Source: Darksidea phi
Lineage: Eukaryota; Ascomycota; Dothideomycetes; Pleosporales; Lentitheciaceae
NCBI GenBank assembly: GCA_030770425.1
Contig: JASJFT010000030.1
Location: 62,001 to 126,000, forward strand
Direction: 5' to 3'
Length of the DNA: 64,000 nt
The notes under the pieces were generated by a model, which saw only the letters and a program-made list of their open reading frames with translations, was not told the DNA's origin and ran no database searches. The translations under genes and the position numbers were made by a program. Below, piece by piece: positions 1 through 64,000 of the stretch. The stretch's first letter is position 1, and each line of letters starts with the position of its first letter.

Positions 1-404
1 TAAACCTCCGCCGACCTGTGCATGGCCACAAGCGGCACATCGACGATCGAGCCTCATGCGTCATGCGCAAGCTCCACTGTCTCTGCCGGTCGGGATTGCT
101 CTGGACGATCTCAAATGGTGAAGTAAACTGGAAGCGCATAAACCAACCATTCTTCCTCGCGACGATACATGTGCGGAAGACGGCCACACGCAAAGACGAC
201 GATAGATGGCGCTTCAAGCTACTGTGTTTGAAACGACAGACACATGCTGTGTAACGCTCAGCATCGGGCCTGCGCAGTGCTGTGCGATGGTGAATCTATG
301 ACTGGGTATAACGGCATGGACCCGTCTTCATTGGTGGATCGTCGTCAACGTGTGGGGGGTACTGAATCGGCGCTTTCAACTACCTACGTGTCAGCTTTCC
401 GTGA

Positions 405-1540
405 GTGAGATTCTTTAAAAAGGTTTATAAGCTGCATGTTAGGAGCCGAAGCATGCCGCAGGCTCGGCCCCCCATGATGTTGATTTCGCTGCAGGAGGCA
501 GTGCAATGCAGCGAGTGCAAGGCTTTTCAGTGCTCTTGCCAATGTTTGTGTAACCCATTTCAATTAGGCATCCATTCAGTCGCCCAAAGCTCGAACAGCT
601 GGAGACGAGACTGCGTAACGCAAATGCGGCTCTTCAGTTGGCGTTGCGGACACTGGGATTGTAAGCAAACCCTTCCATTTATGCTCCATGCCCGTTTGCT
701 CAACACATCTTGTCAGACCCGTGTCACAATTAGGCATCGAGAAATTGGTCACGCTGGAGGCGATGACATCTCTACCAGTTTTCTCGCCGTCCAGTCCCAA
801 GTCTCGGCCATGTGAGTATTCTCCTCCAAGGTATACATAGCACTCTATCCGGAGTCTAGACTCGCTTCGACAGCTTCGAAAATCTTCTTAAGCAGTTGCT
901 TGTTCAACAGCCAGCCAGCAACGGAAGCCCGCAGGAGGTGAGCGCACTCCACCTATCTTTCCAGATATCCAATCGCATCACGCCCACTTCAGATCATCCC
1001 TGCAGTGGCCACCGGCCGGCTCCTCGCAAAACTGGGAGACTTGAGAGACATCTGCGACGTTGCCGGCAATAGTCCGCGGTGCAACACAAATCGGTAGTGC
1101 AATGTTGACTGATACTGAGCGCAGATTCTCATGCTTGTGCCGCCATCGCCGACGCCTCCAATGCAAGAATGTTGTCTAGGGTTCTCTCACCCTCTTCCTT
1201 AAGACGGGCTGCCGCTGAGCAGCGTCCCTCCGGGTGTCCAGCCGCTCAAATAATAACAGGCACAGTTCGAAGCCGGAAACTCGGGTTGACATACATTGGG
1301 CTCCAACGTCTGCTCAACTCAACCCTAACTTCACCTACTATCCTACCGTCGACTCGGAAACTGCACCGGCCTTTGGAACACTGTCTCTGTTACTTGACTC
1401 TCTGGACAAATTGGACGACGTGACGGTGTCCGCAATCTTGAAATTGTTTCGAGCCAAAAAGGCGTCTCCTCAGGCAGTTGATGCCAACAATAGGTCTCTG
1501 GTCTACCACTTGGCTAGATGTGTAACTCTCAACTGATCAT
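405..1540 (+). pseudogene. Decayed ankyrin/STAND-type gene remnant
   Basis: I do not see an intact gene here, but pieces in different plus-strand frames read like one broken fungal protein. Around 575-660 a frame encodes a coiled-coil-like piece (KLEQLETRLRNANAALQLAL). At about 1320-1536 an open stretch contains LFRAKKASPQAVDANNRSL, which resembles an ankyrin-type repeat of fungal STAND effector proteins (inference from general pattern, not a search). Stops and frame changes separate the pieces. No start codon, promoter or splice pattern could be made to join them. It could equally be chance coding-like sequence; confidence is low. Confidence 0.28.
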
Positions 1541-2445
1541 CAGGTTAGCGTAGCAAACCTTCATTCACTGATTCAGATAGCTATAAGCAGCAATAAATCG
1601 GAAGGACATTTACCGAGTCAGGGCGAGCCCAGATCTCTGCCTGCGCTTCTTGGATGCTTGTTTATCAACAAAGCCCCAGAAAACGATTATGATGTGTCCA
1701 GCCAGTAAGTCCTCATTGTTCAGTCAGAAGTGGCTAGCTTGCAGTTGGCTGACGTGTAGTGCGGCACACCGCCCAGTCGTATGTTAACCCTAATCGTAAC
1801 TTACAGAGTTCACATTATAAGTTCAAGCCTTTTGATAAACAAAACTCCCGCACCAATCATGTCTCTTTCTCGCATTACGCAGCTAGCAAATGCCATGCTC
1901 GAGAATGCATCCACTATCATCCACTATCGAACAAGTCCTTGCTTCAAAGGGCCTTCCGAAACCTTCATTCAACCCAAAAGAAAGCATAACATTTCCTCAG
2001 GAAGTTATGCAGGTGTGAGATACGGTACTCAATGCCACATGAAGTTGCATGATCTTCTTCATGCACCCGTTACCCTGATCCTCCGCAAAGCTGTGGTAAA
2101 ACATTTCCGAGCTTCGCCTGTAGCATGCACAATGGCATTCCCCGAAGCTGGAAGTTGAGTGCTCGTTATGTAGCACCGAGCAGTGCGGACAACATTCGCC
2201 GCCTTTCTGTTTGGTCCCGCGCATGCTAGAGAAAGAATTTCCTTCCATGAGTGACCCTGCTGAAGGCCCCTATCGGGTGGGCGGAAAGCGCAACTCGAGC
2301 TCATCGGCTTGCAACCCAGATAGGAACGAACTCCCGTCTCGGATGGATTACCTTAGCTTAAATCTCCGACTTAGAGTGCAAATTATCCAATGGTAGAACG
2401 CCTGGATAAAGACATCAACAAAAAGAAGTTTTGCTATGACTGCCA

Positions 2446-2877
2446 CTACAGCTGTTGCTGTTGCGGGTGCGGCAAGCGAAGCTTGTGACGCAAAGGCTCT
2501 CCCAGCATGCTCTCGACCAGCGACCTATTCACGGCCCGAAAATGCCGTGATACCGTATCCAGCTCAATTTTTGGCTGAGAGAGGTCCATTTCTACGGGCA
2601 ACTTTAGCGGGCCTTCGAGAACTTGTCCGAAGTAGCCTACTGGGGCGCCAAAGTTATGGTATGGGTTGCTGTGGTAGTAGCCACCATGTGTCATAGGTTG
2701 TCCTTGGTCATTTTTGCCCTGCTTTCTGCATCTAAAGAGGATGAAACCAGCGCCGATGCCGACGGCTAATGCAGCAGGGATGCTAACACTAATACGAATA
2801 TTAGTCGCCGTATTTAGGCCACCAGATGACGCTGGCGAGGAGGAGGGAGTATATGTGGAAAGATAGCTTAATCAAAT
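2446..2877 (-). CDS. Partial single-pass membrane protein, TM plus cytoplasmic tail
   Basis: A minus-strand open frame begins without a start codon near 2877 with a Ser/Pro/Thr-rich piece (STYTPSSSPASSGG). It runs into one hydrophobic helix (SVSIPAALAVGIGAGFILF), then a basic stop-transfer (RCRKQGK), then a hydrophilic tail rich in Pro/His/Tyr that ends in four glutamines and a leucine. This layout is that of the C-terminal half of fungal cell-surface sensor-like proteins (Mid2/WSC-like or lectin-type single-pass proteins). The expected signal peptide and ectodomain upstream were not found, so it is either the last exon of a gene whose other exons I missed or a truncated relic. Family is inferred from architecture only. 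Confidence 0.42.
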
Positions 2878-3173
2878 TGATGTCTGTTCGAGCTTATCTT
2901 AATATGTAGTGTAATCCGCTTTCAAATTGCGCATCGAGCCCCGCGAAACTTGATCCGCACAACGAACATGGTTTTCAAGTTATAATCGAAATAAACTCTT
3001 CCATATCATCCTGCCACTAATCGAAAAAGGTAAACAGGGCATCGTAAGGGATGTGGGACGAGCCGTTTCGCTCTTTCCCAATCCTCTTGACAAAGGTAGA
3101 AAGAATTTTAGAGAAGCCCTTGGTAGCTCGTTCATCGCCGTAGGTCTATGTTGTCTCCTACAGTGATATAGTT

Positions 3174-3475
3174 TCAATCGTCTCCTGTAATGCGCTTCGT
3201 CTCATCTATGGTACTGCTGCAAGCCTCTCCCTCTCTGCCCCCGAAGTATTTTTCGTAAAACGTCGCCGCCTCCATCATTCGTAGTAGATCCGGCAAATTA
3301 ATCAAACGGTCCCCGATACTAGATCCCAAGTTTGGGTCGCGAAGTTGAGGGGCCAAATTCCAGGTTTTATTATGGGCTTCTCTAGCTTGGCTCCACTCCA
3401 ACCATATCCGTTTACTATCTAGCCTACGCAGATGCCTAAGGAGATAGTCTAAGACTTTCGGCCCCAGGAATTCTT
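3174..3475 (-). pseudogene. Unidentified coding fragment
   Basis: An open minus-strand frame of about 100 codons starts right after an in-frame TAA near 3475 and ends with GITGDD-stop-like residues at 3174. The peptide looks like real protein: mixed charged and hydrophobic residues with segments such as LLRHLRRLDSKRIWLEW and LPDLLRMMEAATFYEKYFGG, which predict amphipathic helices. There is no plausible start or signal, and upstream DNA turns abruptly AT-rich at 3480, so it looks like the end of a gene cut by a repeat insertion. I do not recognise the family. Confidence 0.3.
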
Positions 3476-3479
3476 AGAA

Positions 3480-4782
3480 TATCTCAATAGACATTATAGT
3501 GTTAGCTTAAGAGAGTACAAGTATTAACGAGGTTAAGAGGTATAGGAGAGTATATGGGGGAATCTTTTTAGCTTAGTATACACTAAGCTTAATAAACATA
3601 CCTGACAGCTTAGACTCAATCTACGGTATAGTGGATTAATTGTTCGAATTATTAAGCTGAATTATTAATACCCTATATGGCTAGGAAATAAATTGGCAAA
3701 TTTTAACTCTGCGCGAAAGCAGCCAAGTAAACGAAAAAGCAAAAGACAAAACATAGCAATGATTCTACGTTTTACTACACGGAAGGCAATTATTCATTTT
3801 TCACTTTGCTTTCAGTCCGGCATAACCAAGACAATGATGATCAGACTAAATCCAACAAGAATCCTATATATGGACTGTTGCTACTGAGCATGGTCACCCG
3901 CCCATTTTCAAAGCTGACAAAGTCAGATAAGGTCTGCAAGCAAGCGGACCACACCGCCTGTGCTCGGAAGATCTTCATGGAAACGATGATAACATGTGCA
4001 CAGGACCGAGTCGGAAACGCCCGAGCGGCGTGACCTACAATGTGGCGCCCAACCATTCCAGAAAACTGATTATTGCTGTCACCTGAGAGATCGCCCTGGC
4101 TGTAGGATCATTTGTCTACAACCTTGTTTGCGGAATTACCGGTATCCGGAGTGCTGCCAAGTCACTGAGACCACTTCTGGACGAAGGGACCGCGACACGA
4201 ATATAGTGCTAAGGTGCAGTCGCGACTAGCTTCCATTGAATTGACCCCTTCCAACTTGGGCAGCCACCCAAAATGAGTATAACTTTCGTATGATGATGCG
4301 GATACGGGTCCTAGGAAAACGCGCTCATCTTGCGCCAGTCCGAGATGGAGTATGTCTCCAACTGCCCAACGGCGATCTTAGAGGAATGTTGCCGCGCTAA
4401 GCCTCTGTCCCGTCAACGCCGGTTGAGTAGAGTTGAAAGAGGTGGCTTACGCGAGCGGTCAGCTTATGTCTGTCCAGGGCTGGAGAACTGCTCACGGGCG
4501 TTCGAGCACGTGAGGAGAAATGATTGGATGCTATCATCCTTCCACTATCAGCAACATCTGATCATTGGCGCCATGCCGCAATTGAGAGCTGTACAAGATT
4601 TCTCGGCACAACACTTTAGTATTCAGCAATGGCATCATGTGCGAGACTTGGAGGCATCTTACGTGTGTTGGCTCCGCAATTCTTCGTTCCATATGCGCTC
4701 TTTGAGATTAGGTACTTCACGTTTCTCTGCCCAACATCGCTCAGCGTCAGCAATCACTGGATGTGTACCATGCTTCAGCACC
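3480..4782. other. Gene-free stretch with AT-rich patch
   Basis: Positions 3480-3760 are AT-rich with many TA dinucleotides, like the RIP-affected islands elsewhere in the window. From 3800 to 4780 base composition is ordinary. Long frames there carry no recognisable motif, and the last part is the probable promoter of the cupin gene. Confidence 0.4.
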
Positions 4783-4788
4783 TATAAA
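4783..4788 (+). promoter_or_regulatory. TATA box of the cupin gene
   Basis: TATAAA lies 83 bp upstream of the ATG at 4866, in the normal position for a fungal core promoter with a 5' leader of about 50 nt. Confidence 0.5.
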
Positions 4789-4865
4789 GTGTCCACCATT
4801 CCGCGCCGAAGAGTCCAGCAATCACTCTTCCAGCTGAAGTCCCCATTGAGCAGTAAAGTTCAACT

Positions 4866-5849
4866 ATGCATCACTTCTTCTCCGTCCTCAGCTTGGCGCT
4901 TGCCGGCGTTAGTGTGGCATCACCAGTACAGCAGGTTCTCTCCGAGCCCCACGACCCTGAGTTCCCTCTTCCGCAACCGCTTCCTTTCAATACCACTCTC
5001 CCCGGAATCGATTATGCTCTATTCGCTGCGCTCAAGACCTCCCCGAATGCCGTCACTCGCGCCGCTCTCCTTCCGGACTCCGCATTCAAGTTTGACTTTA
5101 TTAATCCGCCGGATGTTCCTTTCGCTAAGCTCCAAGGCAAAGGTGGCACTCTCGTGAACGCCATTGGCTTGACGATGCCAGCGCTTGTTGGAAATGGGGC
5201 CGCCGCTGCTATCGGCTTTACCAAGCCTTGCGGGTAAGTCATCATTATATGACAGGCTGCACTAGGTCTCATATCTTCCAAGATATCGCTAATGTATGTT
5301 AGCTTCAACACGCCACACACACATAACCGCGCCACCGAGCTCGCTATCGTCGTCAAGGTTCGCCCTCCCAGAACGCTCTGACTTGCGCCTAACAATAACT
5401 CTAACTGCTTTTGTGATACTAGGGCCGCATGATCACGGAATTTGTCTCCGAAACCGGTGTACGAAAGATCCGCAACGAGCACCAGACCTACTCCATGGCC
5501 GTCTTCCCACAAGGCGCGCTCCACTTGGAGTTCAATCCCGACTGCGAAGGTTTGTTCGCCAAGTATATATGCCAGTCTAAGACTTTCAGCTTACTTATGT
5601 CCCTCCACGACTACAGAAATGATTTTTGTAGCTACTTTCAACGACGAAGATCCCGGCCTCAACACGCCGGCTGAATCGCTGTTTCAGCTGGATGATGACT
5701 TCGCTGGTTTGGCGCTGGGCTTGGAATTTCTTCCTGGTGCGGACATTGATAAGTTCCGGCATCTGGTTCCGGCTACGCTTGCTCAGGGAGTGGAGAGCTG
5801 TCTCAAGAGGTGTGGCATCAAGAAGAATAAGGCAGTAACGGAACTTTAG
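4866..5849 (+). CDS. Secreted germin/spherulin-1A-like cupin
   Basis: Joining 4866-5233, 5303-5357, 5423-5549 and 5617-5849 gives 260 residues, and all three introns have GT-AG ends. The N-terminus (MHHFFSVLSLALAGVSVASP) is a signal peptide. Cupin motif 1 is complete: HTHNRATE gives the HxHx4E metal ligands, split by intron 1 just upstream. Motif 2 is complete: PQGALHLEFN gives PxGx2Hx3N. All four ligands (His, His, Glu, His) of a germin-type metal site are therefore present. Fungal members are secreted and wall-associated, linked to stress or spherulation in Physarum, with activity mostly unknown. The gene looks intact and has its own TATA box. The family call is secure; enzymatic activity is not shown by the sequence. 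Confidence 0.9.
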
Positions 5850-6457
5850 GGGATTACAGTGGATGTAAAGCAGCTTAAGATAGTAAGCATCAATCTTTCA
5901 ACGCACCTGAAGGTGGATGTAATGGAGTTGTGACTTAAGGGGCTTCTTGGAAAGCTATAAGCTAGTCATTGATACTGAATGAATTACACTCCTTTCCATT
6001 CGAACAACGACAAACCTCTCACCTTTCTCACTATGTGGGACCCTGTCATCCAAGCGATGAACAAGTGAACTACGTACGGAAGCGTGATAACATGATCACA
6101 ATGATGATGGATAAAAAGATGGAGACAAGTATACCTCAAGCGTTGCAGCCAGACTAACTTTGTTGTGCCATGACGTGCCCGTTCGTGCGAGCCCCACGCC
6201 CGGGATACGAAAAGCACCTCGTAACAGAACCGTTATTTGAAGTGTGAACCATCTCGACTTCATTCGGTCTAACATACGTTATATCGGTTGTTTTACCGTT
6301 GCCTAATGTCTGAAAGAGCTCGACCCCGTCAACATACACCCTATTGGTTACTGTGTAGGCTGGACTCATCGATGGGTACCGAACGGAGCTCGAGAAGCTC
6401 GTTGCAGCGGCTGGCAGAAGGAGAAGGCCTAGTAGGCGCTACGGCGGGCACTTATAG

Positions 6458-6670
6458 TCATATGACGGAGTCCCGATCGCCACGAGCGCTGTCAAACAGC
6501 TTCGACCGGCAGTTTGGGCAGCTGTTAAAGGTCTGGAACCACGTCTCCAAGCATGACTTGCAGAATTGGTGTTCGCAGCCCGGTATTTCGACGCAGATAC
6601 GCTTGTCGGTTTCGTCGGAATTGTGCTCCTCGTTACAGATGGAGCAGGTGCCCAGCTGCAATCTGGACAT
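6458..6670 (-). CDS. Small RING-finger protein (70 aa)
   Basis: A single open frame from an ATG at 6670 encodes a bare C3HC4 RING: Cys9-x2-Cys12, Cys32-x-His34-x2-Cys37-x2-Cys40, then Cys51-x2-Cys54, followed by about 16 residues. RING domains bind two zinc ions and recruit E2 ubiquitin-conjugating enzymes. With no other domain visible it would be a minimal E3-like or adaptor protein. Its stop lies in ordinary sequence, and an extra 3' exon cannot be excluded because another frame stays open from 6369 to 6154. All eight ligands are kept, which argues that the gene is real. Confidence 0.62.
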   Translation of the reverse strand: MSRLQLGTCSICNEEHNSDETDKRICVEIPGCEHQFCKSCLETWFQTFNSCPNCRSKLFDSARGDRDSVI

Positions 6671-6942
6671 GAAGCGCTATTGGATTAGGGGTTTCAGTAC
6701 CATACCTAGTGAGTTGATTGTATTTATATATGGGTGTATGTTTGTACTGTGTGTTGGGCGTTACCAGAAAAGAAAAGCAGGCTTGTATTATATGCCTAGC
6801 AATCGGGTAGAAGTCACACGCCGTTGCTCCACAATACTTCATCTGATGAGGAGTCCAGAAGTTCCAACCGCAGAATAAAATATAAGTCGTACACTACGGG
6901 TTACAAACTTGATCCAGTTGCTAAAATGGTGCGCCATTGCTA

Positions 6943-9153
6943 TCAACATTTTGGGCAGGTCCGAGGCTCAGCCTCTACTGCTGTTGAATTAGTAGCCCAG
7001 GAATCCTTGCTTTGGAGCTTCCTCGCGGAGCACTCAGCGCACTCGTTCTGGGTGATACTCATTTCCAACCTAGATATAGATGAAAGTGGAAGGTCTCTAA
7101 GTCGCTCATTGCTCGACGTTACGGGAAATTCTTTGTCGATGTGCTGCCATGATCCTTCTCCTTGTGCCTCATATGCTCTTCGTTGAAGCTGGAAGACGCC
7201 ATCCTGAATCCATCTATCAAGCTTGGGTGCCATTGCGCGTCTAAATTTGCTGAGGGTGATCAAGAATCGTAGAAGCATAAAATCAATACCGGCGACGAAG
7301 ATCGAAAAGGCCGCAATAAGGGCTAGACCGAAAGCATTGATGGTACTGTGAAGATATCAGCTGTAGAACGAGACTGATAGCAATAGGTGAGCTTACACAA
7401 ACCCACCAGACTTCCTCAACCGCTGTACTTGGCATAGCTGCTTTTCACCGGTAGTAGTTTCGTTCCTCATATATGCACGAGCGGTAGGCTCGCGCACATC
7501 CGGTCCAATTGCATAATCAGACACGGCCGTCTGCAATGCAGCCCATACAGATGATTCCCATCCAGCCACCTCCTGAACCCACTGGTCGTCTGGAAGTGAA
7601 TCAATGAAGCCAGCTCCTCCCGCCATATCCTTGGCTTTCAATATATCTAGGCCGGCATCAGAAATATCAAAGAGTAGACTCGATGTGATTAGCAACTCAA
7701 TTGCAGCACGCTGGACGTCGCTGGCACCTGGATACTCCTCTGAAGTAACCTTGCCGGGCAGGGCGGTAAGATTTGAGCAGTAGTCCGACTGCCCATCGCG
7801 GGCGAAGCAGAACTGATACTACCGTATTCGTTAATTGTGCATCCAACGCAGATAGTATGCCACCCACCTGTTGCGCACAGCCCATTCCCGAAGATAGAGA
7901 ATCCGAGAAATACCAAGTTTCGTTCGTGCCCCTTGCGGTCCAAATAATTTCGGATTCGTGAGCGGCGAAGAAAATGTCATCAACAGCGCGTCCATATCCC
8001 ATTGAATTTTTCCACACCATCACGATTACAAGATCCCTGTCCGCGCTCTTCATTTTTGGGAGCGGATCAAAATCATTCATGTCAGCCCAAGCACTATTTC
8101 CGTACGCTGTGGCATAACTGGTGACCTTTATCAGCATCCAAGACTCTCGTCTGCCTGCGGCTTTGTGATCTCTTACTCTTCTTGATAGGAGTTGGTAATA
8201 TTCGACACAGCAAGGCTGTGAACGAACGTAGCATTTGGCCACGACGTTTCGTAAGCGATATCTCCATAATGCACAACGAGAAGCTCCTCTCCCGGAAACG
8301 GTGTGCGGCCAATGTCAGGATAGTCAGTGGCGTTCACTATCGTAGTACGACTTGCGGTGTCGAGAACGGCGCAGGTTGTTTGTCTGCGAAACTTTACATG
8401 GTCTTTCAATGCCAAGTTTAGTCCGAATCCGTCGTTGAGATTGACCAGTCCGGAGTCGAATTGTATAGCGGGAAGGCTCGCATCGATGCACATGGATTCA
8501 AATGGACACACAACCCGTTTCTGCGAAAATGGAATATATGGCCGGGTGAAGATTCCGCAACGGGTTGGCAGTCGCGAATCGGTTTGGTAGCAGTCTTCTG
8601 CGTAGGATTTACTTATCGCCAACACCTTTACTTCGAGCGGCCGGAGACCGAGAGCGTTGTCCACATAGCCGTCCATAGAAGGATCGATGTTCAGCGGTCC
8701 GCAAAAGGGACTCGAGACCAAAACTTGCAAGTCGTTGCCTGTAACAATATACGAGGAGGCAATGCCAACAACGACGGTTCCGATCCAGAATGCCATTGCC
8801 AGAAACAGCGGAACCAATGACCTTAGAAACGCCCGATTAACACGTTTCCGCCAAAACAGCCAGAGCTTGGCTGAGTCTGCGAGGAGGGAGGCCGGCGTGG
8901 GTAATGTGCGAAGAAGAACTTGTTGTTGGCGGAAGAGGCCATCTTCCGGGAGTCCATTCGCACGCAGTTGGTGTACAATAAATGCGACGATATTCCAGAG
9001 ATGCGCTGTCCCCATAGATGCAAGAATGGCCAGGAGGGCGATGACAATGGTACCAGCTTGGACTTCGGCGGTGATGGTTTTCCCTGCGACGGATCCTTCA
9101 TCGAGTCTGGTCCAGAGACCACGCTTCACGAAGCGCACATCCACCTCAGACAT
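6943..9153 (-). CDS. Fungal polytopic membrane protein, unknown function (675 aa)
   Basis: Joining 9153-8209, 8125-7868, 7818-7397 and 7345-6943 gives one uninterrupted frame of 675 residues. Introns of 83, 49 and 51 bp have GT-AG ends; the first junction (8126-8208) is the least certain. The ATG at 9153 starts a sequence like many uncharacterised ascomycete proteins. Two N-terminal membrane helices lie near residues 30-60 and 115-140. A large ectodomain follows with many Cys and N-glycosylation sites (NATF, NETW, NLT). A last helix (FGLALIAAFSIFVAGIDFMLL) follows intron 3, and a basic tail ends in CPKC. I know no function for this family. Confidence 0.72.
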
Positions 9154-9199
9154 GGCTGCGTCCTGAAGGAGCGCCTAACGGGTCTGGATTCAAGTGGAG

Positions 9200-10029
9200 A
9201 GGTTGCGCAGGATGCGATATAATATTTGTCCAGCGGGAAGGACCGCAAAGAACCCGGCTTGGTAGCTGGGGTCTTTCGCGACCGTATCGGTGGGAACTTC
9301 TCCTTTAGCTTGCTGACTGCATTTGCGTGTGAGAAAGGGGTTCAGCTGGTACCGGGTATTGGGGAGATCGTGGGAATTGAGGCTATAACCGATGTAGTCG
9401 TTGACGATCAGCTCGCTCCCCAGTTACGCTTTCCAACAGTACGCATGCTCGAAGATAAAGAGTTTTAACGTCGAGCGACAAAATCACGCCTGAAAACCGT
9501 TCTAACGATATCGGTGGCGTGGAAGTATTAGGTTTAGTGCCGGCATTTGGTGGGTCCCAAAAATATCGCGACCCTTGCATGGCGATGCAGTCAGCGGAAA
9601 TGAAGAGCCTCTATTGGCCACACTTGCCGTGGCCTGCCTCATCGGTCCGTTCCAAAATAAGCATATCAATGGCCGGCCATTAGGGGCAAAAGTACCAAAC
9701 CAAAATCGTGAGCAAGGAATATTAAAACTAGGTATATCACTACTGAAACTCACGTATAACTACGAATATTTAATTGATACTATTATATATAGATTTTACT
9801 TCCTCTTCTCTACATTATATTAGCTTTTGGACTAGCTATATTTTTTATACTCTAGTTATTAATAAAAGAGAGTACTATTGTAAAAGAAGAAGAAGATGAT
9901 GATGATGATGATGATGATGACGTTGATGGGGTGCCAAGGAGTCATCGCCATTGTTGATTGGAACTTGAATATATACCTAGTAGCGGAATGGTGGTTTATA
10001 CAAGCATCCATTCCTACTCCAACACCACA
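9200..10029. other. Gene-free stretch with AT-rich patch
   Basis: No open frame here shows a domain or plausible splice structure. Positions 9700-9880 are AT-rich, resembling RIP-altered repeat DNA. The rest is unassigned intergenic sequence between two genes, one ending and one starting on the minus strand. Confidence 0.4.
9886..9920. repeat. GAA/GAT microsatellite
   Basis: A run of GAA triplets passes into about nine GAT triplets at 9886-9920. It creates a poly-Met frame that has no coding significance. Confidence 0.85.
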
Positions 10030-11258
10030 TTATCCACCCAAGCCAACCCTCAGCACTCTCTCCCTAAACCACGGTAGAAACAACTCCTCGACCCACCCTC
10101 GACATAAACACTTCAGCACAGCCAGTAACCGATAACACCCAACCAGTGTCTGAGTGTCTCCAACCATCCACGGCACTTTCACAATCGCAATCCGTCCGTG
10201 CGAGTCCCGCATCCAGTACATTTCCCACGAATGGCCGAACACAAGCAGGCCCGGCAACGGCGCGCACCGCGTCTCCGGGCCGGTGAACCGCGCGATGGAG
10301 TTCTGCCAGGCGGCCATCCACATCGCAAGTTTGTACTTTGCGTCGTCTTCATCGTTGTGGCCGCGCTTGGTTTCGATGGAGATGAGGGCGGGCCGCTTAT
10401 CGTTGCACAGGGACTGATTAATAGTGCGGAGGTTCTCGTCCTGCGTACGGAGGATGCTGTTGATGTGATATTGTGCGCCGCCGTCGGGTTTCCAGCATAG
10501 GACGAAGTCGACGACCTTAGGGTCGCTGGTATCTTCTTTGAACAGAGGAGCGAATTCGCGGATGGGCTTCGCCGTGGTGACTGTAATGGACCCACATGTG
10601 TTCTGAAATGGGGCAAGAGCAAGGGCGAAGAGTGGCTCATGCACCTTGGTATTCCACTGCGATTCGTGGGCTCCGTCAAGCGACAGCGTATGGGCAACGT
10701 CGACTATGCTCTTTAGTGTGTTATATTCAGATTGCGCGTGGTCGAATTCAAAGATGCTGATGTCGGAATCCTCGACGTCCTCGGCCGGTGGCGGCGGCGG
10801 CGGAGCAAGCATGTGCTCGAACAGATGCTCCGTCCGCTCCAGCTTGTCCTTGATTGCACGAGGGACAATACCCGAGTCGTGACATATTGACTCCAGCTCC
10901 TTCCAGCATTGCTGCAGCCCATGGTCGCGAAGCGCCGCCCGAGTGTTCTTGTCGGGATATATCCACAGCACGGGCTTCTCGAGGATGGTCATGTCCCTAA
11001 GTTTCTTGGCCGGACTCGCCGGTCGACTGCTGTGCCCTCCGCTCTGTTGAGAGCGTCGGCTTCGCTGAGAACCGGGGTGGGAATTTTGCGATACGCTGTC
11101 GATGGCTATCGAGCTCGTCGTCGTCGTGAACGGGGGGGGGGGGGGGGGGGGGTTTAAAAATTTTTTTGCCCAAGGGGGGGGGAGGGGGAGGGGGGTTTAA
11201 GCCGCGTAGTGTTAAAGTATATATTTTTTTTGTTTTAAACCAAAGCCACCNNNNNNAC

Positions 11259-11356
<98 letters not shown>

Positions 11357-11813
11357 TTTACAAAGTTGATTGCCGAAGGGTGGGCGAGAGGACTGGGGCT
11401 TTCCTCCGCTTCTGGTTCCTGAGATCTCTTTGTATGCTTTGAACCCTAGCCTCCTCCGTCACAAAGCCCACGCTCTTCATAGCACGCCTGGACTGCGGTT
11501 TGCCATCCCCGACTTTCTCTACCACGACGCTCCTCGCTGTCATAGCCCGCCTCTTTGGGTTGGCTGTGCTTCGGTTGCGGGGGCTCTTGGACGGGCTGGG
11601 CGGCGGCGGTGCGGAAATGTTGTTTTCAACAGGAGCAAGTGCACGCCGCTTCTCCGGTCGCAGCGGGCTGCGACCATATAAAGGGCTCGATGCGAACCCT
11701 GCCTCACGGGTCCGCTTGCGAGTGTGAGCGCTGGGCTTGTTTCCGCGACTCACGGTGAGCGCGGTGTCAACGTCGGAAAGCCAGGCGGCGACAACGGCGG
11801 AATCGAGGGTCAT
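10030..11813 (-). CDS. PDDEXK nuclease-like protein, interrupted by assembly gap
   Basis: Two minus-strand frames belong to one fungal protein. The 5' part (11813 to about 11360) starts at an ATG and encodes a basic Ser/Pro-rich N-terminus beginning MTLDSAVVAAWLSDVDTAL. The 3' part is open from the gap edge (about 11130) through a Ser/Gln/Arg-rich linker into the folded domain and ends at 10030. The nuclease core is visible as DFVLCWKPD followed by ALISIETKRG, giving the D...ExK signature of PD-(D/E)XK folds, with a helix KYKLAMWMAAW after it. This matches the PDDEXK-like domain common in Pezizomycotina proteins of unknown role. An apparent TAA at 11358 sits exactly where sequence quality collapses, so I read it as artefact and not mutation. 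Confidence 0.7.
11126..11356. other. Assembly gap with homopolymer artefacts
   Basis: The stretch consists of long G runs, T runs, six N bases and then more than 80 C bases broken by a single G. Such sequence at the two edges of an N gap is typical of failed sequencing reads. It lies inside the PDDEXK-like gene. No biology should be read from it. Confidence 0.9.
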
Positions 11814-12093
11814 TAAGAGGACAAATGCCCTAGAAAAGATGCGATGAACTATTCGTTTGGATTTTCATGGCGGGAGTCTCTCTTGTAAGGTCCGCACGAA
11901 TGCCATGGGCTATATGGTGGGCGTTGTTGTACGGGAATAGGTAGGTGTTGTGTTTGTTACTTTGGCGGACATGGCCGACCTGGCCGACCACGCTTTGCCC
12001 GATCCAGCCTCAGCGCCTTGGCTAGGACTTCGATATCGAAAATTTCAGATAGTCGCGTAAGGATTAGGTTGTCAGCACTCTAACACTGAGTTA
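11814..12093. other. Upstream region of the PDDEXK-like gene
   Basis: Ordinary-composition DNA with no supported gene. It should contain the promoter of the minus-strand PDDEXK-like gene. I found no clear core element. Confidence 0.3.
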
Positions 12094-12531
12094 TAACGTG
12101 TTTCATAAGCGAGCTGTCCATACAAGCGAGCCGTCCACCCCAAAATACACCAAAAAACCCAAATTTTAATCTTAAATATCTAAACAACTACTTTATAATA
12201 ATTTCTAAATTTTTTAATATAAGCTCTTATATATATAATATAGCACCTATTAAAATATTAGAGCGTGTAACCTAGTAGTTATAAAGATATTTTGAGATAT
12301 AAAGTTTGGGGGCCAAAAAGTCAGCTATTTCTAAATATCTCTATAACTACTGGGCTATATACTCTAAGATTTTAATAGGTGCTATATTATATATATGAGA
12401 GCTTATATTAAAAAATTTAGAAATTATTATAAAGTAGTTGTTTAGATATTTAAGATTAAAATTTGGGTTTTTTGGTGTATTTTGGGGTGGACGGCTCGCT
12501 TGTATGGACGGCTCGCTTATGAAACACGTTA
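12094..12531. mobile_element. 438-bp foldback MITE with TA ends
   Basis: The left end reads TAACGTGTTTCATAAGCGAG and the right end is its reverse complement, closing in CACGTTA. The two arms stay complementary for about 190 bp with few mismatches and meet around a short loop near 12300-12325. The whole element is therefore one long hairpin. The TA at each outer end suits a TA target-site duplication, as in Tc1/mariner-derived elements. It encodes nothing. Near each end a second motif (AAGCGAGCCGTCC) is repeated directly. Most arm mismatches are C/T or G/A, as RIP or deamination would give. Confidence 0.88.
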
Positions 12532-14182
12532 GAGGAAGTGACTTTTCTACGTTTCGAAGCTTATTATAGCTTAGCGTAGCCTTATGAAAGAGGCTGCAGA
12601 TAGTAGCTGAGGGCTCGACACTGTAGGAAGCGAACACAACGCACCCTGATTTGCCCATTCTATTACCTGGACCATGATATGGGCTCGCGCATCGGCCACG
12701 AACCCGCACAGGGAAATGGGATGATATCTCGTTACTACTGGCCGTACAGCACTAAAGCTTGCATCTTGGATACCTGACCGGTCCGCGAATGGGCAGAGCA
12801 TGGTCGTAGCTCTGACATCCGTTCTTGCGCAAGAGAGCTTTTGCGCTATTACATTAGGAACCAACGCGGATTTTAGCTTCTTTTCTGATCGTCTATACTC
12901 CGAGCGTACGGTTTTCTATGGACAAAGCCTCCGAGTCGGGGCAGAGGCGTCCTCCATGGTAACACTTCCGCGAATTCTACTGGCCAATGGGTCCCTTGTT
13001 CCCCAGAAGAGATCCATACGGGTTTATTAATTATTGAAACATGCAATTGTATACGAGGCTGGAGGCCGCTAGCGTATTTAGAAATACCAACCGCTGCTGC
13101 ACGCTACCACCCAACGGGTAGAGTCTCACGAAGTGTTCTAGAGTACCTGGCTGCAACCGGAACCCATATCCCGATACGATCGGTACAGATTCAATGCATA
13201 GGTTTGCTGACTTCAGTAGCAATATTATGTCCTTGACTAGTTCGTACCCATAATGGATAGGAGTCATCACTAGATTTTAGTCTGGCTGCTCTTTTCAGTA
13301 TACCTTGCGTGTTATTGGTTCAGCTTAAGTTCATGGCATTATATCACAGTGAGGGTTCAGAGTGAATCACTGTGAGGGAAAGAAGTGAGAACTGCGGTTG
13401 ATTGTGAAAGCTCTGTATGAGAGCAGCTTATATAGAACAGAATGAGGCGTAGCAGCCAGGAGCAGTCATGTGATCTGATCTGGTGTGTGAGGTAGCCTGA
13501 TACATTTTGTTGGTGGTGCTTTAAGGCACAAAGAAATAACGTTTTTAGTCTTGATTAGCTATTAGGTCTTAAATATTCATATTACATCTATGACTTGAAC
13601 TATTCTTAGACGAAAGAGGGATTAGATGCTAGCTATTAGAGGTTTTACTTCAATAGATAGTAGAGTTAATTGCAAGTATTTTAATAAATAGGTTACTAAG
13701 AAATACTAGCGAGAAATGATTTTGTTAGCGGTAGTAAGTATTGGTAGCAAATATTAGTAAACAGAGAGCACATAAGCTATAGAATATAAACCACTAGAAT
13801 TATTCAATTTAAAACTATTACTAAGATATAGAACGTACTAGAATTGTATAAAATATATTATTGTTTTTTAACACACAGGGTGTTGAGTATAAAATATATA
13901 AATTTTTCTTTTCTCTAAAGCGTTTCATTCCCGTACATACCTCTTATCATCTATATACGAACCTATTCTTATTATATACGTACGTAAGCAATTTTCTCAA
14001 CAAGTATCATCAACTAAAAGTATTAGTGCCGCTCTCCGTCCATACTAAAGTAACCGTCCAGGCGATTAAGATTCTCCTTTCGGCGCTTTACAGCCAACTC
14101 GACAACAGCAGTATCACGCCGGCGATCTCTCGAACCTCGGCACCATTGACGGGGTCTTTTTGTGAATTTAGAGACAATTACT
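12532..14182. other. Gene-free stretch, probable LTR remnant and AT-rich DNA
   Basis: No supported gene. Around 13340-13500 a block (TGAGGGTTCAGAGTGAATCACTGTGAGGG and the G/T-rich sequence after it, written here in two halves: TGAGGGTTCAGAG, TGAATCACTGTGAGGG) has the look of a fungal LTR. No partner copy is in the window, so this is a weak call. 13540-13990 is AT-rich. The last 180 bp is the likely leader and promoter of the gene at 14183. Confidence 0.3.
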
Positions 14183-15136
14183 ATGAAGCATTTCCCCTAC
14201 ATCGGCTCCGGGCCCTATTGCTGCGCTTATTCCCTCGCGATGGTGCTCGGTGAGCATGCCCCGTCGACGGCGGTTATTGAATTCGCCACTTCCAGCCCGT
14301 TCGGCATGCAACTAGTCAGCGGCAAAACTCCGTTCTTCGACCCTTATGGGTGGACACCAAATGCTGGCTTCGACAATGCCATCGCAGCTATGGGCTGGCA
14401 ATCGACTGTGGTGATTGGTAGAGATGCGGACGACGCCCTTGCGCGCCTCAAAGCAGAGCTCAAGAAGGGTCCAGTTTTCGTCGGCCCGGTGGAGATGGGG
14501 CACCTGCGATACCAACCGGGGAAGGAGGGACCTATCGGTGCTGACCATTACGTGGTTGTTCTTCGTGTATACGATGAAGGCGTTGAATTACATGATCCCC
14601 AAGGTTATCCTTACGCTTCGCTACCGTTGGACGATTTTATGACCGCATGGAAGGCGGAAACTATCGACTACGGTGCACCGTTCACTATGCGGACGGATTT
14701 TCGGAGAATGCAGGAGGTCTCGGAAAAGGAGATCATTAGAAGATCTATTCTGGCAGCAGTCCGCTGGCTTTCCATGAGGGGCGATCACGACGTGCAAGCA
14801 GGAACGCTAGGCAACCACGAAGCCGTCAAGCACTTGGCGGATATGATTGAGGCTGGCTGCACCCGGGATCTCCGCGACCATCTGGTTCAGTTTGCGGTTC
14901 CCTTAGGCGCCCACCGCGCGTCCGATGCGGCCGCGTGCCTATCGCGGGTCGGCTATCACAGCGCTGCGCGTATCATGGTTAATCAGGCACGCCTCATCGG
15001 GTCCTTGCAGCATCCACTTGTTGTTGGAGACGGATCTGCGACTGCGACGCTCCTTCGCGCTCTGACTCGCACCTATGAGGAGCTGAAAATGGCACTGGAA
15101 GGGGAGCTGCATGCAGCAAAAAATGACATTATCTAG
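14183..15136 (+). CDS. BtrH_N / C39-like papain-fold protein, bacterial type
   Basis: A single exon of 317 codons starts at ATG 14183, chosen because the conserved HFPYIGSGPYCCAYSLAM block begins right after it. A papain-like triad is visible: Cys13 or Cys14 in GPYCCA, His122 in GADHYVVV and Asp138 in HDPQGYPY. This order is that of the C39-peptidase/BtrH N-terminal fold. BtrH in butirosin biosynthesis is an acyltransferase moving an acyl group from a carrier protein to an aminoglycoside. A helical C-terminal half (about residues 185-310) follows. The closest relatives I recall are actinobacterial. Lack of introns and AT-rich, gene-poor flanks fit horizontal transfer, which is inference. Substrate unknown; it could be peptidase or acyltransferase. 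Confidence 0.68.
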   Translation: MKHFPYIGSGPYCCAYSLAMVLGEHAPSTAVIEFATSSPFGMQLVSGKTPFFDPYGWTPNAGFDNAIAAMGWQSTVVIGRDADDALARLKAELKKGPVFVGPVEMGHLRYQPGKEGPIGADHYVVVLRVYDEGVELHDPQGYPYASLPLDDFMTAWKAETIDYGAPFTMRTDFRRMQEVSEKEIIRRSILAAVRWLSMRGDHDVQAGTLGNHEAVKHLADMIEAGCTRDLRDHLVQFAVPLGAHRASDAAACLSRVGYHSAARIMVNQARLIGSLQHPLVVGDGSATATLLRALTRTYEELKMALEGELHAAKNDII

Positions 15137-15525
15137 ATGGGTTGATTATCAATAACATTATGGAGTCATGAGAAATGTTCCTAAAGAGCGGGCTATGGAG
15201 AAGTTATAATTGTTGGGTTAGGAATTCCGGCATGTCCTTATTATCCGGGTTGAATATGTATATTGGTGAAAAGACTGCCCATTTTAAAAAATTGACCACC
15301 GGTTTTCAGTCTTTTCACATTGCATAATAGACGGGCCGATACGGACTGTACGTGCCCCTGGTATAATGGGTCATATTCTGGTCTCCGCTGGAGACCCAAT
15401 TTTTGGGTGCTCGGTGTTGAACTCTATTTTTGACTTGTACCCTTGGAATCTCTTTGTGTCCGCTCTTACCAACATTCAGTTCCAATCTCGGATTTCCCAG
15501 ATCGTGCTGACATGCCTGAGGTGCT
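15137..15525. other. Intergenic, nothing recognised
   Basis: No supported feature between the BtrH-like gene and the pseudogene remnant. Confidence 0.3.
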
Positions 15526-16096
15526 AGATGAGTTAAAGGCGGGATGGTGAGCGATCGTGTTGGTGTACAACCCAGTTTGACACGCCACGATGATGCCGGC
15601 CTGCCACCGCGCCGCAAGCGTCTCTTTGGCCACAAGCTGGATGGAAAGCGCGCTGTTCTGCGAGTCGAGGATCATGGAGCCCAGGATGACGTCGGCGGGG
15701 GTCAGCATCCCGCGACCCGTCTGGACTAGAAGGGCGATGGCCAAGGAGAAGTGGGTGATGGCCAGGTCGGCAGACGGCGACGCGGATGCCATCACCGCCC
15801 ACGTCGCTGTCGACTTCGGCGTTGGCGAACCGCATCGCCAGGCCCATCCCGGGCATCTCGCCGTACTTGCCGGCAAAGATGAGGGGTACTAGAACGATGC
15901 CTATCAGGCCGATGGAAGATGGCGCGATGTGACGTCGGAACATAGTGCCATGCTTGGTACGCTTTTTTCCGGCCCTCGGAATGAAGGGCAAGGCGAATTG
16001 CTAGATGATGGTGACCAGTTCGAAGGTGAAGATAACAACTACGAACGACAGGAAGACGCCGGTAATCGCCAGCCTCGAGTCTGTTGGGAGTATCAT
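15526..16096 (-). pseudogene. Broken fungal membrane-protein gene
   Basis: Reading from an ATG at 16096, the frame encodes a hydrophobic helix (AITGVFLSFVVVIFTFEL), meets an in-frame TAG at 16001-16003, and then continues with conserved-looking sequence to about 15800 including IGLIGIVLVPLIFAGKYG. A frame change follows, and a second frame carries ITHFSLAIALLVQTGRG and MILDSQNSALSIQLVAKETL, another membrane region, ending near 15535. Together these resemble a family of small ascomycete membrane proteins of unknown function. One stop plus at least one frameshift mark it as dead, unless sequencing errors are involved. Confidence 0.55.
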
Positions 16097-16159
16097 TTTC
16101 CTGGGCCACTCAACGTTTCCCATTCGGAGTTCGCAGCGGCAACTTTGTTGGACGAGACA

Positions 16160-17061
16160 ATATGAGTAGAAGAGGAGCCGATGAGAGTTAACGAGTCGAT
16201 AACGAGGTGATTGGTGGACTTTTTAGAGGTGGTAAGGGGCCAAAAGTTTATTCACCGCCTCCGTTAGTGTAAGCCTTTGCATCCCGCGCACACAATGTAC
16301 AGTAAATGCTTTTCCTATCGAAATTGATAGGATTTTGGGATAGAATGCATGAGCTCTTTCCGGTCGCCGCTTGCATCCTGTTGTATTAAGGTTTCCAAGA
16401 GGTTGTGCACATAAAGCCCTGAGTTGAGGCCGCCGGATTAGCTAACGTAGGCGGCAAGCGAGCTGCACAGGCCAGCGACCTTTGCCTATAACTCTGATAT
16501 ATATAAATTTTATAAGGAAGTTATAGGTAAAATCCCTTGGTTACCGCTTAAACTAGTTTAATAAAGTAATATCCAATAGCAATATCATGGAAATAGCCTT
16601 ATACCCTAAGGAATAAAGTTGTAAAGGTTTTCTTGGTACTACACCCCTAAACTCAGTTCTGCATTAAGAAATGGAGAAATGAAAGGTCTATCTACCCTAG
16701 TCTTCGAGGCTAAAGTTACGTAATCCGACCCTTTCTATCCTGGAACTCCGTTATCTTATTTCGTACCTATTATTACCCCTATTATCATATCATTCTCGTG
16801 CCTTTCTCCTATAATCCGTATAGGCAAATGCAGCTATATATTATAGTTCCCTACAGATTATGTACTTTATTGTCACGACTGCTTCTTATGGTACTAATCT
16901 TGGGGCTAATGGGCGTTAGGGGGATGGTGCCAGGCAGCATGCTAACGAAGTAAAAGTCTTAAGGTGTTTCAAACACCGGTTTTCTCTCCCTTTCAATCAC
17001 GACATCTCTAAACCGGCTCTTAGACGGCATAAGATTATATGTATGAGTCAGCCCATTTATA
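16160..17061. other. Gene-free stretch
   Basis: Moderately AT-rich DNA (16480-16900 most so) with no open frame of interest. I see nothing supportable in it. Confidence 0.35.
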
Positions 17062-18622
17062 TTATACAGAATGTTCTTCATCCTCTGGAGAGCCGGAGCA
17101 CTTTCGTAGCCGGCTCAAAATCCACCCTCCGAAGACGTATATGGATGATGCCACTAATACAGTAGGGATTGAGATCGTCCAGAACACCCAGAAGTTGTCT
17201 TGGCCGGCCGCAAAGTCACCGCCCATAGAGAATATCGCCGCGATGAAGGAGACGGGAACGAAGAATGTCGCAAGTGACGTCAAGTATCCTACCTGCCGCG
17301 CCTGCTTGTTGCCAATAACGCTTTCATGTATAGACACGGATTGGGTGTAAGCCTCCGACATGATATCTACCCTTGTCTTCAGGCTAAGGAGAGTACTTTC
17401 CAAACTTCTCCACGCTTGGGCTTCCCATTCTTCAGTAGTTTGGCTCGTGCCACCTATCCCCAAGGCATCCATGTTCCAGAAGAGACTTGAATTGATCCCT
17501 TCTAGAACTGACTTTGCACGTACGAGGCCGCCAAACTCTCTCTGTCGCCAAGGTCGTGTCCAGGATCCGTCCAGCCATGACTTGGCCTTGAATTTTGGCT
17601 TGCCTGGACCAATGGTCATCTGGACTTGCTTCTGGATGATTTCAGCCTCAGCAACACGAAGTCTGGCAGTCCATGCCGATAGCACTAGCTGTCTGCAAAT
17701 ATCTGTGATAGTTGCCGGGTCTTCGGTTGATTGGCGTGGCTGGATGGGATAGAGATGAAGGATGTCATCGAACATGGATCGCATGTCAGGTGCTTGTTCG
17801 GTGTGTTCCAAGTCCGGCATAACAGGGGTGTACCAAGATCCATCTTGATGTACACCATCTTTGGCTGTATCCAGGGTATTGACATTGTCAGAAATCTTGA
17901 CGCGCCGGGCCGAGCGACTATCCGCATGCAGTACGTAGTCCTCCAGGGGAGGGTCAACCAGCACCACAGCTAGTCAGAGTCAGTAACTGGACAATGCCGA
18001 GGAGACAAAAGAGGGGATTGAACTTGCCATCCCAGGACCGTCCTCTGTTTACGCTCCAAAAAGAAAGCCTCTCAAAACTTAACCAGGGACCTTTCGGATC
18101 GCCAAACACCGTTGTGCGGGATAGCAGACGAGTGACACTTGATTCCATAAAGTACATCGGGTCATCGTCGGTCTCCTCTCCCTCGATTTCCACCCAGTGT
18201 AGTTTCGGTGATAGAAGAGTGAAACGGTTCCGACTGTCGTAGTTTCGCGGCGTTCTATTCAACAAGCTGCCGACAATGCTCGCTGGACCAGCCCAGTGTG
18301 CCGCAAAGAAAGAAGGTGGGATTTTGAGCCTGGATCCTAAGACTTGTATATATGCCCTCGGCAGTCCCTCTAATACGAATACTCGTCGGATGATGCCATC
18401 AGGAGACGTTGGAGAAGGAGATTCGTCGAGGCAATCGCGCAAATCCATTGATGTCTCAAGGGGCAGAACCGAAGGTTTAGTTCCATCCTCAAACTTGATC
18501 ATTGCTGCCCTTCCTTCTTCTTGCCTTACCCCAGCTTGATTAGACAACTGCTCGACAAACCCCGGATACCACCGCCGTTGCGTGGCTTCCAGCAGTGGCC
18601 AATACTCATTCTCCCGTTCCAT
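17062..18622 (-). CDS. CorA-like divalent-cation channel family protein
   Basis: Two exons, 18622-18028 and 17969-17062, give 500 residues. The start is the first ATG of the open frame (MERENEYWPLLEATQRRWYP). The open frame extends upstream to about 18763 without an ATG, so a further 5' exon is possible. The intron (17970-18027) has a GC-AG donor (GCAAGT), needed to reach the conserved VLVDPPL segment. The C-terminus has the two membrane helices of CorA: YLTSLATFFVPVSFIAAIFS, then WVFWTISIPTVLVASSIYVF. The usual GMN signature between them is replaced by SMGGDF. Fungal proteins of this group are plasma-membrane proteins, of which many are not proven Mg2+ transporters. The altered signature makes transport uncertain. 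Confidence 0.75.
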
Positions 18623-19225
18623 GTAGATATCTGCGACTCTTGCTGGTTGAACTAGAATGCCAGCTGAAGAGCTCTTCAAGTCCAGTGTTTGTTGAGCATT
18701 GGCACTCTCCGGGTGGTGGCGTGCGTGGCCAGGGAACACCCGGATCAAGAGTGCAGATCTTTACCGCACATGTCGTTGCAGGGTTTTTGAGAGGGAAGCC
18801 GGATTGGGAAGCAGGACGCGTAGCTCCCTGTGATACGTGGGCATCCCACTGACAAACGTGTGAGAGCAGCGTTTAGACCAATAATTATCGAACACGGTTC
18901 TATCAGCTGGCTGGGTGGATTGTGGCTGGCTGACATCGCAGTTGTGAGCGCCCCTCTAATCAATTTCATTTCGGCAATCCTTTTGTATGGATGCTACTCT
19001 GTATTGGTTTCCGCATCCGAGTTAGTATTGCATATGCCAAGCCTGGACTTCCGCAGGAAATCCGATTGGCCAACATTTGGGGGGAAAAGGCTTCTAGACC
19101 ATCCAATGGAACCTGAGTCTATTGGGACATGACTTCTTTTATAAAACCACGAACAAGTCGACATTTGACAATGGTTCGCAATTCTTCGGTTTTTAGAGCC
19201 ATACATTTCTCTCGTTCTCCTCGCC

Positions 19226-19999
19226 ATGTCAAACCCGTTCGACCTCGACCTCGACAAAGAAAACATTCCAAGCACGTTCATCACATGTGTTTCATGCTTC
19301 GACTATGCCTTGCGCGGACGGACCAACGATCGAAGCGCGCTACAACTCGGTGTGCTCAGGCTCCGTCTTACAAGATGGGGCGAAGCGGTCAACGTCTACG
19401 ACGACCCCAACCTTGGGCGAATCACCCCAAAGCCTAGGGACTTTGAGGGTGTTAAGAGCGCGTTGATCAAAATAATAGCATTGTTCGAAGAATGGGCTAC
19501 AACTGTCAATGAAGAAAGCGTCGAGCGTACTACTCGCAATCAACCTACCGACCTAGAACAGCTGCCACAAGCGCTGTTGGCGACATTAGAGAAGATAGCC
19601 TCAGAGAGATCTGGGCGAGCCCGTCATCCTAGCCTTCTCGAGCCCCGGCTGCTGGCACTCGGGGAGCGGTCCGAGGCTCTCGTGGAGGCTAGTTCTCAGC
19701 ACATCGGCAAGCTTGAGAGACATTTCCCTGCCCACAAGCGTCAGCGGAGCCTGTCTGAATGGGAGAAGAAGAGGATCGGAAACAATCTGGAATATCTGGA
19801 GAAGGCAGCAATCGATCTAGATCCCTGGATGTCTCCCAATGCTCTGCGCGCTAACGCGGCTTACGTCAACGCCGGCGTCATAAGCACCGTCGTCGGCGGC
19901 AACATCACCGCCAACGTCGAGGCGACTTACGCCAACGTCGGGGGTCCCTTCGTCATCTTTGGTGAGAAAGGCGAATCATCGGGCTTATCTGACTCTTGA
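19226..19999 (+). CDS. HeLo-domain (prion-inhibition-type) protein with Gly/Asn-rich tail
   Basis: An intronless frame of 257 codons with a good ATG context. The N-terminal two thirds match the helical HeLo/HET-S N-domain pattern: FITCVSCFDYALRGR, then LQLGVLRLRLTRWGEAV, then a long helix SALIKIIALFEEW. In HET-S such domains are membrane-targeting, pore-forming cell-death effectors triggered by a C-terminal amyloid. The tail, from about residue 210 to 247, is suddenly rich in Gly, Val and Asn with no charge and contains two related pieces, YVNAGVISTVVGGN and YANVGGPFVIFGEK. This is where an amyloid signalling motif would lie. Domain call is fairly good; amyloid function is inference. Confidence 0.7.
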   Translation: MSNPFDLDLDKENIPSTFITCVSCFDYALRGRTNDRSALQLGVLRLRLTRWGEAVNVYDDPNLGRITPKPRDFEGVKSALIKIIALFEEWATTVNEESVERTTRNQPTDLEQLPQALLATLEKIASERSGRARHPSLLEPRLLALGERSEALVEASSQHIGKLERHFPAHKRQRSLSEWEKKRIGNNLEYLEKAAIDLDPWMSPNALRANAAYVNAGVISTVVGGNITANVEATYANVGGPFVIFGEKGESSGLSDS

Positions 20000-20812
20000 C
20001 TAAATGTTGCCATCTGGAAAGCCGAACAATCCATTAGAAGCTCATCTAGTCTAGATATACCCCTTGTTGGAGGAACCAGTCCCATCGGGCTTAGTGCAGC
20101 CTACGCAATATTCGTTCCTTAAAACTCTTTGGGCAAACTGCTTGCGGTTTGCGTCTCTATCTAAGCCAAACTCATGTCATCTAATCATGTAACCGGAATC
20201 GCCCACCTCAAAATCCATTATTGTCTGCTATCGCATCCCTCTCATGTTGCACCTCTCCTAAGGAACAAACATTCTCTTACTCTCTTCTAATTAGGAATTG
20301 CAAGACGATACACAGATAGTGTACCAGAGAGGGACGCGGGTGGTGAGGGAGAAGAAGATCTGATGCTCATCTCGTGGCCGAGGACAAAACTCCTTGCAAT
20401 CGACTTAATGACCTCAACACGAATGGTGAAAACCGCCCGTGATGCGTGTTCTGTCGGCGAGAGTCAAAGTTGCGCCTTGTTCCGTCTCGTCAATAGCCGT
20501 TACCCATGTGCACTGGTATTCCGAGCTCGCGGGCACGATTGTTGAAGACGCCGATAGGATCTGCTCGATGAATCCATGTTATACTTTTCTCTTCGTATCA
20601 GCTTATTTCAGCCCCTCAACAGCCCCACATTTTCACCGACTACCTTCATTGTAGATTACCAAGAAACTGGACTCAGGGATACCCATAAATCGCCATCGAA
20701 TCGCCCGCCCCCCTATGCGCAATCTACTGACCATTATACCGCTGCTGGAAAGGCGGAGAATCGGCCGTACCTGGCTTCGCTAAACACGCCTCCAAATCTC
20801 CAGGTGATCGCA
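20000..20812. other. Intergenic, nothing recognised
   Basis: Ordinary composition, several short frames without motifs. No feature supported. Confidence 0.3.
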
Positions 20813-20959
20813 CTATGCGGCCCCGATTCCCGGAATACGGGCTTGTGAGGCTTCATACACGGTCACTGTGTGCCCCTTTTGTGCGAGCGCGATGGTGGTA
20901 CCTAGGTCGCCTATGCCGGCACCAATTATCAGGACTTCCACAGGCGCAGGATATGCCAT
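20813..20959 (-). pseudogene. FAD-dependent monooxygenase, N-terminal fragment
   Basis: From an ATG at 20959 the frame gives the dinucleotide-binding strand-turn-helix of class A flavin monooxygenases: VEVLIIGAGIGDLGTTIALA followed by KGHTVTVYEAS, the GxGxxG motif and the acidic end of strand 2. After GIGAA the frame stops at 20813, and no continuation of the usual 400 residues is found downstream. It is a truncated relic of a salicylate-hydroxylase-like gene. Its neighbour is another dead tailoring gene. Confidence 0.6.
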
Positions 20960-21254
20960 GGTTGGGAAGACGAAAGCAGCGAGATAGAGGCTTGAATGAG
21001 TGGCGTGCACAAGGCATATGTATGATGAAGGCTGGATGGATCTCATCGGAAGCACCCCGATATAGTATAACTAGCCGACTTCCGTGGCTCTTCGTGCCAA
21101 ATCATGACTGAGGCCTAACACCTCCATCCTAGTCTGATGAAGACACACGTCTCCAGCTTTTATCTACTCTAGCTAACTGGGTATTCCCAATGCTGTTCTC
21201 CGTGTTGATTCCCGATCCTCCACGACTCGAGTCACGATAAATTGACACCTTACC

Positions 21255-22210
21255 TCACCCTCGTTATCTCAAAGTTCAACTTGCCCACACTTCCGTCGTC
21301 CTATGGCTTCTTCTCCCTCGGATCCTGCGCCGGGACGGCCTCCACCTTCCACTCGCTCGTCGTCCGCTGGCCAATTTCAGCCCACAGCTTCTCAAAACTC
21401 TCTGCATCGTGCAAGTACATGCGTCCCTGCTCGTACAGCCCCGGTTCTTACCCCTAACCTGGATGTCTACAATTATTGCACCTGACCCTTCATTAGCTTA
21501 ACAATAGCAGCGCCCGCATCAAGCTGATTTTCCCATGTAGAGAGGTGCAAGAACGCAGGTGCTTGCAGGACGTCAATGCTAGCAAGGAGCGGCTGCAGCG
21601 CCGCCGCCGTGCCTAGCGCACGCATCGCGCCGCATCCCGCATGCACACATTGTCGCCATCGCCCAACAACCTGTGCTTCAGGCCATGAAATTCGCCGTGC
21701 AGTTCCATGCCATCAAGATCCCCGCCCATGACGCCTTCGACGGCCAGAGCGCGCAGACCCTGGCCGAAGCAGCAGCCTAGACCAAGGAACCTGGCGGAGG
21801 GCGCTTGCAGGCGCGCGATGATTGAGTAATAAGAGGGCGTGTAAGACAGAGCGAGGGCGAGGAAGCGGAATTGGCCAATGCAAGGGTAGGACGAGACATC
21901 CCAGGCTTCGTCGCGCTGTGCATTTTCTGTACGTTTCTTGCGATGTCGGCATTTAATTCAAGGATGGTTGTTGAGAACAGCCCCCAAAGATGACGCAACG
22001 GACGCCATAGGCGCACAGTGGAGATGTGAAGGTCCTCACCACCTGCTGAATATGCGTCACAATCTCGTTCTTGGGAATGCGACCACCGTACGTCTTCAAC
22101 AACTCACGCGTCCGCTCCAGTAAGTTCTCCCTCACCGGAGTAGGCTTGTACCACGCAACCGTGTTGTCGCGGCTGCCTACAGCTGGGAACGCTGACATTT
22201 CGCTTGTCAT
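21255..22210 (-). pseudogene. AusD-type SAM-dependent methyltransferase, decayed
   Basis: The first exon (ATG 22210) gives NLLERTRELLKTYGG and a helix ending HIQQV. An intron then leads to RDEAWDVSSYPCIGQFRFL and GLGCCFGQGLRALAVEGV, the SAM-binding glycine motif. These are hallmarks of the methyltransferases found in austinol- and terretonin-type meroterpenoid clusters. Further on, VLQAPAFLHLSTWENQL and finally MYLHDAESFEKLWAEIGQRT lie in different frames. A TAG interrupts the C-terminus at KKP-stop-DDG, where family members usually have Trp. The gene thus keeps most landmarks but carries at least two frame breaks and a stop. It is a recently dead tailoring enzyme. Confidence 0.65.
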
Positions 22211-24305
22211 GGTAACGAACGACTCGTATGCAGCTTGGGTCCGTTCATATGTTCAAGCGGTGTAGAGGGACCGAGGCAGGCCGCGTTGAATTGTTTAGTT
22301 AAGTAGCGAGTTGCCAACTGCACTCGCTTTTTGGAGGGCTCGGCGTAGTCGATGCGGCGCGGTGAGTGCAGGGTGGCAGGCTGCCAGCGGAGCTTGCTTG
22401 AACGGGCAGTCCAAGGGCGAGGGGAGTGCTTTGGGATGGTACCATCATTGCGCAGCGAGGAACGACCAAGCAATCGCATCGAGACTGGCTGAAGCAGGCT
22501 GAGAATCTGTGAGCTAAGCGCCGCATAAGCTTTTGTGGTTCAATGTTGGCGTCGCCATACGAAGGTACAGTGTTGGGAGCACAGACCTCCGGTCACTCAC
22601 CAGCCCCTCACCAACCACATTCACCAACAACCAACCCCGCAAGCGCCCCAGACCCTCATTGGGAATCTTTGGGCGGATATGAGATAGGTCACTGCTATGC
22701 TTTCTTGACACTTGCTAATGAATACTACTTACATTTGAATTATGGAATCGTACAAGTCAAGGCTGCCTTAATGCTCAGCTGAAGAACTTTGGTATCGTAA
22801 CGTAAGCGCAGGCGTCGTTTAAAGGATGTTTGACAAGTGCGGGCTGAGAGAAATTAAGTTCTGTAACCGGACTCTTCTCCCGAAGCCCCAGAGTCGACGT
22901 TTTGCCGCTGGGGCGGTTGCTGATCATGTTCCGCAGACAGCTTTTTGGCGTCTGGCGCGATGGGGTCCAGTGCTCCAGCACTAGGTAACCGTTCCCCGCA
23001 AATTGTAAATAATCAAGCCAGCGATTTTTCACAGAAATTCTGTATAGCCTGTTCTCATCCCCCGTCACATGCGCGTTCAATTAAAGCATCAGAATTGGGG
23101 GGCTTTTCCGATTGGTTGCAGCTGAAAGCAGAAAGCTTTATTAGTGATCCTAGAGCTTGGCTTTTCGGGTTTCGATCCTAATGCCCCCTTATAATCGCTT
23201 TTGGTCCACGGACTAGTGGAACAGTCCCCCAGAACGAATTGCTAGCGTATGGTGGCTTGCGACGGTGCGGCAAGCTGCCTTATCGTACTAGCCCCACTGT
23301 GATGGAACCGAGGAGCTACAAGGCCCTCCTATGAACGGGCGAGCCCGAGGGTTTCGCCGAACGCCACTAAATGCCCACGCTATGCCATTTCCTACATACA
23401 AAATTAGAATTTCGATGTATCAACTTCAACCTCACACAACTCCTCACCAATACGGGCTAAAAGAAGAGGAAACAGAAGAGAAAATGCATAGTGGATTGCT
23501 GAAGAGTAAATGGGATAAGGCTCGGTAACTTGTAAAAGCAGTTACAAATACTATGCTACCTTTTTATATTACGTTTGGACTATAATAGAAATTTAATAGT
23601 GTCTTGCTATTTGCTCCGTTTTATAACTAGAAACATAGCAGAATCCTAATAACGGATGCGAAACAGAGGATCATGTTAACGCTGCGCCCAGTTGGCCAAG
23701 ATGGCGTAGGAGAAGTAGACTTGTGGATCCTACCTCCACGTAAACGGCGCAGACGGCGTAGAGAAAAAGAAGGGATTGAAAGTGATACGAGTCTAATAAT
23801 ATCGGTGTTTAGTGAGGCGGGGCGTGGCGTAGCCAGAGATTCACGTACTAATGTAATGTACTCGCCATGATCTAACAGTGCCTAACGAGGTAAGGATCCA
23901 AGGCGTAGTTGAATAAGATAAAAATTCGGTATGGTCTTGTAACTCTGTGGCTCGAGATAGGGGTTGAGTGTGAAAAGAAATCGAAAAAAGAGTAAGGCGG
24001 ATATCGGGGTTGGGCGAACAACCTGCAAGTGTCGCAACAGAGATGCTGTGCCGCATCATGAGATGCTGTGCTGCGAGATGCTGTGCCGCGAGATGCTGTG
24101 CCGCGTCACGATATGCTGAGTGCTCTCTAGACGAGTTGAACAAAACCGCCGTCCAACTCGAGCGATTTGAGTACGTGAAAACCCCATCAGTCCATCGATC
24201 AGTCACAACGAGGCCTGCATCGAGTGTCAAACAGTCAAACAGTTCCAATTCACTCTGCAAAAGCTTGGCAGTCAATCAGCCCATACGTCTTTCAGACAGA
24301 CCGTC
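22211..24305. other. Long gene-free stretch
   Basis: No coding region is supported. Composition is ordinary with a modest AT-rich patch near 23540-23650. Apart from the short repeats at 24040-24118 nothing stands out. Confidence 0.35.
24040..24118. repeat. Tandem AGATGCTGTGCCGCG-type repeats
   Basis: A unit of about 15-19 bp containing GATGCTGTGC is repeated about five times with small changes. The same core (GATGCTGTGCCGC) recurs at 25030-25090, on the other side of the ML-domain gene. Confidence 0.7.
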
Positions 24306-24936
24306 TTACCGGTCAACCTGAAGACCTCCCGCTTTATGCCCGGGCGGATCCCCATTAACTAATATTGTACCATTGAAACAAAAGATGAAATCTCCAGCGG
24401 GTGTCCAGGCCATATATCTCTTTGTATAGTTTCCCTTGGGCGCATGCCATGGAATCCAATCCCCCATATCCAGAACGACTTCGCCTTTCTCCGGCGGGCA
24501 TTCTTTTCCCCTTGGGAACAGTTGGTCGCAAAAATACCATGTTCCTCCGCCACAAAGGCCATTGTAGCAGTTTTTAACTTGGACGACGGAGTCTTTGGTG
24601 ATGGGAGAGGAGAGAGTCCCGCTGAGCTTGTAGTAGAGGAAGTCTCCGCTGATAAGGAAGTTAATTAGGGCCTCTTTGTCAGGCAGACAGAGGATAAAGG
24701 TGGACTGACGAGTATACGTCTGGTGGGGCGGGGTGCAGCTCCAACGACGACATCTGGAAGATGCTATTTTTTTGGGTAAATTGTGTGCAGTGGCGGAAGG
24801 GAGAGTTGCCTGGAATAGCGTCGCCGATATCTTGGTTGTCGATGTCTGACGGGACTTGGAAGGGTTGCTGAGCGGCCTTCGCGATGAGGCCTGCTTGGGC
24901 GCCTGCAAAAAGGCAGACGACAGTCGGTACCTTCAT
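24306..24936 (-). CDS. Secreted ML-domain (NPC2/PG-PI transfer-like) protein
   Basis: Exons 24936-24710 and 24648-24306 give 189 residues; the 61-bp intron has a GT-AG pair. The start ATG opens a signal peptide (MKVPTVVCLFAGAQAG). The mature chain has the ML-domain hallmarks: PGNSPFRHC at the N-terminal strand, LHPAPPDVYSGDF leading to LSGTLSSPI, then a Cys-rich middle (NCYNGLCGGGTWYFC, CPPEKGEVVLDMG) and a last strand (FIFCFNGTILV). ML proteins bind a lipid in an immunoglobulin-like beta-sandwich; fungal members are phosphatidylglycerol/phosphatidylinositol transfer proteins in the secretory route. Length suits the family. The extra cysteines suggest an extracellular, disulfide-rich variant. 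Confidence 0.8.
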
Positions 24937-25029
24937 TGATGAGAAAAAAGATGGAAGGATAAGATATTGAGGGAAGAATGGTGTTTGCAAGGAGGAATAC
25001 CACTCTGAGTGTCCGCCCCAGGCAGCAGC

Positions 25030-25092
25030 CACGATGCTGTGCCGCACGCACGGATGCACGATGCTGCGCCGCGCGCACGGATGCACGATGCA
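25030..25092. repeat. GATGCTGTGCCGC / CGCACGGATGCAC repeats
   Basis: Three near-copies of a 28-30 bp unit (ACGATGCTGYGCCGC plus GCACGGATGC) in tandem, sharing the core of the repeat at 24040-24118. They lie 94 bp and more upstream of the ML gene start. Confidence 0.65.
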
Positions 25093-25135
25093 AGGAGGAG
25101 TCGGTCCACCTCGTTACAATGGGGGCTTCTTAGAA

Positions 25136-25210
25136 GACGAATAAGAAAGACGAATAAGAAAGACGAATAAGAAAGACGAATAAGAAAGACGAATAAGAAA
25201 GACGAATAAG
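25136..25210. repeat. 13-bp tandem repeat, 5.8 copies
   Basis: The unit GACGAATAAGAAA is repeated perfectly five times and then partly. No coding role. Confidence 0.93.
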
Positions 25211-25582
25211 ATGGTCATGTTGGTAAGGCAGCGGAAGGTCGTGTATTACGGGGCGCAGCTGGAGCGGCGGTGGAGTAGAGGAGTTGGTTCAGGGTGAGCC
25301 GTATGGCGAAGCCGGCTTGGCGAGCTGGTAAGGCTGACAGACGCCACACTGTTGAAGTGAACACTGTAATGGATACTGGTATAAGTGAGAAGTTAATTGA
25401 TTAAGTAAGGAACCGAAATCCTCAGAGGAATCTATCCAGTCTACCATGACGTAAGCGGGTCTTAGATATTCCAACACACGCGCGCGCCAACATCCATCCA
25501 ATAGACTCCCTTCCTCAGTCGCCAAGTCTTACCAGCAGGATCTGCCCTAGAGGCATGACGTCAACCACGGAACAACGTCTGC

Positions 25583-25589
25583 TATATAT
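25583..25589 (+). promoter_or_regulatory. TATA box of the F-box gene
   Basis: TATATAT lies 60-66 bp upstream of the ATG at 25649. Confidence 0.45.
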
Positions 25590-25648
25590 CGCAGGACCCC
25601 GAAGTTTCATCTTGAGACTGTTGCCTAACTAAACTTTACAACGTCGCC

Positions 25649-27169
25649 ATGGCCTTGCTCAGATTGCCCGACGAGCTCCTTATGCCCATCGTCAGCCATG
25701 CCATTCCAGAAGGCTTCGAGAGCCTATGTCTGGCCTGCCGTAGGCTTCACTCGTTTTGTAAACCCTTTATCAAGCAGCATAATATACTCCGCTCGGAGTT
25801 CTACAACTTCAATTACTACGAAAAGTTTGGAGAGCATTCCTTTACTATCAGGACATCGTTTGAGCTTATTGCCCGGATCGCTGAAGAGCCAGTCGTTGCA
25901 CGCTATATACAGCATGCAGATTTCAAGCCGGATCTTAGACTACCTGTCGGTAGACGGCTATGGTTGATGGAAGACAGTGGCTATCGTCCCGATACCGTCC
26001 GCGACTTATTTGCCAGTTCTCGGTACTTGTTAGGTACAGATTGGCAGGACTACTTTACCAAGTATGAACGAGATCTTGAGGATAATCGCTATTGTCAAGC
26101 TGCCAATGCCTTTCTCCTGACACTACTACCCAACGTCAAGTCCATAGTACTTCCACAGTTGTGGAAACCCGACAAGGACACTGAGAAGCTTCTTGAGGCC
26201 ATCGTCGACCATGCGCGCCAACCCAACACCGCTTCGATCAATGCCAGTCTCTCATTGTTGACCACTCTGAAGACTTCTCGCTCGTTGGTAGAGCGGCAAG
26301 GCGTTGTCCTGAACAAGATCACTCCGCTCCTAGGCCTTCCATGCATCCGCTCATTCCACGGCCCCTGCTCAGTATCCCACGGAGAAGAGGGCTTATGTCA
26401 ATCACTCCCGCCCCTTGTCAGCGAGACAATGGAAATAGCCCACTTGCTCAGCAGCAACCTCGACGGCCCTGCGATGGAACACTTTCTGCGCTGCACACCA
26501 CGTCTGAAAACGCTCGTTTACTCCCACTCGCGCAAGCAGGTCAGTGCACCCTGGGATATCTGCGCGCTCGTTACGACTATCGTCAAGGAGGCGGGTAGCC
26601 ATCTCGAAGAGCTGTCTATTACGACGTACGACTTTATAGGCAAAATCGCCCTTGGAATAGCGACTATGCGTGGCTTTGCGCGTCTACAAAAGCTAGAGAT
26701 CCCTCTTGACCTTGCAACGTGCGTGATCCGATCCGCCGCCCAACTCGAGACTAAAGAGAGCATGGGAACGGACTCCGTAGCGGATGCAGACCGGTCTCAT
26801 GTCGATCTCCTGATGTGTGGCCTCGTTCCTGCTTCGGTCACGAGGCTGTTCCTGAGATCAGACGAATGGAAAGGTCGTGACGATGGCCACGATTCCATAG
26901 ATGAAATGGGCGACGGGGTTCCCGCATTCAAGGGGAGGCCGCAACAGCACGACCGAACGCTCGAAACCATGTTCCAAGGCTTTGCTGAGAAAAAGGACGC
27001 TCAGTTGCCTTCTCTCAAAGAGATTCGCGTATCGTGCCCATCAATTGCCGACGAAGCCTACAAAGCCCGATGTAAGAGTTTGCTTCCCGAGGCTGAAAAA
27101 GTAGGCGTGACAGTGTACCTTGATGTGGCGCGGTCCCCGGTCGTCTTGGATTTTGCAGGGACGAAGTAG
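25649..27169 (+). CDS. F-box-like protein (506 aa)
   Basis: One uninterrupted 506-codon frame with Kozak-like context CGCCATGG. Residues 4-45 have the F-box-like start LLRLPDELLMPIVSHA, then CLACRRLHSFCKPFI, as in fungal F-box proteins that recruit substrates to SCF ubiquitin ligases through Skp1. The rest is leucine-rich and helical, with no countable leucine-rich repeats but segments such as HLEELSITTYDF and FARLQKLEIPLDL that resemble degenerate LRR strands. The C-terminus repeats the pattern at LPSLKEIRVSCPSI. No introns, no membrane segments. Target unknown. The F-box assignment rests on pattern only. Confidence 0.68.
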   Translation: MALLRLPDELLMPIVSHAIPEGFESLCLACRRLHSFCKPFIKQHNILRSEFYNFNYYEKFGEHSFTIRTSFELIARIAEEPVVARYIQHADFKPDLRLPVGRRLWLMEDSGYRPDTVRDLFASSRYLLGTDWQDYFTKYERDLEDNRYCQAANAFLLTLLPNVKSIVLPQLWKPDKDTEKLLEAIVDHARQPNTASINASLSLLTTLKTSRSLVERQGVVLNKITPLLGLPCIRSFHGPCSVSHGEEGLCQSLPPLVSETMEIAHLLSSNLDGPAMEHFLRCTPRLKTLVYSHSRKQVSAPWDICALVTTIVKEAGSHLEELSITTYDFIGKIALGIATMRGFARLQKLEIPLDLATCVIRSAAQLETKESMGTDSVADADRSHVDLLMCGLVPASVTRLFLRSDEWKGRDDGHDSIDEMGDGVPAFKGRPQQHDRTLETMFQGFAEKKDAQLPSLKEIRVSCPSIADEAYKARCKSLLPEAEKVGVTVYLDVARSPVVLDFAGTK

Positions 27170-27481
27170 GCGGTTTAGGTTAAGTATATAGGTCAGACTG
27201 TAAATGGGTCAGAAGAAGGTGTGCTTGCGCCAGCAGCATCTTACGATCATGAGATGTAGGGGAAGGCGCAAGCTGCCTTCAATAAGCTAGCTGCCTCTCA
27301 TGAGCTAGGTGCTCATTAATCTATCACTGTTCTTTAATTCACTGTTGCTTTCTGTGGCCTTCAATTCACCGCGTTCTCTGTTCACTGATATCCACGTCTG
27401 CAACAACCCCGCCGAATTCCAATAGAAGGCACCTGCCGCCGATGATGATGTCGTACTCGCAGGCAACTCTGAGACACGTAT

Positions 27482-28151
27482 TCAAGCGTGGGGAGAAGTT
27501 ACAATACCTCTGTCAACACCAAAAGGCGTCAAATCAACAACACTGAAGCGAGTAGCTCTTATTCCATCCTTCTTCACCAGCCTCGTCTCTCTCTCTCGAC
27601 TTGAATCATCGAATGTCCACTTTGACTCTGGCCGAAATACCCTATATCGATTGACAGGATCACGCTCTGAGGATATCGGAAAACTTGCCCGATTTGCCCC
27701 TTGCTAATTGACAGCAATGCCTTATGCTTCTTACCTTATCATGCGTCGGCCGTGTAACCATAACTCCAACTTGAGGTGTAAGTTTGCGTACCGCACCTTC
27801 TTTAAGTAGTGCTTCGAGACCTATCGTTGGCTGTGCAGGTGTTTGCTTGATTGAGGCTCCGGACAAAATCCTTACGGCGGCTTCGAAGGAGATTTGGAAG
27901 CCCAGGGCATCGGGTAAGAGGAAGTGGAATTTATTCTTAATAGCGTTTTTCTTTTCAGGCGCCCTTGTGTAAGGGCTGGCCGATGCAAATGGATATTGGG
28001 AAATTGACAATGCGAGTTTATGGAGAGAATCAGATAAGCTGGGATGATAGGTATTGAGGGAACAGAAATTGTCGTCGTCCTCAACAAAATATGTATCGAT
28101 TATCAGTAATATATCAAGAAAGTCCAGATAGGGGGATAGTGGTACTTGCAT
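27482..28151 (-). CDS. Hypothetical protein, splice uncertain
   Basis: An ATG-started frame runs from 28151 to 27722 with protein-like sequence (KFHFLLPDALGFQISFEAAV, LEALLKEGAVRKLTPQVGV). Its read-through tail loses protein character. A second frame, from about 27706 to the stop at 27482, again looks coding (RYRVFRPESKWTFDD, ATRFSVVDLTPFGVDRG). A donor GTAAGA and acceptor TTAG would join them, but the intron would be only 31 nt. Either it is unusually short or there is a frameshift. I do not recognise the product. Confidence 0.35.
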
Positions 28152-28260
28152 GGGAAGGTTATCGATCGTTTAGGTATTATAAGTGAAATGGCATATTTAG
28201 TGGAGTAAAGTGCTTAAAATTATTTAGCCTAAAAGATCATTTACACTTCTTACGCCGAAC

Positions 28261-31200
28261 CTAGACACCAAAGTGGACAAAGGAAACCCATTTATGATCA
28301 CGGCCATGGACCCAGTCAGGACGGATACCCCGGTGAAAATAATCGGGTTCAGAGCCGTAATCACTCGCCGTGTCATCTTGTACCTCTTCGTCTCGCATTT
28401 TCTTCACAGACTTATGAAGGGCGCGATATACCGCGCAGTCCGTCTTCCCTTCCTTCTGCAAACTCTCATAGAAGACCTTAGCCACATGGTAGCAATCATC
28501 GTCCATTACCTCACCAAGAGGCCCGATAGCATGTTGGAAGCCGCCGAGCAAACAGGCGCCGACCAAATGCATCGGTTCATCAAGCTTTTGGCCTCCTATA
28601 GAAGCAACGTCGCAAGTGGAGAGAAAGCTGAGAAACGCCGGTCTACGCTTGCGTTTGAAATGAGAAAGGTCTGCCACAGTCAGTGGAGCCGTCTGCCAAT
28701 CTGATAGAAGGAGAGCATTTTCTACAGGATTCGTTTTATTGCTCTTAGCATTGCCCGTGAAGTGGAACAGATCGCAAGATCCCAAGGCTTCTAACACTTG
28801 TTCCCGGCTCGGGTCTCGTAACATTACCGGCAACCAGTTCATTGACGTGCAGCGTTGTTCAACCATTTCCCCCTCTTCTACTACTTGTGGGAGGTTGGGG
28901 GTTCCAGGCGTATGGATCATTGTGACGATGAGAGAGTTGCCATCTCCTAGTCTATCGCTCTGTCGAGCACGCCGCTGGCGTAGACTCATTAGCGTCTTGA
29001 CAGATAAGCTATATGAGGACATGACTCTGTCAATAACTGTATCGATTGACCCTTTTTCATGTACCCCAGCTGCATGAATAGGTAGGAGGCTAAGAGGTCC
29101 AGTCGGAACCCACCACACATGCGGCCATTGTTCGTCTGTAGGTACACCCTCGTACCCAAGTGCTTTGAGGCATGGGCTGGTAATGTTATCCCAAAGCCAC
29201 CGTAATGTCGAGCTGTGGCTCCAACGTCTCACTCTTTTCTCGAGTTCAGACGCGGAAATGTCGGGCAAGCGTAATGCCGTGATTTGATGCCGCTCGATAA
29301 TGAATGCATCACACCTATAAGGACTTGTGTTTAAAACGACAATCGGATCCGGATCTGCCGCAGCCATTAATTCCACTTGCGTCGGCTGTAGGAGGAACCT
29401 TTCAAATCCGGGGTTTGTGCGGATACGTTGGATTAACATCTCTAGCTTCTGCTCGATCTCTCGACGGTGTTCTAGTGCTTGACTATAGGACTTTACTTCT
29501 GGGGTTCCATCGTAATTCCGGTTTGCAATTATGGCCAACTCTCGTTGGTAGGCCACAAATTCCGTCGCTATATCAGGCAGGATCTGCTCAAGGAAGGCCA
29601 TGTCCATTGAGCTCTCTAGTTGTTGACTCGCAATAATAGCTCGGCCGCTTTCGAGTAACTGCAGTGCATCATAAGCTGACTCTCCCGCGTTCAGTGCGAC
29701 AGACGCAGCCGTTGATGCTAGACCGGTAAACTCGGAGAGCAGATACTGCTTGTCCGTTAACGGTAACCAACGGGGACACATGGTCGAGAGAAGATGTACT
29801 GCATTGAACAAAATCCGGTTTGATGCTTCCCATTTGTTGCCTATAGCAAGGAGTTGAGCCTGCAACCTTAACAGACGGATTAGTGAGGAAGGTGGTGAGT
29901 TGCGGGAATCCCAAGCTTCCTCAAGACATGACGTAGCTTTTTCGAGGTCTTTCAGATCCCCACATCTCATGTGTCTTTCCTTGAGATTCTCCACAAGCGT
30001 ACATATGCGTTGAATTAGATCAGGATGTTCCCTCGCTGTAATCTTGACTGAGTCTTCTGCTATATCAATAGCCCGGCTGATGTCTTGCAGATCTCCTGTT
30101 TCCTTGAATCTTCTAGCAAGCTGGCGACCGAGAGTATTTAACCGGGGGGCCCGATCAGGGTGATCCAGTGGAGTCCTCATAAGTCCTCTGTCGACTAATT
30201 CAATAGCCCCATAGATATCAGATTTGTCTCCCGTCCGTTCAAATCGTTGACCGATTAGACCTCCAAGAGTAGCTAGCTGACCAGCTCGGTCTGGATGATC
30301 GTCCGGTGTGTCGTCTAATGCGGCCTTAGCCTGCTCAACGGCTCTAGCAAGATCATCCACGCCTCCCGTTCGCTCAAATTTCCTCCCAATGCGCTCCCCA
30401 AAAACGGCTAGTCGATTAGGCCGGTCAGGATGGTGCTCCGGAGTAAAACTCACAGCCTTTTGCATGAGTTCCAAAGCTCGAACAAGGTCATGCATCTCCC
30501 CGGTCCACCTGTATCTTCCGACAAGCTGATCGCTCAGAATTTGCAACTGCCGGGCACATTCGACGTCATCATTCTGAGTGGCATCCAGAGCCTCCTCAGC
30601 AAGCCTAATGGCGTGATCGACGTCATCCATATTTCCCTTGCACTGAAACCGCATGCCAAGCTGAGCACTAAGATTTGCCAACCGACTGGAGAGAGCCGGG
30701 GAGCCTTTGGGCGTGAGTTCAATGGCCTCCTGGGTAAGCGCAATGGCATTTTCGAGATAATCTGTTGTGCCTGTTCTCTCAAACCGCCGGCCGAGCCAAT
30801 ACCCGAGGGCGGCCAGATGATTTGGCTTCTCGGGGGGGTTAGCAGGTATGTATGACATAACTTGTTCAAGAAGATGAATAGCTTCATCCAAGTCCATCAC
30901 TTCTCCGGTCCGCTCGAATCGTTTGCCGAGCCAGCTTGCAAGGCAGCCTAACCGATGAACCAGACTAGGGTGGTCAATAGGGGTGTAAGATACAATCTCC
31001 CTAGAGAGCTTGATTGCGCGGCTGAGATCTGCTATAGAGTGTAATTTCTCGAATCGCAGAACAAGCTGGTTCCCAAGAGTTTGCAACCACTCCGGCAAGT
31101 ATGGATGGCTCAACGGTGAAACGCGGATGGCTAGCTCTGCAATGCCGATAGATACCATGAGGAGAGATAAGGCCCCTGCGTTCCGGTAACCGGTTCCCAG

Positions 31201-34132
31201 CATGGTGCTGACCCTAATCAATCTTTTCGCAAGAGCCTCGGGATCTTCCAGAGTGACAGCATTCAGAATCGAGTGTATCAGAGTTCTCTGTTCATCGATG
31301 TTGAGTTCCGTCTTCCCCGACGCGTGGGTAACATGATTTAACCAATAGAGAGCCGAATATACGAAGAAAGGATATTGCTCAAGAGTACCATCTCTGATTT
31401 CTGGGTTAATATCTTCTATTGGGAGCACCTCCATGCTGTCGTCGACCAGAAATTGGGACGAGAGGTATGCAATGCAACGCTCTGCGGCAAGTTGATGACA
31501 GGCCTGGATTGTGAAAGACTGCAACCACGCGGGCTCGCTCCTGGTTGGAGATAATAGAAGGAATTCCCGGGCGGTCTGATGAATAAAGTAAAGTTTGCCA
31601 TCATACACGTGCACCAAGAATCCGCAGTTGCTATTGATCCAGTTTTGGAATCCTTCCGAACTCGACATTTCAAGACCCGACCTTGCCTCGACATCCTTGG
31701 GGAACTCGATATTTGCGGCCACGTTGGTGGGTTGGACGCCCAAGGGCTCGACTGCAGCTGCTACCAGTTCAAAAATTTCCCTCACAGTGGCTTGATTCTC
31801 CGGTGGAACTGCTTGTAAGAATTCCCTGTAAACTGTAGAATAGGTATCCGGTAATTTCGTAAATACGCGATCCCACCCGCTCGGTTTACCTGGAGCTGCA
31901 ACAGCATCAAGATATCTGAAGATGAGGTCCACCCAAAGATATGTACGCTGTTCGACGTCACCCTTTAGAATATTTTTGAAAGCCTCGTGTTTTCGCTGCG
32001 GAATTGGAGTCCTTCCACGGTGCTTCTTGACCAAGGTGTCAAATCTTTGATCGATTACAGCATTGATGTCTTCGCTGAGGGACTGAAGTCTGCCGCTTTC
32101 TTCCTCTAGATTGATTACCGAGTATGTTTGGAAAAGCTCGTATTTCAAGCGTAGGTCATCATTCCGGCGTGTCGTAATCAATATTCGAAAAGGCATATCC
32201 TCCTTGAACTCGTCCGCTAGTCTCTGAAGTAGGAGTTTTCCATCCTCGTGGTTGCACTCGTCGAGTGCGTCCAAAACACAGACGATCTCTCCTCGGTCGC
32301 ATTTCCTGGTGGCTAGGATGAAGATTTCCCAAAGTGCATCGAAGTCATCTGTAAAGGATTCGTTCTTCTTCTCTATGTCGTTTCCTAGTCCTAGCAATAT
32401 GTCCTGTTTTTTGGTAAAGAGCTGGTGGAGAAGAGCACGTAGAGATATGGTTGCTTTGTTATGGTTTTCAAATCGCCCAGTAAAGAAGAAATAGCACGTC
32501 GTCTTAGTGGTATCGTCCATCAGCCTCTTTACCACGGTCTTTGCGAGGACTGATTTGCCCCGACCCGGGTTAGCTTCAACGATCAGCAATCCTGCCACTG
32601 AAGATTCCCATTTCTTGAACTCTTCATGCTCCAGTAACCAGTTCCCAGTGTTTTCTTTTCGAACCGCTACCAATTGGTCCAACGTATTGTACTTCGTGCC
32701 GTCAAATAACGCTAACTGCTTCCGGGATCGCCGTTCCGCTTGCTCGCGATTACTTTGCGCGTTAGTCTCTACCATCGTTTTTATGGCCGCTTCAACCTTG
32801 CTGAGCAGGTTGACCTGATTTTGCCCTTGGTGAACAAGGGCGCTTAGGGAATCTTGATGTTTGACCTCCAACAATGTGTTGGCATAGTCTTTTAGCTGGG
32901 TTTCCAACCCCTCAATCTCCTTTAGCTTGCCACCCCAGTCATCCCAGACGAGGATATTCTTGATGGTGTTGATGATCGCGCGCCCGATTTTCGCGAATAA
33001 TGTACAGACGCACCGGACCTGGTACTCGATGAGGCAGCAATATAGGCGACCAACTGCCCTTTTCGCCTCCACAAAAATATACTCGAATTTGGGATCGCGT
33101 ATGTCTTTCCAATATTTTCGCGAGAGCAGGATGTCATGTAACCCAGTGTACCATTTGATTCTGTTGTTAACGTAGTCCAGTCCCTTACGCTGCTCGTCGA
33201 GTTGTTCGAACCCGTTCACGATAGCCTAAAGGGAGTTTAGTTGACCATTGACATGGGAAAGCTTGGAATAACTCACAGGAAGAATGAATACGCATACACC
33301 AGCCCAAGCCAACGAGGCTGATTCACAGCCTTTCAAAGCTTCGCTAATGAAGCTTTTGGAGCTGTTCACAAGCTTGGTCACCTCGGTCATACCTTTGCTC
33401 ACTTTTGATGAAATCCGTTTGTCCATTCTTTCAAAGCCTTTCTCGGCAATTTCCTGCATCTTCTTAACACGTTCCTCTCGCTTTAAATTGGCAAACAAGT
33501 TCGGAAACTGCTCAAAGGTATCTCGCGTGTTGAGGTCAGCTATTAGTCCGCACAGTTGGTGAGCAAGGGGTAGTACCGGTGTCAATATTTTGGCTATCTT
33601 CCCCATCCTTCTTCTCGGTCATCATACTGTACAGCTTTTCGCAGGACAAGATCTTTTCGTATATCTCCATCAAGCGCATTGTGCTGTCATTACTCTTCAG
33701 ATCATCGTATGCGTTGCTCCATAAATCTTTAGTGGGCTCAGCGTCAGTTGCGACGCGTCGCAATCCGCTTAAAATAGGTTCAGTGACGGCCTTCAGCTCG
33801 ATTGTGGGAGATTTATCGTGGCTTGCATCTGTTGTTCCTTGCTGGCTATTCGGTAAGCCTACTTTACCGGGCAGCTGCGACGGTGCTTCCTTAGGCTTAG
33901 GTTCTGGTGGTAGCGAAGGAGTCTTTCCGGATTCTTCAGGAGCTGTAACCGGCAAATTCGATAAGGTCTGGGGCTTGATATCCTCCTGCTGAGACTGCGA
34001 GCTCGGAGCAGGAGCTTGAGCTTTGGTCGGTGCTGAGGTCGGTGCTGAGCTTATTCGCGTTACCTCAACGCTGGACTGCTCTATCTTCTGCCGGTTTCGC
34101 CCCACGCGCCATGGGCAGCACGACAGCGACAT
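28261..34132 (-). CDS. STAND/NLR-like protein: NWD-type N-domain, NACHT, TPR-like repeats, CHAT
   Basis: Exons 34132-33577, 33539-33277 and 33225-28261 give 1,927 residues; the first intron (37 nt) is unusually short and tentative. Residues 1-120 are Pro/Ser/Lys-rich. Residues 130-330 resemble the N-terminal domain of fungal NWD NACHT-NTPases (LWSNAYDDLK, then ASLAWAGVCVFILP). The P-loop ANPGRGKS is at 491-498 and Walker B VCVLDALDEC at 590-597. About eight repeats of 45 residues with the motif RFERTG...DL..AI..A span roughly 975-1365. A CHAT caspase-like domain fills about 1560-1925; its Cys1811 (LSTCD) is kept, but the catalytic His position reads Asn1765 (HFTGN). Fungal STANDs sense non-self or damage and trigger cell death; a dead or altered protease is an inference. 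Confidence 0.85.
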
Positions 34133-35321
34133 TGTGGAGTTTGGTCTATGAGGACCAGGCTGAAGTTGAACAGAGCCTCGTGCTTTTGAAGTGGGGTAGC
34201 TGAGCCGTATTACCTGCCAAGCATGCAGCTGTACGATTTCAGCTCGGAATCTGCACCCGGACAGGATCGTCACTGGTTTGATGGCAGATTATTGGTCAGA
34301 ATTCAACAAGTCGCCGGAGTCGTATTATTAGTTAGTTGTAGACGAATCAGAGCAGGGTTATCAACTGCCGGTTCTTGCGACTACTCGGGGGCATCTATTA
34401 CTGGATGAGAACTTGCATGAGACGACCCTCGTACGGCCAATTGAGTCCTCAAACGACGTACAAAAGACCCCGCGACCGATGTCGCGACCACCTACATGTG
34501 GGACCGGCGGCGCGTCGGGCCCGCGTGAGGTGCAGTAACCCAACGACCACGAGCTACTAAGTCGACCAACGTGAAATGCGCCTTAAATTTTGAGGGGGCA
34601 GCTCGGCCCACTATACTTTTAGCTCGGCCTACCAACCGCGCCAACGTACATCCCTGTCCTTGTAGCGGCTTGTCTCCTGTAGCTGGCCAGGTGGTTCGTG
34701 GATGGGCTTTGTTGTGGGTGCCGCATTGCTTGGCCTTTTTGGGCTTGGAAGGAAGACTCAAGTTAAGCGCCTGATCAAGGCAGGACGGACACGGCTAGCG
34801 GGCCCTTGCCCGTTGGAAGCTCTCCATTGCTGCTCAGCAACCGCGCCGCGAACCAAGGAACGTGAAGCATGTTGAAGGAACCTATCATCCCCACAAAATG
34901 CCAACGCCGTGCGTGCCATGGGTGGGTGGCCATTGGCACGTTGGTGGCCTGCTTGTCGGGGCTTGTTGCGGGGATCCGGAGACATCGCCCAGCCTTTTTA
35001 GCCGCATCGTAGTCGTGGTCGTGGCCGCGGACATTTTCTTCACCTCTGGTTTCAAAAAGTCCAGCCTCCTTCTTGATGAATCTTTTTCTTCTTGATAGAC
35101 GGGCATCGTCAAAGCTCCATGCGACGGTATACGGCGGGAAAGGGTGGGAGAGTGACGTGCTGGCGGCATTTGGTGGATGGGTGGCGCTGTTTTGGCTTGA
35201 TGGCCTTGCCTTGTACCGTTTCCGTTTTCGCCGCATCACCACCACGTCCACTATCAATTGGCAGGACACCTTAAGCTAGTTTCCTACCTTAATTGCAATC
35301 CATTCCATCACATCTACAGCC
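34133..35321. other. Intergenic, nothing recognised
   Basis: Ordinary composition. Frames here lack motifs. It includes the 5' regions of the minus-strand STAND gene and the plus-strand transporter relic. Confidence 0.3.
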
Positions 35322-37260
35322 ATGGACCGCGACGAGAAGATCGTCGAGACCAACGACCCTGCCTTCCACCAGGACGAGAAGGTCGCTGCCCCCAACCACG
35401 ACGAGAAAGTCGTCGAGGACAAGGCCGGCCCTGCTGATGCTACCCGCCGCGCCAGCTCCGTCGTCGCCGACGTCGCCGTTCACAACCCTCTCAAGGTGCG
35501 TTCAATTCCATTTACCTCACTGACAGTTGTTCGTGCGATGCATGAATGGATGGCCTGGCTAACAAACCCCGCAGCGTCTATCCCTCGAGGCCGTCACCAC
35601 AGATGCCGCCACTTTTGCCGAGGCCAACGGCATGGCCGACAAGGTCACTCTGTTCACCAAGGCCGTGCTCGTGGCACGTGATCCAGACAACTTTGAGAGC
35701 TTGACCGACTTGACCGAGGACGAGCGTGCCGCTCTCATCTACGAGCGCGACCACAAATGGCACGGTCCCAAGATGTTCTGGTACTCGATTGGTCTTTGTG
35801 CCATTGGTGCTGCCACTCAAGGTTGGGATCAGACCGGTTTCAACGGTGTCAACTTGGGTTTCCCCCAGGAGTTTGGCCTCTCCGAGCGCGGTATCGAAGG
35901 TCGATGGATCATTGGTCTCACCAACGCCATCATCTTCTTGACTGCTGGTTTGATCGGTGCTTGGATTGTCGACCCTCTCAACCACTACCTCGGTCGACGG
36001 GGTGAGATTTTCGTCACCCCCCTCTGCCTGACCGCACCCCCCATCGGCTCTGGATTTGCGAGGACCTAGGAGGAACTTTTCGCTGTTCGTTTCGTCATGG
36101 GTATTGGAATCGGTGCAAAGAACGCTACCGTGCCCATCTTCTCCGCCGAAATGGCCCCAGCTCGTATCCGCGGTGCCTTGGTAATGTTCTGGTAGCTGTG
36201 GGTCGTTAGCGGTATCTTCCTCGATTTCTGCGCCAACGTTATTGTCAAAGATGTCGGTGACATCGCCTGGCGTCTGGAGCTCGGTTCTGCCTTCATCCCT
36301 TCATTCCTCCTCGGTGCTGGTATCTACTTCTGCCCCGAGTCCCCGCGTTGGTTGATGAAGCACAGCAAGATCACAAAGGGCTTTCGATCCATAGACCGCC
36401 TGCGCGCCCACCCCATCATCGCTGCCCGTGATTAATATTACTCATACATCATCTACACCGAGGAGATGAAGGTCGCCGGTGGCCAGGGATACTTCCGCCG
36501 TTTGGCCGACTGCTTCACCGTCCCTCGCATTCGTCGCGCCAACTACGGAGCTTCAACCGCCATGATTCCCCAGCAGATGTGTGTATCAACATCATTTCCT
36601 TCTACAGCTCCAGCATCTTCACCGACGCCGGTTTCAGCAAGAACCAAGCTCTGTTCGCCTCCCTCGGATACGGTGCCCTTAAGGTCGTCTTCACCATCCC
36701 CATCCTCTTCCTCATCGACACCAAGGGCCGAAGGACGCTGACGCTCATCACGTTCCCCTTCATGTGTATTTTCTTGCTCGCAACCAGTCTCTCCACGCTC
36801 ACATATGCCGACGTGCCTAAAGAGTTGCTTACCACAACTCAAGCCAGCACTAGGGTTGGTCCCATTGTTCTCTTCATCTACCTCTTCACCATCGCCTACT
36901 CGCTCGGTGAAGGACCCGTGGCCTTCAGTACTCCGCCGAGGTCTTCCCCACCATCCAGCGTGAGCAGGGCATGGCCGGAGCCGTTTTCATCAACAACACC
37001 TTTGCCGGTATTTTGTCCCTCACCTTCCCCCCCATGGTGGACGCCATGACGCAGGTCGGCGCCTTTTCCTTCTACGCCGGCCTGAATTTGATTGCATGGG
37101 GCATCATCTTCTGCTTCTTGCGCGAGACCAAGCAGCTCACTCTCGAGGAGCTGGACCGTAAGTTTTTCCCCGAACATATATCAATTTTGGGATTCGGTGC
37201 TAACCCAATGAAACATAGATCTTCTCCGTCCCCACCAAGCAGGTCAGTATTCCGAATCTC
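35322..37260 (+). pseudogene. MFS sugar (inositol/polyol-like) transporter pseudogene
   Basis: From ATG 35322 an exon to 35495 and a second from 35575 encode an acidic N-terminus and the first helices of an SP-family sugar transporter (WDQTGFNGVNLGFPQEFGL, LGRRGEIF). TAG codons break the frame at 36067 and in the FW-stop-LWVVSG helix, and TAA at RD-stop-YYSY. Single-base losses shift frame near 36575 (after QQMC) and near 36930 (after EGPVAF). Every helix block is otherwise still in order: [47 protein letters not shown] and LTLEELD. The mutation mix (stops plus indels) suggests simple loss of selection. The splice acceptor before the last small exon is also altered. Confidence 0.85.
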
Positions 37261-37319
37261 CTCGAAAGGGAGCAGGAGTCTGACCGATGCGCCGTATGAA
37301 CAAGCTCGCCCGTGAAGTC

Positions 37320-37825
37320 TGACAGGCCTTCGATCGCGGACCACTTCCACTTGCTGAACAGCAGTCAGCGTGGGAGGTACAATGCAACGACAACCGCTCA
37401 GAGCCCTACTTTAAGAATCTAGCACTATTGATAAGCACATCACATTGATCCTGAATCTCCTTAGCATGATACTGGATGTTGAGGTGCCATCTACTCGTGG
37501 TCTCATCGCAAATTGTAGAGTTTACAGCGCTTTCTAGCGGAATAAAAGTCGTCGAGTTGATGCTTGAGAGCGGTTTCTTTGATATATGCGTAAATATTAC
37601 GCCCCGATGAGTAGAAAGAAGATGAGCCCGGATTTGGTGTGAATGGAAAACTGTAGATATGCGATAGAATCTCTGTTGCGCCGGAACGCACCCCTGTACG
37701 TTCCTATTCCTCTCTATTCACCTGTATATAAGGGGGCCTTGCCCTCCCCTCTACATGCTCTACATAGGGACCTCAATACACTCAATTCTCAGCTTCACAA
37801 TCTCACACTGTTCGTAATGTAGGCA
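37320..37825. other. Intergenic, nothing recognised
   Basis: No supported feature between the transporter relic and the monooxygenase relic. This is where the biosynthetic region starts. Confidence 0.3.
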
Positions 37826-37869
37826 TCAGCCTCGGGAGCGTAGAACACGATGTGACGCACATACCGCAA

Positions 37870-38090
37870 CGCCTAGGTATCGGTTCTCGAACCAAGTCCC
37901 TCCAACATCCTTGTTCTCCTCGTAGATTACAAAGTCGATCAACTCCTGCAGGTCGAGGTTGACTCTCATGTCGTGAGCGAGGGTCAAACCGGACATGCCC
38001 GCTCCGATAAACATGACACGGAGCGTACGGGATGCGAAAGTTGTCTGGGGATTCACCGAAATTGAATTGGAAGGATGCCTGTTCGATGCA
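37870..38090 (-). pseudogene. Baeyer-Villiger monooxygenase N-terminal fragment
   Basis: The minus strand encodes LRVMFIGAGMSGLTLAHD (GxGxxG FAD-binding motif, codons near 38005-37990), then DFVIYEENKDVGGTWFENRY, the GGTW(x)NRY signature just before the BVMO fingerprint. Where family members go on with PG(V/C)xCD the frame reads LGVAVC and then ends within about 15 codons at 37826. No remaining 450 residues are found. It is a truncated relic of a class B flavin monooxygenase adjoining the live biosynthetic genes. Upstream codons in the same frame show no family resemblance. Confidence 0.65.
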
Positions 38091-38099
38091 TTATGCTGC

Positions 38100-39110
38100 T
38101 GCTGAGGAGTCGTTGGGATTGACCTCGTCTGCGAAGACGAAATGAGATAACAGTTCTTGAAAACGAAACGCCATGCTTCGCACATTTGACTTTTTGTGAG
38201 TGGAATTGCTGTCGAATAAGCATTCTCGGAGACTTGGTCTAGAGTTCCTCCGGTAGTAGTGCTTCGCGCGCATACCAAACGCGAAGGCCGAGAGTCTTCC
38301 GTTCTAGTAGTGAGTACAGCGTACATAAGGTCGGAAAATCTCCGAGCGTAAGACGTGGCACAGCGATAATCGCATGATTGCGGGCGGTACGGATCTCGGT
38401 TCGTCCCAAGCTGGAACGATGATCCATTACTCCTACAAGGAATCATCATGACCTCCGGCCGGAGTGACCACGGACAAGAAGACGGCGCTGCGTGTATCAC
38501 CACTCGGATCCAAAGCTTCTTGGGACAGGAAGCAGACGTCGACATTGCAGATCTAGAACGAGTCGGCTATGTCAATGCATACATGGTAGAAAGCATCGAC
38601 CATCTCGCGAATCGAAAGGTCACCTCGCAAAAGCCGCCGGTGGACAAGCCCTCACTTTGCATGACAGCGTAGATTCCGGTCATCCGATGCGTCGGACTGG
38701 ATAAATCAATTTCATTTTGGCTCTCCTTTGGTAGCCGTACTGACCAGCTGGACTGATCAACACTGGCCATGACCAACAGCATCAAGGAGCTAGACCATTA
38801 ATAGCACTGCGTCTAAGGCCGGGGAAAGACTCTGTCACGATCCCTAAACCCTTCCAGTCATTTTCAACTTTGCAGCCACTTATGTCGATGAGCTTATATA
38901 TTTTATTAGATAGGTAGGTACGTAAAGAGCGATAGATAATTTGAGGTGCGCTTAAAAAAGGGCTCGGATTCGGAATTAGTACAAGATACGCTTAAAATAG
39001 GGCTTCGACTTAGATTTAGTCGATGTTAATTGCTCGTAAGTATCCCTTTAAGTTAATTAGTATATAGTGACTAACTGCTTTCAAACTTATACTATTCATA
39101 TCGAAGAACT
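38100..39110. other. Intergenic between BVMO relic and glycosyltransferase
   Basis: No supported gene. A plus-strand frame at 38448-38672 was considered and rejected. 38880-39090 is mildly AT-rich. Confidence 0.3.
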
Positions 39111-40376
39111 CTAGACTTCTAGTAAACCCTTCCTATATGTTTTATCAGGTCGTGGTGCTTTAACGTATGCGATTGCATCCCTCGTTTGCCTGAAGTTCTC
39201 GCACCCATAGCGGAATAGCTCAGCGAATGTTCCCTTCTTACAGTCATTGCCGTCTTGATCCTCATCCCAAAGCTCTCCCAACTCCTTGTCGTGGGTTAAA
39301 GCCTTTCCACGAAAGACCTTTTGCATACTCGATCGGGACAGCAGACGCCAAACTAATCGCTCAGCATGTCCATAGTTTTCGCCTGTTGTGTTACCATCAA
39401 CCGGCAGTGCGAAGAGATCAAACATCCTCTGGCCGCAACCTTTGAATCCTAGAGTTGTCTCAGCCCCCCAGGTCTCTTCCAAACCGTCCCAAAGGAGCAC
39501 CTTGCTCGCCCAGTAGTCGACAGCACTAAAGCCATCACCCGCATCTTCGAGGAGGCAGAGGCGGTTCCAACACATGACCTGGGTGACGTATTCGTCCACG
39601 AGTGCAGCATCTTGGCTAATACCCCACTGGAATTTCTGTGCTCGCTCGAGGTCCAATGGCTGCTCAGCGACAATCTTCATCAAGGGGTTCTTCATGAGGC
39701 CAGCGGAGTTGGTGTGGCCTTCCCATAGATGGCAGAAAAGTTTATGCCTGGTTAAAGTCATCGTCAGTGGAGACTCTCTTGATGCTGATTTACGGGAGAG
39801 CAATTACCATCGATGGACGAATGGGTTTCCCTTCCTGGCAGATACAAAGTGATTGCCAATATGAGTGCCATACACCCATGGAGCCGCGATCTCGTAGGGA
39901 GTGCTTGGGTCCTCCAGCTTCGCCCAACAAATGCGATCGATACTCCGAATTAACAGGATGCCCACGTCTAGGAAGACGCCCCCATGTGCATACAAGCAAG
40001 CTCCACGGAGCATATCGGCACTGTGTGGCCCTACATGAGGGCCATCCATCGTTCCGTTTACGAAGGAATCTGGTAAAACCGCCTCAGGAACATATTTCAG
40101 AAAGTAGTTGTTCGAGTCTTTAGTGCTGTCCAGTACGCGAACAGTCCAACCATCATAGACGTGCATGCGGACCCAGGCACAGACATTTCTCTGACACCAT
40201 GGCGGCATAGAACGTATCCCCGAATGCCAGAAGGCCCAGATGTTCTTTTCCGATGTCACCGAGCGGAAGGTACTGAGGCTCTCGAGGATTTCTTCATCGC
40301 TTCGTTTATCTCGAGCCTCGACAAACGAAACTTGGTCGCGGTATGCGGGAGGGATCTCAAATTTCTGAGGCAACAT
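39111..40376 (-). CDS. Caps_synth/GT32-like glycosyltransferase
   Basis: Exons 40376-39808 and 39747-39111 give 401 residues; the 60-bp intron splits a Trp codon. The N-terminus carries KNIWAFWHSGIRSMPPW, the typical start of the fold, then the nucleotide-sugar site HSADMLRGACLYAHGGVFLD. This has the conserved D-xxR-xxxLY-x-GGV-x-LD pattern, with LDVG where DxD enzymes have a second Asp. Fungal proteins of this type are annotated as capsular polysaccharide synthesis proteins or GT32-like. In this context it may put a sugar on the cluster product, but it could instead be a neighbour acting in the Golgi. No signal anchor is evident. TATATAAG on its strand 77 bp upstream suggests an active promoter. 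Confidence 0.78.
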
Positions 40377-40452
40377 GATAGTCAACGATTCAGCCAGCGA
40401 AAGGGATCTCGGACCGTCAATGCAACGTGAGCTGAGTCGAGAGCATTGGCTG

Positions 40453-40460
40453 CTTATATA
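40453..40460 (-). promoter_or_regulatory. TATA box of the glycosyltransferase gene
   Basis: TATATAAG on the minus strand, 77-84 bp before the ATG at 40376. A CCAAT pentamer follows at 40445-40449 on the same strand. Confidence 0.5.
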
Positions 40461-40479
40461 GGAATGTTTGCTATAGTAC

Positions 40480-41995
40480 AAAATATAGATTAATCTATTA
40501 GGCTGTTTACTAAGTACCTACCAGATTGCTAATAAATAATTAAATCTATTAATAGATTAGGATCTAACTAGCTTAAATAGTTAATTTATAGTTACTAAAA
40601 AGAGCTTTAGTATTATATACTTTATTATATATCTAGCTAATCTAGTCTAAAGTATATATAATTTATAATTTTATTAAACTTATATAAATAAGTAGAGATA
40701 TATTTTTATTTTTATAAATTATTATTAATATATATATTCTAATATTCTTTTAATATATTTAAAGTTAGTTTATTATATTTATAAACTAATTATTAAACTA
40801 TTTATAAATTTTAAAATATAAAGAAGATTAAAGAAATAAAGATAAAAATAATAAAATAATAAAATTATAATAAAAAAAGAGAAATAGTTATTAATATTTT
40901 ATAATAATTACTTAGTATTAATATAGTAAAAATTATTATAATATACTAATTCTTTTTATACTTAGTTAATTAGTAAGATTAAATAAGAATATATAATAGA
41001 ATATTATATAAAAGAATTTATATAATAATTTAGACTTTAAAGTAATTATAAAAGATAATAAATAATAAACTATACTATATTTTATTTAAATATTTTCTTT
41101 TTTAAGAGCTTAGACTACTATTTAATATAATATAATATTAGCTTTTAAACTAGTTATATTTTTTATAATTTTAATTATTTTATTAAATTTTAATATTTTA
41201 ATATCTTATATAATAGTATAAATAGTAATTATATAATAATAATAATAAGATAATTTAATTCGTATTTCTTAGTTTATATCCCTTATAGTTCTCCTCTTCT
41301 ATATTCTATCCCCTTTCTCTAGATCGTATATTAAGGCTCGTATCGAATAAAGCTAGTATTAACTACCTACTATTCTACGGGCCGATATTAAGCGTTCTAC
41401 TCTTTTTATATATAGTTAAAATTTTAGTACTAGTCTTTAGATATATATAGTTTATTATTAAGTAGAAAAACTTCTCTATAATAATATAGTTACGTAATAT
41501 AGCTTTTCCTTAGAAAAAAAAAAGATAATTTATACTAGATTACTTCTTAGTTCTCTACTTACTAGTAGTTTCTCTAGTTAAATATTCTTATTATTCTTTA
41601 TTTTATCTATTTTTATAAATTTCTTTATATTTAATTTTTTATATTATTATTTATATTATATCTATTATAAATACTAGCTTTATCTTTTATATTTTTTTTT
41701 CTTTAAGAAAAAGCTATATTACGTAACTATATTATTAAAAAGGAGTTTTTCTACTTAATAATAAACTATATATATCTAAAGACTAGTATTAATTTTTTAT
41801 TATTATTATAAAACTATATAACTAATTTAATATTAATAATAAATATTATAATTATTTTATTAAAAAAATAATAAAATTATTATTAATAATAGTAGTATTA
41901 TAGATCTTTAAACTAGTTTAGTTTTTACTTCTTTAATTACTAGCTAAAATTATACCTCTAAACTAGCTATATATAGTTAGACGTAGGTAATATAA
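40480..41995. repeat. RIP-like AT-rich island in a divergent promoter
   Basis: About 1.5 kb of almost pure A/T with very many TA dinucleotides and stops in all frames, typical of a RIP-mutated repeat. It lies between the divergently transcribed glycosyltransferase and the first P450. The inverted repeat at 41427-41790 sits inside it. Confidence 0.75.
41427..41790. mobile_element. AT-rich element with about 95-bp inverted arms
   Basis: The left arm (41427-41525) includes ACTAGTCTTTAGATATATAT and AGTTACGTAATATAGCTTTT. The right arm (41693-41790) is its reverse complement with about five mismatches, around a 165-bp centre. It is probably a RIP-altered MITE or the ends of a DNA transposon. Confidence 0.7.
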
Positions 41996-42374
41996 GCGCT
42001 AGCAGGGGGTTAAGATTAGGTGGCGTCTCTATATAGATTTGACCTTCTAAGCAGCGGGGTTTTGCTGACAGCTTGGAACCCGATTAGGCAGGTACTGGAG
42101 CCTCTGATCCGCGTACATGCAGGAGAGCCTATTCCTGATGATCCTTCGGGTTACCCCTCCAAAAGACTCGTCATCTGCTGCAAGCAACGATTCAGCGCTA
42201 GACCTATAGCGCAGAAGACTCCTGCTCTTGTCCTCCGCTGCAGTCAGCATTCTAGCATCGACTGAATAGCGCAGAAGACTGCTTGTGCACCAAGTATTCG
42301 TGCCTTACTCCCATCTACTTCTGCTATTACTTTTGCGTTCTCGGATTGTAGTTTGGTTGTGGTCTCAGGCGGTC

Positions 42375-44114
42375 ATGTCGACCGGCACTGCAACTACCCA
42401 GGGTGTGCTCACCTCTACACCGTTTGCAAGGCTTGCCATTACTTTCACAGTCCTCATCGCCACCTCATACTTTGGACGCATCTTGTATAATGCCTTCCTC
42501 GGCCCGCTCAGCAAATTTCCAGGCCCTAAACTTCGAGCAGTGAGTAAGGTCCCTGGGCTGTATACCACAATCACCGGCCGGGATGCCTTTGTTCGCTCAG
42601 CACTCCACGAGAAATATGGGCCCGTTGTTCGTGTCAATCCCACGGAGCTATCATTCAACGGCGGCGCCGAGGCTTGGGAAGCAATATACAGCTTCAAGAA
42701 GCCAAAGCCGGTTCGAGATCCCCAATTCTATGCTGTTGGCGTCAATGGTTGTCCAGATGTGGTCACCGCCGATGAAGAAAACCACTCAAGGCAACGGAAA
42801 ATTCTGTCTACTGGTTTTAGTGACCAAGCGATGAAGGGATACGAACCACTGTTGAAGTCATGGGCTCTGAAGATGATCACGGAGATGTCGAAGCTGGCCA
42901 GCAAGGGCGGCAAAGTCGACATGCTCAAGTATCTCAACTGCACCACGTTCGATATCATGGGTGAGTGGTATACGCTCGAAGAATAGGTCATAGTCTCATT
43001 GTTTCCAGGGGACCTAGCGTTCGGCGAAGGCTTGGGAATGCTCGAAGACGGCGAGCTCTCACCGTGGGTGCAAACTATCTTCGCTGGATTCAAAGCTGGG
43101 ACGTTTTGGCGCTGTGTGATGCAGTACTCGGCGATTACTAGCTGGTTGGTCGGAAAGCTCCTTTTCAACAGCAAGCAGGTCCGTGTGAAGCAGTGGGAGA
43201 ACTTCGAGTATTGTCAGAGTCGCATGGATAAAAGGCTTGCTCGCGAACCTGCGCATTCTGATCTTTGGTCGAGGATACTATCCAAGTCCGATAGCGCTGA
43301 GGGTTTGAGTCGAGATGAATACCATTCGAATGCTGTCACGTTCATGGTGGCTGGTGAGCGGGCTCGAGTCTGGGCTATGCGCTTTTCTTACTTGCTGACC
43401 GCGTAGTACAGGGACCGAGACTACTGCTACGGCCCTTAGTGGTTTGATCTACTTTCTCCACCAGGTCGACAACAGGCATGCTCTAAACAAGCTGAAAGCA
43501 GAAGTCCGAGGCAGGTTTTCCAGCTTTGAAGACATCACCTTAGAGAGCCTGGCCCGTTTAGAGTACATGCACGCTATCATCCAGGAAGGACTCCGGATGT
43601 ACCCACCCGTAGGTATTCTTAAACTCCAACAGCAGCGGGAATTGACCAAATGCCGTAGGCTCCGAGTCAACTTCCACGACGAACACCTTCCGGAGGTATG
43701 ATAATCTGCGGCCAATTCATACCGGGCAATATCACTATCGACGTACATCCCTTGGCTACATTCACGTCGCCGACACACTTCAAGAACCCGCAGAAATTTC
43801 GACCAGAGCGGTGGCTTGGTGATCCTGAGTATAAGGATGATCATTTGGATGCAGTGGAGCCATTCTCGTATGGTCCTCAGAACTGTTTAGGCAAAGTGGG
43901 ATAATAATCTATCTTTTGACTATGGAAGCGTGCTGACAGATATATCTAGAGCCTCGCCTGGCATGAAATGCGACTGCTCCTGGCAGCTCTCATCCTCAGC
44001 TTCGACGTTGAACTTGCAGCGGAAAGCAAAGATTGGATCGATCAGAAGATCTACGTGTTGTGGGAGAAGAAGCCACTCATGTGCACACTGAGACGAGTCT
44101 CCAAATCTCCCTAG
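42375..44114 (+). CDS. Cytochrome P450, TRI11/CYP65-like (P450-A)
   Basis: Five exons (42375-42960, 43009-43353, 43412-43608, 43659-43895, 43950-44114) give 509 residues without a stop; all introns are GT-AG, 48-58 bp. A membrane anchor (FARLAITFTVLIATSYFG) is followed by the usual FPGPKLRAVSKVP start. Landmarks are complete: I-helix VAGTETTAT, K-helix EGLR, PRRTPSGG, FRPERW and heme loop FSYGPQNCLGK with Cys. The overall pattern resembles the TRI11 (isotrichodermin C-15 hydroxylase)/CYP65 group that hydroxylates terpenoids and polyketides in the ER. It is convergent with the next P450, with only 5 bp between the stops. Substrate unknown. Confidence 0.92.
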
Positions 44115-44119
44115 ATAGG

Positions 44120-45843
44120 TCAAGAGTTTCCTCCGCGCTTTCGAATACGCATCCTAGCACCGGGATCGGCAAGTCGAACGATCTCGTGCTTGATGTCTTG
44201 GGGTGGATCATCACCAGGAACGTACTCGAAGTCGTACTCTAAGAGTAAAATGCATAGCGCAATCTTTATTTCATTCGAAGCAAAGAATCGGCCTGGGCAG
44301 GCATGCTCGCCTTGTTTGGTCACGTCAGAAATTGTAGTAAAAATCTAGGGGGGAAGCAACACTACCGAATCCAAAGCCCATTTGATCAGCCGAAGGAGTG
44401 CTGAATTGGTGTTGATTTTGTTCTCCTGGTCGTTCTCGTAGTTTTGCGAATCGTCTCATGTCGAACGTTTCGGCATTTGGGAAGTGCTCCGAGGAGTGAG
44501 CCCAGTCGTTCATGACCATCAATGTGCTACCCTTGGGAATCACAGTGCCGTCGGACAGTACGACTGGAGCTTTAGCAAACCGTAACATGGAGGCTATAAA
44601 AAACGGATTAGTCCTTATTTCGTGGATAGAAGTGCGAGGATCCTTACTGGCGAGTAGGTCCCTCACTCTCTGACATTCCCTCATGAAGCTGTCCAGCAAC
44701 CTCATATCCTGCAGTGCTTGCTTTGTCCATCCTCTATCGTCAAGAACGCGGCGGCAATCTTCTCGCAGTGGTTCGATCAGCTCTGGCATGTCACACAGCT
44801 GCAGCAGGCACATCGTCATCGTTTCGGAGCTCAGGTGAATAGCGGCGAGGCTGAAAGAAAGTTGGGCAGCAGCGTAGTCTATTTTTCGCCCTCTTGCACA
44901 TTCCACCATCCAGCCGATCGCATCAGAGGCTTTTGCCGATCCCTCGCCCTCTGAAGAGCTAGCCTGCATCTGAGCTTTCCTCCGATCGACGACTGGCTGG
45001 ATGAGTACCTGTGCTCTCTTGTAATAATGCCTTGCTTGTGTGCAATTTTTGGAAAACCAATGGACGATAGGCCTAACCAGTGGATGCTGTGAACGAAGCT
45101 CGCTAATAGCCTCGAAACTGCTATAGGTGTAGTTCTTGGTGATATCTAGCCAGTCTTGGTTGCGGCAGAGCTCAAGCCCAAGGAAGACCCGAGAGGAGAG
45201 TCCTGCAACTAGCGATCAGCGGAATTGGGAGTAGAATGACGTGAGCATGTTCCGTACGAGCAATGATATCCTGGACGTCCGATTTGATTACATGAGTCTG
45301 CCATTCCTTACTTTCTCCAAACATGTCGCGGTACGTCAACTGCGTCTCTTCAACCAGGCCTAGATCACGCAATCAGAGACCAGCACATTCAGCCGAAGAG
45401 AAATGTATGAGGGTGGTATGAACGTTACCTGTGGTAATCAGACCCAAGCTTTGCGTAAGCTTCTTCCGAACAACTTCTTGAATGAAGGTATCATTTTCCA
45501 GAATTTCTCGAAATGGCTGGAGACCTGGATATGAGGTGAAACTGTCCCGAGCGTGGGCGTCGTTGAAGCTGAGGTCTGGATGGTTCTTGAGTTCTGTCGC
45601 AAATCGATTCGGGACTACTATCTTGAAGTTCGTCCCGGTCTGGACCTGGAAGCAGCTCTGGAACTTCTTGCCAAGCTCAAGCAGTGCTCGGCCATTCTGT
45701 AGGTACTCGTTGCGATCAGCGGAGAGTACAGGTATTGTTGCGTAAGGTTTCTTGTTGTTCTGGCTGTAAAAGAGCCAGATCACGGGTATTGTTACTCCAA
45801 GAACAAGTGCGGTCCAGCCAGGCAAGAGGCCGTGATACTCCAT
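44120..45843 (-). CDS. Cytochrome P450, CYP503-like (P450-B)
   Basis: Exons 45843-45429, 45359-45258, 45202-44648, 44593-44366 and 44310-44120 give 496 residues. The ATG at 45843 precedes a hydrophobic anchor (WTALVLGVTIPVIWLFY). Motifs: RLSSRVFLGLELCRN, I-helix FSLAAIHLSSET, K-helix ECQR, DMRRF and heme loop FGFGEHACPGRFF. This set is that of the fungal CYP503 group (ent-kaurene oxidase P450-4, GA14 synthase P450-1), whose members make successive oxidations on diterpenes. The I-helix carries AAIH in place of the usual (A/G)Gx(D/E)T, as is normal in this group. Three introns sit just before conserved motifs. Likely a terpenoid oxidase; substrate unknown. Confidence 0.92.
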
Positions 45844-45869
45844 GGCAGTCGTGCGGGACTGTGTAGAAA

Positions 45870-46500
45870 ATAGATAATAAGAATAAAGAAGATATCAGAA
45901 AATAGTCGATTGATTGCTTAATTATTTTGTAGGACCTAGCTATCCACTAGAACCAATCCATCGCCCCCGTTTCCTAGTAGTTTTTTTTATAGGAATATAA
46001 TATTTATAGAAGTTGTATATTAGTAAATAAATATATAATAAGCTTAGCTAGCTTATATATATAAAAACTTAGATTTTTTACTTTATTACTTCTATTAAAT
46101 AATAGTAAAATATAGATTATAATAAGTCTTAATTAGTAATTATATAAGCTCTTAAATAGATAAAATATATATTTTAGACAGCTTTATAAGCTACTTTATT
46201 AATAATAGAATATATATTATAGTTTAATTATATAATTAATTCTAATTAACTTTTTTTATTTTATAATATCTTTTAATCTCTATTTAATTATAATTATAGA
46301 TAGAATTCTATAATAATATTCTTTATTATAGTTATAATAGTATAGTTACAAGTCTATTTTAATAGACTAGATAGAGCAACTTATAAGATAGTTATTAAGT
46401 AGGTTTAACGAGTTAAAGGATTGTATAAAGCTAAAATATAATATTAGTAACGTCGCGATTAGCGTCTTCTTTAATCAGAAGGATTGCCGCGCCTGGCTAA
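45870..46500. repeat. AT-rich island upstream of P450-B
   Basis: About 600 bp of TA-rich sequence with no frames, like the other RIP-affected blocks. It separates the start of P450-B from the end of the UbiA gene. 46500-46785 is of normal composition and empty. Confidence 0.7.
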
Positions 46501-46785
46501 TATGCTATCTTTATGTATATTTACGGATAAGTTGTTTTAGGGTTCAGCCTGGGGTTTGGATCTGCCAATCCATCTTCCTCGCTAGTGTACTCGACCTCGT
46601 GATTCACTTGAAAAGGATGCAAACCCTTGCAGGTCATCACGTTGTGTTGCATTCACCGCATAATCTCTTACAAGTAGTTTAGGAGGAAGTAAGCCTTAAA
46701 ATCTCACTTATTGGGGCTATCCTATTCGAGAACCAACCTGCTTGTTTGAGCCTAGCAAAAACCACTCGCACGAGATTATGCGGTA

Positions 46786-47724
46786 CTATGTACGTGCCCC
46801 AAGACTTGCCAGCCATACCGGCAGCAATCCAACGAGGGTAGCTAAACCCCATGCATACGTGGCGGAACGTCGCTTATGTAGCGCAAGAGCGCTGAAAGCT
46901 CCCCAGAAGACGGTGGATCGAACGACGGATAGTACGGCACTTCCACCACCAAGAAGCGTGATAAACAAATCGCCCATGATTGTACTCCCGCCCAAGAAGA
47001 TCAAGGTAGGACGAACACCAAATGCGGTAGCCAAAGTCTTGACATTGTTCTGTTCATCTTCTTGGATATCTCGCACATCTGAAATTGACTCCCAAAGGAA
47101 GTCATAAGTGATTGTGTACATCAAGACTCGAAAGTGCTCCGCGCTTGAAGCATTCTCCGGATGAAGCATGGTTCCGCGAAGATACAACACGACTGCGGTG
47201 ACGTCCATGAGCCCGATGCATGTTGCACCAAAGAGGGATTTGAAGGGCCCGAGGAAGTACTTGAGCTTGACCGTGGATATGCTCCCGGTTTCGCGCGAGT
47301 ACACGGGGATCAGTGGCATCGCGTGTACGACGGCGAACAAGGGGACGCCGAGAAGTCGAAGAAGTGCCAAGAGACCACAATGCATTGTGCCGTAAACGAC
47401 AAGAGCAACGAAAGGGCTGGCAAAGACGACAATAGTCATGAGCCAAGTTTTCCTCGTCTGCCGGGGGAGGTCGGCGGCCTTGTCCATGACTGCATCAGAA
47501 AGTCAGCTTCGATTCTGGACGGTGTTTGACGGCGATATTGGCTTACCGTCGATCAGAACGTGAAGAGCGAAAAGTAGCACAAGTATTGGAGTATCGAGGG
47601 GCTGTTCATCTTCAAGCGTCACTCGCATCGCGCTTACTGCAGGTGGGATGTGCATCGCTCCATTGATGACGGGAAGCAGGAAGCTTGCTCCCACGATCGA
47701 CCGCGTAAGCTCTGGTTGAGACAT
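46786..47724 (-). CDS. UbiA-superfamily prenyltransferase or terpene cyclase
   Basis: Exons 47724-47547 and 47489-46786 give 293 residues, usual for the family. Both Asp-rich motifs are present: DVMDKAAD (DxxDxxxD), created only when the 57-bp intron is removed because its first Asp codon spans the junction, and DVRDIQED in the second half. About seven or eight hydrophobic helices surround them ([35 protein letters not shown]). UbiA proteins bind a prenyl diphosphate through Mg2+ in the membrane. In fungi some prenylate aromatic cores of meroterpenoids (Pyr6-type) and others are terpene cyclases (Fma-TC of fumagillin, EriG of erinacine). Which applies here is not decided by the sequence. Confidence 0.87.
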
Positions 47725-48007
47725 GCTGTTGGCCGGACGTCGACAGTGACAATAGAAGGTCTTCCGTTGTGGAGGATGACGAATTGATCCAAAGGATTTC
47801 TCCGGTAGTAGATCTGTACCTACTAATAAGCAAAAGTGATGAGCAGAACAGTAGTGCCTTCGTGTCACATGCACTAGCAAGGCCCCACTTCTGCGAGGCA
47901 GGTACAGGGTGGCGACATGAGCGGGCTATTCGCGCGAGTTGCTTACAGTCACATGACAGAAGTCTGTTAACCAAGCGCCCCACTAAAACGCGACGCGTAT
48001 CAACACC
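47725..48007. promoter_or_regulatory. Left half of the UbiA/toroid divergent promoter
   Basis: Upstream DNA of the UbiA gene. UbiA (minus) and the toroid-protein gene (plus) start 1.2 kb apart and diverge. No TATA box is clear. A MITE and an AT-rich block fill the middle of the interval. Confidence 0.4.
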
Positions 48008-48216
48008 TACCGTAAAATCTCAGCTATTTGGCCAAACGCTAGCAGGGTATATTTGAGCCTCACTCTTATCGGGTTCTATCTATTGGATCTAAGACCTACC
48101 TTATCATGCACAGCCCCCTAATACGATCCGTGCGTTATCTAGGCATGGCTAAACCCTAACGGGTGATAGACCCGATGCCTACTAGCGTTTGGCCAAATAG
48201 CTAAGATTTTACGGTA
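48008..48216. mobile_element. 209-bp MITE with 40-bp terminal inverted repeats
   Basis: The left end reads TACCGTAAAATCTCAGCTAT, going on to TTGGCCAAACGCTAGCAGG. The right end is its reverse complement with two C/T changes. The outer TA on both sides suits a TA duplication as in Tc1/mariner relatives. It is non-coding and is inserted between two divergent biosynthetic genes. It is unrelated to the foldback element at 12094. Confidence 0.87.
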
Positions 48217-48545
48217 AATTAGAGCTATCTATACTATACTCCTATAATACTTTTTTAGTATAGAAATTAATAGAAATCGTCGTCTTAATAGAGAGCTATC
48301 TATTAACGTATATAATAGTATTATTTAAAATCTAAGACTAGTATAGCTATAAAAGAGCTTATAGTTAAGTTTAATAATTATTATATATTAAACTATATAT
48401 AATGCCCTTTATAGATATAATAAAATAAATAATAATATCTTATAAAAGAAATAGAAACCTTTTATATAGGATATTACTATTATAATATATAGCTTATATC
48501 CTACTTTTCCTATCCTAGTAGTATAATATTAGTAAGTAAACGTCC
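48217..48545. repeat. AT-rich island next to the MITE
   Basis: About 320 bp of TA-rich, frame-free DNA directly abutting the MITE. RIP-like. The following 380 bp up to the toroid gene is normal and is its likely promoter. Confidence 0.65.
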
Positions 48546-48923
48546 CATAAGAGGTAGGATTTACGCTAATAGCCCGCTTATGTCACCCCCTGTAAAGACA
48601 CCGGAGAGTAACCTTATCTTACGCTTCGGCCCGGACCCAAATCCTAAAAGCCCAAGAACGACATGTAAGACCGCAGATGACAATTCCTGCGACGAGATAT
48701 TACTAATGCATAAAGACTGCAGGATCAGCTTGGCCCCACAGTCAGCAGCCACTGGTGATCCTTCGTGTTGTTTGGCAACGAAGCCCCCTACCATGGTGGC
48801 GACGGATATCAGTCAGCTTGCGGGATGTGAAGAACGTCTGTACGGCTTCTTGGTACGTATCAGGAATTTTAATTTACCATTACCACGAGCATTTGCGATC
48901 GTTTCATTCAATCAAGACCATCA

Positions 48924-50020
48924 TGTTGAATCTCGTAGACGTAGATGGTGCACTTTATAAGAGCGAAGAGTGGCTCGAGACCAACAAAAAGACATTCCTT
49001 TCTGAGACAGAAACCGGCGTCTCGTTCAAAGACAACTTCGCCGATCTGCTTGTATTGGAGCTGTCTAACAGATGGTGAATAATAATCTCCCAGTTTCAGT
49101 CGGGAGCGTTCCAATAACAGATAGATCTCAGGGACTATGTAGATCTTCGAGTACCAGAAAAACGATGGCATTACTTTGCTGGCAAGTGGTAGCCTCTGAC
49201 GACTTACCATATTGGTACTGACTTTGCGATAGTCAAGCCGGTCATTGTACCAGAAGATTACCCCGAAGACAACGACACCAATGCTGTCGCCTTTTCCATC
49301 TTGAAGCCAACCGATTCGAGAGCTAAGGTATTAATTGACGAAATCTTAGCGTGTAAGAACGCGGATGGTATCGTACAAGTAACAAGACTCCCGAGACTTT
49401 CATGATGTACTGAGCTCACAGACTATCAGGTTCACCTGGACCCAAATCGGCCAAGGATAGCCCCTGAAGTCAGTGCCAACATTCTCTCGCTCTTCTACAG
49501 CTATGGCCGCGGCCACGAAGTTCAAGAGTCTCTGAGCTACCTGCAGAAAGCAATGGCCCTGGAGGAGTACCAAGAGTCGCGATACTATTTCCTCCCAGAA
49601 CCGCTGTTCTTCTACACCTGGCGCCTCCTATGCATCGCTTCAGGTTCAGCTCTCGGAACAATCGACAATCAGCGCTTGCCCAAGGAGCTGCATACGCTAA
49701 GAGATCATTTGATCAGACGTGTGAGTGCGCGTATAGGTACTGCAAAGGACAATGCGTTGTGTCCTGCAGTACGTATTTTGATCTGTCACTCGCTGGGAAT
49801 TAAGAACGACGTTGATGTCCAGGTTTTGCTGGACTTACAAGAGGACGATGGCAGCTTCGGGAAGGCCTGGTACGTTAGGTACGGCTCAAATGGGATCAGG
49901 ATATCTCATCGAGCTTTCGCTGTCGTGGTTGCTATCGTGGCTCTACGGAGATTTAAACAGCACATGGTCGGGACGAAAACGGCAGTAGTGAATGGGGTCA
50001 ATGGCACAACGGCTCACTGA
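48924..50020 (+). CDS. Alpha/alpha-toroid terpene-cyclase-like protein (possible frameshift)
   Basis: The ATG at 48924 opens [17 protein letters not shown], vaguely like HAD motif I. An unclear intron (about 49047-49120) leads to [16 protein letters not shown]; then [14 protein letters not shown] lies one base out of frame near 49195. From there a clean frame with one intron (49379-49429) reads [27 protein letters not shown] and [12 protein letters not shown], then [17 protein letters not shown], ending at 50020. QEDDGSFG resembles the QW motif of squalene/terpene cyclases, and the helical pattern suits an alpha-toroid (class II terpene cyclase-like) domain. No DxDD or DxDTT acid motif is visible. 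It may be an active unusual cyclase, a partner protein, or a freshly broken gene. Confidence 0.6.
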
Positions 50021-50104
50021 ATGTATATACGGCGGTAAAGACATTGGGATGACGAATCAATCATTGATCTACCTCATCAATCTGTGTCCATCTTCTTCGT
50101 ATCT

Positions 50105-51010
50105 CTACTCTATCCAGCGAAGGAACATATCTCTTGAGAGTTCTTCTGAGTACCCAGCATAGCTCGCCTCCCCTTTCATATACGTCTTCGAGTCGCCAGC
50201 ACCATACGACCAAGAAAGGATGTGTATCTTCCGAGGGTCACGTGAAGGGTGCTCGGAGAAAAACCTCCTCATACGCTCATTTTTGAGCGAAGGAAAGTTT
50301 TCGGCATTCTTGACAGGCGCGTAGAACGCTACTCGGGGGATATGGCCCGTTTCAGGAACGATTGTGACGCCAAAGGTTTGCATCGGGTGCGTATTATCGC
50401 TAATGATTTGAACATCTGCTTCAGATAGAGGCGTTGATCCAGCCAAAGCGACGTATCTCGCAGCTCGTTCGGCAGTCAAGCCTCCCGGAAGCAAGAAGTA
50501 GACGTTCATACTCCGATTAGCGTAGTCAACCGCCGCAAAGTTCACGTGTTCGAGACCCGCAGCCTGGAGGTCGGGAAGTCGGGCAGCCACGGGGGCTGGC
50601 AAGCCATGTTTACACAGGATCTCCTGGATGGGTTGCAGGCGACGGAAGTAGATCCAGTTCTTTGCTATTCCTCGGCTAGGGTCAAAGTCGCACCATTGCT
50701 CTGCGTCCTCCTGTGAACTCCATGACCTAACCAGCTTCGCGAGTTCGTCGTCGATACCAATCCAACCGGCACTGGCTAAGATTGCTGTAGTATCGATCCG
50801 TTTGCCATGGAAAGCGAGGCGAAAATTGACCACATCCGCAGGTTTGCTCGTGCAGCGTAGCCAGACATATGAATCATCAAGGTACTCGTCAAAAGCTTCT
50901 AGGATCTGCTCTGTCACCTTGCTTGAGTACGGCGCATCGAGCGAGTGGCAGAGCGTGGAGAGCTCGGACTGAAAGGTGGAGCGGTCGAATTTTTCGGCGG
51001 TGGCGGCCAT
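50105..51010 (-). CDS. ABBA prenyltransferase, NphB/CloQ (Orf2) type
   Basis: A single exon of 301 codons, the typical size of this family (about 300). Matching segments are VWLRCTSKPADVVNFRLAF near residue 50, WCDFDPSRGIAKNWIYFRR, HVNFAAVDYANRSMNVYFLL, FGVTIVPETGHIPRVAFYAP and the C-terminal HILSWSYGAG. These are the beta-strands lining the barrel of the CloQ/NphB enzymes, which move a prenyl group onto an aromatic substrate without a DDxxD motif and often without Mg2+. Fungal members (PtfAt, PtfBf, PtfSs) prenylate 2,7-dihydroxynaphthalene. It is not the larger DMATS-type (about 430 aa). It ends 84 bp from the convergent toroid gene. The aromatic acceptor here is unknown. Confidence 0.88.
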   Translation of the reverse strand: MAATAEKFDRSTFQSELSTLCHSLDAPYSSKVTEQILEAFDEYLDDSYVWLRCTSKPADVVNFRLAFHGKRIDTTAILASAGWIGIDDELAKLVRSWSSQEDAEQWCDFDPSRGIAKNWIYFRRLQPIQEILCKHGLPAPVAARLPDLQAAGLEHVNFAAVDYANRSMNVYFLLPGGLTAERAARYVALAGSTPLSEADVQIISDNTHPMQTFGVTIVPETGHIPRVAFYAPVKNAENFPSLKNERMRRFFSEHPSRDPRKIHILSWSYGAGDSKTYMKGEASYAGYSEELSRDMFLRWIE

Positions 51011-52343
51011 ATCGGGGCGTCTGGTATTTCAGAAGATGTTGTAGAATAGATCACGACAGTTGAAACAACGTGTTTGTAGAGATATCGAGAGGACTTAGTG
51101 CACGATTGAGAAGGTCAGGGTTCAAACGCACCCAGACCCAACCTACCTCTTTCTCACGCTTATCTTAGCATCTCAGCTACATATGCGGGGTTGAATCCTT
51201 CAGTTGGTTTTCGTTCAAGTTTCAAAAGCTAAAACCGCGCCAAACCAATTCCTACTTGTGGTGCGTCGTTAGCAACTCGTCATCGGCAGGGGTTAGGCGT
51301 CACCACAGTAAAGGTTATGCGTCACCACAACAAGGCGCGAAGTGGGTCCCTAAGCCATGCATTAGCCTACACCTAAATTAGGCTGGGGGCCGATAATCTG
51401 ACGGCTTTTATAATACGGTGCGTAAAGAAGGGGTCTATTCCCCTCTTCCCTCCTCTTATAAGGTTAGAGTATAAATACTCTCTACTCTTTAAATATTTAA
51501 TAGAGTAAATAAGCTATTATATAATAAAAAGTAATAATATTATTAATATTTTTCTTTACTTTTATAATTTTTTTTTTCTATTTTATATATAGAGAAAGTA
51601 TATAAAATAATTTTATTTTTTAATATATTTATATCTTATTTTCTACTTATATAATTTTTTATTATTATAAAGTATAAAAAATCTTTTAAAAAAATTTAAG
51701 TCTTTTCTCTCTTTTATATATATATTATTTATTTATAGTATATTAGTTAACTAAATTTACTCTATTTAGTAGAAATTTTAGTAAGAAGTATTTATACTTT
51801 TATTAGAAAGAGGAAATATTTTAGCCTTCTTCTTTATATATTAGATAAATAAATTATAAAATTATACGCTAATAATTTAGAATTAAAAATTAATAACGTA
51901 GCTTTAGAGGTAATAGAGAGGTTAAGCTTTACCTAAATAGGAAGTAATAGAATCTCTAGAGGTCGATTTTATTTCGCTTTTTGAGCGAGTTGGAGGCTAA
52001 TTGCTTGTGGATTTCAAATCAAGTAGAGCCTGAAAAAGCGGTGAAGAATAGCGGTGAAGAATCCTGCATACCCTTGCGTACCCTTTCTTTTATGAATTAT
52101 TGAGTGATCGTCGCAGGAATGGTCACCTGCGGAAACGCCCGGTCAACGAGTCACTTGACAGGCTTGGCACGCGCCTTCATGGATGTACTCTACCGGACGG
52201 AGTACCTTGCATCCGCTAAGCAAACTAATGTAGCCGGACAACTCCCGCTCGTTTAGACCCTACGCCCTTCTGAAATGGGCATACCATCATAGATCTACGC
52301 CACTACTTCATCAATTGACTTGTGTCTGTTTTCAAGTGTAACA
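51011..52343. other. Divergent promoter region of ABBA PT and FkbM genes, with AT-rich insert
   Basis: The two genes start 1.33 kb apart and point away from each other. 51390-51960 is an AT-rich, RIP-like block with T and TA runs. Near 51295-51330 the string GCGTCACCACA occurs twice, 25 bp apart. No core promoter element is certain. Confidence 0.6.
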
Positions 52344-53114
52344 ATGGGGAAGCAGTTAGTAGAGTTTGCACCCGGCTTCTCAGCGTACGCCGGAGGCGTC
52401 GAGGAAACGCGTTTCTTTTACCGGGAGATATTCCAGGACCATGCCTACGATGTTGCTGAACTTCCCGAAAATGCCTTCATCATTGACGCGGGCGCGAATG
52501 TCGGCATGTTTACACTCTACATGAAGAAGAAATATCCCTCCTCGACGATCCTAGCATTCGAGCCAGCCCCAGAGACCTTCAAGATGCTGAGCGAAAATGT
52601 CAAGCTCCACAAACTCGAAGGTGTGGAATTGCACGAGTGTGCATTGGGGGCGGAAGACACTACTCAAAAATTTACCTTCTATCCGACTGTTCCAGGAAAT
52701 TCAACGCTCGTACCTGAGGAGAAAGAGATAGTGAGAGAGGTCTTCCGCGAACTGAGCGACGACTGGGCCGACTCAGCAGAGAGGATGTACTCTACCTTAC
52801 AGGAGATGCCTGTACGCGTTCGTCCTTTGTCACACTTTCTTAATGGGCGCAAAGATCTTAAGAACATCGATATGCTCAAGGTCGACGTGGAAGGTGTCGA
52901 GCTGGAGACTCTACGTGCTCTTGAAGAAGTCCACTGGGCTCTGGTTTCCAACGTGGTGGTGGAAATCTGCGATCTACGCGAGGGACGACTGGATGCTTTA
53001 GAAAGTCTGTTGAGATCTAAAGGCTTCCGCCTAAGGACAGAAAGTCCGCCGTGGTCACCAAGCGAAGGGAAGATGTTTATGGTCATTGGTCACCGCGATG
53101 TAATTGCTGGTTAG
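52344..53114 (+). CDS. FkbM-family SAM-dependent methyltransferase
   Basis: Single exon of 256 codons. ATG 52344 is preferred over the TTG-opened upstream codons because the family starts here. SAM-binding motif I is IIDAGANVGMFTLYM, the acidic strand 2 is ILAFEPAPETF, and the later FkbM block is MLKVDVEGVELETLRAL with VVVEICD. FkbM-type enzymes O-methylate hydroxyls of natural products; one acts in the fumagillin pathway. No signal peptide. Likely O-methylation of the cluster product, by context. Intact. Confidence 0.9.
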   Translation: MGKQLVEFAPGFSAYAGGVEETRFFYREIFQDHAYDVAELPENAFIIDAGANVGMFTLYMKKKYPSSTILAFEPAPETFKMLSENVKLHKLEGVELHECALGAEDTTQKFTFYPTVPGNSTLVPEEKEIVREVFRELSDDWADSAERMYSTLQEMPVRVRPLSHFLNGRKDLKNIDMLKVDVEGVELETLRALEEVHWALVSNVVVEICDLREGRLDALESLLRSKGFRLRTESPPWSPSEGKMFMVIGHRDVIAG

Positions 53115-53806
53115 GTCCAACTACAAAGGTTTCGAAATGATCCCCTGGCATTGATAGCGATAGCTCAATGGCATTCTATATGGCTTTCACGAACAAACTC
53201 CCTCTTGCAACTATCGGTCTAGCCGCGCATATTCCAACTTCAAACAGCTACCCCAGAGATCAGTAACATGCCAACGGCTCATCTATCATGCAATTTGTAG
53301 AAGTAAAAGACGTGGGTGTGCAATTCGTAGTTGGATGTTGGCATTCGCTTCGGCCATGTGCGTGCAAGAACCGCTGTATCCAGGTCCAGCTGTTCACTGT
53401 GCATGTTGTACTTGAATTAGTCCTTCAAGCGTTATTTATCACGAATAAAGGCGAGCCAGGTAGTTCGCGCTGCGGAGAAAGGAAGGGGGAATTGACACAC
53501 CGACTCTGAAAGCACCAGTGAAGAGGAAGTGAAGTAGGTCAGGCCCTGGTAGACCATGGCACGCGTGTATGATTTGCGCCGAAGTGTTACTTATAGCTGT
53601 ATTCCTGATATATTGCTGGCTAAATATGCTTTTGGACGTCGGGGGCCGATGGAAAGCCAGTCTGGTTGACAAGATGGACCAACATATATCTATGGCATAC
53701 ATGCTTGCTACGCATCATCGATCCAAGCAACCTCGTTCACGGATATGGTAGATAACTTCCTCGCCTACCTCGTATGCCTAGGCCTCGAGATACGTAGCTT
53801 TTTTTT
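53115..53806. other. Intergenic, nothing recognised
   Basis: No feature supported between the convergent FkbM and P450-C genes. Several short frames carry no motif. Confidence 0.3.
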
Positions 53807-55600
53807 CTAGAGCTGTGAGGCTGTATACTTTCGGCGGCGTATTAGGATCTTCTTGCTATAGGCTGGTCCTATACCGTCGGCCGATACTAGGTTCGCGGGG
53901 CGGCCCTCCCCATCGAGCAGCTTCATTTCGTAGTTCAGCAGCAGATACGACAAGATAACCTTTATCTCGTTGTTGAGGAAGAAGCGGCCCGGGCATGCGT
54001 GGGGACCATGCCCGAAGGCAATCAGGTCGTGCTGGCCAATGCCGGTCTCGATAAAGGTATACTTGCCGCCAACGCTGTTGTCGCCGCGCAGCTTGAGGAA
54101 GCGGTTGCCGTCGAACTCTTCTGGGTTGCCCCAGCGCTCCGGGTCCATGGCCATGAAGTATGCAGGAACGGCGAAGTAGCAGCCCTTAGGTAGCACCGTG
54201 CCATCGTGCAGAGTGATATCCTGCATGACCTTACGCTCGAACGTCAGTAGGCCCAGCGGGTGGTAGCGCTGCGACTCCTTCATGAAGCTGTCTAGCTTGC
54301 GTAGCTTAGGCATGCTGGACTTCTTCAAGTAGCTCTCATTCTCGTTCGATAACACCTCCGTTATTTCGTCGCGGATAGGACCAATGTACTCCGGCCGCGC
54401 CAGCAGGTCGAAGATAATGTGCGTAGTCAGCATAGTGGTGTTGTGTATAGCCGCCGTCGACACCACCAGCTGCGTGTGCGCGTGGACCGTCAAATCGTTC
54501 TTCTTCTCCGGAGGCACGCTGTTAATGTGCCATGTCGTCAAATTGCTAGGCGCCTTGCCCTCGGCGATGAGTCGCAGCCGCTCGGGCACGATGCTTGCCA
54601 GGATCTTCTCCATCTGGTCTAGCGAGCGCTTAATGCCTCGCACTTCCTCCACCCAGTACTGGGCCAGCGGACGCAGCCAGGCCGGATAGCGTGAGATGGC
54701 CTCAATCGCCTTGAAGGCGACGAAAGTGAAGTCAATGATTGACTGGAGGTAGTCAGGGTTGCGGTTGAGTTCAGGGCCGGCGAAGACGCGGCCAGAGACG
54801 AGAGCGACAGCGCGCGTGAGGACATTGCCGAGAGCAATCTCCCTCCAGTCTGGATGTAGTAGCGATGTTGGTCAGCGAACTGAGTTTCTCTCGAGTTTTG
54901 CGTATACGGCACTCTATCTGCCTGTGAGTGCACGTTTAACTTACCATCGCATTCGCCAAGGCTGCTGTTGAAGGCGTACTCGGTCTCCTCGGAGATCTCC
55001 TTCATCAGGCTGCCGATATTTCGCGTCAGGTCGTGCTTGACGCAGTGGAGCAGGTGCTTAGGGTCGTGCCCAATAGATGTTGGGGTCAAGCGCGTGTATT
55101 GTGTAAAGAATCGCTAGCGGGTGTGTCAATTCGGCTCTGCAATCCCATGGCAGCCCAAGCTTGGTTCCATAGATAGCGCGCTCTGCCTTACATCCGTGTT
55201 CTTTGCCTCAAGGGAGACGAACTCCTCCGGGAGGTAGCATAGCTCGCTGATGAAGCGTTCAGGCAGGACCACGATCGTGCCGTGCCGCGCCTTCAGCTGC
55301 CAGAGCTGGCCGCGGTACTGTAGAAGATGGTCAGCCAAGGACTGATCATCATCTCAATTGATGCGTGTGCCAGCTTCCGACCTTCTCGCAGTTGATCGAA
55401 AGCGCATCTTGCAAACCACCGAGCTCGACCTGCCCTTTCTTGACTTGGGAGATGTCAACGAGCGGCACATCAACAAGTATCGGGGGGGCGTGTTCGCGGG
55501 GCAGTGCGAGGAAGTACGCGACCACCAGTGCCAGCGCGCTCACGAGGATGGCACTCAGCGTCTGGTGCTGCACCGCGTATGCGTGAAGTTGGTCTAGCAT
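53807..55600 (-). CDS. Cytochrome P450, CYP503-like (P450-C)
   Basis: Exons 55600-55382, 55317-55192, 55113-54945 and 54849-53807 give 518 residues. The ATG at 55600 is chosen because it directly precedes the anchor helix (LSAILVSALALVVAYFLAL). Motifs: RNIGSLMKEISEETEYAF, SGRVFAGPELNRNPDYLQ, I-helix VVSTAAIHNTTML, K-helix ESQR, FDGNRFLKLRG and heme loop FGHGPHACPGRFF. As with P450-B this is the gibberellin-type CYP503 pattern with AAIH in the I-helix. The pair differs clearly in length, introns and sequence, so it is not a recent duplicate. Probably a membrane-bound terpenoid oxidase of the same pathway. Intact. Confidence 0.93.
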
Positions 55601-55689
55601 GATTGCTGTTGCTGTGTAATAGCTCAAATATAGAGTGTGGATCAAGATTGTGTGTACTATCTAGGAGACTGCCTGCTATAAGTACCCGG

Positions 55690-56357
55690 GCTCAGTACTA
55701 AGATCCTAGCAAACCTATCCTATCGCTACTACTATTATATCTACTATCTTTAGAAATAGTTTATATCTTTATAAATAACTTATAGTATAGATAATCTAGT
55801 AAATATATTTATATTAATAATTTAATCTTTATAATAATATTTATCTACTAAGTAAAAACTTATTATATAATTATATAAGCTTATAAGTATTAATTTTAAG
55901 TAATTTTAAAGTAAGTATTTAAATTAGTATTTAAGATTATAAAAAGTAAAATTTAAACTATAAAAAAATAAGTATTATAGTATATAGGTTTATCGAAGAT
56001 AGAATAATAGAGCTTATAACTTATAGTTAAAGAGATAAAAGAAAGAGTTAATAGAAAAGATAACTAAATAATTAATTAAATTAAATTATTTCTTCTATCT
56101 ACTATATAATAGAATAGATAATAAGTTTTAGTAAAAATACTTTTAGATAATCTTCTCTTAAGCTCTAGCTTAATATTTTTCCGCTTATCTAAGTCTTTAA
56201 TACTCGATTAGACCTCTTTTATAACTACTATACTATAATAAAATAGTATATTAAAATATTATAATTTATTATAATAGTTTAGTACTAGTTATAAAGATTA
56301 GAGCTAAGTAAAAGAGCTATTTTTAAAGCTTAATAACTAACTCTATACTAGTCCTAT
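55690..56357. repeat. AT-rich RIP-like sequence flanking the retrotransposon
   Basis: TA-rich, stop-filled sequence between the last cluster gene and the first LTR. It probably belongs to an older degraded repeat. No partner identified. Confidence 0.65.
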
Positions 56358-56822
56358 TATTACGAACCAAATATATACTATAAAATAGTAATAAGAAGAG
56401 CTATCTAAGATTAAACCTATTACTAGCTTTAATATAGAATACGACGATTATAACTATAGTATAAATAATAATTAGTATAAATAGCTTTACTAAAAAGTTA
56501 TATAATAGATTTATATCTTAATAAGAATAGATCTAAAGATTATATAATAGCTTAGTAAATCTATTAGAATAGAGCTACGAAGTTATAGCTTAGTAGATCT
56601 ATAGAAATAAAGTTATAGATCTAAGAAAACTAAATTAATATATAATAACTATAAATTTTCTAGATAAGTCTTATTTCTATATAGTTAATTTAAATCTAGA
56701 TTAATCCTTACCTATTAACGTAATTAAACTATTATCTATTTATTCTAACTTCTTCTTTTCTATCTTAAGTATAAATCCTAAATAAGACTAAATAATCTAT
56801 TAGGTCTAGACCTCGTTTAATA
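56358..56822 (+). repeat. 5' LTR of Gypsy element 1
   Basis: 465 bp that match, after reverse-complementing, the repeat at 63005-63453. The matched start is TATTACGAACCAAAT and the matched end is CCTCGTTTAATA. The expected TG...CA ends have become TA...TA, as RIP would do. Confidence 0.82.
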
Positions 56823-59800
56823 CCTTAACTATCTAGTAGATAGAAATAGCTAACTATAATAGTAGAAGAAGGAACCCGATAAAGCGAAGCGGCGTAGCTA
56901 CTAACTTAGGGCGAACCCTTAGAAGTAGGAAGCTATTAGAAATTTAGTTTTCTAGAAGGTAGTATAACTACGAAAAACTTTAAAAGAGTTATTAAGAATT
57001 AATATATATTTAAGAAGAAAAAAGATATATTAGAAGTCTAACTTATAGAGTTAACTATTTAACTTTAGAGGTATATAAATAAACTATTAAAGCTTAAAGA
57101 ACTAAAGAAGTTTAATAAAATAAGGTCGAAGCTTAGGGAATTTCTAGCTAATATAATAATCTATCTTAATCTTAATTAAATAAAACTATCTACTAAAAGT
57201 AATAAAGTATTATTTATAGCTACTTAGTTTATAGGAAAGACTATTATCTAGTTTAAAATATATCTAAATAAATAACTATAACTACTAGAAGTCTAGTATA
57301 ACGACGAAATAAAGGTTATCTTCTTAAGTTATAAGTACTTTAAAAATAAGTTATATATTACCTTTAAAGATATTAATTTAGAGAGACTAATAGAATAAAA
57401 AATTATATATCTTAGATAGACGAAATCCGCTATAACCTATATATCTAAGTTTAAATAACTCGCTATAAAAATCTAATAGAAAGAGATAGCCCTTATATTA
57501 TAATACTATAAGGGACTAAAAGATTATATCTACTACGAAATAATTTAAATAGAATAATCCTAGACTATAAGAGGACTAATTAAATAAGCTATTAAGATTA
57601 ATAATAATCTCTATCTTTAGAACCTAAAAAGAAAGGAAAAGATTAAATTCTATAAAAAGAAGAAGAAAGAAAAATATTATAAACTAGAAGTAATAGTCCT
57701 AGAAGCTAGTCTAGAACCTAAAAAGGGGAGATAGAACCCTAAGAAATAAGAACTCTATAAAAAACGAGTATACTTTAAGTATAAGAAGTAAGAATACCTA
57801 ATAAAAAATTATAGGTCTAGTCTAAGAAAAGAAAAACTCTAATATACTTAGTAGAGTAAAAGGGATAAAATAGTTATAATATAAGAATATAATACTACGT
57901 ATTAAACGACTTATATATACGACTAGTATAAGATATACTATAAAACTAAATTAAATACTAGCTATTAACTATAGAAATAGTAGGTAGCTATAATTTAGAA
58001 GTCTTAAAGGAGAGTTTTATTCTCGTTAAAAGTATAAGAAGAAGTACTTAAGAAAGACTTATCTACGAAATAGAAAGACTTTAATAATACTCTAAATATA
58101 CTATTATAAATAATTAATAATAGTAATAAGTCTTTAGAACTAAAAGATAAAAATCTAGTTATAATATATAAGAATATTAAATACTTATAAATAATTTAAC
58201 TATCTAAAGAAGAAATAGAACTAGTACTAGAACTTAATATAACTTATACTTAAGCCTTATAGTTTATAGAAAAAACTATAATATCTATAATAATATAAGA
58301 GATCTATAAGAAATAATCTAGATCTTATCTAATATATCGACTATTTAAAGATTTTAAATAATAGATTAAATAGAACTTTATTATTATAGATCTTATACCT
58401 AACTAAGAAATCTAGAAAGAAATACGATATATTATAAAAATAGTTAATAAAGAATAATTATAGTATATAATAATTAAATAATAGATTCCTATAAGAATAA
58501 TTTTTATAAAATATAATAATTAAAGATATAAGGTTAATCTAGAGAATAATCTATAATATAAAATAAGATATTTAGTATATTTTAAAATTATATAGATCTT
58601 ATATATATAGAAAGAATATTAACTCTATAAGAAAGTAAAGTAAAAAAATAACTACTACCTAGTAAAAGACTATAATAAAAGAATTATTTAAGTAGTTATA
58701 TTAGAAGTAGTATATAGATAGTAACGATCTAAGAACTAATAATAAAAGAGATATATAAGAATTATACTAGGACTACTTCTACTATTAAACTATATTCTAG
58801 AAAGACTATAGTATAAATACCTAGAGAATAAATACCTAAAGTATATCTAGACTAAGATTAATATAAAATATTAGCTAAAGAAGATAAGAATTTAGAGAAC
58901 TAGAGAATAGAATTATATCTATATCTAAGAAACCTATTAGAAAAGAATAATTATTACTTTAATTAATAGTAGAGCTATATAAAACTTTATTAATAAAGAC
59001 TTTATCTAATAAAAGAAGATTTCTTAATAGAAAAAATAATATCCTAGTATTATATATACTATTAAAGAAGAACCCTTTAATAAATCTATAATATATAAAA
59101 CTAGAGGTAAGTTTAGCCTATATAACTAGATAAAGGAAAATAAAATACTCGATATTATTAAGATATTAGAGGACTAAAATATAATATTAAAAATATTATA
59201 GCTATAAGAAGCTAACCCGTATATCTAATAGTTAAATTAATAAGTAATATTCCTATAAGAAAGGGCTAATATAATTAAAGAAGACTATAGTATCCTAGAA
59301 TACTATAAGGTATAGGAAGAGTTATTTTAAGAATCTAAGAAAAGTCTATTCTAATACTAGTTCTAGGACTATATAATCCTACTATAGGAAGAAAAGACTC
59401 TAGGATTTAGACTAATTTATAAGTTAACTAAAAAAGAAGAAAAGATTATAATAAAATATCTTAAAAATAATCTTATAAAAAGATATATTTAATACTTAAA
59501 CTTATTTATAGAATATTTAGTTCTCTTCGTACCTAAAAAGGGGACTATAAAACTATAGTTATATATTAATTATTAAATACTTAATAATATTATAATTAAA
59601 AACTAATATTTTTTACCCCTAATATTAGAAATATAAGATTAATTAAGAAAAGTTAAATAGTTTATATAACTAGATATCTAAAATACGTACTATTAAATTA
59701 GAATTAAAAAGAACGAAGAATAAAAGATAACTTTTAAAACTAAGAAAGAACTATATAAGTACTAAGTAATATCTTTTAGACTTACTAATATACCTATAAT

Positions 59801-62800
59801 ATTTTAAAAATAAATTAATAATATTCTATAAAATTATCTTAACTAGTTCGTAATAGTATACCTTAATAATATTCTAATCTATTCCGAAATAGAAAAGGAA
59901 TATAAAGAATATATAAAGAAGGTTCTATAGATACTTAAGAAAGTATAATTATATCTTTATCTATAAAAATATAAATTCTATATATAAGAAATAAAGTTTT
60001 TAAAATTTATTATTAAATTAGAAGAAATTAAAGTAGATCTATAACGAATTAAGAAAGTTAAAGAATAGCCTATATCTAAGAATCTTAAGAAGTTATAATC
60101 GTTCCTAGAATTTTATAACTTCTATTAAAAGTTAATACTATAATAGAGTATAATAATAGTACTACTTATATAACTTATAAGGAAAGATTAATCCTTTAAA
60201 TAGAAGAAAGAGTATTAATAAGCTTTTAAAAAGATTAAAGAATAGTTTATAAGAGAATCTATAATTAAGATATATAATTCTAAAAAATCCTTAATTATTA
60301 AAATAGATATATTAGACTATATAATAGGAGTAGTATTACTATAGAAAGATAATAAAGATAACCTTAAACTAGTATACTACTTCTTATAGAAGATATTATT
60401 AATTAAACTTAATTATAATATTTATAATAAAGAGTTACTAGTAATTATCGAAGTTTTAAAGAAATAGAGATCTAATCTATAGAGATCTAAATACTCTATT
60501 ATAATCTATATAGATTATAAAAATCTAATAGAATTCTTAATAAATAAACCTCTAATTAGAAGATAGATATAATAGGTATAGACCCTTATAACTTACGATA
60601 TTAGGATTATATATACTAAGAGATTAGAAAATAAATAAGTAGACGCGCTTAGTAGAAGATTTAACTATTAAAAAAGAGAGAAACCTAGTATAGTAATCCT
60701 TAAACTATAGCTAGACGGAATAATTACTTATAACTATTTAAAATTAGTAGAAATATAAGAAATAATACTCGAACTAAAAGAAAATAAATAGACTTAATAG
60801 ATTCGTATAGCTACTATAGAAGTAATAAATAAATAAAACGAAATTTAAAAAGTAATTTAAGAGAAAGATAGAATTATCTATATATTCTAAAAAGCCTATA
60901 TACCTAAGATAATATAAAAAGAATTTATTAGATAATACTATAAGGTACTAGTATATAGATACTAAGAAGTAGAAAAAATTCTTAAATAACTAATAAGGAC
61001 GTACTATTTTCTATATATAAGATAGCTAGTTACTTAAATACTTTTAGAATATATAGATTATTACTATAATAAGTATACTAGATATATACCTTATAGAATA
61101 CTATAACTAATAAAAAATATAGAAGAATTATAGAAGATTATTATTATAGACTTTATTACGTAGTTACTATATTCTAAAAAACTAATAATAGAAGTATCCT
61201 ATAATATTATACTAGTAGTAGTAAATAAGTTTATAAAGTATACTTACTTTATCCTATATATAGATAAAGAAAATATTATAAAATAACTTATCTATACCTT
61301 ACTAAGATATATATTTAGTAAATATAAAATACTAAATAAAATAATTTTAAATAGAGATATTAAGTTTATAGTAAAGTTTTAGTAGACCCTTATAACTAAA
61401 CTAGAAACTAAGTATAGTATATTAACTATATACTATCTATAAATAGACGGACTAATAGAATAAATAAATTAAATAATAGAATAATATCTTAGATATTATT
61501 TAAACTATTATTAGAATAATTAGGTTATACTTCTATCTATAGTATAATTTATATATAATAGTTCGTAATATAATATAATAAAGATAATACCCTTCTTTAC
61601 GAACTATAGAATTAAACTAGAAATATATAAAGAACCTAAATAATTTTAGTCTTATAGCTAGAATAGAGAAGAAATAATAAAAATTATTCTATAAATATAC
61701 TAATAGCTTAAGAAAGACGTAAAATTTCTTTAAAATAGAATAAGTAAGTACTATAATAAAAAGTAAAAGAAAGTATCTACTTTTAAAGAGAGAGAAAAGA
61801 TATAGTTACTATAAAAAAATATTAAGAGTAAGTAACTTAATAATAAACTAGACTATACTAAGATTAGTTCTTATAAAATTAAAAAATAAGTCTTATCTAT
61901 AAACTACTAACTAAGACTACTCTTATAAATAAAAATCTATTCTACGTTCTATATTAGCTTATTAGAAAAGGTATTATAAGATATTAAACTAGTAGTATAT
62001 AAAATAGATATATATAAAGAAAATAATAAAGAATAAAAAGTAAAAGAAATTCTAGATAATAATATTAGAAATAGAAAAAACTACTATTTAATTAAATAAT
62101 AAGAGATAGACGAAAAAGAAAATCTATAAGAATAAATCTAGAAATTTAAAAATAATCTTAATTATTCTAAGAAGCTTACGAAGTACTAAAATCGTAATTC
62201 TAAAAGAAATTTAGAGATAAGGTAAGTTTACCTTATAATAAGTTAAGAAGATTAGTATTACCTATAATATAATAAGAAGTATTTAATAAATTAAGAAGAG
62301 TAATATTATTTATAATATTATAAGTAACGTCTAGAGTAGTTAAAAAGACCTTTAGATTCTTTTACTACTTTAGCTACTATAGCTCCGTCTTCTCTTTATC
62401 TAGCTTAGCTTCTAATATCTAGGATTATACCGCCGACTTCTTATAAAGGACTATTTTCTACTTCTCTAAATAATATACTCGTATTTAAACCTCTATTAGC
62501 TTATTAAGAAGCTTATTCTAAGCCTTTTAAACCTTTTCTAGTTACTATTAAAGTTTCTCTTTTATACGAACGATAGATTTTACTAATAGTAATAAGCTTT
62601 AATATATAAATTTTATTACTTAATATAGATAAACTCTCTAATAATAAGATATTAAATATATAATAAGAATCTTATATATTAATATAAATATATATCTTAT
62701 AATATCTACTATCTTTAGATAAGATAATATATAGTATTTTTAACTATAAATAATAATTATAAGAAAATATTTTAGAACTATAATAAAGAATTTTATTAAT

Positions 62801-62938
62801 AAGAGTAATACGTTCTTAAGTTTTATATAATATTATAATAGATAATAATAGCCTTTTAAGGTAGGGTCTTAATACTAATATAGTTAAATACTAGAACTAA
62901 AATAATCTCTAAGCTAAAGGTTTAGAGAGAGGAGATAG

Positions 62939-63004
62939 TATTATAAACTAAATATATACTATAAAATAGTAGTAAAAAGAGCTACTTAAGATTAAACCTA
63001 TTAC
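62939..63004 (+). repeat. Truncated 3' LTR of Gypsy element 1
   Basis: The first 66 bp of the LTR, preceded by the purine tract GAGAGAGGAGATAG. It stops at the insertion point; the rest should lie beyond the right edge of the window. Confidence 0.75.
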
Positions 63005-63453
63005 TATTAAACGAGGTCTGGGCCTAATAGGTTATTTAGCCTCGTTTAGGGTTTATACTTAAGATAGAAAAGAAGAAGTTAGAATAAATAGATAATAGTT
63101 TAATTACGTTAATAGGTAAGGATTAATCTAAATTCGAATTAACTATAAGGAGAAACTATCTAGGAGATTCGTAACTATTATATATTAGTTTGGTTTTCTA
63201 GAATCTATAGAATCTATAGCTCTATACCCTTATAGATTTACTAATCTATAGATTTATAAATCTATAAAATCTATATCTACTAAGATATATAGATCTATAG
63301 ATCTATTATATAACCCTCTAGTAAAGCTATTTATACTAATTATTATTTATACTATAGTTATAATCGTTATATTTCGTATTAAAGCTAGTAATAGGTTTAA
63401 TCTTAGGTAATTCTTCTTACTACTATTCTATAGTATATATTTAGTTTATAATA
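63005..63453 (-). repeat. 3' LTR of Gypsy element 2
   Basis: 449 bp, the inverted equivalent of 56358-56822, differing mostly by transitions and a short variable middle rich in ATCTATAG repeats. Confidence 0.8.
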
Positions 63454-64000
63454 CTATCTCCCCTTTCTAAATCTTCGACTCGGAGGTTATTCTAAATCTA
63501 GTATTCGGCTATATTAGTATTAGCTTAGAATCTTCCTAAGTTATATCTCTCTTCCTCTATAGTTTTTTATAAAACTAAAGAATATCTTATACTTACTAAC
63601 TATATTAGTTATAATAGTTCCGAAATATTTCCTTATTCTTAGTATAGTAGGCTAGGGGTATTCTACGTTATTTCTCCTAATAAAAGTAAATACTACGAGG
63701 CCTATATCCGCGCGAACGTACGAAATTCTTATTATTTATTTAGAATTTCTATAGCTAAGTATTCGTTTTTAACTATAATTTATATATATAGACTTATATA
63801 TATTAGAGTAATTTATTAACTATTTATAAGAGAAACTTTAAGCTTAGTTATAAATAGCTAAAGAATATTATAAGAAACTACTTTATTATATAACTAAATT
63901 TAGTTAAGAGCTATTTAATATATAGATAAGAATTTAATATTTAAAGAAATAGAAAGAGTTTCTTAATAAAAAGGTAGTTAGGTAATCTTATACTCTTAAG
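63005..64000 (-). mobile_element. Second Gypsy copy, inverted, inserted into element 1 (partial)
   Basis: Its LTR (63005-63453) runs on the minus strand. It is followed to the right by a purine tract (AAAGGGGAGA on the minus strand, 63457-63466) and by internal DNA up to the window end. As the purine tract precedes a 3' LTR, this is the 3' end of a minus-oriented element whose 5' part is outside. The LTR keeps less-mutated spots (GAGGTCTGGGCCTAATAGG) than element 1, so it looks younger or less RIP-affected. ATTAC at 63000-63004 would be the 5-bp target duplication. Confidence 0.75.

Follow-up and report, generated by a model that had tools for sequence, protein, structure and literature searches.

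A stand-alone AstC-type terpene cyclase beside UbiA-like and CloQ-type prenyltransferases in a candidate meroterpenoid gene cluster of Darksidea phi

In fungal meroterpenoid biosynthesis, prenylation is usually followed by cyclization, and terpene cyclization by UbiA-type proteins is known from fumagillin-type enzymes. Fungal HAD-like terpene cyclases are represented by AstC, AacA, and DrtB, which belong to the biosynthesis of astellolide and other drimanes, and a bacterial counterpart is AsDMS, a drimenol synthase (HAD-TC-beta) that is a fused cyclase-phosphatase; AstC and AsDMS act on free farnesyl diphosphate. On its own, the terpene-cyclase (TC) domain of AstC showed lower selectivity than the intact enzyme, so that the HAD domain has a bearing on product choice; some monophosphate was also formed and was ascribed to contaminants. 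In PMC13244436, AsDMS, AstC, AacA, AncC, and DrtB are described as cyclase domains fused with HAD-like domains. Fungal meroterpenoid clusters that pair a UbiA-like prenyltransferase with a terpene cyclase of the Pyr4 family have also been described, among them the PKS-less mos cluster (PMC11109268). The locus described here likewise pairs a UbiA-like protein with a predicted terpene cyclase and has no listed PKS match on its contig, whereas its cyclase is of the AstC family and an extra ABBA prenyltransferase is present.

The window analyzed, a 64,000-nucleotide stretch of contig JASJFT010000030.1 from Darksidea phi, contained eight enzyme genes with open predicted models between 39.1 and 55.6 kb. 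These genes occupied 17 kb, bordered by a transporter gene on one side and an AT-rich desert on the other, and AT-rich RIP-like blocks stood between several of them. Every component that had been predicted to lie together, namely UbiA, toroid, and ABBA proteins, three P450s, an FkbM methyltransferase, a glycosyltransferase, and a BVMO relic, was located and assigned coordinates as follows.

35322..37283, + strand: MFS sugar transporter, left neighbor (mechanical splice model)
37826..38014, - strand: flavin monooxygenase (BVMO) relic, 62 aa, with the FAD-binding start only; non-working gene
39111..40376, - strand: Caps_synth-type glycosyltransferase, 401 aa, two exons (family match)
42375..44114, + strand: cytochrome P450 (A), 509 aa, five exons (open gene model)
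44120..45843, - strand: cytochrome P450 (B), 498 aa, five exons (open gene model)
46786..47724, - strand: UbiA-like membrane prenyltransferase, 293 aa, exons 47547-47724 and 46786-47489 (sequence model)
48923..50020, + strand: stand-alone class II terpene cyclase ("toroid"), 312 aa, four exons (hand-made model)
49182..49232, + strand: GC-AG intron within the cyclase gene (relatives uninterrupted at this site)
50105..51010, - strand: CloQ/NphB-type (ABBA, Orf2) aromatic prenyltransferase, 301 aa, single exon (Pfam, CloQ homology)
52344..53114, + strand: FkbM-family methyltransferase, 256 aa (Pfam)
53807..55600, - strand: cytochrome P450 (C), 518 aa, four exons (open gene model)

All splice models were selected for openness from the sequence, without transcript backing, and the ends of the P450 A and B genes were placed by hand. 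The FkbM protein matched only itself when compared with its own genome at E 0.001.

The cyclase gene appeared broken, and the automatic model comprised only its last exon, because of a GC-AG intron (GCAAGT...TAG). The possibility that it is a pseudogene was rejected, since the in-frame TAG at about 49190 sits inside this intron; in the relatives P0017, P0019, P0020, and P0021, the stretch RW-x-YFA-V/I-KPVIV was continuous across the intron site. The four-exon model was built by hand after the relatives. The cyclase family, compared via its member P0021, was homologous to AstC with an E-value of 5.7e-35, and the window protein was 29% identical to the TC domain of AstC over 269 columns and 22% identical to AsDMS. 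A Pyr4-type or class I identity was rejected, with AstC and AsDMS as the best matches. The DxDT motif was present as DNDT at residues 80-83 (D80, D82, and T83), and the equivalents of AstC N324, Y361, and Y448 were retained, N133 and Y169 being the counterparts of N324 and Y361, respectively. The diphosphate ligand K314 of AstC was conserved as Arg. Other diphosphate contacts were changed, K451 to Asn and T264, Q265, and A449 to Val, Pro, and Gly, respectively; K451 was also Ser or Thr in the own-genome relatives C246 and C26. In a fold search, the AstC/AsDMS side was closest to the cyclase, and MstE, the merosterolic acid synthase of the cyanobacterium Scytonema, formed the second-best fold family, with 11-12% identity over the aligned part. 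The AstC structures 22ty and 22tz were absent from the fold-search results, which covered entries up to April 2026. The structure model was weak near the DxDT motif, with pLDDT <50 at residues 56-108.

The cyclase started approximately at the start of the AstC cyclase domain and was without the N-terminal HAD-like domain, and no Pfam match to a HAD domain was obtained for its relatives P0017, P0018, and P0021. Among the own-genome relatives, C472 had a HAD match above the cut-off (45.4 bits) and C246 had one below it (20.2 vs 26.4 bits). The cyclase was placed apart from the HAD-bearing rows in the tree with a branch support of 100/100. Thus, although it resembles the AstC/AacA/DrtB type in sequence and catalytic residues, it differs from this type in being HAD-less and in lying beside two prenyltransferases. 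By these alignments, the toroid protein is a terpene-cyclase domain of the AstC/AsDMS type minus the HAD domain. Pfam PF28380 was precomputed for 15 of the 19 cyclase homologue rows and was unmatched in the Pfam copy searched. A scan of prokaryote genomes with the cyclase alignment gave 45 pattern matches, none of which was confirmed.

The ABBA protein matched Pfam PF11468 with an E-value of 8e-63 and 212.9 bits, far above the cut-off of 22, and was homologous to residues 11-294 of CloQ (E 8.5e-45). Its gene was the only PF11468 match in the genome among the matches listed, and the protein was up to 97% identical to its relatives. In these respects it resembles CloQ, NphB, and the fungal PtfAt-type enzymes, but within its clade, unlike in those enzymes, the gene is linked with cyclase and UbiA-like genes. 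The distant members P0053-P0055, 37-38% identical to the window protein, had no link to a cyclase or a UbiA-like protein in the hit lists. The prokaryote genome scan with the ABBA alignment yielded 14 pattern matches and no confirmed one.

For the UbiA-like protein, the larger exon matched Pfam UbiA (PF01040) with an E-value of 6e-4 and 19.5 bits, below the curated cut-off of 34.2, and three relatives likewise scored under the cut-off (10.2-16.7 bits). UbiA structures were the top fold matches for a query model of only middling quality, and a PDB profile search with the family alignment gave no matches up to E 10. The DxxDxxxD motif occurred twice, as IDVMDKAAD and SDVRDIQED; D62 and D66 were conserved in all 12 alignment rows reaching them, and D197, D200, and D204 in 16 of 16 rows. 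In the first NDxxD motif, Ile replaced Asn in P0001, P0002, and the window protein. When the profile of this family was compared with six UbiA stretches from the genome itself, the probability was 12.6%; with the cyclase family as a control, it was 0.1%. The protein is divergent, and as it is far from the same-genome UbiA stretches and below the Pfam cut-off, homology is no guide to its chemistry. These results agree with the original prediction that three different prenyl/terpene folds lie side by side, the folds being an AstC-type cyclase, a UbiA-like protein, and a CloQ-type ABBA protein.

A check on the co-occurrence of UbiA, the Orf2-type prenyltransferase, and the toroid protein had been suggested, and when it was run, the three were found together in other fungi. 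Eleven contig sizes recurred in at least two of the hit lists for the UbiA-like, cyclase, and ABBA proteins, and the locus numbers were consecutive in four named assemblies, from Trypethelium, Zasmidium (two assemblies), and Periconia. Several hit-list rows were without a partner of the same contig size, including the UbiA protein of Viridothelium (contig 242954). The cyclase, the UbiA-like protein, and the ABBA protein are a core trio recurring in Dothideomycetes. The comparison with other fungi covered these three core genes.

PKS, class I terpene synthase, and GGPP synthase genes had been noted as absent. This was borne out on the 323-kb contig C224, which held none of the exon matches listed genome-wide for ketoacyl synthase (104), Terpene_syn_C_2 (eight), and polyprenyl synthase (nine); these searches scored the best candidates only, and the counts are among the matches listed. 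The original prediction had left the backbone to primary metabolism, a trans-acting gene, or the cluster proteins themselves. This can now be sharpened: because the toroid protein has kept the catalytic residues, it is likely to be itself the scaffold former of the cluster, as far as can be judged from its alignment.

The product of the gene group is probably a terpene-decorated aromatic compound, and there is a good chance that the cyclase and the prenyltransferases jointly make one cyclized prenyl-aromatic. The genes and their families, the retained catalytic residues, the lack of the HAD domain, and the recurrence of the trio are established by the sequence comparisons; the substrate, the step order, the acceptor, and the membership of the tailoring genes are what we infer in the following proposal. 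The stand-alone cyclase would bind farnesyl diphosphate, Asp82 would protonate its terminal double bond with Asp80 as a base, and a drimane-like bicyclic C15 diphosphate would be formed. In the absence of a HAD domain, the cyclized unit would retain its diphosphate, and the UbiA-like or CloQ-type prenyltransferase may use this unit to alkylate an aromatic acceptor that comes from primary metabolism or is made at a different locus. The remaining prenyltransferase may add an extra prenyl unit or act at a different position, and the P450s, the FkbM methyltransferase, and the glycosyltransferase would complete the molecule. A meroterpenoid-type cluster with this order, cyclization and then transfer, is put forward tentatively at somewhat less than an even chance, the reverse order being nearly as likely. 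The full sequence of events, in which the absence of HAD frees a ring-closed allylic diphosphate of an AstC-type cyclase for CloQ-type or UbiA-like transfer to an arene, is a more doubtful proposition. If a cyclized diphosphate is indeed transferred, the step order would be a different one in fungal meroterpenoids and new prenyl donors would become available for enzyme work. The recurring HAD-less clade beside two unrelated prenyltransferases offers a natural test of the role of the HAD-like domain, and the locus may represent a terpene-aromatic product family overlooked by searches keyed to PKS, NRPS, and class I terpene synthases.

It is possible, if somewhat unlikely, that transfer comes first: the UbiA-like or ABBA enzyme would prenylate an aromatic acid or phenol, the cyclase would fold the attached chain, and the other prenyltransferase would add a second prenyl. 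MstE provides a cyanobacterial precedent, its PDB titles carrying prenylated dihydroxybenzoates, which fits this order and counts against cyclization first, as do the altered contacts at K451, T264, Q265, and A449. The reduced selectivity of the isolated AstC TC domain, the hit-list rows lacking a partner, and the low model confidence near the DxDT motif also weigh against the main proposal. However, the sequence and fold of the cyclase are nearer to AstC and AsDMS, which use free FPP, and the diphosphate ligand K314 is conserved as Arg. An improbable reading is that terpene cyclization is carried out by the UbiA-like protein, so that the cluster makes a terpenoid while the ABBA enzyme acts on an unconnected aromatic, with no single meroterpenoid. 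The 12.6% probability and the score below the Pfam cut-off are consistent with this, as is the existence of cyclizing UbiA enzymes (PMC10175467), but the recurring trio already holds a class II cyclase; the two conserved aspartate motifs argue weakly against it, yet would serve either chemistry.

Compatible with any of these pathways, the trio may be functional and the P450, FkbM, and glycosyltransferase genes unrelated neighbors brought in by rearrangement in a repeat-rich region. The AT-rich RIP-like blocks separating several genes and the demonstration of conservation for the trio only favor such an origin, which we nevertheless consider rather unlikely, as the flanking genes are open, of tailoring type, and confined to 17 kb between the transporter and the AT-rich desert. 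A decaying or silent cluster, to which the BVMO relic and the same RIP-like blocks would point, is very improbable in view of the eight enzyme genes with open models and the high identity of the UbiA-like (92%, full length) and ABBA (up to 97%) proteins to their relatives.

The homologue that is 92% identical to the UbiA-like protein over its full length is from Viridothelium virens and carries the UniRef name "Prenyltransferase vviA". By title or abstract, no literature on vviA as a gene or on the trio was found among the matches listed, and none of the literature naming V. virens concerned such a cluster. The UniRef name suggests that the homologous gene has already been named by someone; therefore, the vviA cluster of V. 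virens may already have been described, and it is perhaps the same cluster.

Contig C224, on which the window lies, is 322,758 bases long, in a genome of 51.4 Mb and 477 contigs. Genes were modelled by listing open frames and then applying a small script based on codon use and splice signals, with the models of the cyclase and two P450s set by hand. Families were assigned using Pfam and NCBIfam, as follows.

35322-37283, + strand, sugar transporter
37826-38014, - strand, BVMO relic
39111-40376, - strand, Caps_synth-type glycosyltransferase
42375-44114, + strand, P450 A
44120-45843, - strand, P450 B
46786-47724, - strand, UbiA-like protein
48923-50020, + strand, cyclase
50105-51010, - strand, ABBA prenyltransferase
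52344-53114, + strand, FkbM methyltransferase
53807-55600, - strand, P450 C

The family searches recovered the gene set of the original prediction: the UbiA-like, toroid and ABBA proteins, three P450s, FkbM methyltransferase and glycosyltransferase were modelled open, which the method imposes by design, with predicted splice sites, and the BVMO is a relic, as had been proposed. The cyclase gene appears broken to simple gene finding owing to a GC-AG intron (49182-49232), and the database models of three homologues (P0023, P0024, and P0030) contain extra letters at the site of the next intron.

The proposed absence of PKS, GGPP synthase and class I terpene synthase was also supported. Among the exon matches listed genome-wide for the best candidates scored, 0 of 104 ketoacyl-synthase, 0 of 9 polyprenyl-synthase and 0 of 8 Terpene_syn_C_2 matches fell on C224, and the prenyl diphosphate synthases and polyketide synthases are thus encoded elsewhere in the genome. 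A further terpenoid locus is on contig C5 (113038-135548), where about 22 kb hold matches to UbiA, Terpene_syn_C_2 and polyprenyl-synthase.

To examine the co-occurrence of the UbiA-like protein, cyclase and ABBA (Orf2-type) prenyltransferase, the hit lists (16, 19, and 20 proteins, respectively) were compared by source and size of the longest contig, equal size being a proxy for the same contig and neighbouring locus numbers serving as support. Eleven contig sizes were shared, covering 11 of the 19 cyclase rows: three by all lists (178121, 184638, and 6278), three by UbiA and cyclase (5846744, 5917, and 4114), and five by cyclase and ABBA (98693, 2036352, 558098, 1992, and 1909). Seven of the other eight cyclase rows came from contigs no longer than 2.5 kb, and the eighth, from Trypethelium eluteriae, was on one of 21.8 kb. 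Longer contigs with no listed partner were found for UbiA (Viridothelium, 242954; 108168; 9448) and ABBA (161787, 28272, 18775, 8471, and 5213), in a database clustered at 90% identity, within whose clusters partners may hide. Neighbouring locus numbers were as follows.

Trypethelium subeluteriae, Q9165_006770 to 006772
Zasmidium cellare, M409DRAFT_29807 to 29809
Zasmidium cellare, PRZ48_012120 to 012121
Periconia macrospinosa, DM02DRAFT_569562 to 569563

The co-occurrence spans three Dothideomycetes orders, Mycosphaerellales, Pleosporales and Trypetheliales, the order of Trypethelium.

The ABBA protein was the only PF11468 match among those listed for the genome. Among the 20 proteins that it retrieved, 17 had 63-97% identity at a query coverage of 61-100%, and the identity of the remaining three was 37-38%. 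Its kinship with CloQ (E 8.5e-45) and the fungal PtfAt group (PMC3227686) points to a phenol as the putative acceptor. Among its relatives (P0037, P0039, P0046, and P0048), identity was 95% to a Trypethelium protein, 92% to one from Periconia (Pleosporales) and 65-71% to Zasmidium; horizontal transfer of the gene between orders is possible.

The N-terminus of the window cyclase corresponds approximately to the start of the AstC cyclase domain, and three of its relatives (296 to 358 residues) gave no Pfam HAD match. Two HAD-bearing AstC-type cyclases were located in the same genome.

C246:313518-317192, locus L020
C472:163238-166648, locus L022

The former is a single frame of 555 codons with a HAD match of 20.2 bits (cut-off, 26.4), and carries DVDDT where DxDTT is expected. 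In the latter, the HAD frame (45.4 bits) adjoins the cyclase frame, and the two were treated as one gene. A third cyclase stretch lies close to an assembly gap on C26. In a tree of 15 rows, the ten labelled HAD-less were set apart from the others by a branch supported at 100/100. This tree is a small sample with a midpoint root and long-branched HAD-bearing rows, and the ten include incomplete sequences whose label was assigned through their relatives; HAD may thus have been either lost or never present. The HAD-cyclase fusion has been proposed to derive from a stand-alone cyclase domain (PMC12365925); this paper and PMC13244436 deal with HAD-fused enzymes.

The isolated AstC cyclase domain still converts FPP into drim-8-ene-11-yl diphosphate, less selectively than the whole enzyme and with some monophosphate attributed to contaminants. 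An 8-ene with its diphosphate on C11 is allylic, so that a prenyltransferase could draw on it for alkylation. Since the HAD domain is absent and two prenyltransferases are encoded beside the cyclase, the window cyclase might likewise form a cyclised allylic diphosphate, which a prenyltransferase would then use as its alkyl donor; by this analogy, we tentatively favour cyclisation before transfer, at somewhat below even chances. Transfer followed by cyclisation seems to us only slightly less likely, with two points on its side: MstE, a single-domain class II cyclase, was solved with prenylated dihydroxybenzoates according to PDB titles, and prenylation before cyclisation is the usual fungal order (PMC10882540).

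Every fold in the trio is already known. A HAD-less AstC-type clade with UbiA-like and ABBA enzymes was not found among the literature matches listed, which cover few subscription journals. The UniRef name 'Prenyltransferase vviA' of the Viridothelium virens UbiA homologue calls for caution, since a description of a homologous cluster may exist already.

The cluster is both split and bordered by AT-rich blocks (GC 0.17-0.25) with a strong RIP-like dinucleotide bias, their (CA+TG)/(AC+GT) ratio being 0.00-0.31 against 1.1-1.3 in gene-bearing stretches.

40600-42200, AT-rich block
45900-46450, AT-rich block
48220-48530, AT-rich block
51460-51990, AT-rich block
55700-64000, continuing to C224:146000, AT-rich block

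To the right of the cluster, no open frame of 100 codons was found in C224:126001-136000 and none of 120 codons in C224:136001-146000. A large NTPase of the NACHT type, with CHAT as its C-terminal domain, is encoded at 28261-33225 (- strand; Pfam NACHT_N, NPHP3_N, and CHAT) and may function in fungal incompatibility or cell death.
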